Of a DNA stretch of 64,000 nucleotides, positions 1 through 64,000 are shown piece after piece. The notes beneath the pieces are model-generated. The model worked only from the letters and a program-made list of their open reading frames with translations. It was not told the origin of the DNA and ran no database searches. The position numbers and the translations under genes are program-made. The DNA is from Gossypium raimondii (lineage: Eukaryota; Streptophyta; Magnoliopsida; Malvales; Malvaceae): positions 7,879,001-7,943,000 of the forward strand of contig NC_068573.1 in the NCBI RefSeq assembly GCF_025698545.1, read 5' to 3'. The first letter of the stretch is position 1, and each line of letters starts with the position of its first letter.

Positions 1-10
1 AATTAAACAG

Positions 11-480
11 AATATAAGGTTTGACTTTGTGACCAATACATTGATACATGATATAACTAGCAAAGACAGTAAACTATTCCATGTGAATGTTTTTGCATGC
101 AAAAACATTACCCTCGAAAGTTTCAAGGTAGAGGCACCGGTAGATAGACCAAACACATATGCGATTCACATGGGCAAATCAGACGGGGTAAATATTACTG
201 GCTATGACATTAAAACTGGTGATGATTGTATTTCTACCGGAGATGGCACTAAAACTCTAGACATAAAAGAAATAACTTGTGGACCAGGACATGGTATAAG
301 TATCGTAGTCTTGGAAAGTTCCCAAATGAAGAGCCAGTTGAGGGAGTTAAAGTCTCAAACTGCACCAACACTAATACTTCGAATGGAGCTCGAATCAAAA
401 CTTGGGCAGGTGAATCTCCTGGGATAGTATCAGATATACATTTTGAGGATATTATCCTGAATAATGTCTCTTCACCTATC
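11..480 (+). pseudogene. Truncated polygalacturonase copy T2a (exon 3 fragment)
   Basis: This is exon 3 of a pollen-type exopolygalacturonase (glycosyl hydrolase family 28), entering from the window edge just after the splice acceptor ending at 10. The frame reads NIRFDF, then GDDC and GPGHG, as in the intact copy at 55981. Three lesions are visible. The conserved NTD motif, which carries a catalytic aspartate, reads NTY (PNTYAIHMG). One G is missing near 304 in the codons after GHGIS, shifting the frame. At 475-480 the exon runs into sequence that in other units lies about 1.2 kb beyond the stop codon, so the end of exon 3, exon 4 and the 3' UTR are gone. The surrounding bases are clean, so these lesions look genuine. 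A secreted pectin-degrading enzyme is the ancestral function, and none is expected here. Exons 1 and 2 lie outside the window. Confidence 0.85.
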
Positions 481-3400
481 TCTGAAGAGAGGGTGCCGAA
501 GCCCATACATATTCCTACTAGAGAATTATGTGTATTCTCTTTTAAAATGTTATTATATTTTTTCTTCTTCTTGTTCGACCAAGACTGTTAAGATTTTTCT
601 ATAAATAGAGACCATAGGCTACGTCAACCACACACGATGTGAAGCATCGACATCGTAAAACTTTATTGAGATTTAATTCAAAAAAACTTCTAAATATGAA
701 TGTTTACTTTTTTGCCCATAAAGGGACATCAATATTCCCCACTCCAACATCAATAGAAAGTTTTCATAGCTTTCATCCATTCATGGATTAGATCCTACGC
801 TTTAGCTAGCCGAGGTTTTTGAATAGTTGAGAAGATGTGTTGGTAGAATATTGAGAAACAACTTAGACTGCCTAATCCAGAGCACAAGTATGATTTTGGT
901 AAAAGGGTTTGTCCTATAAATATGACAACTGCTTGGGTTTAGAAATTTTTAATTTTTTTGGTGTTCAAAAAAATCATTTTCTAAACGAATGTTTCCAACA
1001 CAATCAAGAATGATCTCTAATTTCTAAATTGAATAGGTCAGTAGTAATTACTAGGTCTTTACAGTCCACGGCCAAAACTGGCGCTTTTCTAATCTCCCAA
1101 CTTCTTCGACAAACTTGCACAGCGTCTTTCTTCTCGAATGTTCAAATCTATTGGGGACTCATTAACCACATTATTCGATAATGATGTGACACCATTTTAT
1201 GTTTAATTATTGCATATAAAAAAATTGAACCCCAAAAAGGAGAATGAGAGAACATTTTGTGGAACTGTATAAAGATTTTTAGAAAGGAGCGATATTTACA
1301 TCGAGATTAAGTGTAGTGTTTGGGTATCTTGCGATTATCACTGAAAGATCCCTAAATTTGTTGATGTGATTTGTAGTTTTTGCTTTTAGATTCTCAAAGG
1401 TTAGTCTCTTTTTCTTATTTTTGTGTGTTTGGCTTGAAACTTTTTTTTCATGGTTTCTTTTCTGATTCGGGGTTCATGTTGGAAATGCATTTAGAAAAGT
1501 AGCTAGGGTAGGAACATTAGAGTTTTCATTTCTATAGTAAAATGGGCATTTATCGTGACATCTAAAGTAATAAATTTGATCAAATTAAATCGTTATGGTC
1601 CAAGGCTTAGGGGATGTCCAAGTCGCAAGGAAAGTTTGGGAGATGCCTTCATTGCCTTGATCAATTTGAATAGTAGTCTAATGTCTTCAACCTTTCTACT
1701 GAACGATTTTCTTCCCTATTCTTGAACACTCAGGTGCTTGGAAAGTGGGATGTAACTGAAAAAGTAAAGCACAAGACGTGAATCGAGACTTCTCAAGGAG
1801 CTACGCATCTAGCTCTTTGCGTCCTATCCAAAACTGAAAAGAAGACGTAAACCGAGACTAATCAAGGAGGTATGTCAACTACCTCTTTGTGTTCCACCCA
1901 TTCGAAAGCAACTCCTATAATTCAATTATTCTCTTCAGAAGAATGTCATTATAATCTTAAAAATCTAAATTACAAAGTCTAAAAAGATAGAATTGATTTG
2001 AGTTGAAAGAAAATAGAATCTAACTAATATTTCAATAAATTTCAACAAATTGTCCTTGGTTTTTTTTTTTTTACATAAATTGGGTATTGATAAAGAAACA
2101 TATGCAAGAGTTATATTTGTATCCGATGTACATAAAATAAATAATATAGAAGAACTAAAGTCCAACTAGGACATTTTTAACCCCATGGCCAGCGACTCCA
2201 AGAGATAATTCTCTTTGTGTGCGGAGGCACACTTACCTTAGTGGTTTGTTCTCCAGTTTAATTATACGAGCTTACCTCTCTTGACTTAAATAGGAAATCA
2301 AGACCATATGATTATCTAACCCAATAGCATATATTCTTCCATGAATTAAGTTTTTGAAATTAATTATTTCATTCAATTAAATAATTTCCACTACTTAATT
2401 TACAAAACCCCATTCAATTTTGCTAGAATCATGAAAGCTTTTCCATACTAGAATTTACATGCAAATTAATTTAATTATCTGAACAAAATATAACTACGTT
2501 AACTACTTAATTTATCCTCACTTTGGACTTATTTATTTAATTTATTCATTGAATTAAATAACAAACCGACGGAATTAAATTAATTTCTGTGTCATCTTTT
2601 CCATTCTCATGAAATCGCATTTACATGGAATAGTAATTCATTCCATCTAATTCTAATATATCATTTCATCCATGCATTCAATCAGTTCTTATTATGCAAT
2701 CTACTTAGAGTTATATTAAGCTAGCAGAGGGATCGATCGTACATAAATAATTAGGGCTTAAATAAAATCTTAATTAGAATTTATTTAGTTGTAGACTCAA
2801 TCTACTAAAAGTACCATGATCGATCTCCCCAATATATAATGTTACGAAAGCTAAGCTTGTAAAGCTTTGTCCATTTACCTTGTCAAATGCATGTTACTAT
2901 CATAGAATGCCGATCATCTATTTAGGTTCAATATTTTCCCACTAATTCGATCCATTTTATCTCATGGTCAGTTTGTATCTTCTAGAATGAGGGTAAAGGT
3001 GAACGTGAGGATTCATAAAAGGGTGATAATGAAAGGGGTGGTGTTGGTGATGAAAAGTCATACCTTGTGAAATTCGATACGTGTTAGATGGGCATGATGA
3101 TAAGAAATTACAAGATGCTTGAGAGAAGTTGAGGAAATTAAAAGATAAAAGTAAATCTATTTGGAAAGAGAAGTCAAATGGCCATCAGGTTTTCACTAAT
3201 AATTGTTACGTGGGTGAAGTTTAGGTGAAGTCCGAGGCGAATGTTAGCTCGACTAGGTATTATAGGGCGGAAAAGCAGTGATTGAGAAGAGTGCTAGAAA
3301 CCACCGAATTGCATTCGCAATATGGTGTGAACCTTCATCAACCACCAAACCACATTATCAGTATCAACAATTTTATTGAATAATTAGGATTATACTTTTC

Positions 3401-3640
3401 AAATAACATTGATAAATTTAACGGAACATAATTATATTCTCCACCATCTAGTAAAGATATTATTTTGAAGATAAAATGTAAAATAATGCTTTTCAATCTT
3501 TCCATAATAAAATCCTTTCACATAGTTTAAATTATTAAAGTTGTGAAAAATTAACCACAAAACTATCTAACCGCGAAGTTGATATTAAAGAAACAAGCTA
3601 ATCATAGATATTGAAGCTTGGCCATATGACTATTCCACAT
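481..3640. other. Intergenic flank of the array unit, T2a to P1
   Basis: AT-rich spacer with no convincing gene. It repeats almost base for base after T2b (9631-12820), after T2c (25375-28480) and, in a slightly diverged form, after genes A and B (52680-55900, 58690-61300). It contains the motif TCTATAAATAGAGA near 597, and a pyrimidine-rich stretch near 1380-1450 that resembles a 5' leader with a splice donor (AAAGGTTAGTC). From 2160 to 2900 it is very AT-rich and looks like old transposon sequence. No open frame longer than about 70 codons is supported. Confidence 0.6.
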
Positions 3641-3688
3641 TGATTAAATAGTAATATATTTGGTTGGTTGTAATTTTCTCAAAATTTC

Positions 3689-3695
3689 TATATAT
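3689..3695 (+). promoter_or_regulatory. Candidate TATA box of PG copy P1
   Basis: TATATAT lies 64 bp upstream of the ATG at 3753. The same motif sits 64-65 bp upstream of the start codon in P2, P3, A, B and C. Spacing and conservation fit a core promoter with a short 5' UTR. The promoter of the related cotton gene is pollen-specific, but no tissue-specific element can be proven from sequence. Confidence 0.45.
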
Positions 3696-3752
3696 TTGGA
3701 AAAAACAAAAGGAAAAGCCATTCTTCGTGTAATTTCAAAACCAAATAAAAAC

Positions 3753-5239
3753 ATGGCACCACACCTTAATATTGTTCCTTCCATGTTTGTGCTTTTATTA
3801 TTATTCATTTCACCTCTAAAGTTCAATCAGCGCTATTGATGTTGTTGCCAAGTTTGGCATAAAAGTCGACGGAAAAGCGGATTTGAGTAAGGCAAGTTGA
3901 ATTGCTCTTAACTTTGTACCCAAAGGCAAAAATATGAAAAAATTATATTTCAAAATGATGTCTTTATTCATTTCATTTTAGCCATTTTGGATGCTTGGAA
4001 AGAAGCATGTGCCTCTGTAACCCCATCAACAGTTGTGATTCCTAAAGGGACATATTTATTATCAAAAGTAAACTTAGAAGGTCCATGCAAGGCTCTGTTG
4101 AGATTAATGTTCAGGGGCACTATAAAGGCTCGGTGATCCCGGTGCTTTCAAGGACCCTAATTGGGTTAGATTCTATAGTATTGAAAATTTCAAAATGTCC
4201 GGCGGAGGAATTTTCGATGGTCAGGGAAGCATTGCTTATGAGAAGAATAAAGATCCCCACAATCGTGCATTTCGTGTCAAACTCCCGTTGTCGCCTTTCT
4301 TCCCTCTTGCCAAAATTTATTTTTCTCTTTCCTCTTATTATTATCCAAATATAATTATAACTAACATCTTTGTTTCGTGTGTTACTTTGTTAACTCCAAA
4401 ATTAAATGAATATAAGGTTTGACTTTTGACCAACGCATTGATACAAGATATAACTAGCAAAGACGATAAACTATTCCACGTTAATGTTTTGCATGCAAAA
4501 CATTACCCTCGAACGTTTCAAGGTAGAGGCACCGGCAGATAGCCCAAACACGATGGGATTCACATGGGCAAATCGACGGGTAAATCTTATTGGATGTGAC
4601 ATTAAACTGGTGATGATTGTATTTCTATCGGAGATGGCACTAAAAATTTGGCCATAAAAGATATCACTTGTGGACCAGGACATGGTATAAGTATCGGTAG
4701 TCTTGGAAAGTACCCAAATGAAGAGCCAGTTGAGGAGTTAAAGTCACAAACGCACCATCACTAATACTTGAATGGAGCTCGAATCAAAACTTGGCAAGGC
4801 GAATCTCCGGGTAGTATCGGATGTACATTTTGAGGATATTATCGTGAATAATGTCTCTTCCCTATCCTAATTGATCAAAATATTGCCCATGGAGCAAATG
4901 CAAGATAAATGTATGTACATTCTTATCAAAATCCTAATAGAGTGACAATATTTAATTGATCATTGAATCATTGTTGTGTTGATGCGGGAAGAATCGAAAG
5001 TTAAACTAAGCAACATTAGCTTCAAGAACATCCGTAGCACATCTGCGCTTCGAAGCTATCAAGTTTATTTGCAGCGGTTCTTCGCCATGTCAAAATGTGG
5101 AACTTGGACATTGATATTAAGCACACCGGACTGAACCCGCAACATCCCAATGTTTGAATGTCAAGCCTATAACTAGTGGAAAATTAAACCCGACTCCATG
5201 TTCCATTTCGTCCCAAAAACCCTAAGTGCCACCGCTTAA
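3753..5239 (+). pseudogene. Polygalacturonase copy P1, full structure, multiple frameshifts
   Basis: Four-exon PG layout: exon 1 3753-3891, exon 2 3982-4289, exon 3 4409-4910, exon 4 4988-5239, with introns in the same places as gene B. Exon lengths are 139, 308, 502 and 252 against 141, 312, 516 and 258 in B, so the frame is broken many times. Most of the missing bases fall at CAG, CTG or CCTGG sites: CAGGCG becomes CAGCG, ACTGCACC becomes ACGCACC, and the acceptor AAACAG before exon 3 becomes AAATG. It also lacks one G at GTTGAGGAGTT near 4730, a lesion shared with A, P2 and T2c. The copy is a pseudogene as written. Much of the damage may be consensus error at methylated sites, in which case the true gene would carry fewer lesions. 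Confidence 0.75.
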
Positions 5240-6562
5240 AGCATACCAACAAATTCAATGCAATTGTAATTAATATATTTATTCATATTACATAAAAACA
5301 GTTCTTTTTCATTTTAATTCTTTTCCATTATTAAACTTTTGCTATGAATTCAATGCTTTTAATACACACATCAATACAAAGAGCGAAATGTGATAAAATT
5401 TAGTTAATTTAAACTAATAACAAAACCATCACTGAGTTTCTAGATTGAATTAGAATTAATTATTGAAATTTTCTTTATCTACGTACAATTTTTTATAAAA
5501 CCATCTCCCAACACAGCAGTTTTAAGGAAAAATAAAATATTAAATTTGAGATTTTAATTAAAATGAAAGTTCGTCGTCAAATTTTTGAACAACATATTCT
5601 GTATTATTTGTGTGCTTAAATATATGATTATATTTGTGCATTGGTTTGTTTCTTTTTACATTGACGTAACATTTTCATGAAAGAAGATGTGATGGTTACC
5701 ATGAGATATGATAATATCATTTTGGGTGAACGGATATAAATGAAAGGGATTGGGGATATCCTATGAGGCTATAGCACATACGAAAAATTCATTGGACGAG
5801 CACTTGGTGAGTTGTTTTCATAATGAGTTACAATAAGAAGAGGTCGGTCATGACACTTAAGTACAAACTATTCGAGCTCTAATTATATATCCAGTGGGCC
5901 CCTCTATTAGCTCTATAGATTCTCGAAGGTTTGCATTTGAATTGATGAGATGAATAAATAAAATTGATGAATTACAGAAAAGGATTGAATGTATCACTAT
6001 CCGTAGTGAATGGAATTTCTCGTTATAAAGAGAGATGACTTAAAGACTAAATTAATTTATTCAATTATTATTTAATTAATAGAAATCATTGAACCGTGTT
6101 TGAAGTAAAATTAAATTAATTAATAAACATAATCTGGTTGAACAAGATAATTAAATTCATTTACTCATAGATTCTAGTGTGGTAAATATGTCATGAATTT
6201 AACGGAACTAGAACTAGGTTTGGAAAATAATTTAATTGTGTGAATTAGTAAAATTTATTTCAATTAATTAATTAAATTATTAATATTTTGGGAAATAGAA
6301 AATTTTTTATTTGGTTGGTTAAATTATATGAGTCGATTAAATTACTAAATGGCACATATAATTACACCAAATACATGAGATAGACCCGATGACCCATCTC
6401 ACGTAAGATGGGCGACAACCCTATCTCTAAAGAGAGGGTGTTGAAGCCCATACATATTCCTACTAGAGAATTATGTGTATTCTCTCTTAAAATGTTATTA
6501 TATTTTTTCTTCTTCTTGTTCGACCAAGACTCTTGCGATTTTTCTATAAATAGAGAGCATAG
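5240..6562. other. 3' flank of PG copy P1
   Basis: AT-rich spacer repeated after P2 (14381-15707), P3 (30014-31316), A (51481-52800) and B (57497-58820). No gene is seen. The last 200 bp contain inverted CCCATCTCACGTAAGATGGG near 6390 and the TATAAATAGAGAGCATAG motif at 6546-6562. In P1, P2 and P3 an LTR element begins directly after this motif; in A and B the flank continues uninterrupted. Confidence 0.6.
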
Positions 6563-8460
6563 TGTTGACACCATTTTTTGGATGGAAAACGGGGTCAACT
6601 TGGGTTTTGAAAAATGAAATCAAATGTGGGAGTCGCCACCAATCCTTTTTTGATGAGGTGTGATCGGGTCACCGAAAAGTGGTTGTTTTTAACAAACGAT
6701 TTTTATTAAAACAACAATTTTGGTCTACGAAATTCAGAAAAATGGGTTCGGGAGTCGGTTACGAACGAGAAAGGATTAGCACCCTCGATACGCCCAAAAT
6801 TGGTACCTAGTTGATTACTTAATGTCTTGGTGTCGAAAATTAAAACTCGAAAAGAATTGAAAAATACGATCCCTCTTTATATTGTGTTATTTTAAAAATA
6901 CTCGAATAAATCAAAATGGAAAATGCCTCTTTATCTCGGAGTAACAAGATGTCACATCCAGTAAGTTAGGACACGACACCTCGTATTTTTGAGAGTAAGC
7001 TTACCTTTTATTTTTTATTTAAACCTCATTTATTTCGATTTTAAAAGGATATTTGGTTATTTAGGATCAATGCGAGAAAAATCGAAGCTCAGTAAGTTAG
7101 GGCACGATTTTCTCGAATTTTCTAAATACGGAATATTGTTTTTATTTTTGAAATTTTATGTGTTCAAAATTTAAAAGGACATTTTGCTATTTGGGTTTAA
7201 CGAGAAAATCGAGACCCAGTAAGTTAGGGTACAATTTCTCAAATTTCCAAAATGCAAAATATTGCTTTATTTTTCTAAAAATCTTTTTAATAATAATAGC
7301 GAGTACCACACTTGAATAGCGTACATTTGTTCCATTTGTGATGAAATAGAAAGATTTATTGTAAATAAATACAAATCAAGCGCAATTTTTAATGTGATGA
7401 AATGAAATGGAAGGATAAAGGAACATAGTATAATGAATTACGAAATAGATAATCCATAAATGCATGCCAAATACAAGAATACAAATAAGCAAATCATAGT
7501 ATATACAATGTCAATAAACACATGACGTAGATAATCTTAATATCAACATTAATAATCCAAGGAAAATAAAAAAAGGCAATCTAAAGTAAAAAATAATTTA
7601 AAATAGATGCTTTAAGTACAATAAGTAATAAAAGTTTTAAACAAAAAAATATATAAGAAAACTTAAAGTAAATATTTAATAAAATAGTTCGAAATAAATA
7701 ACATTATACATAAAAATAATGATAATAAATGCAAACAGTTTTGAAAGGTATGTACATATATATATATTTAAAAAAGAAAGAAAAATTTGAACGATATGCA
7801 TATATATATATAGTAAGTTACAATGAATATATATAAAAGAAAACTTTAAAATAAGTTATATGTAACTGTTTAAAGTAAATAATATACATAAAACTTAAAA
7901 TTAATGAGGATAAAAAAAATTTAATATAACAATAAATAAATGAAATGGACTAGGGATGATATTGAAAGCTAACAAGAATTTGGGGTTTTAATTGCAAAAA
8001 CCATAAACAAGTCTCCAGGGATTAATATGGCACGCGCGCGAAGAATGGAGGACTATTCAGGCAATAAACCCCAGTCCTAGAGTGCAAGGTTTCAGCGCAA
8101 GGGACTGTACATGGTCAAAGGACCTGATTGAAGCAAAAACAAAATTCGCGGTCTAAATCGAAAATAAAAAAAGATAGATTGCACCTCAACGCAAGATGGA
8201 GGGACTAACTGCGTAATTTACCCATTAGGGCAAAACATTTGCATATTCCCCCCATCAAATGGCGCCGTCCAGTGGATAATAAAAACTAAAATGGTTTTAT
8301 TTAGTTCACTTTTCAGATTTTCTAAAAGAAAAAACAGAGGGAGCCTCAGCTTTCTTTCTCAACCCCCCCTTTTTTTCTTAAATGACCGATGGCCCTAAGA
8401 CCTCCGGCGTGCCACCAACCAAACCAGCGACCGGCGCTGGTAAAATGGGCCCGTTAGCCC
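6563..8460 (-). mobile_element. Remnant of LTR retrotransposon (3' LTR part only)
   Basis: The sequence starts TGTTGACACC immediately after GCATAG, exactly where the complete element at 15708 starts, and is near-identical to that element's left LTR through about 17590. It stops at about 8460 (TTAGCCCC), and the PG exon 1 leader of copy T2b follows at once. There is no internal domain, no second LTR and no right-hand target duplication. Orientation is inferred from the integrase remnants of the related elements. It is AT-rich with TATATA runs near 7760 and 7800, and no coding region is seen. Confidence 0.75.
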
Positions 8461-8514
8461 CAAAAACCAAATGGAAAAGCCATTCTTCGTGTAATTTCAA
8501 AACCAAATAAAAAC

Positions 8515-9630
8515 ATGGCACCACACCTTAATATTGTTCCTTCCATGTTTGAGCTTTTCTTATTATTCATTTCACCTCTAAAGTTCAATCGAGCGGTATT
8601 GATGTTGTTGCCAAGTTTGGCACAAAAGCGAGGAAAATGATTTGAGCAAGGCAAGTTGAATTGCTCTTAACTTTATACCCAAAGGTGAAAATATGAAAAA
8701 AATTATATTTCAAGCGATGTCTTTATTCATTTCATTTTAGTCATTTTGGATGCTTGGAAAGAAGCATGTGCCTCTGTAACCCCATCAACAGTTTGTGATT
8801 CCTAAAGAGACATATATATTATCAAAAGTAAACTTAAAAGGTCCATGCAAGGCTCCTATTGAGATTAATGTTCAGGAGCTAATCGTGATGTGCTCGGTGA
8901 TCCTAATGCTTTCAAGGACCCTAATTGGGTTAGATTCTATAGTATTGAAAATTTCAAAATGTCAAGCGGAGGAATTTTTGATGGTCGGGAAGCATTGCTC
9001 ATGAGAAGAATAAAGATCCCCACAATGTGAATTTCGTTCCAAACTTCTTCTTTGTCGACTTTGTTTCTTCTTGCCAAAATTTATTTATTCTCTTTCCTCT
9101 TATTATTATCAAAATATAATTATAACTAACATCTTTGTTTCAGTATGTTACTTTGTTAACTCCAAAATTAAACGAGAATATAAGGTTTGACTTTGTGACC
9201 AATACATTGATACATGATATAACTAGCAAAGACAGATAAACTATTCCATGTGAATGTTTTGCATGCAAAAACATTACCCTCGAAAGTTTCAAGGTAGAGG
9301 CAATTAGATAGACCAAACACATATGCGATTCACATGGGCAAATCGACGGGGTAAATATTCGCTATGACATTAAAATGGTGATGATTGTATTTCTAGGAGA
9401 TGGCACTAAAACTCTAGACATAAAAGAAATAACTTGTGGACGGGACATGGTATAAGTATCGTAGTCTTGGAAAGTTCCCAAATGAAGAGCCAGTTGAGGG
9501 AGTTAAAGTCTCAAACCGCACCAACACTAATACTTGAATGGAGCTCGAATCAAAACTTAAGGTGAATCTCACAGGATAGTATCGGATATACATTTGAGGA
9601 TATTATCTGAATAATGTCTCTTCACCTATC
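8515..9630 (+). pseudogene. Truncated polygalacturonase copy T2b
   Basis: The ATG is at 8515 (MAPHLNIV). Exon 1 is 8515-8650 with the GC donor AAGGCAAG, exon 2 about 8741-9053, and exon 3 9177 to about 9630. As in T2a, exon 3 fuses at CCTATC (9624-9630) to downstream flank, so its end and exon 4 are lost. The NTD codons read NTY. Exon 2 is diverged: its first codon is TCA instead of CCA and its end reads CTTCTTCTT. Several CHG-site indels add frameshifts. The 5' flank is not PG promoter: LTR sequence abuts the leader at about 8460, so the TATATAT motif present in P-type copies is missing. The copy is non-functional. Confidence 0.8.
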
Positions 9631-12600
9631 TCTCGAAGAGAGGTGCGAAGCCCATACATATTCCTACTAGAGAATTATGTGTATTCTCTTTTAAAATGTT
9701 ATTATATTTTTCTTCTTCTTGTTAGACCAAGATCATTAAGATTTTTCTATAAATAGAGACCATAGGCTACGTCAACCACACGATGTGAAGCATCGACATC
9801 GTAAAACTTTATTGAGATTTAATTCAAAAAACTTCTAAATATGAATGTTTACTTTTTGCCCATAAAGGGACATCAATATTCCCCACTCCAACATCAATAG
9901 AAAGTTTTCATAGCTTTCATCCATTCATGGATTAGATCCTCACGCTTTAGCTAGCCGAGGTTTTGAATAGTTGAGAAGATGTGTTGGTAGAATATTGAGA
10001 AACAACTTAGACTGCCTAATCCAGAGCACAAGTATGATTTTGGTAAAAGGGTTTGTCCTATAAATATGACAACTGCTTGGGTTTAGAAATTTTTAATTTT
10101 TTTGGTGTTCAAAAAAATCATTTTCTAAACGAATGTTTCCAACACAATCAAGAATGATCTCTAATTTCTAAATTGAATAGGTCAGTAGTAATTACTAGGT
10201 CTTTACAGTCCACGGCCAAAACTGGCGCTTTTCTAATCTCCCAACTTCTTCGACAAACTTGCACAGCGTCTTTCTTCTCGAATGTTCAAATCTATTGGGG
10301 ACTCATTAACCACATTATTCGATAATGATGTGACACCATTTTATGTTTAATTATTGCATATAAAAAATTGAACCCCAAAAGGAGAATGAGAGAACATTTT
10401 GTGGAAGCTCAGATAAAGATTTTTAGAAAGGAGCGATATTTACATCGAGATTAAGTGTAGTGTTTGGGTATCTTGCGATTATCACTGAAAGATCCCTAAA
10501 TTTGTTGATGTGATTTGTAGTTTTTGCTTTTAGATTCTCAAAGGTTAGTCTCTTTTTCTTATTTTTGTGTGTTTGGCTTGAAACTTTTTTTTCATGGTTT
10601 CTTTTCTGATTCGGGGTTCATGTTGGAAATGCATTTAGAAAAGTAGCTAGGGTAGGAACATTAGAGTTTTCATTTCTATAGTAAAATGGGCATTTATCGT
10701 GACATCTAAAGTAATAAATTTGATCAAATTAAATCGTTATGGTCCAAGGCTTAGGGGATGTCCAAGTCGCAAGGAAAGTTTGGGAGATGCCTTCATTGCC
10801 TTGATCAATTTGAATAGTAGTCTAATGTCTTCAACCTTTCTCTCGAACGATTTTCTTCCCTATTCTTGAACACTCAGTGCTTGGAAAGTGGGATGTAACT
10901 GAAAAAGTAAAGCACAAGGCGTGAATCGAGACTTCTCAAGGAGCTACGCATCTAGCTCTTTCGTCCTATCCAAAGCGAAAAGAAGGCGTAAAGAGACTAA
11001 TCAAGGAGGTATGTCAACTACCTCTTTGTGTTCCACCCATTGAAAGCAACTCCTATAATTCAATTATTCTCTTGGAAGAATGTCATTATAATCTTAAAAA
11101 TCTAAATTACAAAGTCTAAAAGATAGAATTGATTTGAGTTGAAAGAAAATAGAATCTAACTAATATTTCAATAAATTTCAACAAATTGTCCTTGGTTTTT
11201 TTTTTTTTACATAAATTGGGTATTGATAAAGAAACATATGCAAGAGTTATATTTGTATCCGATGTACATAAAATAAATAATATAGAAGAACTAAAGTCCA
11301 ACTAGGACATTTTTAACCCCATGGCCAGCGACTCCAAGAGATAATTCTCTTTGTGTGCGGAGGCACACTTACCTTAGTGGTTTGTTCTCCAGTTTAATTA
11401 TACGAGCTTACCTCTCTTGACTTAAATAGGAAATCAAGACCATATGATTATCTAACCCAATAGCATATATTCTTCCATGAATTAAGTTTTTTGAAATTAA
11501 TTATTTCATTCAATTAAATAATTTCCACTACTTAATTTACAAAACCCCATTCAATTTTGCTAGAATCATGAAAGCTTTTCCATACTAGAATTTACATGCA
11601 AATTAATTTAATTATCTGAACAAAATATAACTACGTTAACTACTTAATTTATCCTCACTTTGGACTTATTTATTTAATTTATTCATTGAATTAAATAACA
11701 AACCGACTGAATTAAATTAATTTCGTGTCATCTTTTCCATTCTCATGAAATCGCATTTACATGGAATAGTAATTCATTCCATCTAATTCTAATATATCAT
11801 TTCATCCATGCATTCAATCGTTCTTATTATGCAATCTACTTAGAGTTATATTAAGCTAGCGGAGGATCGATCGTACATAAATAATTAGGGCTTAAATAAA
11901 ATCTTAATTAGAATTTATTTAGTTGTAGACTCAATCTACTAAAAGTACCATGATCGATCTCCCCAATATATAATGTTACGAAAGCTAAGCTTGTAAAGCT
12001 TTGTCCATTTACCTTGTCAAATGCATGTTACTATCATAGAATGCCGATCATCTATTTAGGTTCAATATTTTCCCACTAATTCGATCCATTTTATCTCATG
12101 GTCAGTTTGTATCTTCTAGAATGAGGGTAAAGGTGAACGTGAGGATTCATAAAAGGGTGATAATGAAAGGGTGGTGTTGGTGATGAAAAGTCATACCTTG
12201 TGAAATTCGATCGTGTTAGATGGGCATGATGATAAGAAATTACAAGATGCTTGAGAGAAGTTGAGAAATTAAAAGATAAAAGTAAATCTATTTGGAAAGA
12301 GAAGTCAAATGGCCATCGGGTTTTCACTAATAATTGTTACGTGGGTGAAGTTTAGGTGAAGTCCGGCGAATGTTAGCTCGACTAGGTATTATAGGGCCGG
12401 GAAAGCGGTGATTGAGAAGAGTGCTAGAAACCACGTAATTGCATTCGGCAATATGGTGTGAACCTTAAATCAACCACCAAACCACATTATTGTATCAACA
12501 ATTTTTATTGAATAATTAGGATTATACTTTTGAAATAACATTGATAAATTTAACGGAACATAATTATATTCTCCACCATCTAGTAAAGATATTATTTTGA

Positions 12601-12820
12601 AGATAAAATGTAAAATAATGCTTTTCAATCTTTCCATAATAAAATCCTTTCACATAGTTTAAATTATTAAAGTTGTGAAAAATTAACCACAAAACTATCT
12701 AACAAATGCGAAGTTGATATTAAAGAAACAAGCTAATCATAGATATTGAAGCTTGGCCATATGACTATTCCACATTGATTAAATAGTAATATATTTGGTT
12801 GGTTGTAATTTTCTCAAAAT
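9631..12820. other. Intergenic flank of the array unit, T2b to P2
   Basis: Near-identical repeat of 481-3640, with added small indels at CAG and CTG sites after about 10.4 kb (AACTGTATAAAG at 1264 reads AAGCTCAGATAAAG here). No gene is seen. Short open frames such as 12091-12327 minus are shadows that recur with the repeat. Confidence 0.6.
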
Positions 12821-12823
12821 TTC

Positions 12824-12830
12824 TATATAT
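12824..12830 (+). promoter_or_regulatory. Candidate TATA box of PG copy P2
   Basis: TATATAT, 65 bp upstream of the ATG at 12889, in the same context as in the other P-type copies. Confidence 0.45.
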
Positions 12831-12888
12831 TTGGAAAAAAACAAAAGGAAAAGCCATTCTTCGTGTAATTTCAAAACCAAATAAAAAC

Positions 12889-14380
12889 ATGGCACCACAC
12901 CTTAATATTGTTCCTTCCATGTTTGTGCTTTTATTATTATTCATTTCAGCCTCTAAAGTTCAATCAGGCGCTATTGATGTTGTTGCCAAGTTTGGCGCAA
13001 AAGCTGACGGGAAAACGGATTTGAGTAAGGCAAGTTGAATTGCTCTTAACTTTGTACCCAAAGGCAAAAATATGAAAAAAATTATATTTCAAACTGATGT
13101 CTTTATTCATTTCATTTTAGCCATTTTTGGATGCTTGGAAAGAAGCATGTGCCTCTGTAACCCCATCAATGTTGTGATTCCTAAAGGGACATATTTATTA
13201 TCAAAAGTAAACTTAGAAGGTCCATGCAAGGCTCTGTTGAGATTAATGTTCGAGGGCACTATAAAGGCTCGGTGATCCGGTGCTTTCAAGGACCCTAATT
13301 GGGTTAGATTCTATAGTATTGAAAATTTCAAAATGTCCGTGGAGGAATTTTCGATGGTCGGGAAGCATTGCTTATGAGAAGAATAAAGATCCCACAATCG
13401 TGCATTTCGTGTCAAACTCCCGTTGTCGCCTTTCTTCCCTCTTGCCAAAATTTATTTTTCTCTTTCCTCTTATTATTATCCAAATATAATTATAACTAAC
13501 ATCTTTGTTTAGTGTTACTTTGTTAACTCCAAAATTAAGCGAATATAAGGTTTGACTTTTTGACCAACGCATTGATACAAGATATAACTAGCAAAGACGA
13601 TAAACTATTCCACGTTAATGTTTTTGCATGCAAAACATTACCCTCGAGCGTTTCAAGGTAGAGGCACCGCGAGATAGCCCAAACACGGATGGGATTCACA
13701 TGGGCCAACCGACGGGGTAAATCTTATTGGATGTGACATTAAACTGGTGATGATTGTATTTCTATCGGAGATGGCACTAAAAATTTGGCCATAAAAGATA
13801 TCACTTGTGGACGAGGACATGGTATAAGTATCGGTAGTCTTGGAAAGTACCCAAATGAAGAGCAGTTGAGGAGTTAAAGTCACAAAGCGCACCATCACTA
13901 ATACTTGAATGGAGCTCGAATCAAAACTTGGCGAGCGAATCTCACGGGTAGTATCGGATGTACATTTTGAGGATATTATCGTGAATAATGTCTCTTCCCT
14001 ATCCTAATTGATCAAAATATTGCCCATGGAGCAAATGCAAGATAAATGTATGTACATTCTTATCAAAATCCTAATAGAGTGACAATATTTAATTGATCAT
14101 TGAATCATTGTTGTGTTGATGCGGGAAGAATCGAAAGTTAAACTAAGCAACATTAGCTTCAAGAACATCCGTAGCACATCTGCGCTTCCGAAGCTATCAA
14201 GTTTATTTGCAGTGGTTCTTCGCCATGTCAAAATGTGGAACTTGCAGGACATTGATATTAAGCACACCGGACTGAACCCATAACATCCCAATGTTTGAAT
14301 GTCAAGCCTATAACTAGTGGAAAATTAAACCCGACTCCATGTTCCATTACATCCCAAAAACCCTAAGTGCCACCGCTTAA
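12889..14380 (+). pseudogene. Polygalacturonase copy P2, intact exon 1, broken exons 2-4
   Basis: Exon 1 (12889-13029, 141 bp) is identical in layout and frame to gene B and encodes the signal peptide and AIDVVAKFGAKADGKTDLSK. Exon 2 is 13121-13424 (304 bp against 312), exon 3 13542-14047 (506 against 516), exon 4 14125-14380 (256 against 258). The missing bases again sit at CAG/CTG/CCAGG sites: the CAGATG of NTDG is CGGATG, GGACCAGG is GGACGAGG, and the acceptor AAACAG is AAGCG. The single-G loss at GTTGAGGAGTT (near 13868) is shared with P1, T2c and A and may be real. As written it cannot encode a full enzyme; the assembly caveat applies strongly. Confidence 0.75.
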
Positions 14381-15702
14381 AGCATACCAACAAATTCAAT
14401 GCAATTGTAATTAATATATTTATTCATATTACATAAAAGCAGTTCTTTTCATTTTAATTCTTTTCCATTATTAAACTTTTGCTATGAATTCAATGCTTTT
14501 AATACACACATCAATACAAAGAGCGAAATGTGATAAAATTTAGTTAATTTAAACTAATAACAAAACCATCAATGAGTTTCTAGATTGAATTAGAATTAAT
14601 TATTGAAATTTTCTTTATCTACGTACAATTTTTTATAAAAACCATCTCCCAACACGCGAGTTTTAAGGAAAAATAAAATATTAAATTTGAGATTTTAATT
14701 AAAATGAAAGTTAAATCGTCAAATTTTTGAACAACATATTCTGTATTATTTGTGTGCTTAAATATATGATTATATTTGTGCATTGGTTTGTTTCTTTTTA
14801 CATTGACGTAACATTTTTCATGAAAGAAGATGTGATGGTTACCATGAGATATGATAATATCATTTTGGGTGAACGGATATAAATGAAAGGGATTGGGGAT
14901 ATCCTATGAGGCTATAGCACATCTGAAAAATTCATTGGACGAGCACTTGGTGAGTTGTTTTCATAATGAGTTACAATAAGAAGAGGTCGGTCATGACACT
15001 TAAGTACAAACTATTCGAGCTCTAATTATATATCCAGTGGGCCCCTCTATTAGCTCTATAGATTCTCGAAGGTTTGCATTTGAATTGATGAGATGAATAA
15101 ATAAAATTGATGAATTACAGAAAAGGATTGAATGTATCACTATCCGTAGTGAATGGAATTTCTCGTTATAAAAGAGAGATGACTTAAAGACTAAATTAAT
15201 TTATTCGAATTATTATTTAATTAATAGAAATCACTGAACCGGTGTTTGAAGTAAAATTAAATTAATTAATAAACATAATCTGGTTGAACAAGATAATTAA
15301 ATTCATTTACTCATAGATTCTAGTGTGGTAAATATGTCATGAATTTAACGGAACTAGAACTAGGTTTGGAAAATAATTTAATTGTGTGAATTAGTAAAAT
15401 TTATTTCAATTAATTAATTAAATTATTAATATTTTGGGAAATAGAAAATTTTTTATTTGGTTGGTTAAATTATATGAGTCGATTAAATTACTAAATGGCA
15501 CATATAATTACACCAAATACATGAGATAGACCCGATGACCCATCTCACGTAAGATGGGCGACAACCCTATCTCTAAAGAGAGGGTGTTGAAGCCCATACA
15601 TATTCCTACTAGAGAATTATGTGTATTCTCTCTTAAAATGTTATTATATTTTTTCTTCTTCTTGTTCGACCAAGACTCTTGCGATTTTCTATAAATAGAG
15701 AG
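14381..15702. other. 3' flank of PG copy P2
   Basis: Repeat of 5240-6562. It ends at the TATAAATAGAGAG motif directly before the target-site copy of the LTR element. No gene is seen. Confidence 0.6.
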
Positions 15703-15707
15703 CATAG
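15703..15707. repeat. Target site duplication CATAG (left)
   Basis: CATAG precedes the TG of the element at 15708 and recurs directly after its terminal CA at 23775-23779. A 5-bp direct duplication is typical of LTR retrotransposon insertion. Confidence 0.8.
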
Positions 15708-17595
15708 TGTTGACACCATTTTTTGGATGGAAACGGGGTCAACTTGGGTTTTGAAAAATGAAATCAAATGTGGGAGTCGCCACCAATCCTTTTTTGATGA
15801 GGTGTGATCGGGTCACCGAAAAGTGGTTGTTTTTAACAAACGATTTTTATTAAAACAACAATTTTGGTCTACGAAATTCAGAAAAATGGGTTCGGGAGTC
15901 GATTCTGAACGAGAAAGGATTAGCACCCTCGATACGCCCAAAATTGGTACCTAGTTGATTACTTAATGTCTTGGTGTCGAAAATTAAAACTCGAAAAGAA
16001 TTGAAAAATACGATCCCTCTTTATATTGTGTTATTTTAAAAATACTCGAATAAATCAAAATGGAAAATGCCTCTTTATCTCGGAGTAACAAGATGTCACA
16101 TCCAGTAAGTTAGGACACGACACCTCGTATTTTTGAGAGTAAGCTTACCTTTTATTTTTTATTTAAACCTCATTTATTTCGATTTTAAAAGGATATTTGG
16201 TTATTTAGGATCAATGCGAGAAAAATCGAAGCTCAGTAAGTTAGGGCACGATTTTCTCGAATTTTCTAAATACGGAATATTGTTTTTATTTTTGAAATTT
16301 TATGTGTTCAAAATTTAAAAGGACATTTTGCTATTTGGGTTTAACGAGAAAATCGAGACCCGATAAGTTAGGTACAATTTCTCAAATTTCCAAAATGCAA
16401 AATATTGCTTTATTTTTCTAAAATCTTTTAATAATAATAGCGAGTACCACACTTGAATAGCGTACATTTGTTCCATTTGTGATGAAATAGAAAGATTTAT
16501 TGTAAATAAATACAAATCAAGCGCAATTTTAATGTGATGAAATGAAATGGAAGGATAAAGGAACATAGTATAATGAATTACGAAATAGATAATCCATAAA
16601 TGCATGCCAAATACAAGAATACAAATAAGCAAATCATAGTATATACAATGTCAATAAACACATGACGTAGATAATCTTAATATCAACATTAATAATCCAA
16701 GGAAAATAAAAAAAGGCAATCTAAAGTAAAAAATAATTTAAAATAGATGCTTTAAGTACAATAAGTAATAAAAGTTTTAAACAAAAAAATATATAAGAAA
16801 ACTTAAAGTAAATATTTAATAAAATAGTTCGAAATAAATAACATTATACATAAAAATAATGATAATAAATGCAAGCAGTTTTGAAAGGTATGTACATATA
16901 TATATATTTAAAAAGAAAGAAAAATTTGAACGATATGCATATATATATATAGTAAGTTACAATGAATATATATAAAAGAAAACTTTAAAATAAGTTATAT
17001 GTAACTGTTTAAAGTAAATAATATACATAAAACTTAAAATTAATGAGGATAAAAAAAATTTAATATAACAATAAATAAATGAAATGGACTAGGGATGATA
17101 TTGAAAGCTAACAAGAATTTGGGGTTTTAATTGCAAAAACCATAAACAAGTCTCCAGGGATTAATATGGCACGCGCTTGGCGCGAAGAATGGAGGACTAT
17201 TCGGGCAATAAACCCCAGTCCTAGAGTGCAAGGTTTCAAATGAGGGACCTATACATGGTCAAAGGACCTGATTGAAGCAAAAACAAAATTCGCGGTCTAA
17301 ATCGAAAATAAAAAAAGATAGATTGCACCTCAACGCAAGATGGAGGGACTAACTGCGTAATTTACCCATTAGGGCAAAACATTTGCATATTCCCCCCATC
17401 AAATGGCGTATCCGATGGATAATAAAAACTAAAATGGTTTTATTTAGTTCACTTTTGATTTTCTAAAAGAAAAAAGCAGAGGAGCCTCGACTTTCTTTCT
17501 CAACCCCCTTTTTTCTTAAATGACCGATGGCCCTAAGACCTCCGTGCACCAACCAAACCAATGACCGTACTGGTAAAATGGGCCCGATTAGCCCC
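15708..17595 (-). repeat. Left (3') LTR of element 1, end truncated
   Basis: Near-identical to 22037-23500 of the right LTR at its left part, then carries about 400 bp (from 17190) that the right LTR lacks. The expected end, similar to ...GGGCTCTACA, is missing: at about 17595 it passes into the tandem repeats of the 3' region. It includes TATATATA runs near 16890 and 16940. Confidence 0.75.
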
Positions 17596-17597
17596 AG

Positions 17598-18115
17598 TCC
17601 AAGGCCTCCTTGAGCCAAGACTCTCCACCCGTGGGAGTCCTCGATGTAAGTCGTGGAGGTAAGACTCTCTCCACTCTCTCCACCCGTGGGAGTCCTCTAG
17701 CCTCCTTCCGTCAAGTCAAGACTCTCTCCACCTGTAGTCTTGGAGTAGGGAGTAAAATCGCCATATTCGATCCGCTGTTTTGCCAAATACAGGAAGGCAA
17801 GATCTACAATCTTCAATCTATTCCACTGCCAAATACAGGGAGATAGAGTTATCGGCTTCAATGTACTCCTCTGTAGTCAGGGAGGTAAAATCTTCCATCT
17901 TCGATCTGCTTCGCTGCCAAATACAGGAATGCAAGATCTGCAATCTTCAATCTATTCCACTTCCAAATACAGGGAGATAGAGTTATCGGCTTCAATGTAC
18001 TCCTCTGTAGTCAGGGAGGTAAAATCTGCCATCTTCGATCTGCTTCGCTGCCAAATACAGGAAGGCTAGATCTGCAATCTTCAATCTATCCCACTGCAAC
18101 TTCAGGGGTATAGGA
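17598..18115 (-). repeat. Tandem repeats in 3' region of element 1
   Basis: Two repeat types. First, short copies of CCACCCGTGGGAGTCCTC (17625-17740). Then about 2.5 copies of a monomer of about 134 bp containing CCAAATACAGG, ATCTGCAATCTTCAATCTA and GGCTTCAATGTACTCCTC. The same 134-bp monomer occurs in about five copies in element 2 (40600-41345). Short open frames across it are repeat shadows. Confidence 0.75.
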
Positions 18116-19142
18116 TCTGTTTCTTTGATCTGTTCTCTGGGGAACACGACCTGTAAAATCCACTTTATGGACCTATTTATGCCTAGTGTTTAGGATGACA
18201 TGATCAGAATAAATCAAATGCTCCTAACTAGATGTGTATGAATGATTTTTGCATGAATGTAGAATGTCATGAGAATGATCCCTTTTTAATGTTTGGGTTA
18301 TCGTTCCTCGTTATTCATCAAGGTTCTATCACTGATGTTTTCTCGTTCAGCAAGTATCTTTGACAGAAGATTCAAAGAAATAGTCTCAATTTAGACTATC
18401 CTTTCTCAAATGTTTTCAACCCTCAGGTTTGGTCAGTTCTAAACAATAGTCCTGTTTCAGGTCCTCGTATTATTTAGAAACTTTCAGAGTAATATGCAAA
18501 ACTCCTTTTGCATGAGTATTGTCAATCCATTAATCGTTATTTCAATGAAAAATGCTTGAAAAAGATTATCAAAATAAATGAAATTTTGTTGAGAGCAAAG
18601 CTCTAAACAAACAAATCAATCAAGACAGAAAATTTTGCTGAGATACGAGATGTATAAGATGAAAAAGATTATCACAATGGATAAGATGGAAATTTGTTGA
18701 GAGCAAAAGCTCTAAATGAACAAATTAATCAAGATAGCAAATTTTGCTAGAATAAAAATGAGAATAAATTAATCAAGATGGCGTATTTGGTCAAAAATAC
18801 AAAAATGAATAAAATGGAAATAGGTGCCCCAGATATCATAGCATGAGCTTCTCTGCCCCAAACTGCTTGAGGACCCTTTTGAACTTGATATGTGTCTAGA
18901 AGTCCTAGAAGACTTTGTTGATGCCCTAAGATGTAGCATCTCTCCTTCTTATTAATTCGGAGAGGGCAAGATTACTGCATGCCCCACCTTTGATCAAAAT
19001 TTGAACTGCCCATTCTTGGGTTTTCAATTCAATACCCCTTTGGTCTCAAGGCGCCCTTTGCGGGTTTTCACCTTAGCCTCTCCTTTTTATTTTTCTTTTT
19101 TCTTTTCTTTTTTCATTTTTTCTTTTTTCTTTTCGTTTTTTT
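18116..19142 (-). other. Non-coding 3' internal region of element 1
   Basis: Between the tandem repeats and the integrase C-terminus there is no supported frame. It contains repeated AAAGATTATCA and AAATTTTGCTGAGA-like stretches (18550-18780), then a pyrimidine-rich run near 19080-19140. The same segment recurs at 33600-34600 and 41645-42660. Confidence 0.6.
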
Positions 19143-19560
19143 TCAAGTGAAGTATTTATTGCCTGAATCAAAATTCTGAAGATTAGGCAGGTTCTTGTCA
19201 TCCATCTTGGTCAATACTGACGCTCTCTTAGATAAGGCCTTCCACATAAGGTCCTTCCGGATTTGGCATCCACTTTTTTTGAAGTCTTTCTGTATGGGAA
19301 TGATTTTTCGATACCAGTTGCTCCTCATAGAATTTTCTGGGGTGAACCTTTTGGTGAGCTCGCGTCTTTTATTTTGGTGCTTTTGACCAAGACGGATAAC
19401 TTTGAATCTTTCATTTTCAATCAAATTTAACTGTTCATATCAAGCTTGGATTTGCTTCATCCAAATTCAACTCTGACAAGATTCGAAGGGTAGAAATATC
19501 AACTTTGATGGGTAAAACTACCTCTATTCCATATACTAGTGGGAAATGAGTTGCCCCGGT
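19143..19560 (-). pseudogene. Integrase C-terminal remnant, element 1
   Basis: Read on the minus strand, 19560 to 19500 gives TGATHFPLVYGIEVVLPIKV, the conserved block that follows the catalytic core in plant Ty3/gypsy integrases. Further along, 19424-19143 ends in LTKMDDKNLPNLQNFDSGNK, matching the usual polyprotein end (TEMDGK.LPNPVNSD). Frameshifts and missing blocks separate the two parts. It is non-functional but diagnostic for orientation and family. Confidence 0.8.
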
Positions 19561-19640
19561 AGAGGTATTTTCTTTTATTTGGTTTTTTTTTTTTTTGCTT
19601 TTTATTTTCTCGTTTTTTTTACTTTTTTTTTGCTTTTTTT

Positions 19641-19990
19641 GCCCCCACTGAACTGTTCATTTTGAGGCGATATAGTGTTAATCTTGAACAGACTGCAAAC
19701 TTCTGATGTCGTGCGGTTGTTCAAATTCAATGCATTGTCTAATATGATCCTTTTTGGCATTCCATATTGACATATGATTCTTCAAGAAATTTGTTGATTG
19801 TCAGCTTTGTGATATTGGCATATGAAGCAGCTTCCACCCGCCTAATGAAGTAATCGATGACTACAAAGATGACTCGATGACCGCTAGAAGCTTTTGGCGA
19901 GATTAGCCCAATGACCTCCATGCCCCCACATAGAGAAAGGTCATGGAAAAGTCATAACATGAATAGATGGAGGTACCTGAATTTTTCCCC
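19641..19990 (-). pseudogene. Integrase catalytic core remnant, element 1
   Basis: The minus-strand frame at 19921-19739 reads MEVIGLISPKASSGHRVIFV and then VIDYF..RVEAASYAN, the rve-type integrase core around its first catalytic aspartate. After a frameshift, DNALNLNN (second catalytic aspartate region) follows at about 19725. The region that should carry the catalytic glutamate is missing: a T-rich low-complexity stretch (19570-19635) takes its place before the C-terminal remnant. Equivalent remnants occur at 43150-43500 and 35050-35400. Confidence 0.85.
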
Positions 19991-20109
19991 GTAAATTTGG
20001 CCCTTGTGGCGTTTCTTGGTATAACTGATGCAATCCCCTTCCATGGTGGACCAGCAGTACCCATATCTCATGATTCACTTGGCCATTGCAAAATCAATGC
20101 ATGTGTTCC

Positions 20110-20454
20110 TCAGACACCCGTATAGACCTCTTCCAAGATCTTCTTTTCCTTAAGGGCGTCCACACGTCTTTGTAGCTCAAGCATATCTTGATCATGTGAA
20201 AACATCTTTGAATGACATCTCGCTTCGTCTCTGCGGTGATACAGGCTCTGATCTTCACCTTTTTCTCTTCTCCTAAGCTCACAATTTCCAACTGATTTTT
20301 TTTTGTAAGGTAGGATTTGCTTTTCGACTTGCTCTACCATCCTTAATAAATCAGGAGATAAATTACAGTCTCGATCATCTTCGAAGTCTTGAAGTTCCCC
20401 TAGACACATATCTTGCTCAAAAGGAGATTCTGAGTCAATAGCAGTGTCGCTCAT
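20110..20454 (-). pseudogene. Pre-reverse-transcriptase polyprotein remnant, element 1
   Basis: The minus-strand frame of 114 codons contains FEQDMCLGELQDFEDDRDC and LSPDLLRMVEQVEKQILPY, which I recognise from the polyprotein segment just upstream of reverse transcriptase in cotton Tat-like Ty3/gypsy elements. An overlapping frame (20291-20094) continues ITAETKRDVIQ. The reverse transcriptase that should follow is deleted: within about 100 bp the sequence passes to integrase-proximal DNA. Upstream, 20820-20920 minus is open too (QMDDKELELFEYIDGSKGED), a further trace of coding sequence. Confidence 0.75.
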
Positions 20455-20929
20455 ATCATTGATATCGGGAGACCTGTTCTAGGGACGAAAGAAGACTCAA
20501 AGGACAAATGAATCAAAGGGTAATTATCTGTGTAGTATGAGTTTGAATGAAATGGAAGGAACAAAAGAATATTTGCCAAAACCAGACACAAAGATGCATT
20601 TCATTGAAATAAAAAAAATGTGGACATACGCCTTTTTCACAAAAGGATTTTCTATTGCTCCTAGGCTTAGAGCAATAAGAGCGTTCCGAATGTTACTCTG
20701 AAATGGCCCTAAAAATTACAAGAATTTCCTCCACAGTCCAGTTCTTTTGAACGCCTCTAGGGATGTAGAAACAAATTCATGATAGACTTTTTCATTTTTT
20801 TAGTTCTTCTTCAAAGGCACAAACATCTTCACCTTTCGAACCATCGATATATTCAAATAATTCCAATTCTTTATCATCCATTTGGTTCTGTACTAGAGTT
20901 CTAAACTCGACGTACTTTTGGATTTTAGG

Positions 20930-22015
20930 AAATTTACTGTATGCAATGAAACGTAATGTTGATGCATGAATGCAAAAAGAGACGCTGATTCTTGATTCAA
21001 TTCTATTAGAACAACTTTACTAGAAAACAAATCTCTTTACATAAAATGGATATATATCTGATTCGCCCTCATAGGCGGAGACATTCGATCCTCTTCTTCA
21101 TTTGAACGTTAAGATAAATCTCACGAACTCTTCAAAAGGGACGTATCTTCTATCTCCTTTTTACTCAATCCGGGCCGTGACTCGTTGCTCACTCAACCTC
21201 GTGGTGCTCGTTGGCTTCTCTTTTAAGAAAGTTCAGCGGCTCTCGAATAATCCTTGTCACCTAGAATTCTTGGGCCTCGGACCAATGGTTGTGTAGTCCT
21301 CCATTAAACTATCATCCTTCTCTTATCATATTTTCTAAGACCATATTCAGACAACCGTATTATTATCCACTTTATCAAGAAACCCATTTCCTTATGATAA
21401 GCTCTCTATTTAACAACCGAACGTGAATCAACACCTCTTTTTATGATGAAAATGCAATGCAATCATAACAAAAAGGAAAACAGGTTAGTACAAAGCAAAA
21501 GCAAGCAAGAATAAATAGAACACCTATTCGGGTGAATACTAGGGAATCGAAGTGGTTCTACCTAGGGTAGGCTCTTAGGTTCACTACATATGGTTCGGCT
21601 CTAAAGCGAATGTACCCGAACCAGCAGATTCCTCGATCCTCACCCATTATAGGCTCATACGGACCGAGTTCGGTTCAAGGGAATACATTTCCCTATGGCT
21701 GCACGGAGATGAAAATCTCACGAAGACATAGGTACGGATGTATCCCGAAAGCGATCCGCTATCCTGCACGGAGGTGAAGACCTCACGAAGGAAATAGCTT
21801 CTCACTCCCACTTAAAAGGTGTGACCAACGGTCATGCAATGCAATGCATAAATATATCGAGACTTAAACCAACACAACAACTATAAAAGCACAATGATGA
21901 AGATCGTAATAAAGACGAATCAAATGCAATGAATGGATCGTAAATTTAAATTAAAATCTCGATTTTCGACAAAAAGACAAAAAGTAATCAACACATGGCT
22001 TGACTCACAAATTCA
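20930..22015 (-). other. 5' internal region of element 1 without gag
   Basis: No frame for gag or protease can be supported on either strand. It includes direct repeats of GCACGGAGGTGAAGACCTCA type (21700-21790) and GCAATGCAATG runs near 21450 and 21840. The same segment recurs in element 2 at 44450-45520 and, condensed, at 46700-47560. Confidence 0.55.
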
Positions 22016-22034
22016 TCCCCAGTGGAGTCGCCAA
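22016..22034 (-). promoter_or_regulatory. Candidate primer-binding site, element 1
   Basis: The minus strand reads TTGGCGACTCCACTGGGGA two bases downstream of the 5' LTR end (...GTGTCAACA). Element 2 has the equivalent TTGGCTACTCTGCTGGGGG at 45522-45540. Position and the TGG start fit a tRNA primer site. I do not assign the tRNA. Confidence 0.6.
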
Positions 22035-22036
22035 GC

Positions 22037-23774
22037 TGTTGACACCATTTTTTGGATGGAAAACGGGGTCAACTTGGGTTTTGAAAAATGAAATCAAATG
22101 TGGGAGTCGCCACCAATCCTTTTTTGATGAGGTGTGATCGGGTCACCGAAAAGTGGTTGTTTTTAACAAACGATTTTTATTAAAACAACAATTTTGGTCT
22201 CTGAAATTGAAAAATGGGTTCGGGAGTGATTCACATACGAGGAAGGATTAGCACCCTCGTCGCCCAAAATTGGTACCTAGTTGATTACTTAATGTCTTGG
22301 TGTCGAAAATTAAAACTCGAAAAGAATTGAAAAATACGATCCCTCTTTATATTGTGTTATTTTAAAAATACTCGAATAAATCAAAATGGAAAATGCCTCT
22401 TTATCTCGGAGTAACAAGATGTCACATCCAGTAAGTTAGGACACGACACCTCGTATTTTTGAGAGTAAGCTTACCTTTTATTTTTTATTTAAACCTCATT
22501 TATTTCGATTTTAAAAGGATATTTGGTTATTTAGGATCAATGCGAGAAAAATCGAAGCTCAGTAAGTTAGGGCACGATTTTCTCGAATTTTCTAAATACG
22601 GAATATTGTTTTATTTTGAAATTTTATGTGTTCAAAATTTAAAAGGACATTTTGCTATTTGGGTTTAACGAGAAAATCGAGACCCAGTAAGTTAGGGTAC
22701 AATTTCTCAAAATTCCAAAATGCAAAATATTGCTTTATTTTTCTAAAAATCTTTTTAATAATAATAGCGAGTACCACACTTGAATAGCGTACATTTGTTC
22801 CATTTGTGATGAAATAGAAAGATTTATTGTAAATAAATACAAATCAAGCGCAATTTTTAATGTGATGAAATGAAATGGAACGATAAAGGAACATAGTATA
22901 ATGAATTACGAAATAGATAATCCATAAATGCATGCCAAATACAAGAATACAAATAAGCAAATCATAGTATATACAATGTCAATAAACACATAGCGTAGAT
23001 AATCTTAATATCAACATTAATAATCCAAGGAAAATAAAAAAAGGCAATCTAAAGTAAAAAATAATTTAAAATAGATGCTTTAAGTACAATAAGTAATAAA
23101 AGTTTTAAACAAAAAATATATAAGAAAACTTAAAGTAAATAATTAATAAAACAGATTCGAAATAAATAACATTATACATAAAAATAATGATAATAAATGC
23201 AAGCAGTTTTGAAAGGTATGTACATATATATATATTTAAAAAGAAAGAAAAATTTGAGCGATATGCATATATATATAGTAAGTTACAATGAATATATATA
23301 AAGAAAACTTTAAAATAAGTTATATGTAACTATTTAAAGTAAATAATATACATAAAACTTAAAATTAATGAGGATAAAAAATTTAATATAACAATAAATA
23401 AATGAAATGGACTAGGGATGATATTGAAAGCTAACAAGAATTTGGGGTTTTAATTGCAAAACCATAAACAAGTCTCCGAGGATTAATATGGCGTACCAAG
23501 AATGGAGGACCAGTGATTGGCGGCAGCAGCAGTGGCAATGGCGTCTTGAGGAGGCTACAGCGACAAGGCGTGCGACTAGGGTTCGAGGCTTTTTTTCTCG
23601 CTAAAATTGTTAATCTTTGTTAGGGCTAGGTTTTGGGTTTGGGCTCAATTGGGCTTGCTGGGTTAATTTTTAGGTAGTGGGTCAAGAATTGGGTTGGTCA
23701 GATTTGGGCTACTGTTGTTTTATTTATTTTGTTTTATTTTGGCACTGGGCCCGGGCAAAAATTTGGGCTCTACA
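22037..23774 (-). repeat. Right (5') LTR of element 1
   Basis: Starts TGTTGACACC and ends GGGCTCTACA. It matches the left LTR up to about 23510, then jumps (GAATGGAGGACCAGTGATT) into the terminal part not present in the left copy. Both LTRs are nearly identical where they overlap, which suggests a fairly recent insertion. Confidence 0.8.
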
Positions 23775-23779
23775 CATAG
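23775..23779. repeat. Target site duplication CATAG (right)
   Basis: Second copy of CATAG. Array flank GCTTGGTCAACCACACACG resumes directly after it, matching GCTAGGTCAACC at 52811 in the unit that lacks the insertion. Confidence 0.8.
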
Positions 23780-24723
23780 GCTTGGTCAACCACACACGAT
23801 GTGAAGCACCGACATCGTAAAACTTTATTGAGATTTAATTCAAAAAAAATTCTAAATATGAATGTTTGCTTTTTTAGTTTTTGGCCCATAAAGGGACATC
23901 AATATTCGCCACTCCAACATCAATAAAAAGTTTTCATAGCTTTCATCCGTTCATGGATTAGAGCCTACGCTTTAACTAGCCGAGGTTTTTGAATAGTTGA
24001 GAAGATCGTGTTGGTAGAATATTGAGAAACAACTTAGACCGCCTAATCCGGAGCACAAGTATGATTTTGGTAAAAGGGTTTGTCCCTATAAATATGAGAA
24101 CTGCTTGGGTTTTGAAAATTTTAATTTTTTTGTTGTTCAAAAAAATTATTTTCTAAACGAATGTTTCCAACACAATCAAGAATGATCTCTAATTTCTAAA
24201 TTGAATAGGTCAGTAGTAATTACTAGGTCTTTCGGTCCACACCAAAGCGGGCGCTTTTCTAATCTCCCAACTTCTTGACAAACTTGCACACGTCATCTTC
24301 TCGAATGTTCGAATCTATTGGGGACTCATTAACCACATTATTCGATAATGATGCGACACCATTTTATGTTTAATTATTGCATATAAAAAAAATTGAACCC
24401 CAAAAAGGAGAATGAGAGAACATTTTGTGGAACTGTATAAAGATTTTTAGAAAGGAGCGAGATTTACATCGAGATTAAGTGTAGTGTTTGGGTATCTTGC
24501 GATTATCACTTAAAGATCCCTAAATTTGTTGATGTGATTTGTAGTTTTTGCTTTTAGATTCTCGAAGGTTAGTCTCTTTTTCTTATTTTTGTGTGTTTGG
24601 CTTGAAACCTTTTTTTCATGGTTTCTTTTCTGATTCGGGGTTCATGTTGGAAATGCATTTAGAAAAGTAGCTAGGGTAGGAACATTAGAGTTTTAATTTC
24701 TATAGTAAAATGAGAATTTATCT
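23780..24723. other. Array flank between element 1 and T2c
   Basis: Matches 52811-53755 of the uninterrupted unit. At about 24722 (GAGAATTTATC) it jumps directly into the 3' part of PG exon 2, so about 2.2 kb of flank, promoter, exon 1 and the first part of exon 2 are missing. No gene is seen. Confidence 0.65.
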
Positions 24724-25374
24724 TGATGGTCGGGAAGCATTGCTCATGAGAAGAATAAAGATCCCCACATGTGAATTTAGTTTCCAAACTTCTTCTTTGT
24801 CGACTTTGTTTCTTCTTGCCAAAATTTATTTATTCTCTTTCCTCTTATTATTATCAAAATATAATTATAACTAACATCTTTGTTTAGTATGTTACTTTGT
24901 TAACTCAAAATTAAACGAGAATATAAGGTTTGACTTTGTGACCAATACATTGATACATGATATAACTAGCAAAAGCGATAAACTATTCCATGTGAATGTT
25001 TTGCATGCAAAACATTACCCTCGAAAGTTCAAGGTAGAGGCGCCATTAGATAGACCAAACACATCACGATTCACATGGGCCGTCAGGGCGGGTAAATATT
25101 CTTGGCTATGACATTAAAAGCTGGTGATTGTATTTCTAGGAGATGGCACTAAAACTCTAGACATAAAAGAAATAACTTGTGGACGGGACATGGTATAAGT
25201 ATCGTAGTCTTGGAAAGTTCCCAAATGAAGAGCAGTTGAGGAGTTAAAGTCTCAAAGCGCACCAACACTAATACTTGAATGGAGCTCGAATCAAAACTTG
25301 GAAGGTGAATCTCACAGGGATAGTATCGGATATACATTTGAGGATATTATCTGAATAATGTCTCTTCACCTATC
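24724..25374 (+). pseudogene. Truncated polygalacturonase copy T2c
   Basis: Only the 3' end of exon 2 (24724-24798, with GGTCGGGAAGCATTGCTC) and exon 3 (24920-25374) remain. The exon 2 end has the T2-type CTTCTTCTTTGTCGAC and exon 3 ends in the T2-type fusion CCTATCTCTGAAG. The NTD region reads ACACATCACGATTC, so the motif is lost. The block is full of CHG-site scrambles (GGCAAATCAGACGG reads GGCCGTCAGGGCGG). There is no promoter, start or exon 4. Confidence 0.8.
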
Positions 25375-28300
25375 TCTGAAGAGAGGTGCGAAGCCCATAC
25401 ATATTCCTACTAGAGAATTGTGTATTCTCTTTTAAAATGTTATTATTTTTTCTTCTTCTTGTTAAACCAAGGCTGTTAAGATTTTTCTAAATAGAGACCA
25501 TAGGCTAAATCAACCACACGATGTGAAGCATCGACATCGTAAAACTTTATTGAGATTTAATTCAAAAAACTTCTAAATATGAATGTTTACTTTTTTGCCC
25601 ATAAAGGGACATCAATATTCCCCACTCCAACATCAATAGAAAGTTTTCATAGCTTTCATCCATTCATGGATTAGATCCTCACCTTTAGCTAGCGAGGTTT
25701 TGAATAGTTGAGAAGATGTGTTGGTAGAATATTGAGAAACAACTTTGCCTAATCGAGCACAAGTATGATTTTGGTAAAGGGTTTGTCCTATAAATATGAC
25801 AAGCTTGGGTTTAGAAATTTTAATTTTTTGGTGTTCAAAAAATCATTTTCTAACGAATGTTCCAACACAATCAAGAATGATCTCTAATTTCTAAATTGAA
25901 TAGGTCGATAGTAATTACTAGGTCTTTACAGTCCACGGCCATGGCGCTTTTCTAATCTCCAACTTCCGACAAACTTGCAGTCTTTCTTCTCGAATGTTCA
26001 AATCTATTGGGGACTCATTAACCACATTATTCGATAATGATGTGACACCATTTTATGTTTAATTATTGCATATAAAAAATTGAACCCCAAAAGGAGAATG
26101 AGAGAACATTTTGTGGAGCGTATAAAGATTTTTAGAAAGGAGCGATATTTACAGATTAAGTGTAGTGTTTGGGTATCTTGCGATTATCCTTGAAAGATCC
26201 CTAAATTTGTTGATGTGATTTGTAGTTTTTGCTTTTAGATTCTCAAGGTTAGTCTCTTTTCTTATTTTGTGTGTTTGGCTTGAAACTTTTTTCATGGTTT
26301 CTTTTTGATTCGGGGTTCATGTTGGAAATGCATTTAGAAAAGTAGCTAGGGTAGGAACATTAGAGTTTTCATTTCTATAGTAAAATGGGCATTTATCGTG
26401 ACATCTAAAGTAATAAATTTGATCAAATTAAATCGTTATGGTCCAAGGCTTGGGGATGTCAAGTGCATGAGAAAGTTTGGGAGATGCCTTCATTGCCTTG
26501 ATCAATTTGAATAGTAGTCTAATGTCTTCAACCTTTCTCTTGAGCGATTTTCTTCCTATTCTTGAACACTTTCGAGTTGCTTGGAAAGTGGGATGTAGCT
26601 GAAAAAGTAAAGCACAAGGCGTGAATCGAGACTTCTCAAGGAGCTACATCTAGCTCTTTCGTCCTATCCAAAGCGAAAAGAAGGCGTAAAGAGACTAATC
26701 AAGGAGGTATGTCAACTACCTCTTTGTGTTCCACCATTGAAAGCAACTCCTATAATTCAATTATTCTCTTGGAAGAATGTCATTATAATCTTAAAATCTA
26801 AATTACAAAGTCTAAAAGATAGAATTGATTTGAGTTGAAAAAATAGAATCTAACTAATATTTCAATAAATTTCAACAAATTGTCCTTGGTTTTTTTTACA
26901 TAAATTGGGTATTGATAAAGAAACATATGCAAGAGTTATATTTGTATCCGATGTACATAAAATAAATAATATAGAAGAACTAAAGTCCAACTAGGACATT
27001 TTTAACCCCATGGCCGTGACTCCAAGAGATAATTCTCTTTGTGTGGGAGGCACACTTACCTTAGTGGTTTGTTCTCGGTTTAATTATCGAGCTTACCTCT
27101 CTTGACTTAAATAGAAATCAAGACCATATGATTATCTAACCCAATAGCATATATTCTTCCATGAATTAAGTTTTTGAAATTAATTATTTCATTCAATTAA
27201 ATAATTTCCTACTTAATTTACAAAACCCATTCAATTTTGCTAGAATCATGAAAGCTTTTCCATACTAGAATTTACATGCAAATTAATTTAATTATCTGAA
27301 CAAAATATAACTCGTTAACTACTTAATTTATCCTCACTTTGGACTTATTTATTTAATTTATTCATTGAATTAAATAACAAACCGACAGATTAAATTAATT
27401 TGTGTCATCTTTTCCATTCTCATGAAATCGCATTTACATGGAATAGTAATTCATTCCATCTAATTCTAATATATCATTTCATCCATGCATTCAATAGTTC
27501 TTATTATGCAATCTACTTAGAGTTATATTAAGCTAGCGGAGGATCGATCGTACATAAATAATTAGGGCTTAAATAAAATCTTAATTAGAATTTATTTAGT
27601 TGTAGACTCAATCTACTAAAAGTACCATGATCGATCTCCCCAATATATAATATTCACAGCTAAATGTAAGCTTTGTCCATTTACCTTATCAAATGCATGT
27701 TACTATCATAGAATGCCGATCATCTATTTAGGTTCAATATTTTCCCACTAATTGATCCATTTTATCTCATGGTGGGTTTGTATCTTCTAGAATGAGGGTA
27801 AAGGTGAGCGTGAGGATTCATAAAGGGTGATAATGAAAGGGTGGTGTTGGTGATGAAAAGTCATACCTTGTGAAATTCGATCGTGTTAGATGGGCATGAT
27901 GATAAGAAATTACAAGATGCTTGAGAGAAGTTGAGAAATTAAAAGATAAAAAATAAATCTATTTGGAAAGAAAGTCAAATGGCCATCAGGTTTTCACTAA
28001 TAATTATTACGTGGGTGAAGTTTGAAATTTGAAGTCAGGCGAATGTTAGCTCGACTAGGTATTATAGGGCCGGAAAGCGGTGATTGAGAAAGTGCTAGAA
28101 ACCACGAGTGCATTCGGCAATATGGTGTGAACCTAATCAACCACCAAACCATTCTTTATATCAACAATTTTTATTGAATAATTAGGATTATACTTTTGAA
28201 ATAACATTGATAAATTTAACGGAACATAATTATATTCTCCACCATCTAGTAAAGATATTATTTTGAAGATAAAATGTAAAATAATGCTTTTCAATCTTTC

Positions 28301-28480
28301 CATAATAAAATCCTTTCACATAGTTTAAATTATTAAAGTTGTGAAAAATTAACCACAAAACTATCTAACAGTGCGAAGTTGATATTAAAGAAACAAGCTA
28401 ATCATAGATATTGAAGCTTGGCCATATGACTATTCCATTGATTAAATAGTAATATATTTGGTTGGTTGTAATTTTCTCAA
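25375..28480. other. Intergenic flank of the array unit, T2c to P3
   Basis: Third copy of the 481-3640 flank, shorter by about 50-100 bp through many 1-3 bp losses at CAG, CTG and homopolymer sites. No gene is seen. Confidence 0.6.
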
Positions 28481-28486
28481 AATTTC

Positions 28487-28493
28487 TATATAT
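28487..28493 (+). promoter_or_regulatory. Candidate TATA box of PG copy P3
   Basis: TATATAT, 64 bp upstream of the ATG at 28551, in the context conserved among P-type copies. Confidence 0.45.
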
Positions 28494-28550
28494 TTGGAAA
28501 AAACAAAAGGAAAAGCCATTCTTAGTGTAATTTCAAAACCAAATAAAAAC

Positions 28551-30013
28551 ATGGCACCACACCTTAATATTGTTCCTTCCATGTTTGTGCTTTTATTATT
28601 ATTCATTTCACCTCTAAAAGTTCAATCGGGCGCTATTGATGTTGTTGCCAAGTTTGGCGCAAAAGCTGACAGGAAAAGCAGTTTGAGTAAGGCAAGTTGA
28701 ATTGCTCTTAACTTTGTACCCAAAGGCAAAATATGAAAAAATTATATTTCAATGATGTCTTTATTCATTTCATTTTAGCCATTTTGGATGCTTGGAAAGA
28801 AGCATGTGCCTCTGTAACCCCATCAGTTGTGATTCCTAAAGGGACATATTTATTATCAAAAGTAAACTTAGAAGGTCCATGCAAGGCTCTGTTGAGATTA
28901 ATGTTGAGGGGCTATAAAGGCTCAAGTGATCGGTGCTTTCAAGGACCCTAATTGGGTTAGATTCTATAGTATTGAAAATTTCAAAATGTCCGTGGGAGGA
29001 ATTTTTCGATGGTCGGGGAAGCATTGCTTATGAGAAGAATAAAGATCCCCACAATCGTGCATTTAGTGTCAAACTCCCGTTGTCGATTTCTTCCCTCTTG
29101 CCAAAATTTATTTTTCTCTTTCCTCTTATTATTATCCAAATATAATTATAACTAACATCTTTGTTTAGTGTGTTTGCTATTGCTCAAAATTAAGCGAATA
29201 TAAAGGTTTGACTTTTTGACCAGCATTGATACAAGATATAACTAGCAAAGGCATTAAACTATTCCACGTTAATGTTTTGCATGCAAAACAATACCCTCGA
29301 GCGTTTCAAGGTAGAGCCGCGGCGAATAGCCCAAACACGGATGGGATTCACATGGGCCGTCGGACGGGGTAAATCTTATTGGATGTGACATTAAATGGTG
29401 ATGATTGTATTTCTATCGGAGATGGCACTAAAAATTTGGCCATAAAAGATATCACTTGTGGACGAGGACATGGTATAAGTATCGGTAGTCTTGGAAAGTA
29501 CCCAAATGAAGAGCAGTTGAGGGAGTTAAAGTCTAAAGCGCACCATCACTAATACTTGAATGGGCTCGAATCAAAACTTGGCGGCGAATCTCACAGGGTA
29601 GTATCGAGATGTACATTTTGAGGATATTATCGTGAATAATGTCTCTTCCCTATCCTAATTGATCAAAAATATTGCCCATGGAGCAAATGCAAGATAAATG
29701 TATGTACATTCTTATCAAAATCCTAATAGAGTGACAATATTTAATTGATCATTGAATCATTGTTGTGTTGATCGGGAAGAATCGAAAGTTAAACTAAGCA
29801 ACATTAGCTTCAAGAACATCAAGTAGCATCTGCGCTTCCGAAGCTATCAAGTTTATTCTGGTTCTTAGCCATGTCAAAATGTGGAACTTGGACATTGATA
29901 TTAAGCACAGGACTGAACATAACATCCCAATGTTTGAATGTCAAGCCTATAACTAGTGGAAAATTAAACCCGACTCCATGTTTCATTACATCCCAAAACC
30001 CTAAGTGCCAAGC
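28551..30013 (+). pseudogene. Polygalacturonase copy P3, heavily scrambled
   Basis: Exon 1 is 28551-28691 and stays open for 47 codons, although TTTCAGCCTCT has become TTTCACCTCT and a compensating A keeps the frame. Exon 2 is 28779-29081, exon 3 29197-29699, exon 4 from 29776. The stop context CACCGCTTAAAGC reads CAAGCAAAGC, so the original stop is lost. Unlike P1, P2 and A, it keeps GGG at GTTGAGGGAGTT. Nearly every other difference from gene B sits at a CAG/CTG/CCAGG/CCTGG or CG site while the bases between are identical. As written it is a pseudogene. It is the copy for which sequencing or consensus error is most likely to be the main cause. Confidence 0.7.
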
Positions 30014-31311
30014 AAAGCATACCAACAAATTCAATGCAATTGTAATTAATATATTTATTCATATTATAAAAGCAGTTCTTTTCATTTTAATTCTTTTCCA
30101 TTATTAAACTTTTGCTATGAATTCAATGCTTTTAATACACACATCAATACAAAAGAGAAATGTGATAAAATTTAGTTAATTTAAACTAATAACAAAACCA
30201 TCCTTGAGTTTCTAGATTGAATTAGAATTAATTATTGAAATTTTCTTTATCTACATACAATTTTTTATAAAAACCATCTCCCAACACAATGAGTTTTAAG
30301 GAAAAATAAAATATTAAATTTGAGATTTTAATTAAAATGAAAGTTAAATCGTCCAATTTTTGAACAACATATTCTGTATTATTTGTGTGCTTAAATATAT
30401 GATTATATTTGTGCATTGGTTTGTTTCTTTTTACATTGGCGTAACATTTTCATGAAAGAAGATGTGATGGTTACCATGAGATATGATAATATCATTTTGG
30501 GTGAAACGGATATAAATGAAAGGATTGGGGATATCCTATGAGGCTATTTATCGAAAAATTCATTGGGCGAGCACTTGGTGAGTTGTTTTCATAATGAGTT
30601 ACAATAAGAAGAGGTCGGTCATGACACTTAAGTACAAACTATTGAGCTCTAATTATATATCCGATGGGCCCTCTATTAGCTCTATAGATTCTCGAAGGTT
30701 TGCATTTGAATTGATGAGATGAATAAATAAAATTGATGAATTCTGAGAAAAGGATTGAATGTATCACTATCCGTAGTGAATGGAATTTCTCGTTATAAAG
30801 AGATGACTTAAAGACTAAATTAATTTATTGAATTATTATTTAATTAATAGAAATCATGAACCGGTGTTTGAAGTAAAATTAAATTAATTAATAAGCAATC
30901 TGGTTGAACAAGATAATTAAATTCATTTACTCATAGATTCTAGTGTGGTAAATATGTCATGAATTTAACGAACTAGAACTAGGTTTGGAAAATAATTTAA
31001 TTGTGTGAATTAGTAAAATTTATTTCAATTAATTAATTAAATTATTAATATTTTGGGAAATAGAAAATTTTTATTTGGTTGGTTAAATTATATGAGTCGA
31101 TTAAATTACTAAATGGCACATATAATTACAAATACATAGAGATAGACCGATGACCCATCTCACGTAAGATGAGCGACCCTATCTCTAAAGAGAGGTGTTG
31201 AAGCCCATACATATTCCTACTAGAGAATTATGTGTATTCTCTCTTAAAATGTTATTATATTTTTCTTCTTCTTGTTAGACCAAGACTCTTGCGATTTTTC
31301 TATAAATAGAG
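30014..31311. other. 3' flank of PG copy P3
   Basis: Repeat of 5240-6562 with scattered CHG-site changes (AACACAGCAGTTTT reads AACACAATGAGTTTT). No gene is seen. Confidence 0.6.
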
Positions 31312-31316
31312 CATAG

Positions 31317-34300
31317 TGTTGACACCATTTTTGGATGAAGCAGGGTCAACTTGGGTTTTGAAAAATGAAATCAAATGTGGGGTCGCCACCAATCCTTTTT
31401 GATGAGGTGTGATCGGGTCACCGAAAAGTGGTTGTTTTAACAAGCGATTTTATTAAAACAACAATTTTGGTCTCTGAAATTGAAAAATGGGTTGAATTCG
31501 ATTCTGAGCGAGAAAGTTAGCACCTCGTCGCCCAAAATTGGTACCTAGTTGATTACTTAATGTCTTGGTGTCGAAAATTAAAACTTCGAAAAGAATTGAA
31601 AAATCGATCCCTCTTTATATTGTGTTATTTTAAAAATACTGAATAAATCAAAATGGAAAATGCCTCTTTATCTAGGAGTAACAAGATGTCACATCCGATT
31701 AAGTTAGGACCACGACACCTCGTATTTTTGAGAGTAAGCTTACCTTTTATTTTATTTAAACCTCATTTATTTGATTTTAAAAGGATATTTGGTTATTTAG
31801 GATCAATCGAGAAAAATCGACTCGATGAGTTAGAGGCCGATTTTCTCGAATTTTCTATCTGGGAATATTGTTTTATTTTTGAAATTTTATGTGTTCAAAA
31901 TTTAAAGGACATTTGCTATTTGGGTTTAACGAAAATCGAGACCAGATAAGTTAAGGTACAATTTCTCAAATTTCAAAATGCAAAATATTGCTTTATTTTT
32001 CTAAAAATCTTTTTAATAATAATGCGAGTACCACACTTGAATAGCGTACATTTGTTCCATTTGTGATGAAATAGAAAGATTTATTGTAAATAAATACAAA
32101 TCAAAGCAAATTTTAATGTGATGAAATGAAATGGAAGGATAAAGGAACATAGTATAATGAATTACGAAATAGATAATCCATAAATGCATGCCAAATACAA
32201 GAATACAAATAAGCAAATCATAGTATATACAATGTCAATAAACACATGACGTAGATAATCTTAATATCAACATTAATAATCCAAGGAAAATAAAAAAAGG
32301 CAATCTAAAGTAAAAAATAATTTAAAATAGATGCTTTAAGTACAATAAGTAATAAAAGTTTTAAACAAAAAAATATATAAGAAAACTTAAAGTAAATATT
32401 TAATAAAATAGTTCGAAATAAATAACATTATACATAAAAATAATGATAATAAATGCAAGCAGTTTTGAAAGGTATGTACATATATATATATTTAAAAAGA
32501 AAAGAAAAATTTGAGCGATATGCATATATATATATAGTAAGTTACAATGAATATATATAAAAAAACTTTAAAATAAGTTATATATAGCTGTTTAAAGTAA
32601 ATAATATACATAAAACTTAAAATTAATGAGGATAAAAAATTTAATATAACAATAAATAAATGAAATGGACTAGGATGATATTGAAAGCTAACAAAATTTG
32701 GGGTTTTAATTGCAAAACCATAAACAAGTCTCGAGGGATTAATATGCAGCCTTGAGAATGGAGACTATTAGGGCAATAAACCCGATCCTAGAGTGCAAGG
32801 TTTGTATGAGGGCATACATGGTCAAAGGACTGATTGAAGCAAAAACAAAATTAGCGGTCTAAATTGAAAATAAAAAGATAGATTGCACCTCAGCAAGATG
32901 GAGGGACTAGCTGCGTAATTTACCCATTAGGGCAAAACATTTGCATATTCCCCCATCAAATGGCGTATCCGATGGATAATAAAAACTAAAATGGTTTTAT
33001 TTAGTTCACTTTTGATTTTCTAAAAGAAAAAAGCAGAGAAGCCTCGACTTTCTCAACCCCCCTTTTTCTTAAATGACCGATGGCCCTAAGACCTCCGTGC
33101 CACCAAACCAATGACCGTATTTGTAAAATGGGCCGATTAGCCCCAGTCCCACGGCCTCCTTGAGAGCCAAGACTCTCTCCACCCGTGGGAGTCCTCTGTA
33201 GTCAGGGAGGTAAGACTCTCTCCACCCGTGGGAGCCAAGACTCCTCTGTAGTCAGGGAGGTAAAATCGCCATCGATCGCCCGGCTGCCAAATACAGGGAA
33301 GGCAAGATCTACAATCTTCAATCTATTCCGCCAAATACGGAGATAGAGTTATCGGCTTCAATGTACTCCCTCATGGTCGGAGGTAAAATCTTCCATCTTG
33401 ATGCCTTGTTGCCAAATCTGAGAATGCAAGATGCAAATCTTCAATCTATTCCACTTCCAAATACGGGAGATAGAGTTATCGGCTTCAATGTACTCCTCTG
33501 TAGTCGGGATGTAAAATCGCCATCTTGATCTTGCTTTGCCAAATCTGAAGGCTAGATCGCAATCTTCAATCTATCCTTTGCAACTTGAGTATAGGATCTG
33601 ATTTCTTTGATCATTCTGCAGGGAACCACGACACATAAAATCCACTTTATGGACCTATTTATGCCTAGTGTTTAGGATGACATGATCGAATAAATTAAAT
33701 GCTCCTAACTAGATGTGTATGAATGATTTTTGCATGAATGTAGAATGTCATGAGAATGATCCCTTTTTTTGTTGTTATCGTTCCTCGTTATTCATCAAGG
33801 TTCTATCACTGATGTTTTCTCGTTCAGCAAGTATCTTTGACAGAAGATTCAAAGAAATAGTCTCAATTTAGACTATCCTTTCTCAAATGTTTTCAACCCT
33901 CAGGTTTGGTCAGTTCTAAACAATAGTCCTGTTTCAGGTCCTCGTATTATTTAGAAACTTTCAGAGTAATATGCAAAACTCCTTTTGCATGAGTATTGTC
34001 AATCCATTAATCGTTATTTCAATGAAAAATGCTTGAAAAAGATTATCAAAATAAATGAAATTTTGTTGAAAAAGCTCTAAACAAACAAATCAATCAAGAC
34101 AGAAAATTTTCTTTGAGATCTGAGATGTATAAGATGAAAAAGATTATCACAATGGATAAGATGGAAATTTGTTGAGAGCAAAAGCTCTAAATGAACAAAT
34201 TAATCAAGATAGCAAATTTTGCTAGAATAAAAATGAGAATAAATTAATCAAGATGGCGTATTTGGTCAAAATACAAAAATGAATAAAATGGAAATAGGTG

Positions 34301-35732
34301 CCCAGGATATCATAGCATGAGCTTCTGCGCTTTAAGCGCTTGAGGACCCTTTTGAACTTGATATGTGTCTAGAAGTCCTAGAAGAATTTGTTGATGCCCT
34401 AAGATGTAGCATCTCTCCTTCTTATTAATTCGGAGGGCAAGATTCTGCATGCCCTTTGATCAAAATTTGAGCTGCCCATTCTTGGGTTTTCAATTCAATA
34501 CCCCTTTGGTCTCAAAGGCGCCCTTTGCGGGTTTCACCTTAGCCTCCTTTTATTTTCTTTTTTCTTTTCTTTTTCATTTTCTTTTTTCTTTCGTTTTTCA
34601 AGTGAAGTATTTATTACTGAATCAAAATTACGAAGATTAAGCGGGTTCTTGTCATCCATCTTGGTCATCTTGGCGCTCTCTTAGATAAGGCCTTCCATAA
34701 GGTCCTTGGGATTTAGCATCCACTTTTTTGAAGTCTTTACGTATGGGAATGATTTTTTCGATACATTGCTCCTCATAGAATTACGGGGTGAACCTTTTGG
34801 TGAGCTCGCGTCTTTATTTTGGTGCTTTTGACCAAGCGGATAACTTTGAATCTTTCATTTTCAATCAAATTGCATTCATCATCAAGCTTGGATTTGCTTC
34901 ATCCAAATTCAACTCGACAAGATTGAAGGGTAGAAATATCAACTTTGATGGGTAAAACTACCTCTATTCCATATACTAGTGGGAAATGTTGCCGGTGAGG
35001 TATTTTCTTTTATTTGGTTTTTGTTTTTTGCTTTTTATTTTCGTTTTTTTACTTTTTTTTGCTTTTGCCCCATGACTGTTCATTTTGAGGCGATATAGTG
35101 TTAATCTTGAGCAGGCTAAAACTTCGATGTCGTGCGGTTGTTCAAATTCAATGCATTGTCTAATATGATCCTTTTGGCATTCCATATTGACATATGATTC
35201 TTCAAAATTTGTTGATTATCGACTTTGTGATATTGGCATATGAGCGGCTTCCACCGCCTAATGAAATGTCGATGACTACAAAGATGACTCGATGACGCTA
35301 GAAGCTTTTGCGAGATTAGCCCAATGACCTCCATGCCCCACATAGAAAGGTCATGGAAAAGTCATAACATGAATAGATGGAGTACACAATTTTTCCGTAA
35401 ATTTGGCCCTTGTGGCGTTTCTTGATATCTTGATAATCCCTTCCATGGTGGACCGGCCAGTACCCATATCTCATGATTCACTTGGCCATTGCAAAATCAA
35501 TGCATGTGTTCCTCGGACACCCGTATAGACCTCTTCAAGATCTTCTTTTCCTTAAGGCGTCCACGTCTTTGTAGCTCAAGCATATCTTGATCATGTGAAA
35601 ACATCTTTGAATGACATCTCGCCGTCTCTGCGGTGATCTGAGGCTCGATCTTCACCTTTTCTCTTCTCTAAGCTCACAATTTCAATGATTTTTTTGTAAG
35701 GTAGGATTTGCTTTTGACTTGCTCTACCATCC
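31317..35732 (-). mobile_element. Truncated copy of the LTR element, element 3
   Basis: Begins TGTTGACACC after GCATAG at the same array position as the elements at 6563 and 15708. It runs through left LTR (to about 33145), tandem repeats (about 33150-33600), 3' internal region and integrase remnants (about 34610-35400 minus, with VIGLISQK and IRRWKPLICQY debris), into the pre-reverse-transcriptase segment. There it stops at about 35732 (CTCTACCATCC) and joins array flank CCAACACAATCAAG. There is no right LTR. It is a scrambled copy of the left part of element 1 with the same truncated LTR/repeat junction, so both descend from one insertion. Confidence 0.8.
33150..33600 (-). repeat. Tandem repeats in element 3
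   Basis: Same arrangement as 17598-18115: short CCACCCGTGGGAGTC copies, then about 2.5 copies of the 134-bp monomer, here with many CAG/CTG changes (CCAAATACAGG reads CCAAATCTGAG). Confidence 0.65.
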
Positions 35733-36670
35733 AACACAATCAAGAATGATCTCTAATTTCTAAATTGAATAGGTCAGTAGTAATTACTAGGTCTTTACGG
35801 TCCACACCAAAGCGGCGCTTTTCTAATCTCCCAACTTCTTCGACAAACTTGCAGCGTCTGTCTTCTCGAATGTTCGAATCTATTGGGGACTCATTAACCA
35901 CATTATTCGATAATGATGCGACACCATTTTATGTTTAATTATTTCATATAAAAAATTGAACCCCAAAAGGAGAATGAGAGAACATTTTGTGGGCGTATAA
36001 AGATTTTTAGAAAGGAGCGAGATTTACATCGAGATTAAGTGTAGTGTTTGGGTATCTTGCGATTATCACTTAAAGATCCCTAAATTTGTTGATGTGATTT
36101 GTAGTTTTTGCTTTTAGATTCTCGAAGGTTAGTCTCTTTTTCTTATTTTTGTGTGTTTGGCTTGAAACCTTTTTTTCATGGTTTCTTTTCTGATTCGGGG
36201 TTCATGTTGGAAATGCATTTAGAAAAGTAGCTAGGGTAGGAACATTAGAGTTTTAATTTCTATAGTAAAATGAGAATTTATCGTGACATCTAAAGTAATA
36301 AATTTGATCAAATTAAATCGTTATGGTCCAAGGCTTAGGGGATGTCCAAGTCATAGCGAAAGTTTGGGAGATGCCTTCATTGTCTTGATCAATTGAATAG
36401 TTGTCCAATGTCTTCAACCTTTCTCTTGAGCGATTTTCTTCCCAATTCTTGAACACTCGGTGCTTGGAAAGTGGGATGTCTTTGAAAAGTAAAGCACAAG
36501 GCGTGAATCGAGACTTCTCAAGCGACTATGCATCTAGCTCTTTCGTCCTATCCAAAGTGAAAAGAAGGCGTAAACCGAGACTAATCAAGGAGGTATGTCA
36601 ACTACGTCTTTGTGTTCTACCCAATCAAAAACAACTCCTATAATTCACTTATTCTCTTTAGAAGAATGTC
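35733..36670. other. Array flank between elements 3 and 2
   Basis: Matches 53205-54150 of the uninterrupted unit and ends GAAGAATGTC, where element 2 is inserted; the flank resumes at 48127. No gene is seen. Short frames (36401-36643) are chance. Confidence 0.6.
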
Positions 36671-39487
36671 TGTTGACACCATTTTTTTGATAAAACCGGG
36701 TCGACTTGGGTTTTGAAAATAAAATCGAATGTGGGAGTCGCCACCGATCTTTTTTGATGAGGTGTGATCGGGTCACCTCGAAAAGTGGTTGTTTTTAATA
36801 AACAATTTAATTTTTATTAAAACAATGATTTTTGTCTACGAAATTCAGAAAGACGGGTTCGGGAGTCGGTTACGCACGAGGAAGGATTAGCACCCTCGAT
36901 ACGCCCAAAATTGGTACCTAGTTGATTACTTAATGTCTTGGTGTCGAAAATTAAAAACTCGAAAAGAATTTAAAAATACGATCCTTCTTTATATTGCGTT
37001 ATTTAAAAAAAATTACTTGGATAAATCAAAATGGAAAAATGCCTTCTTATCTCGAAGTAACAAGATGTCACATTCAGTAAGTTAGGACACGACACCTCGT
37101 ATTTTCGAGAGTAAGCTTGCATATATATTTTTTTGTTTAAACCTCATTTATTTCAATTTTAAAAGGATATTCGGTTATTTAGAATCATGAGAAAAATCGA
37201 AGCCCAGTAAGTTAGGGCACGATTTCTTGAATTTTCTAAATACGGAATATTGCCTTTATTTTCGAAATTTTATATGTTTGAAATTTAAAAGGATATTTTG
37301 TTATTTGGGTTTAATGGGAAAATCGAGACCCAGTAAGTTAGGGTACAATTTCTCAAATTTCCAAAATGCAAAATATTGCCTTATTTAGCAAAATTCATTT
37401 TGAATAATAGCGGGTAACTATTTGAAGGTATGCATTTATCTCACTTAGAATAAAATAAAGCAATCTAAATTGGATAACTATGTCGGAGTTTAATTTACAA
37501 TACAATGACGTGAACTAATCAATACAATAATAAACATAGAGTAATGATACATGAATAAAATTATACCAATGGCACACACAATGAAAATAATCACTCAACA
37601 CACATTATTTAAACATCATTATTGCTAAAAAGGGATGAATAAATTAAATAACATATATAACAATTTCAAAATGAGTGGTATAGAGCAAATTAAAATAAAT
37701 AAAATGTAGAGCAAATTTAAAATAATAATAAATGAATCTTGACCAAATAATATGAAGAAAGAAATATATAAAAAATATATTATACAAAACAATTTTAAAA
37801 TACTACGTATGAAAAAATTTTAAAAGCAGTATGTATGACATATGGAAGCGTAAGATAGGAAAATTTTAAAATGGATTATAAATAAAACACGAAGACAAAT
37901 AGCATGGTTGAAAAAGTACAAAACGGTTTTAAAATAATTAACATATATAATACATTTTAACATAAGATAAATAATATATAAAGCACTTAAGATAAATAGC
38001 TAAAATCTTTACATTATCAGTAAAAGGAAAAATTGTTTTATATTAAGAAATAAAACAGGGAACTAGAATAGATAATGTATTTATATATATATTTAAAATA
38101 ATTAATGTATATAAAACTTGAAATAAATAGTAATAAATCTAAAACAGTTTAAAATAAAAATAAAGTAATATATAAGAGGAAATCCTAAATAATAAAGAAT
38201 ACAAATGCAGTTAAAAAAACAATATATGTACAAAAATGGGGGCTAAAGGGTCAAGGGTGTGATTGAAACCAAAAAAAATAAAGGGGATAATTAAAAAATA
38301 AAAGATGGGACGAGGGACTGATTCGCAACGTGCTAAAAACATCAGGGAGCGAAGGAGCAAATATCCCAAGCCCCTTGTGCGCGGCGTTTCAGTGCAAAAG
38401 GGGCACACATGGTCAAAGGACCCGATTGAAGTAGACAAGGAATTCGCAGCCCAAATTAAAAAAATAAAAAATAAAAGGTTAAAGTGCACTTCAGCACAAG
38501 GTGAAGGGACTAAAGGCATAAATTACCCATTAAGGGCAAGAATGCGTTGATTTCCCCCCTCAAACGGCACTGTTTTGTAATCCATAAAAGCAAACAAATG
38601 CTTTCTTTTTCTGCCATTTATTTTTAGCAATGAAACCCCAAAAAAAAGTTTAACTTTATTTTTTTAAGAAAACACAGAGAGTCCCCATGGCCTCTCTCTC
38701 TCATGATCCCTCTTGGACTTAGGGCTCCTCGGCATTCAACTATGCCGCCGTCGACTTCTTGTTGGCGACACGATGGGATGGGCTTTGCAGCCCGTTTAAC
38801 GGCGTCCTTGAGAGTGGGCTCTCTCAACCCAGGAGTGAAGCAAAGGGACCCTCGACCTTGCAGACCCGACTTCGTGATGGAGGAAAGAGACTCACATGGC
38901 GGTCACGATCTACTCCGTGAGTTTCCTTCCTTTTGTTATTATTTCTATATTTTTCTTATTAAAATGAAGTTAAAAAGGCAAAAATAAATTAAAATAAAAT
39001 GAAAATCAAAGCGAATAGAAAGAAAAAAATAAAGGTTTAACCTTTTGAACTTCATTTTTTCTTTGTTTTGATTTCTAATGTGTGTTTTTTACAAAGAAAA
39101 TCGAAGAAGAAAGATGCAAGAAAACGTTTGGCCTTTATAGCCAAAATACAAAATCTTTCCGTTCTATTCTCTGTCGTTTCTTTTTGTCTATCTCTTCTTT
39201 TGTTGTTTTCTTTTTAGTCCGCGTGTCTTCTTCTCCTTGCAAGTGTCCGTGGCCAAGCGGTGGTGGTGAGGCGTGCAGTGGGCGTGTGACGAGGAGGCCA
39301 CCTTGAGGCATCTGGCGCTTAGGGTTTGGGGGCAACTTTCTGGCGAAAATGTTAATGTTGTCTTGGCTGGGTTTTTAATTTTTGTTTTAAGCCATGGGCT
39401 ACATTGGGCTTGTTATTTTCCTTTGTAATTGGACTATTGTTTATCTTGTTTTAATATTCGGGCCTGGGCATAAAATTGGGCCTTACA
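36671..39487 (-). repeat. Left (3') LTR of element 2
   Basis: About 2.8 kb, TG...CA. Its first 700 bp are related to the element 1 LTR (TGTTGACACCATTTTTTTGA, GGGAGTCGCCACC, CAGTAAGTTAGG repeats). The middle is AT-rich (37400-38200), and the last part is richer in GC and contains short chance frames (38305-38550 plus, 38703-38987 plus) without family resemblance. Confidence 0.75.
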
Positions 39488-39502
39488 GCTTCCCCTCTTT
39501 GG
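39488..39502 (-). promoter_or_regulatory. Polypurine tract of element 2
   Basis: The minus strand reads CCAAAGAGGGGAAGC immediately before the 3' LTR start TGTAAGGCCC. This is the expected plus-strand primer of reverse transcription and confirms that the element points leftwards. Confidence 0.75.
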
Positions 39503-39699
39503 TCGTTATCGTGTAACGAGAACAGAGCAAAGACTAAGAAAGGCCAATTTTGCCCGGGCTCGCCGAGTTTTGACTTCTTTTTGTGCTTCCTTTCTTCAAG
39601 AAGCCTCATTCTAGTCCACTGCGTCTTATTGCCTTGATCCACTTCACAACATCTTTAGAGAGATATGTCTTAAATCTACTCTGCTGCAACTCCATGGGG

Positions 39700-40565
39700 A
39701 TGAGATTCGTATCTTCAACCTGCTCCACTACTGTTTAGGGAGATAAGACTTGATGCGATCTGCTCCACCACTGCTTAGGGAGATAAGATCTAGTTTCTTT
39801 CGTCTGCTCCACTATTTCTTAGGGAGATAAGACTTGATGTGATTTGCTCCACTACTGCTTAGGGAGATAAGATCTGGTTTCTTTCGTCTGCTCCACTACT
39901 GCTTAGGGAGATAAGACTTGATGTGATCTGCTCCACTACTGCTTAGGGAGATAAGATCTGGTTTCTTTCGTCTGCTCCACTACTGTTTAGGTAGATAAGA
40001 GTTGATGTGATCTGCTCCACTACTGCTTAGGGAGATAAAATCTGGTTTCTTTTGTCTGCTCCACTATTACTTAGGAAGATAAGACTTGATGCGATCTGCT
40101 CCACTATTGCTTAGGGAGATAAGATCTGTGGTTTTGTCTGCTCCGCTACTGCTTAGGGAGATAAGACTTGATGTGATCTGCTCCACTATTGCTTAGGGAG
40201 ATCAGATCTATGGTTTTGTCCGCTCCGCTACTGCTTAGGGAGATAAGACTTGATGCGATCTGCTCCACTATTGCTTAGGAGATAAGATCGTGGTTTTGTC
40301 GCTCCATTCTTGCTTAGGAGATAAGACTTGATGCGATCTGCTTCACTATTGCTTAGGAAGATAAGATCGTGGTTTTGTCGCTCGCTATCGCTTAGGAGAT
40401 AAGACTTGATGCGATCTGCTCCACTATTGCTTAGGGAGATAAGATCTGTGGTTTTGTCCGCTCCGCTACTGCTTAGGGAGATAAGACTTGATGCGATCTG
40501 CTCCACTATTGCTTAGGGAGATAAGATCTGTGGTTTTGTCCGCTCCGCTACTGCTTAGGGAGATA
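39700..40565 (-). repeat. 82-84 bp tandem repeat (10 copies) in element 2
   Basis: GATAAGACTTGATG recurs at 39742, 39826, 39910, 39994, 40078, 40160, 40242, 40320, 40398 and 40480, a period of 84 falling to 82 and then 78. Each unit is two halves of about 40 bp, each starting GCTTAGGGAGATAAGA, one followed by CTTGATG and one by TCTGTGG or TCTGGTT. The 78-bp units (40242-40440) are short because CTG and CCG have become CG. Confidence 0.85.
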
Positions 40566-41345
40566 GAACTATTGGCTTCAATGTACTCCACCGTAATCGG
40601 GGAGGTAAAATCCGCCATCTTTGACCTACTTCGCTGCCAAATACAGGAAGGCAAGATCTGCAATCTTCAATCTATTCCACTGCCAAATACAGGGAGATAG
40701 AGTTATCGGCTTCAATGTACTCCTCTGTAGTCAGGGAGGTAAAATCTGCCATCTTCGATCTGCTTCGCTGCCAAATACAGGAAGGCAAGATCTGCAATCT
40801 TCAATCTATTCCACTGCCAAATATAGGGAGATAGAGTTATCGGCTTCAATGTACTCCTCTGTAGTCAGGGAGGTAAAATCTGCCATCTTCGATCTGCTTC
40901 GCTGCCAAATACAGGAAGGCAAGATCTGCAATCTTCAATCTATTCCTTTGCCAAATCTGAGGAGATAGAGTTATCGGCTTCAATGTACTCCTCTGTAGTC
41001 GGGAGGTAAAATCGCCATCTTCGATGCGCTTGTTTGCCAAATACAGAAGGCAAGATCTCGCAATCTTCAATCTATTCCACTGCCAAATATAGGGAGATAG
41101 AGTTATCGGCTTCAATGTACTCCTCTGTAGTCAGGGAGGTAAAATCTGCCATCTTCGATCTGCTTCGCTGCCAAATACAGGAAGGCAAGATATGCAATCT
41201 TCAATCTATTCCACTGCCAAATACAGGAAGATAGAGTTATCGGCTTCAATGTACTCGTCTGTAGTCACAGGGAGGTAAAATCTGCCATCTTCGATCTGCG
41301 TCGCTGCCAAATACAGGAAGGCATGATCTGCAATCTTTAACCAGT
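40566..41345 (-). repeat. 134-bp tandem repeat (about 5 copies) in element 2
   Basis: GGAGGTAAAATCTGCC recurs with starts of AAAATC near 40741, 40875, 41008, 41141 and 41277, a period of 133-136. The monomer is the one in elements 1 and 3. The unit at 40940-41060 alone carries many CAG/CTG changes. The start shares GGAGATAGA with the preceding 82-bp family, suggesting a common origin. Confidence 0.85.
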
Positions 41346-41645
41346 TCTGCTACAAACGAGAGAGGCAAGGTTTGTGTCTTCGATCTGCTTCGCTGTTAAT
41401 GCAGGAAGGCAAGATCTGTTATCTTCAACCAGCTCTGCTACAACCGAAAGATGCAAGGTTTGTGTGTTCGATCTGCTTCGCTGTTAATGCAGGAAGGCAA
41501 GATCTGCTGTCTTCAACCAACTCCACTGCAACCGATAGAGGAAAGGCTTTGTTTTTGATCTGCTTCGCTGTTAATGCAGGAAGGCAAGATCTGCTATCTT
41601 TGACCAGCTCCATTGCAACCGATGGAGGCAATGATCTATTTCTTT
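41346..41645 (-). repeat. 87-88 bp tandem repeat (3 copies) in element 2
   Basis: TCTGCTTCGCTGTTAATGC begins at 41384, 41472 and 41559. Units contain GGAAGGCAAGATCTG, also present in the 134-bp monomer, so the three families are related. Confidence 0.8.
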
Positions 41646-42660
41646 GATCTGTTCTCTAGGGAACATGACCTGTAGAATCCATTTGATGGACCTATTTATG
41701 CTTAGTGTTTAGGATGACATGATCAGATTGAATCAAATGATCCTAACTAGATGTGTATGAATGACATTTGAATGAATGTCGAATGTTATGAGAATGATCC
41801 CTTTTAATGTTTGGGTTGTCGTTCCTCGTTGTTCATCAAGGTTCTACCACTGATGTTTTCTCGTTCAGCAAGTATCTTTGACAGAAGATTCAAAGAAATA
41901 GTCTCAATTTAGACTATCATTTCTCAAATGTTTTCGACCCTCAAGTTTGGTCAGTTCTAAACAATAGTCCTGTTTCAGGTCCTCGTATTATTTAGAAACT
42001 TTCAGAGTAATATGCAGAACTCCTTCTGCATGAGCATTATCAGTCCATTAATCGTTATTTCAATGAAAAATGCTTGAAAAAGATTATCAAAATGGACAAA
42101 ATGAAATTTTGTTGAGAGTAAAGATCTAAACAAACAAATCAATCAATCAAGACAGCAAATTTTGCTGAGATACGAGATGTATAAGATGAAAAAGATTATC
42201 ACAATGGATAAGATGGAAATTTGTTGAGAGCAAAGCTCTAAATGAACAAATTAATCAAGATAGCAAATTTGCTAGAATACAAAATGAGAATACATTAATC
42301 AAGGTGGCGTATTTTGTCAAAAAAATAAATGAAATGGAAATAGGTGCCCCAAATATCATAGCATGAGCTTCTCTGCCCCAAACTTCTTGAGTACCCTTTT
42401 GAACTTGATATGTGTTTAGAAGTCCTAGAAGACTTTGTTGATGCCCCGAGATGTAACATCTCTCCTTCTTATTAATTCAGAGAGGACAAGACTACCGCAT
42501 GCCCCAACTTCGATCAAAAATATTTGAATTGCCCATTCTTGGGTTTTCAATTCAAAACCCCTTTGGTCTCAAGGCGCCCTTTGCGGGTTTTCACCTTGGC
42601 CTCTCCCTTTTCTTTTTGTTATTCTTTTCTTTTTTTCTTTTCGTTTCTTTTTTTAAAGTA
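41646..42660 (-). other. Non-coding 3' internal region of element 2
   Basis: Counterpart of 18116-19142 with clean sequence and no supported frame. It ends in a pyrimidine-rich run at 42600-42655 that abuts the integrase end. Confidence 0.6.
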
Positions 42661-43500
42661 AAGTATTCATTGCTTGAATCAGAATTCTCAAGATTAGGTA
42701 GGTTCTTGCCATCCATCTTAGTCAATGTCGAAGCTTTTTTCAAATAAGGCCTTCCACATATTCAGGCTTGGCATCTGCTTTCCTCTGAAGTCCCCTTAGT
42801 ATAGGAAGGATCTTCTCGATATTATGTGCTCCTCATAGAATTTTCTAGGGCTAACCCTTTTTGGTGAGTTCGCATCATTTGCTTTTGGTACATTTGACCA
42901 TGACGGATAGCTTTTAACCTTTTCTCTTCAATTATATCGGACCTGGATCCATTCTGCTTCATCCAAATTCAACTTTGACAAGACTCGAAGGGAAGAAATA
43001 TCACCTTCGATGGGTAAGACTGCCTCTATTCCATATACCAATGAGAAATGAGTTGCCCCAGTAGAGGTTTTTTTCTCTTATTTTTTTATTTTTTTGTTTT
43101 TTTGTTTTTTTGCTTTTGTTTTCTCGTTTTTTTTGCTTTTTTTTGCTTTTTTCCCCCACTGAACTGTTCATTTTGAGGCGATATAGTGTTAATCTTGAAC
43201 AGACTGCAAACTTCTGATGTCGTGCAGTTGTTCAAATTCAATGCATTGTTAAGATGATCCTTTTTGGCATTCCATATTGACATATGATTCTTCAAGAAAT
43301 TTGTTGATTGTCAGCTCTGTGATATTGGCATATGAAGCAGCTTCCACCCGCCTAATGAAGTAATCGATGACTACAAAGATGACTCGATGACCGCTAGAAG
43401 CTTTTGGCGAGATTAGCCCAATGACCTCCATGCCCTCACATAGAGAAAGGTCATGGAAAAGTCATAACATGAATAGATGGAGGTACCTGAATTTTGTCCC
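42661..43500 (-). pseudogene. Integrase remnants of element 2
   Basis: The minus-strand frame 43431-43249 reads MEVIGLISPKASSGHRVIFV and VIDYF..RVEAASYAN, the integrase core. 43295-43086 gives ALNLNNCTTSEVCSLFKI in another frame. Near 43070-43010 the SLVYG/VLPI block follows, then C-terminal debris to 42661. T-rich low-complexity DNA (43075-43150) again replaces the region of the catalytic glutamate, exactly as in element 1, so this loss predates the split of the two elements. Confidence 0.8.
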
Positions 43501-43603
43501 CGTAAATTTGGCCCTTGTGGCGTTTCTTGGTATAACTGATGCAATCCCTTCCATGGTGGACCAGCAGTACCCATATCTCATGATTCACTTGGCCATTGCA
43601 AAA

Positions 43604-43963
43604 TCAATAAATGTGTTCCTCAGACACCCGTATAGACCTCTTCCAAGATCTTCTTTTCCTTAAGGGCGTCCACACGCCTTTGTAGCTCAAGCATATCTTG
43701 ATCATGTGAAAACATCTTTGAATGACATCTCGCTTCGTCTCTGCGGTGATACAGGCTCTGATCTTCACCTTTTTCTCTTCTCCAAAACTCACAATTTCCA
43801 ACTGATTTTTTTTGTAAGGTAGGATTTGCTTTTCGACTTGCTCTACCATCCTTAATAAATCAGGAGATAAATTACAGTCTCGATCATCTTCGAAGTCTTG
43901 AAGTTCCCCTAAACACATATCTTGCTCAAAAGGAGATTCTGAGTCAATAGCAGTGTCGCTCAT
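43604..43963 (-). pseudogene. Pre-reverse-transcriptase remnant of element 2
   Basis: A 119-codon minus-strand frame nearly identical to 20110-20454 and less frameshifted: FEQDMCLGELQDFEDDRDC, LSPDLLRMVEQVEKQILPY, then VKIRACITAETKRDVIQ in one frame. The reverse transcriptase that should follow is absent. Confidence 0.75.
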
Positions 43964-45521
43964 ATCATTGATATCGGGAGACCTGTTCTAGGGACGAAAG
44001 GAGACTCAAAGGACAAATGAATCAAAGGGTAATTATCTGTGTAGTATGAGTTTGAATGAAATGGAAGGAACAAAAGAATATTTGCCAAAACCAGACACAA
44101 AGATGCATTTCATTGAAATAAAAAATGTGGACATCGCCTTTTTCACAAAGGATTTTCTATTGCTCCTAGGCTTAGAGCAATAAGAGCGTTCGAATGTTAC
44201 TCTGAAATGGCCCTAAAAATTACAAGAATTTCCTCCACAGTCCAGTTGTTTTGAACGCCTCTAGGGATGTAGAAACAAATTCATGATAGGCTTTTTCATT
44301 TTTTTAGTTCTTCTTCAAAGGCACAAACATCTTCACCTTTCGAACCATCGATATATTCAAATAATTCCAATTCTTTATCATCCATCTGGTTCTGTACTAG
44401 AGTTCTAAACTCGACATACTTTTGGATTTTAGGAAATTTACTGTATGCAATGAAACGTAATGTTGATGCATGAATGCAAAAAGAGACGCTGATTCTTGAT
44501 TCAATTCTATTAGAACAACTTTACTAGAAAACAAATCTCTTTACATAAAATGGATATATATACGGTTCTGCCCTCATAGGCGGAGACATTCGATCCTCTT
44601 CTTCATTTGAATGTTAAGATAAATCTCACGAACTCTTCAAAAGAGACGTATCTTCTATCTCCTTTTTACTCAATCTGGGCCGTGACTCGTTGCTCACTCA
44701 ACCTCGTGGTGCTCGTTGGCTTCTCTTTTAAGAAAGTTCAGCGGCTCTCGAATAATCCTTGTCACCTAGAATTCTTGGGCCACGGAGCAATGGTTGTGTA
44801 GTCCTCCATTAAACTATCATCCTTCTCTTATCATATTTTCTTAGACCATATTCGGACAACCGTATTATTATCCACTTTATCAAGAAACCCATTTCCTTAT
44901 GATAAGCTCTCTATTTAACAACCGAACGTGAATCAACACCTCTTTTTATGATGAAAATGCAATGCAATCATAACAAAAAGGAAAACAGGTTAGTCCAAAG
45001 CAAAAGCAAGCAAGAATAAATAGAACACCTATTCGGGTGAATACTAGGGAATCGAAGTGGTTCTACCTAGGGTAGGCTCTTAGGTTCACTACATATGGTT
45101 CGGCTCTAAAGTGAATGTACCCGAACCAGCAGATTCCTCGATCCTCACCCATTATAGGCTCATACGGACCGAGTTCGGTTCAAGGGAATACATTTCCCTA
45201 TGGCTGCACGGAGATGAAAATCTCATGAAGACATAGGTACGGATGTATCCCGAAAGCGATCTGCTATCCTGCACGGAGGTGAAGACCTCACGAAGAAAAT
45301 AGCTTCTCACTCCCACTTAAAAGGTGTGATCAACGGTCATGCAATGCAATGCATAAATATATCGAGACTTAAACCAACACAACAACTATAAAAGCACAAT
45401 GATGAAGATCGTAATAAAGACGAATTAAATGCAATGAATGGATCGTAAATTTAAATTAAAATCTCGATTTTTGACAAAAAGACAAAAAGTAATCAACACA
45501 TGGCTTGACTCACAAATTCAC
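43964..45521 (-). other. 5' internal region of element 2 without gag
   Basis: Counterpart of 20455-22015, near-identical. There is no gag or protease frame. It carries the same open trace DDKELELFEYIDGSKGED near 44390-44330 minus. Confidence 0.55.
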
Positions 45522-45540
45522 CCCCAGCAGAGTAGCCAAG
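45522..45540 (-). promoter_or_regulatory. Candidate primer-binding site, element 2
   Basis: The minus strand reads TTGGCTACTCTGCTGGGGG next to the LTR end at 45542, equivalent to the site at 22016-22034. Confidence 0.55.
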
Positions 45541-45541
45541 C

Positions 45542-48126
45542 TGTTGACACCATTTTTTTGATAAAACGGGGTCGACTTGGGTTTTGAAAATAAAATCGAA
45601 TGTGGGAGTCGCCACCGATCTTTTTTGATGAGGTGTGATCGGGTCACCTCGAAAAGTGGTTGTTTTTAATAAACAATTTAATTTTTATTAAAACAATGAT
45701 TTTTGTCTACAAAATTCAGAAAGACGGGTTCGGGAGTCGGTTACGCACGAGGAAGGATTAGCACCCTCGATACACCCAAAATTGGTACCTAGTTGATTAC
45801 TTAATGTCTTGGTGTCGAAAATTAAAAACTCGAAAAGAATTTAAAAATACTTGTGGTTTCTTGGTATAACTGATGCAATCCTCCATGGTGGACGGTACCC
45901 ATATCTCATGATTCACTTGGCCATTGCAAAATCAATAAATGTGTTCCTCAGACACCAGTAGAGGCGTCCCACGCCTTTGTAGCTCAAGCATATCTTGATC
46001 ATGTGAAAACATCTTTGAATGACATCTCGCTTCGTCTCTGCGGTGATGAGGCTCGATCTTCACCTTTTCTCTTCTCCAAAACTCACAATTTCAACGATTT
46101 TTTTGTAAGGTAGGATTTGCTTTTCTTGCTCTACCATCCTTAATAAGAGGAGATAAATCTGATCGATCATCTTGAAGTCTTGAAGTTCCCTAAACACATA
46201 TCTTGCTCAAAAGGAGATTACGAGTCAATAGCGATTAGTCGCTCATATCATTGATATCGGGAGACTGTTCTAGGGACGAAAGGAGACTCAAAGGACAAAT
46301 TGAAATGGAAGGAACAAAAGAATATTTGCCAAACCGAGACACAAAGATGCATTTCATTGAAATAAAAAATGTGGACATATTTTTCACAAAAGGATTTTCT
46401 ATTGCTCCTAGGCTTAGAGCAATAAGAGCGTTCCGAATGTTACTCTGAAATGGCCCTAAAAATTACAAGAATTTCCTCCACAGTCCAGTTGTTTTGAACG
46501 CCTCTAGGGATGTAGAAACAAATTCATGATAGGCTTTTTCATTTTTTTAGTTCTTCTTCAAAGGCACAAACATCTTCACCTTTCGAACCATCGATATATT
46601 CAAATAATTCCAATTCTTTATCATCCATCTGGTTCTGTACTAGAGTTCTAAACTCGACATACTTTTGGATTTTAGGAAATTTACTGTATGCAATGAAACG
46701 TAATGTTGATGCATGAATGCAAAAAGAGCGATTCTTGATTCAATTCTATTAGAACAACTTTAGAAAACAAATCTCTTTACATAAAATGGATATATAGTTA
46801 CGCCTCATAGGCGGAGACATTCGATCCTCTTCTTCATTTGAATGTTAAGATAAATCTGAACTCTTCAAAAGAGCGTATCTTCTATCTTTTTTACTCAATC
46901 ACGGTAGTGACTCGTTGCTCACTCAACCTCGTGGTGCTCGTTGGCTTCTTTTAAGAAAGTTCATGACTCTCGAATAATCCTTGTCACCTAGAATTCTTGG
47001 GCCCGGAGCAATGGTTGTGTAGTCCTCCATTAAACTATCATCCTTCTCTTATCATATTTTCTTAGACCATATTCGGACAACCGTATTATTATCCACTTTA
47101 TCAAGAAACCCATTTCCTTATGAGCTCTCTATTTAACAATAGACGTGAATCAACACCTCTTTTATGAAGTCCAAAGCAAAAGCAAGGAATAAATAGAACA
47201 CCTATTCGGGTGAATACTAGGGAATCGAAGTGGTTCTACCTAGGGTAGGCTCTTAGGTTCACTACATATGGTTCGACTCTAAAGTGAATGTGCACGAACC
47301 GTGATTCCTCGATCCTCACCCATTATAGGCTCATACGGACCGAGTTCGGTTCAAGGAATACATTTCCCTATGGTACGCGGAGATGAAAATCTCATGAAGA
47401 CATAGTACGGATGTATCCGGCGATCTGCTATCTGCAAGTGAAGACCTCCACGAAGAAAATAGCTTAAAAGGTGTGATCAAGGTTAAAAGCACGGTTAAAG
47501 CATACAATGAATGGGAAGGAGTAATCAACACATGGCTTGACTCACTCACCCCAATGAGTAGCCATACACCCAAAATTGGTACCTAGTTGATTACAATTTA
47601 ATTTTATTAAAACAATGATCCTTCTTTATATTGCTTTATTTAAAAAAATTACTTGGATAAATCAAAATGGAAAAATGCCTTCTTATCTCGAAGTAATAAG
47701 ATGTCACATTCAGTAAGTTAGGACACGACACCTCGTATTTTCGAGAGTAAGCTTGCATATATATTTTTTTGTTTAAACCTCATTTATTTCAATTTTAAAA
47801 GGATATTCGGTTATTTAGAATCACGAGAAAAATCGAAGCTCAGTAAGTTAGGGCACGATTTCTTGAATTTTCTAAATACGAAATATTGCCTTTATTTTCG
47901 AAATTTTATATGTTTGAAATTTAAAAGGATATATAAGAGGAAATCCTAAATAATAAAGAATACAAATGCGTTAAAAAAAACAATATATGTACAAAAATGG
48001 GGCTAAAGGGTCAAGGTGTGATTGAAACCAAAAAAATAAAGGGATAATTAAAAATAAAAGATGGGACGAGGGACTGATCGCAGCGTGCTAAAAACATCGA
48101 GGAGCGAAGGAGCAAATATCCCAAGC
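45542..48126 (-). repeat. Broken right LTR with condensed duplicate of internal domain
   Basis: 45542-45850 is the start of the right LTR. At 45851 the text jumps back to sequence matching 43513 onward and follows it to about 47560, but with blocks missing and CHG-site indels. LTR pieces follow at 47566-47935 (matching 36900-37290 with gaps) and 47936-48126 (matching about 38170-38372). The LTR never reaches its TTACA end before array flank resumes. It is either a recombined second copy or an assembly misjoin. Confidence 0.65.
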
Positions 48127-49900
48127 AATGTCATTATAATCTTAAAAATCTAAATTACAAAGTCTGAAAAGATAGAATTGATTTGAGTTGAAAGAAAATA
48201 AAATCTAACTAATATTTCAATAAATTTCAACAAAGTTTTCTCTTAGTATATATTGTCCTTGGTTTTTTTTTTTACATAAATTGGGTATTGATAAAGAAAC
48301 ATATGATAGAGTTATATTTGTATCCGATGTACATAAAACAAATAATATAGAAGAACTAAAGTCCAACTAGGACATTTTTAACCCCATGGCCAGCGACTCC
48401 AAGAGATAATTCTCTTTGTGTGCGGAGCCACACTTACCTTAGTGGTTTGTTCTCCAGTTTAATTATACGAGCCTACCTCTCTTGACTTAAATAAGAAATC
48501 AAGACCATATGATTATCTAACCCAATAGCATATATTCTTCCATGAATTAAGTTTTTTGAAATTAATTATTTCATTAAATTTAATTATTTCCACTACTTAA
48601 TCTACAAAACCCCATTCAATTTTTGTTAGAATCATGAAAGCTTTTCCATACTAGAATTTACATGCAAATTAATTTAATTATTTGAACAAAATATAACTAC
48701 GTTAACTACTTAATTTAATCCTCACTTTGGACTTATTTATTTAATTTATTCATTGAATTAAATAACAAACCGACGGAATTAAATTAATTTCGTGTCATCT
48801 TTTCCATTCTCATGAAATCGCATTTACATGGAATAGTAATTCATTCCATCTAATTCTAATATATCATTTCATCCATGCATTCAATCAGTTCTTATTATGC
48901 AATCTACTTAGAGTTATATTAAGCTAGCAGAGGGATCGATCGTACATAAATAATTAGGGCTTAAATAAAATCTTAATTAGAATTTATTTAGTTGTAGACT
49001 CAATCTACTAAAAGTGCCATGATCGATCTCACCAATATATAATGTTACGAAAGCTAAGCTTGTAAAGCTTTGTCCATTTACCTTGTCAAATGCATGTTAC
49101 TATCATAGAATGCCGATCATCTATTTAGGTTCAATATTTTCCCACTAATTCGATCCATTTTATCTCATGGTCAGTTTGTATCTTCTAGAATGAGGGTAAA
49201 GGTGAACGTGAGGATTCATAAAAGGGTGATAATGAAAGGGGTGGTGTTGGTGATGAAAAGTCATACCTTGTGAAATTCGATACGTGTTAGATGGGGATGA
49301 TGATAAGAAATTACAAGATGCTTGAGAGAAGTTGAGGAAATTAAAAGATAAAAGTAAATCTATTTGGAAAGAGAAGTCAAATGGCCATCAGGTTTTCACT
49401 AATAATTGTTACGTGGGTGAAGTTTAGGCTGAAGTCCAGGGCGAATGTTAGCTCGACTAGGTATTATAGGGCCAGGAAAACAGTGATTGAGAAGAGTGCT
49501 AGAAACCACCAGAATTGCATTCGGCAATATGGTGTGAACCTTCGTCAACCACCAAACCACATTACTGTATCAACAATTTTTATTGAATAATTAGGATTAT
49601 ACTTTTCGAAATAACATTGATAAATTTAACGGAACATAATTATATTCGCCACCATCTAGTAAAGATATTATTTTGAAGATAAAATGTAAAATAATGCTTT
49701 TCAATCTTTCCATAATAAAATCCTTTCACATAGTTTAAATTATTAAAGTTGTGAAAAAATTAACCACAAAACTATCTAACAAATGCGAAGTTGATATTAA
49801 AGAAACAAGCTAATCATAGATATTGAAGCTTGGCCATATGACTTTTCCACATTGATTAAATAGTAATATATTTGGTTGGTTGTAATTTTCTCAAAATTTC
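48127..49900. other. 5' flank of PG gene A
   Basis: Clean copy of the array flank (matches 54143-55915, and 1945-3688 more loosely). It is AT-rich and no gene is supported. A 69-codon frame at 49381-49590 is identical at 55397-55606, but this follows from unit duplication. Confidence 0.6.
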
Positions 49901-49907
49901 TATATAT
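49901..49907 (+). promoter_or_regulatory. Candidate TATA box of PG gene A
   Basis: TATATAT, 65 bp upstream of the ATG at 49966. Confidence 0.5.
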
Positions 49908-49965
49908 TTGGAAAAAAACAAAAGGAAAAGCCATTCTTCGTGTAATTTCAAAACCAAATAAAAAC

Positions 49966-51480
49966 ATGGCACCACACCTTAATATTGTTCCTTCCATGTT
50001 TGTGCTTTTATTATTATTCATTTCAGCCTCTAAAGTTCAATCAGGCGCTATTGATGTTGTTGCCAAGTTTGGCGCAAAAGCTGACGGGAAAACGGATTTG
50101 AGTAAGGCAAGTTGAATTGCTCTTAACTTTGTACCCAAAGGCAAAAATATGAAAAAAATTATATTTCAAACTGATGTCTTTATTCATTTCATTTTAGCCA
50201 TTTTTGGATGCTTGGAAAGAAGCATGTGCCTCTGTAACCCCATCAACAGTTGTGATTCCTAAAGGGACATATTTATTATCAAAAGTAAACTTAGAAGGTC
50301 CATGCAAGGCTCCTATTGAGATTAATGTTCAGGGCACTATAAAGGCTCCGGCTGATCCCAGTGCTTTCAAGGACCCTAATTGGGTTAGATTCTATAGTAT
50401 TGAAAATTTCAAAATGTCCGGCGGAGGAATTTTCGATGGTCAGGGAAGCATTGCTTATGAGAAGAATAAAGATCCCCACAATCGTGCATTTCGTGTCAAA
50501 CTCCCCGTTGTCAGCTTTCTTCCCTCTTGCCAAAATTTATTTTTTCTCTTTCCTCTTATTATTATCCAAATATAATTATAACTAACATCTTTGTTTCGTG
50601 TGTTACTTTGTTAACTCCAAAATTAAACAGAATATAAGGTTTGACTTTTTGACCAACGCATTGATACAAGATATAACTAGCAAAGACAGTAAACTATTCC
50701 ACGTTAATGTTTTTGCATGCAAAAACATTACCCTCGAACGTTTCAAGGTAGAGGCACCGGCAGATAGCCCAAACACAGATGGGATTCACATGGGCAAATC
50801 AGACGGGGTAAATCTTATTGGATGTGACATTAAAACTGGTGATGATTGTATTTCTATCGGAGATGGCACTAAAAATTTGGCCATAAAAGATATCACTTGT
50901 GGACCAGGACATGGTATAAGTATCGGTAGTCTTGGAAAGTACCCAAATGAAGAGCCAGTTGAGGAGTTAAAGTCACAAACTGCACCATCACTAATACTTC
51001 GAATGGAGCTCGAATCAAAACTTGGCCAGGCGAATCTCCTGGGGTAGTATCAGATGTACATTTTGAGGATATTATCGTGAATAATGTCTCTTCCCCTATC
51101 CTAATTGATCAAAAATATTGCCCATGGAGCAAATGCAAGATAAATGTATGTACATTCTTATCAAAATCCTAATAGAGTGACAATATTTAATTGATCATTG
51201 AATCATTGTTGTGTTGATGCAGGAAGAATCGAAAGTTAAACTAAGCAACATTAGCTTCAAGAACATCCGTGGCACATCTGCGCTTCCAGAAGCTATCAAG
51301 TTTATTTGCAGCGGTTCTTCGCCATGTCAAAATGTGGAACTTGCAGACATTGATATTAAGCACACCGGACCTGAACCCGCAACATCCCAATGTTTGAATG
51401 TCAAGCCTATAACTAGTGGCAAATTAAACCCGACTCCATGTTCCAGCCCTGTCCCAAAAACCCTAAGTGCCACCGCTTAA
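49966..51480 (+). pseudogene. Exopolygalacturonase copy A, single 1-bp frameshift
   Basis: Four exons: 49966-50106, 50198-50509, 50631-51145 and 51223-51480. Intron 1 is GC-AG (AAG/GCAAGT), introns 2 and 3 are GT-AG. The protein is identical to gene B through the signal peptide, NTD, GDDC and GPGHG motifs. In exon 3 one G is missing at GTTGAGGAGTT (50959-50969; B has GAGGGAG), so the frame ends 26 codons later with MELESKLGQANLLG, losing the RIK motif and the C-terminus. Exon 4 is intact. The same one-base loss occurs in P1, P2 and T2c, which argues for an inherited mutation rather than a random error, though a GGG homopolymer is also a classic error site. A truncated, probably inactive, secreted pectinase is the likely product. 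Confidence 0.85.
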
Positions 51481-54400
51481 AGCATACCAACAAATTCAAT
51501 GCAATTGTAATTAATATATTTATTCATATTACATAAAAACAGTTCTTTTTCATTTTAATTCTTTTCCATTATTAAACTTTTGCTATGAATTCAATGCTTT
51601 TAATACACACATCAATACAAAGAGCCGAAATGTGATAAAATTTAGTTAATTTAAACTAATAACAAAACCATCACTGAGTTTCTAGATTGAATTAGAATTA
51701 ATTATTGAAATTTTCTTTATCTACGTACAATTTTTTTATAAAAACCATCTCCCAACACAGCAGTTTTAAGGAAAAATAAAATATTAAATTTGAGATTTTA
51801 ATTAAAATGAAAGTTCGTCGTCCAAATTTTTTGAACAACATATTCCTGTATTATTTGTGTGCTTAAACATATGATTATATTTGTGCATTGGTTTGTTTCT
51901 TTTTCTGTTGACGTAACATTTTTCATGAAAGAAGATGTGATGGTTACCATGAGATATGATAATATCATTTTGGGTGAACGGATATAAATGAAAGGGATTG
52001 GGGATATCCTATGAGGCTATAGCACATACGAAAAATTCATTGGACGAGCACTTGGTGAGTTGTTTTCATAATGAGTTATAATAAGAAGAGGTCGGTCATG
52101 ACACTTAAGTACAAACTATTCGAGCTCTAATTATATATCCGGTGGGCCCTCTATTAGCTCTATAGATTCTCGAAGGTTTGCATTTGAATTGATGAGATGA
52201 ATAAATAAAATTGATGAATTACAGAAAAGGATTGAATGTATCACTATCCGTAGTGAATGGAATTTCTCGTTATAAAAGAGAGATGACTTAAAGACTAAAT
52301 TAATTTATTCAATTATTATTTAATTAATAGAAATCACTTGAACGGTGTTTGAAGTAAAAATTAAATTAATTAATAAACGCAATCTGGTTGAACAAGATAA
52401 TTAAATTCATTTACTCATAGATTCTAGTGTGGTAAATATGTCATGAATTTAACGGAACTAGAACTAGGTTTGGAAAATAATTTAATTGTGTGAATTAGTA
52501 AAATTTATTTCAATTAATTAATTAAATTATTAATATTTTGGGAAATAGAAAATTTTTTATTTGGTTGGTTAAATTATATGAGTCGATTAAATTACTAAAT
52601 GGCACATATAATTACACCAAATACATGAGATAGACCCGATGACCCATCTCACGTAAGATGGGCGACAACCCTATCTCTAAAGAGAGGGTGTTGAAGCCCA
52701 TACATATTCCTACTAGAGAATTATGTGTATTCTCTCTTAAAATGTTATTATATTTTTCTTCTTCTTGTTCGACCAAGACTCTTGCGATTTTTCTATAAAT
52801 AGAGAGCATAGGCTAGGTCAACCACACACGATGTGAAGCACCGACATCGTAAAACTTTATTGAGATTTAATTCAAAAAAAATTCTAAATATGAATGTTTA
52901 CTTTTTTAGTTTTTGGCCCATAAAGGGACATCAATATTCGCCACTCCAACATCAATAGAAAGTTTTCATAGCTTTCATCCGTTCATGGATTAGAGCCTAC
53001 GCTTTAACTAGCCGAGGTTTTTGAATAGTTGAGAAGATCGTGTTGGTAGAATATTGAGAAACAACTTAGACCGCCTAATCCGGAGCACAAGTATGATTTT
53101 GGTAAAAGGGTTTGTCCCTATAAATATGACAACTGCTTGGGTTTAGAAAATTTTAATTTTTTTGTTGTTCAAAAAAATTATTTTCTAAACGAATGTTTCC
53201 AACACAATCAAGAATGATCTCTAATTTCTAAATTGAATAGGTCAGTAGTAATTACTAGGTCTTTACAGTCCACAGCCAAAACTGGCGCTTTTCTAATCTC
53301 CCAACTTCTTCGACAAACTTGCACAGCGTCTGTCTTCTCGAATGTTCGAATCTATTGGGGACTCATTAACCACATTATTCGATAATGATGCGACACCATT
53401 TTATGTTTAATTATTGCATATAAAAAAATTGAACCCCAAAAAGGAGAATGAGAGAACATTTTGTGGAACTGTATAAAGATTTTTAGAAAGGAGGAGATTT
53501 ACATCGAGATTAAGTGTAGTGTTTGGGTATCTTGCGATTATCACTTAAAGATCCCTAAATTTGTTGATGTGATTTGTAGTTTTTGCTTTTAGATTCTCGA
53601 AGGTTAGTCTCTTTTTCTTATTTTTGTGTGTTTGGCTTGAAACCTTTTTTTCATGGTTTCTTTTCTGATTCGGGGTTCATGTTGGAAATGCATTTAGAAA
53701 AGTAGCTAGGGTAGGAACATTAGAGTTTTAATTTCTATAGTAAAATGAGAATTTATCGTGACATCTAAAGTAATAAATTTGATCAAATTAAATCGTTATG
53801 GTCCAAGGCTTAGGGGATGTCCAAGTCGCAACGAAAGTTTGGGAGATGCCTTCATTGTCTTGATCAATTCGAATAGTTGTCCAATGTCTTCAACCTTTCT
53901 ACTGAACGATTTTCTTCCCAATTCTTGAACACTCAGGTGCTTGGAAAGTGGGATGTCACTGAAAAAGTAAAGCACAAGACGTGAATCGAGACTTCTCAAG
54001 CAGCTATGCATCTAGCTCTTTGCGTCCTATCCAAAGCTGAAAAGAAGACGTAAACCGAGACTAATCAAGGAGGTATGTCAACTACGTCTTTGTGTTCTAC
54101 CCAATCAAAAACAACTCCTATAATTCAATTATTCTCTTTAGAAGAATGTCATTATAATCTTAAAAATCTAAATTACAAAGTCTGAAAAGATAGAATTGAT
54201 TTGAGTTGAAAGAAAATAAAATCTAACTAATATTTCAATAAATTTCAACAAAGTTTTCTCTTAGTATATATTGTCCTTGGTTTTTTTTTTTACATAAATT
54301 GGGTATTGATAAAGAAACATATGATAGAGTTATATTTGTATCCGATGTACATAAAACAAATAATATAGAAGAACTAAAGTCCAACTAGGACATTTTTAAC

Positions 54401-55915
54401 CCCATGGCCAGCGACTCCAAGAGATAATTCTCTTTGTGTGTGGAGCCACACTTACCTTAGTGGTTTGTTCTCCAGTTTAATTATACGAGCCTACCTCTCT
54501 TGACTTAAATAAGAAATCAAGACCATATGATTATCTAACCCAATAGCATATATTCTTCCATGAATTAAGTTTTTGAAATTAATTATTTCATTAAATTTAA
54601 TTATTTCCATTACTTAATCTACAAAACCCCATTCAATTTTTGTTAGAATCATGAAAGCTTTTCCATACTAGAATTTATATGCAAATTAATTTAATTATTT
54701 GAACAGGAAATAACTACGTTAACTACTTAATTTAATCCTCACTTTGGACTTATTTATTTAATTTATTCATTGAATTAAATAACAAACCGACGGAATTAAA
54801 TTAATTTCGTGTCATCTTTTCCATTCTCATGAAATCGCATTTACATGGAATAGTAATTCATTCCATCTAATTCTAATATATCAGTTCATCCATGCATTCA
54901 ATCAGTTCTTATTATGCAATCTACTTAGAGTTATATTAAGCTAGCAGAGGATCGATCGTACATAAATAATTAGGGCTTAAATAAAATCTTAATTAGAATT
55001 TATTTAGTTGTAGACTCAATCTACTAAAAGTGCCATGATCGATCTCACCAATATATAATGTTACGAAAGCTAAGCTTGTAAAGCTTTGTCCATTTACCTT
55101 GTCAAATGCATGTTACTATCATAGAATGCCGATCATCTATTTAGGTTCAATATTTTCCCACTAATTCGATCCATTTTATCTCATGGTCAGTTTGTATCTT
55201 CTAGAATGAGGGTAAAGGTGAACGTGAGGATTCATAAAAGGGTGATAATGAAAGGGGTGGTGTTGGTGATGAAAAGTCATACCTTGTGAAATTCGATACG
55301 TGTTAGATGGGGATGATGATAAGAAATTACAAGATGCTTGAGAGAAGTTGAGGAAATTAAAAGATAAAAGTAAATCTATTTGGAAAGAGAAGTCAAATGG
55401 CCATCAGGTTTTCACTAATAATTGTTACGTGGGTGAAGTTTAGGCTGAAGTCCAGGGCGAATGTTAGCTCGACTAGGTATTATAGGGCCAGGAAAACAGT
55501 GATTGAGAAGAGTGCTAGAAACCACCAGAATTGCATTCGGCAATATGGTGTGAACCTTCGTCAACCACCAAACCACATTACTGTATCAACAATTTTTATT
55601 GAATAATTAGGATTATACTTTTGGAAATAACATTGATAAATTTAACGGAACATAATTACATTCGCCACCATCTAGTAAAGATATTATTTTGAAGATAAAA
55701 TGTAAAATAATGCTTTTCAATCTTTCCATAATAAAATCCTTTCACATAGTTTAAATTATTAAAGTTGTGAAAAAATTAACCACAAAACTATCTAACCGTG
55801 CGAAGTTGATATTAAAGAAACAAGCTAATCATAGATATTGAAGCTTGGCCATATGACTTTTCCACATTGATTAAATAGTAATATATTTGGTTGGTTGTAA
55901 TTTTCTCAAAATTTC
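51481..55915. other. Spacer between PG genes A and B
   Basis: Uninterrupted reference form of the array spacer. The 3' flank (51481-52800) ends in TTCTATAAATAGAGAGCATA (52791-52810), the site where units P1-P3 carry LTR elements. Then follow a stretch with GTATAAAG near 53470 and the donor-like AAGGTTAGTC at 53601, and AT-rich DNA (54260-55200) of transposon-like composition. No gene is supported. Minus-strand frames 52612-52809 and 53796-54011 recur in the B spacer and are not recognised. Confidence 0.6.
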
Positions 55916-55922
55916 TATATAT
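55916..55922 (+). promoter_or_regulatory. Candidate TATA box of PG gene B
   Basis: TATATAT, 65 bp upstream of the ATG at 55981, giving an expected 5' UTR of about 30-40 bases. Confidence 0.5.
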
Positions 55923-55980
55923 TTGGAAAAAAACAAAAGGAAAAGCCATTCTTCGTGTAATTTCAAAACCAAATAAAAAC

Positions 55981-57496
55981 ATGGCACCACACCTTAATAT
56001 TGTTCCTTCCATGTTTGTGCTTTTATTATTATTCATTTCAGCCTCTAAAGTTCAATCAGGCGCTATTGATGTTGTTGCCAAGTTTGGCGCAAAAGCTGAC
56101 GGGAAAACGGATTTGAGTAAGGCAAGTTGAATTGCTCTTAACTTTGTACCCAAAGGCGAAAATATGAAAAAAATTATATTTCAAACTGATGTCTTTATTC
56201 ATTTCATTTTAGCCATTTTTGGATGCTTGGAAAGAAGCATGTGCCTCTGTAACCCCATCAACAGTTGTGATTCCTAAAGGGACATATTTATTATCAAAAG
56301 TAAACTTAGAAGGTCCATGCAAGGCTCCTATTGAGATTAATGTTCAGGGCACTATAAAGGCTCCGGCTGATCCCAGTGCTTTCAAGGACCCTAATTGGGT
56401 TAGATTCTATAGTATTGAAAATTTCAAAATGTCCGGCGGAGGAATTTTCGATGGTCAGGGAAGCATTGCTTATGAGAAGAATAAAGATCCCCACAATCGT
56501 GCATTTCGCGTCAAACTCCCCGTTGTCAGCTTTCTTCCCTCTTGCCAAAATTTATTTATTCTCTTTCCTCTTATTGTTATCCAAATATAATTATAACTAA
56601 CATCTTTGTTTCGTGTGTTACTTTGTTAACTCCAAAATTAAACAGAATATAAGGTTTGACTTTTTGACCAACGCATTGATACAAGATATAACTAGCAAAG
56701 ACAGTAAACTATTCCACGTTAATGTTTTTGCATGCAAAAACATTACCCTCGAACGTTTCAAGGTAGAGGCACCGGCAGATAGCCCAAACACAGATGGGAT
56801 TCACATGGGCAAATCAGACGGGGTAAATCTTATTGGATGTGACATTAAAACTGGTGATGATTGTATTTCTATCGGAGATGGCACTAAAAATTTGGCCATA
56901 AAAGATATCACTTGTGGACCAGGACATGGTATAAGTATCGGTAGTCTTGGAAAGTACCCAAATGAAGAGCCAGTTGAGGGAGTTAAAGTCACAAACTGCA
57001 CCATCACTAATACTTCGAATGGAGCTCGAATCAAAACTTGGCCAGGCGAATCTCCTGGGGTAGTATCAGATGTACATTTTGAGGATATTATCGTGAATAA
57101 TGTCTCTTCCCCTATCCTAATTGATCAAAAATATTGCCCATGGAGCAAATGCAAGATAAATGTATGTACATTCTTATCAAAATCCTAATAGAGTGACAAT
57201 ATTTAATTGATCATTGAATCATTGTTGTGTTGATGCAGGAAGAATCGAAAGTTAAACTAAGCAACATTAGCTTCAAGAACATCCGTGGCACATCTGCGCT
57301 TCCAGAAGCTATCAAGTTTATTTGCAGCGGTTCTTCGCCATGTCAAAATGTGGAACTTGCAGACATTGATATTAAGCACACCGGACCTGAACCCGCAACA
57401 TCCCAATGTTTGAATGTCAAGCCTATAACTAGTGGCAAATTAAACCCGACTCCATGTTCCAGCCCTGTCCCAAAAACCCTAAGTGCCACCGCTTAA
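55981..57496 (+). CDS. Pollen-type exopolygalacturonase (gene B, intact)
   Basis: Exons 55981-56121, 56213-56524, 56646-57161 and 57239-57496 encode 408 residues, close to the 407 I recall for cotton pollen polygalacturonase G9. The enzyme is a family GH28 exo-acting pectinase that hydrolyses alpha-1,4-galacturonan; in pollen it is thought to loosen pectin during tube growth. Residues 1-26 form a secretory signal peptide (MAPHLNIV, LLLLFIS, cut near VQS). The right-handed beta-helix follows, with the catalytic motifs NTD (199-201), GDD (221-223), GHG (His 245) and RIK (279-281), all intact. Intron 1 (56122-56212) is GC-AG; the frame requires AAG/GCAAGT joined to CCA, giving DLSKPFLDAW. Introns 2 and 3 are GT-AG. 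The first ATG after the TATA box gives the signal peptide. It is the only copy in the window without a lesion. Orthology to G9 is from memory; family assignment is certain. Confidence 0.93.
56122..56212 (+). other. GC-AG intron 1 of PG gene B
   Basis: A 91-bp intron with donor AAG/GCAAGTTG and acceptor CATTTTAG/CCA. Using the nearby GT of GAGTAAGG or AAGTTG would shift the frame. Only the GC donor yields the family sequence [14 protein letters not shown]. The donor otherwise matches the U1 consensus perfectly, as GC donors usually do. Confidence 0.85.
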
Positions 57497-60400
57497 AGCA
57501 TACCAACAAATTCAATGCAATTGTAATTAATATATTTATTCATATTACATAAAAGCAGTTCTTTTTCATTTTAATTCTTTTCCATTATTAAACTTTTGTT
57601 ATGAATTCAATGCTTTTAATACACACATCAATACAAAGAGCCGAAATGTGATAAAATTTAGTTAATTTAAACTAATAACAAAACCATCACTGAGTTTCTA
57701 GATTGAATTAGAATTAATTATTGAAATTTTCTTTATCTACGTACAATTTTTTATAAAAACCATCTCCCAACACAGCAGTTTTAAGGAAAAATAAAATATT
57801 AAATTTGAGATTTTAATTAAAATGAAAGTTCGTCGTCCAAATTTTTTGAACAACATATTCCTGTATTATTTGTGTGCTTAAACATATGATTATATTTGTG
57901 CATTGGTTTGTTTCTTTTTCTGTTGACGTAACATTTTTCATGAAAGAAGATGTGATGGTTACCATGAGATATGATAATATCATTTTGGGTGAACGGATAT
58001 AAATGAAAGGGATTGGGGATATCCTATGAGGCTATAGCACATACGAAAAATTCATTGGACGAGCACTTGGTGAGTTGTTTTCATAATGAGTTATAATAAG
58101 AAGAGGTCGGTCATGACACTTAAGTACAAACTATTCGAGCTCTAATTATATATCCAGTGGGCCCCTCTATTAGCTCTATAGATTCTCGAAGGTTTGCATT
58201 TGAATTGATGAGATGAATAAATAAAATTGATGAATTACAGAAAAGGATTGAATGTATCACTATCCGTAGTGAATGGAATTTCTCGTTATAAAAGAGAGAT
58301 GACTTAAAGACTAAATTAATTTATTCGAATTATTATTTAATTAATAGAAATCACTGAACCGGTGTTTGAAGTAAAAATTAAATTAATTAATAAATGCAAT
58401 CTGGTTGAACAAGATAATTAAATTCATTTACTCATAGATTCTAGTGTGGTAAATATGTCATGAATTTAACGGAACTAGAACTAGGTTTGGAAAATAATTT
58501 AATTGTGTGAATTAGTAAAATTTATTTCAATTAATTAATTAAATTATTAATATTTTGGGAAATAGAAAATTTTTTATTTGGTTGGTTAAATTATATGAGT
58601 CGATTAAATTACTAAATGGCACATATAATTACACCAAATACATGAGATAGACCCGATGACCCATCTCACGTAAGATGGGCGACAACCCTATCTCTAAAGA
58701 GAGGGTGTTGAAGCCCATACATATTCCTACTAGAGAATTATGTGTATTCTCTCTTAAAATGTTATTATATTTTTCTTCTTCTTGTTCGACCAAGACTCTT
58801 GCGATTTTTCTATAAATAGAGAGCATAGGCTAGGTCAACCACACACGATGTGAAGCACCGACATCGTAAAACTTTATTGAGATTTAATTCAAAAAAAATT
58901 CTAAATATGAATGTTTACTTTTTTAGTTTTTGGCCCATAAAGGGACATCAATATTCGCCACTCCAACATCAATAGAAAGTTTTCATAGCTTTCATCCGTT
59001 CATGGATTAGAGCCTACGCTTTAACTAGCTGAGGTTTTTGAATAGTTCAGAGGATCGTGTTGGTAGAATATTGAGAAACAACTTAGACCGCCTAATCCGG
59101 AGCACAAGTATGATTTTGGTAAAAGGGTTTGTCCCTATAAATATGACAACTGCTTGGGTTTAGAAAATTTTAATTTTTTTGTTGTTCAAAAAAATTATTT
59201 TCTAAACGAATGTTTCCAACACAATCAAGAATGATCTCTAATTTCTAAATTGAATAGGTCAGTAGTAATTACTAGGTCTTTACAGTCCACAGCCAAAACT
59301 GGCGCTTTTCTAATCTCCCAACTTCTTCGACAAACTTGCACAGCGTCTGTCTTCTCGAATGTTCGAATCTATTGGGGACTCATTAACCACATTATTCGAT
59401 AATGATGCGACACCATTTTATGTTTAATTATTGCATATAAAAAAAATTGAACCCCAAAAAGGAGAATGAGAGAACATTTTGTGGAGCTGTATAAAGATTT
59501 TTAGAAAGGAGCGAGATTACATCGAGATTAAGTGTAGTGTTTGGGTATCTTGCGATTATCACTTAAAGATCCCTAAATTTGTTGATGTGATTTGTAGTTT
59601 TTGCCTTTAGATTCTCAAAGGTTAGTCTCTTTTTCTTATTTTTGTGTGTTTGGCTTGAAACCTTTTTTTCATGGTTTCTTTTCTGATTCGGGGTTCATGT
59701 TGGAAATGCATTTAGAAAAGTAGCTAGGGTAGGAACATTAGAGTTTTAATTTCTATAGTAAAATGAGAATTTATCGTGACATCTAAAGTAATAAATTTGA
59801 TCAAATTAAATCGTTATGGTCCAAGGCTTAGGGGATGTCCAAGTCGCAACGAAAGTTTGGGAGATGCCTTCATTGTCTTGATCAATTCGAATAGTTGTCC
59901 AATGTCTTCAACCTTTCTACTGAACGATTTTCTTCCCAATTCTTGAACACTCAGGTGCTTGGAAAGTGGGATGTCACTGAAAAAGTAAAGCACAAGACGT
60001 GAATCGAGACTTCTCAAGCAGCTATGCATCTAGCTCTTTGCGTCCTATCCAAAGCTGAAAAGAAGACGTAAACCGAGACTAATCAAGGAGGTATGTCAAC
60101 TACGTCTTTGTGTTCTACCCAATCAAAAACAACTCCTATAATTCAATTATTCTCTTTAGAAGAATGTCATTATAATCTTAAAAATCTAAATTACAAAGTC
60201 TGAAAAGATAGAATTGATTTGAGTTGAAAGAAAATAAAATCTAACTAATATTTCAATAAATTTCAACAAAGTTTTCTCTTAGTATATATTGTCCTTGGTT
60301 TTTTTTTTTACATAAATTGGGTATTGATAAAGAAACATATGATAGAGTTATATTTGTATCCGATGTACATAAAACAAATAATATAGAAGAACTAAAGTCC

Positions 60401-61318
60401 AACTAGGACATTTTTAACCCCATGGCCAGCGACTCCAAGAGATAATTCTCTTTGTGTGTGGAGCCACACTTACCTTAGTGGTTTGTTCTCCAGTTTAATT
60501 ATACGAGCCTACCTCTCTTGACTTAAATAAGAAATCAAGACCATATGATTATCTAACCCAATAGCATATATTCTTCCATGAATTAAGTTATTTGAAATTA
60601 ATTATTTCATTAAATTTAATTATTTCCATTACTTAATCTACAAAACCCCATTCAATTTTTGTTAGAATCATGAAAGCTTTTCCATACTAGAATTTATATG
60701 CAAATTAATTTAATTATTTGAACAGTAAAATAACTACGTTAACTACTTAATTTAATCCTCACTTTGGACTTATTTATTTAATTTATTCATTGAATTAAAT
60801 AACAAACCGACGGAATTAAATTAATTTCGTGTCATCTTTTCCATTCTCATGAAATCGCATTTACATGGAATAGTAATTCATTCCATCTAATTCTAATATA
60901 TCATTTCATCCATGCATTCAATCAGTTCTTATTATGCAATCTACTTAGAGTTATATTAAGCTAGCAGAGGGATCGATCGTACATAAATAATTAGGGCTTA
61001 AATAAAATCTTAATTAGAATTTATTTAGTTGTAGACTCAATCTACTAAAAGTACCATGATCGATCTCCCCAATATATAATGTTACGAAAGCTAAGCTTGT
61101 AAAGCTTTGTCCATTTACCTTGTCAAATGCATGTTACTATCATAGAATGCCGATCATCTATTTAGGTTCAACATTTTCCCACTAATTCGATCCATTTTAT
61201 CTCATGGGCAGTTTGTATCTTCTAGAATGAGGGGTGAGGATGAGGGTAAAGGTGAACGTGAGGATTCATAAAAGGGTGAAAATGAAAGGGGAGGTGTTGG
61301 TGATGAAAAGTCATACCT
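57497..61318. other. Spacer between PG genes B and C (first part)
   Basis: Near-identical repeat of 51481-55330, again without LTR insertion. It includes TTCTATAAATAGAGAGCATA at about 58808. From about 61060 it differs slightly (for example, an extra GGGGTGAGGAT at 61230). No gene is supported. Confidence 0.6.
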
Positions 61319-62402
61319 ATTGAAATTAGATACGTGTTAGATGGAGATGATGATAAGAAATTACAAGATGCTTGAGAGAATTTGAGGAAATTAAAAGATA
61401 AAAGTAAATCTATTTGGAAAGAGAAGTCAAATGCCCATCAGGTTTTCACTAATAATTGTTACGTGGGTGAAGTTTAGGCTGAAGTCCAGGGCAAATGTTA
61501 GCTCGACTAGGTATTATAGGGCCAGGAAAACAGTGATTGAGAAGAGTGCTAGAAACCACCATAATTGCTTTCGACAATATGGTGTGAACCTTCGTCAACC
61601 GCCAAACCACATTATTGTATCAACAATTTTTATTGAATTATTAGGATTATACTTTTCAAAATAACATTGATAAATTTAACAGAACATAATTATATTCGCC
61701 ACCATCTAGTAAAGGTATTATTTTGAAGATAAAATGTAAAATAATGCTTTTCAATCTTTCCATAATAAAATCCTTTCACATAGTTAAAATTATTAAAGTT
61801 GTGAAAAAATTAACCACAAAACTATCTAACCGCGCTAAGTTGATATTAAAGAAACAAGCTATTGAAATTAGATACGTGTTAGATGGAGATGATGATAAGA
61901 AATTACAAGATGCTTGAGAGAAGTTGAGGAAATTAAAAGATAAAAGCAAATCTATTTGGAAAGAGAAGTCAAATGCCCAGCAGGTTTTCACTAATAATTG
62001 TTACGTGGGTGAAGTTTAGTCTGAAGTCCAGGGCGAATGTTTGCTCGACTAGGTATTATAGGGCCAGGAAAACAGTGATTGGGAAGAGTGCTAGAAACCA
62101 GTAGAATTGCTTTCGGCAATATGGTGTGAACTTTCGTCAACCACCAAACCACATTACTGTATCAACAATTTTTATTGAATAATTAGGATTATACTTTTCA
62201 AAATAACATTGATAAATTTAACGGAACATAATTATGTTCACCACCATCTAGTAAAGATATTATTTTGAAGATAAAATGTAAAATAATGCTTTTCAATCAT
62301 TCCATATTAAAATCGTTTCACATAGTTTATATTATTAAAGTTGTGAAAACATTAACCACAAAACTATCTAACTGCGAAGTTGATATTAAAGAAACAAGCT
62401 AA
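61319..62402. repeat. 542-bp tandem duplication upstream of PG copy C
   Basis: TTGAAATTAGATACGTGTTA occurs at 61320 and again at 61862, 542 bp apart. The first unit (61320-61861) contains everything from the GATGATGATAAGAAATTAC stretch to TTAAAGAAACAAGCTA, and the second (61862-62402) repeats it with about 3-4% mismatches. Genes A and B have one copy. It explains why the B-to-C spacing is 6573 bp and A-to-B only 6015 bp. Confidence 0.85.
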
Positions 62403-62489
62403 TCATAGATATTAAAGCTTGGCCATATGACTTTTCCACATTAATTAAATAGTAATATATTTGATTGGTTTTAATTTTCTCAAACTTTC

Positions 62490-62496
62490 TATATAT
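62490..62496 (+). promoter_or_regulatory. Candidate TATA box of PG copy C
   Basis: TATATAT, 64 bp upstream of the ATG at 62554, in a slightly changed context (TATATATGTAG). Confidence 0.45.
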
Positions 62497-62553
62497 GTAG
62501 AAAAAAAAAAAGGAAAAGCCATTGTTCTTGTAATTTCAAAACAAAATAAAAAC

Positions 62554-64000
62554 ATGGCACCACACCTTAATATTGTTTCTTCCATTTTTGTGCTTTTATT
62601 ATCTTTCATTTCAGCCTCTGAAGTTCAATCAGACGCTATTGATGTTGTTACCAAGTTTGGCGCAAAAGCTGACGGGAAAACGGATTTGAGTAAGGCAAGT
62701 TGAATTGCTCTTAACTTTGCACCCAAAGGTGAAAATATGAAAAAAAATTATATTTCAAACTAATGTCTTTATTCATTTCATTTTAGCCATTTTTGGATGC
62801 TTGGAAAGAAGCATGTGCCTCTGTAACCCCATCAACAATTGTGATTCCTAAAGGGACATATTTATTATCAAAAGTAAACTTAGAAGGTCCATGCAAGGCT
62901 CCTATTGAGATTAATGTTCAGGGCACTATATAGGCTCCGGCTGATCCTAATGCTATCAAAGACCCTAATTGGGTTAGATTCTATAGTATTAAAATTTTCA
63001 AAATGTTCGGCGAAGGAATTTTCGATTGTCAGGGAAGCATTGCTTATGAGAAGAACAAAGATCCTCACAATCGTGAATTTCGTGTCAAACTTCCCGTTGT
63101 CAGCTTTCTTCCCTCTTGCAAAAATTTATTTATTCTCTTTCCTCTTGTTATTATCAAAATATAATTATAACTAACATTTTTCTTTCGTGTGTTACTTTGT
63201 TAACTCCAAAATTAAACAGAATATAAGGTTTGACTTTTTGACCAACGCATTGATACAAGATATAACTAGCAAAGACAGTAAACTATTCCACGTTAATGTT
63301 TTTGCATGCAAAAACATTACCCTCGAACGTTTCAAGGTAGAGGCACCGGCAGATAGCCCAAACACAGATGGGATTCACATGGGCAAACCAGACGGGGTAA
63401 ATATTATTGGATGTGACATTAAAACTGGTGATGATTGTATTTCTATCGGAGATGGCACTAAAAATCTGGACATAAAAGATATAACTTGTGGACCAGGACA
63501 TGGTATAAGTATCGGTAGTCTTGGAAAGTTCCCAAATGAAGAGCCAGTTGAGGGAGTTAAAGTCACAAACTGCACTGTCACTAATACTTCGAATGGAGCT
63601 CGAATCAAAACTTGGCCAGGCGAATCTCCTGGGATAGTATCATATATACATTTTGAGGATATTATCGTGAATAATGTCTCTTCCCCTATCCTAATTGATC
63701 AAAAATATTGCCCATGGAGTAAATGCAAGATAAATGTATGTACATTCTTATCAAAATCCTAATAGAGTGACAATATTTAATTGATCATTGAATCATTGTT
63801 GTGTTGATGCAGGAAGAATCGAAAGTTAAACTAAGCAACATTAGCTTCAAGAACATCCGTGGCACATCTGCGCTTCCAGAAGCTGTCAAGTTTATTTGCA
63901 GCGGTTCTTCGCCATGTCAAAATGTGGAACTTGCGGACATTGATATTAAGCACACCGGAGCTGAACCTGCAACATCCCAATGTTTGAATGTCAAGCCTAT
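62554..64000 (+). pseudogene. Exopolygalacturonase copy C, one nonsense codon, runs off the window
   Basis: Exons 62554-62694, 62787-63098, 63220-63735 and 63813 to the window edge. Exon lengths equal those of gene B and there are no indels. At 62931-62933 the lysine codon after QGTI is TAG, in frame, ending the protein after 95 residues, before every catalytic motif. Exons 1 and 2 are also the most diverged among A, B and C (TKFGAKAD, FGEGIFDCQ, EVQSDAID), whereas exon 3 is nearly identical to B and keeps NTD, GDDC, GHG and RIK. The contrast suggests that exon 3 was homogenised by gene conversion. Intron 1 is again GC-AG. Probably non-functional unless the stop is an error. Confidence 0.85.

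Follow-up and report, generated by a model that had tools for sequence, protein, structure and literature searches.

Excess differences at CAG/CTG and CG sites between tandem gene copies of Gossypium raimondii are very probably, for the most part, consensus errors

In this analysis we ask why copies of one tandem repeat in the Gossypium raimondii assembly differ so often at CAG, CTG and CG sites, and whether these differences are mutations at all. CG and CHG are the symmetric methylation contexts of plants. Judging from the sequence, we consider it very likely that the excess of copy differences at these sites consists mainly of consensus errors and not of mutations.

The window, that is the whole stretch of 64,000 nucleotides that was analysed (C9:7879001-7943000), belongs to an assembly of 750.8 Mb in 281 contigs. 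It contains a tandem array with units of about 6 kb carrying glycosyl hydrolase family 28 (polygalacturonase-type) genes, and BLAST within the window shows that retroelement-like sequence interrupts this array. The frame at 56613-57188, an ORF of 191 aa, matches PF00295 with an E-value of 2.7e-64. The parts of the window that are compared are the following:

475..6562, + strand: U1, an altered repeat unit (changed cytosines CWG 68/140, CG 54/240, CHH 112/1594)
9625..15707, + strand: U2, an altered repeat unit (changed cytosines CWG 88/140, CG 67/240, CHH 130/1594)
25369..31316, + strand: U3, the unit in which an earlier note on this DNA made its finding, scored against U4
52670..58828, + strand: U4, the intact-looking reference unit, which contains the open frame 56613-57188
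48127..64000, + strand: control region of intact-looking units and part units, giving four pairs
24714..35732, + strand: the block with the heaviest alteration, collinear with 8972-20342, of which it is a copy (BLAST identity 93.7% in an alignment of 11434 columns containing 300 gap openings)

An LTR-retrotransposon-like insertion at 36671-48127 begins with TGTTGACACC, has CA at its end and is bordered by a 5-base direct repeat, ATGTC, at 36666-36670 and 48128-48132. The retroelement copies contain 134-bp tandem repeats at 17620-18187 and about 40474-41651. There are 62 CTG in 40001-42000, so CTG is not depleted in that stretch.

We compared four full units, U1, U2, U3 and U4. A reference based on private changes, which requires the other three units to agree, was tried and dropped: since alterations at a site are shared by several units, most CWG sites were lost under this rule, and U4, which differs from its neighbour copies chiefly by single substitutions, was therefore chosen as the reference for scoring changes in U1, U2 and U3. 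Events longer than 15 columns were left out of the event counts, among them the gap of 18 bases that U1, U2 and U3 each show relative to U4. Cytosines were scored by the trinucleotide starting at each of them on both strands, which doubles n at symmetric sites.

The central claim of the earlier note, that the differences cluster at CHG sites, is borne out. From U4 to U3, 59 of the 70 CAG/CTG are changed (84%) compared with 17% of all trinucleotides, and in the tabulation by trinucleotide context that had been proposed as a check, CAG/CTG comes top among the 32 strand-collapsed classes. Other classes are changed at 19/34 (CGC), 24/43 (CCG), 34/63 (ACG) and 42/100 (CGA). Counted per cytosine, the alterations amount to 118/140 for CWG, 24/43 for CCG, 119/240 for CG and 232/1594 for CHH, with an odds ratio of 31.5 for CWG against CHH (p 9e-67, both strands of a site being counted). 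The CCWGG sites named in the claim are altered in five of five cases in U3, and all five rewrites given as examples can be located in the U4-U3 alignment: GGACCAGG to GGACGAGG, AAACTGCACC to AAAGCGCACC, GGCCAGGCG to GGCGGCG, TCTCCTGGGG to TCTCACAGGG and AAAACTGGTG to AAATGGTG.

Three statements of the note need adjustment. It spoke of some CG being changed, which is correct but understates how heavily CG is altered in U3. The bases between sites were called essentially identical; this is only partly right, as outside CWG or CG with one base on either side there are still 2.66 events per 100 bp between U4 and U3, which we attribute to paralogue divergence together with shortening of homopolymers. 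The extent had been given as 24200-35732, where the sequence is indeed altered, but the alteration is wider and also covers 475-6562 and 9625-15707. The change rates in U1 and U2 are lower than in U3, with a similar order of contexts. Between U1 and U2 (1-8462 and 9166-17596), 101 of 145 events lie in CWG or CG with one flanking base, which make up 13.7% of the columns. Over five altered pairs the per-event enrichment in CWG and CG is 3.4-5.1 fold, and control contexts are also enriched there, by 1.7-1.9 fold.

In silenced plant repeats, deamination of 5-methylcytosine gives C>T and G>A at CG and CHG contexts. As a control, intact-looking copies at 48-64 kb were compared as four pairs, each scored in both directions. 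CAG/CTG is changed at 24/230 in these pairs and all trinucleotides at 4.6%; CGC ranks first (19/105) and CAG second, and 116 of the 141 events are single substitutions. There is thus a mild CG/CHG excess between intact-looking copies, as expected from deamination. The per-event enrichment in CWG and CG reaches 1.9-4.2 fold in the four pairs, and because altered and intact-looking pairs are both enriched, it cannot separate them on its own. What distinguishes the altered units is how often each site is changed and in what way, and not the per-event fold.

Over the whole window CAG occurs at 0.62 and CTG at 0.58 of the frequency expected at first order, and across 20 sampled 10-kb loci CAG/CTG lies at 0.31-1.05 of expectation. 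The depletion in these loci is in keeping with consensus error, but we set it aside as proof because it is indistinguishable from the outcome of deamination in old repeats. The lowest of the 20 loci (C9:7859001-7869000) has CAG/CTG at 0.31 and TAG/CTA at 1.27 of expectation, a shortage that may be due to deamination in old repeats.

Could the altered units then be pseudogenes, decaying by deamination of methylated copies and neutral drift? The sites lost are CG and CHG, the contexts that deamination targets, and 23 of the 116 in-context U4-U3 events are C<>T or G<>A. But the products oppose deamination as the main cause, since C>T or G>A is not the main change at methylated contexts in U3. Simple C>T accounts for only 4 of the 118 altered CWG cytosines in this unit, which agrees with the earlier statement that the changes are not C-to-T decay, and for 11 of the 119 altered CG cytosines. 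Most of the changes are indels or rewrites: among in-context events, 74/116 between U4 and U3, 59/78 between U1 and U2 and 135/180 between U2 and the block belong to the indel or multi-base kind, compared with 8/44 CWG and CG events in the intact-looking pairs. Even with the C>T and G>A found at CHG in a 5S array described below, we regard this decay as an extremely improbable account of the altered units.

Indels and multi-base changes would be produced if excision or mismatch repair of 5-methylcytosine (CHG, CG) were error-prone and scrambled sites in silenced copies. Such repair predicts the same context focus, the altered copies lie within repeats that may be silenced, and the small events in U3 add up to a net loss of 193 bases. 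We know of no process that scrambles methylated CHG and CG sites through error-prone repair, and consider it very improbable here. Several observations speak against it, the first being that the same edits recur with their 5' context at unrelated sites.

This recurrence is visible in the products. The 132 CAG site-copies of the three altered units include 34 that are unchanged and 32 with changed flanks, and the products are CGG (17), CG (8), CGA (6) and CGAG (2). CTG, with 78 site-copies of which 26 are unchanged and 18 have changed flanks, becomes TG (11) or CG (3). Among 187 pairs of changed U3 sites that share a core and the left dinucleotide, 19 carry identical edits; shuffling gave a mean of 7.4 and at least 19 in 3/5000 shuffles, in a test that took in only the 87 changed U3 sites with intact flanks. 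Two rules stand out on the + strand of U3, both from tests that, like those for strand, were devised post hoc. RA before a cytosine becomes RG at 11/33 CG/CHG cytosines and 3/119 CHH, and a cytosine after TT becomes A at 8/27 CG/CHG cytosines and 0/117 CHH. The first rule is weak on the + strand of U2 (5/33 CG/CHG, 2/119 CHH) and U1 (2/33, 2/119), so that only the heavily altered U3 shows it clearly. A single rule that holds across CG and CHG and is seldom seen at CHH points to an effect of the methyl group as such on the reading of the sequence.

The changes also differ between strands. RACG becomes RGCG at 7/17 sites on the + strand of U3 and 0/14 on the - strand (p 0.009, post hoc), and at 11/51 and 0/42 when the three units are pooled, a count in which homologous sites are re-used. 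In U3, changes of the CAG>CG type are found at 11/44 on + and 1/26 on -, and TTCG>TTAG at 5/23 and 0/19; loss of the C after TT at CG has no strand bias (+ 4/23, - 3/19), and the CAG bias is weaker in the 33.2-35.7 kb part of the block (7/26 and 4/39). Strand-symmetric mutation requires equal rates, which RACG>RGCG in U3 does not have, and one would not normally expect mutation of double-stranded DNA to favour one strand throughout a block. This bias is a second point against error-prone repair. Its sign supports repair to some degree: the bias falls on the + strand in all three altered units of contig C9, CAG>CG-type changes on contig C6 lean likewise, and this constancy is odd for random reads, since reads from both strands should yield either sign. 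A scan of repeat pairs (270 BLAST rows, at least 400 columns, at least 85% identity, each pair in both directions) gave + against - counts of 83/34 for CAG>CGG, 24/4 for ACG>GCG and 23/1 for TTCG>TTAG, with sites re-used and with real C/T change contaminating CAG>CGG. At 20-24 kb and at 40-44 kb CAG>CGG has the opposite sign (0 and 3), in numbers too small to settle the matter.

A third observation concerns homopolymer runs. Of the 208 runs in U3, 26 are shorter, 1 is longer and 127 are the same; the other 54 could not be scored. The ratio of shorter to longer runs is 19:4 in U1 and 15:3 in U2. The shortening speaks against error-prone repair, and in U3 it is as in nanopore consensus sequence.

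The block itself takes in the last part of a polygalacturonase-type gene, a complete repeat unit and a portion of a retroelement. When 9166-20342 is compared with 24909-35732, 191 events are shorter in the block and 28 in the other copy, and for homopolymer indels the numbers are 45 and 9. A direct repeat of about 560 bp lies beside the block on both sides:

24166..24726, + strand: left copy of the direct repeat (97.2% identity to 35730-36286, 11 differences)
35730..36286, + strand: right copy of the direct repeat (97.2% identity to 24166-24726)

This layout raises the question whether the block at 24.7-35.7 kb is additionally a misjoined or gap-filled noisy duplicate of 8972-20342, in which case the copy number would be partly false. 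At the left edge the events per 250 bp climb from 1 at 24500-24726 to 7 and 12 past 24.73 kb, and the BLAST matches overlap by 13 bases at the left join, both of which, like the flanking repeat, would fit a misjoin. But the left edge was scored against different references on its two sides (U4, then U2), the right edge has no clear step, with 12 events in 35500-35732 and 11 in the next bin, and an identical layout results when tandem repeats undergo genuine unequal exchange. A misjoin therefore seems to us possible but rather doubtful; it supplements consensus error as an explanation and does not replace it. The block at 24714-35732 may be a thinly covered or gap-filled stretch.

Sequences beyond the window show some of the same features. 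In a related array on contig C6, CAG/CTG is the most-changed class between two units, with 33/71 and 15/53 in the two directions. The rewriting rules do not clearly recur there: RACG>RGCG was absent from six C6 comparisons, in which TTCG>TTAG occurred twice on + and twice on -. A further comparison is offered by 5S rRNA genes, whose sequence should be nearly constant. We scored them against a reference from contig C205, without counting insertions and with all 13 C205 genes included. These 13 genes have changes at 16/234 CHG positions, 0/104 CG and 5/1157 others, and the 11 genes on contig C202 at 23/198 CHG, 5/88 CG and 18/979 others. Some rewrites are identical on the two contigs. CG is altered in the block, yet unchanged in the C205 genes. 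Arrays of 5S rRNA genes with units of about 302 bp are present at three loci, L029 (C9:15250001-15256000), L030 and L031. The C9 5S array has diverged further and is of mixed character: C>T and G>A occur in it at CHG as well, and identical CHG rewrites are found in several of its units, which could be real decay or a real variant subfamily. That 5S genes are altered at CHG with other positions mostly intact again argues against error-prone repair; that methylated CHG and CG sites are truly being scrambled, with a strand bias and under the direction of their context, so as to erase silenced copies and even 5S genes, strikes us as highly improbable.

Consensus error at methylated sites had been ranked first among the explanations in the earlier note, ahead of error-prone repair, and the tests of rewriting rules, strand, homopolymers, control pairs and 5S genes support this ranking. 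The observed basis is the context focus, the repeated products, the strand bias of the block, the homopolymer shortening and the CHG focus elsewhere in the genome. The assembly would rest at least partly on nanopore-type reads of native DNA, in which 5-methylcytosine in CG and CHG sites would shift the signal, and a base-caller untrained on plant CHG methylation would then rewrite the methylated cytosine and the bases immediately preceding it. The errors would sit in methylated, presumably silenced, copies and repeats, and unmethylated copies would be read correctly. The stretch at 24.7-35.7 kb was probably also thinly covered or unpolished, because homopolymers are shortened there too, and true paralogue divergence lies beneath these changes.

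Known errors of base-calling give this explanation some precedent. Default-model ONT base-callers have been reported to do poorly at the Dcm motifs CCAGG/CCTGG, which accounted for about 70% of consensus errors with the versions then current, and homopolymer length was the next class of consensus error (PMC6591954). As described in that study, the Dcm errors of K. pneumoniae (Wick et al. 2019, PMC6591954) resemble the present changes in their focus on a 5-methylcytosine motif, with homopolymers next, and in persisting into the consensus; they differ in that here CHG and CG sites generally are affected, in a plant genome. Modification-mediated errors have likewise been described as persisting into assemblies and as strongly reduced by whole-genome amplification (PMC10687267). 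These Listeria errors (Chiou et al. 2023, PMC10687267) are also systematic and fall at modified motifs outside base-caller training, but they are bacterial, and amplification removed most of the problem there. Plant methylation that differs from the training species has been named as a likely cause of lower nanopore accuracy (PMC9749173; PMC7501810); the statements drawn on here concern native plant DNA in general, and unlike our counts include no per-trinucleotide spectrum such as CAG>CGG. The literature searched yielded no error spectrum of this kind for plants, which is not to claim that none is in print; PMC10027222 and PMC12931034 contributed nothing to the question. Of the traits of modification-driven error, concentration at methylation motifs is seen, as sequence contexts, in U3 and the control pairs, homopolymer-length deletions form a further class in U3, U1 and U2, and the product is set by the local k-mer in U3 and weakly so in U1 and U2.

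If the altered sites are such errors, the genome itself does not have this feature. These copies should not be taken as evidence of gene loss, because the pattern agrees better with the way nanopore-type sequencers are known to misread methylated DNA than with real mutation. Frameshifts, pseudogene calls, repeat ages and paralogue divergence would be unreliable in methylated regions of the assembly, and even 5S genes would appear damaged. The same errors would provide a crude methylation footprint in finished sequence, in which intact CAG/CTG mark unmethylated copies. Other plant assemblies can be scanned for the signature, which is the loss of CAG/CTG with CAG>CGG, CG or CGA and, in the block, also RACG>RGCG and TTCG>TTAG. 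Should the changes be real biology instead, they would represent a new mutational process.
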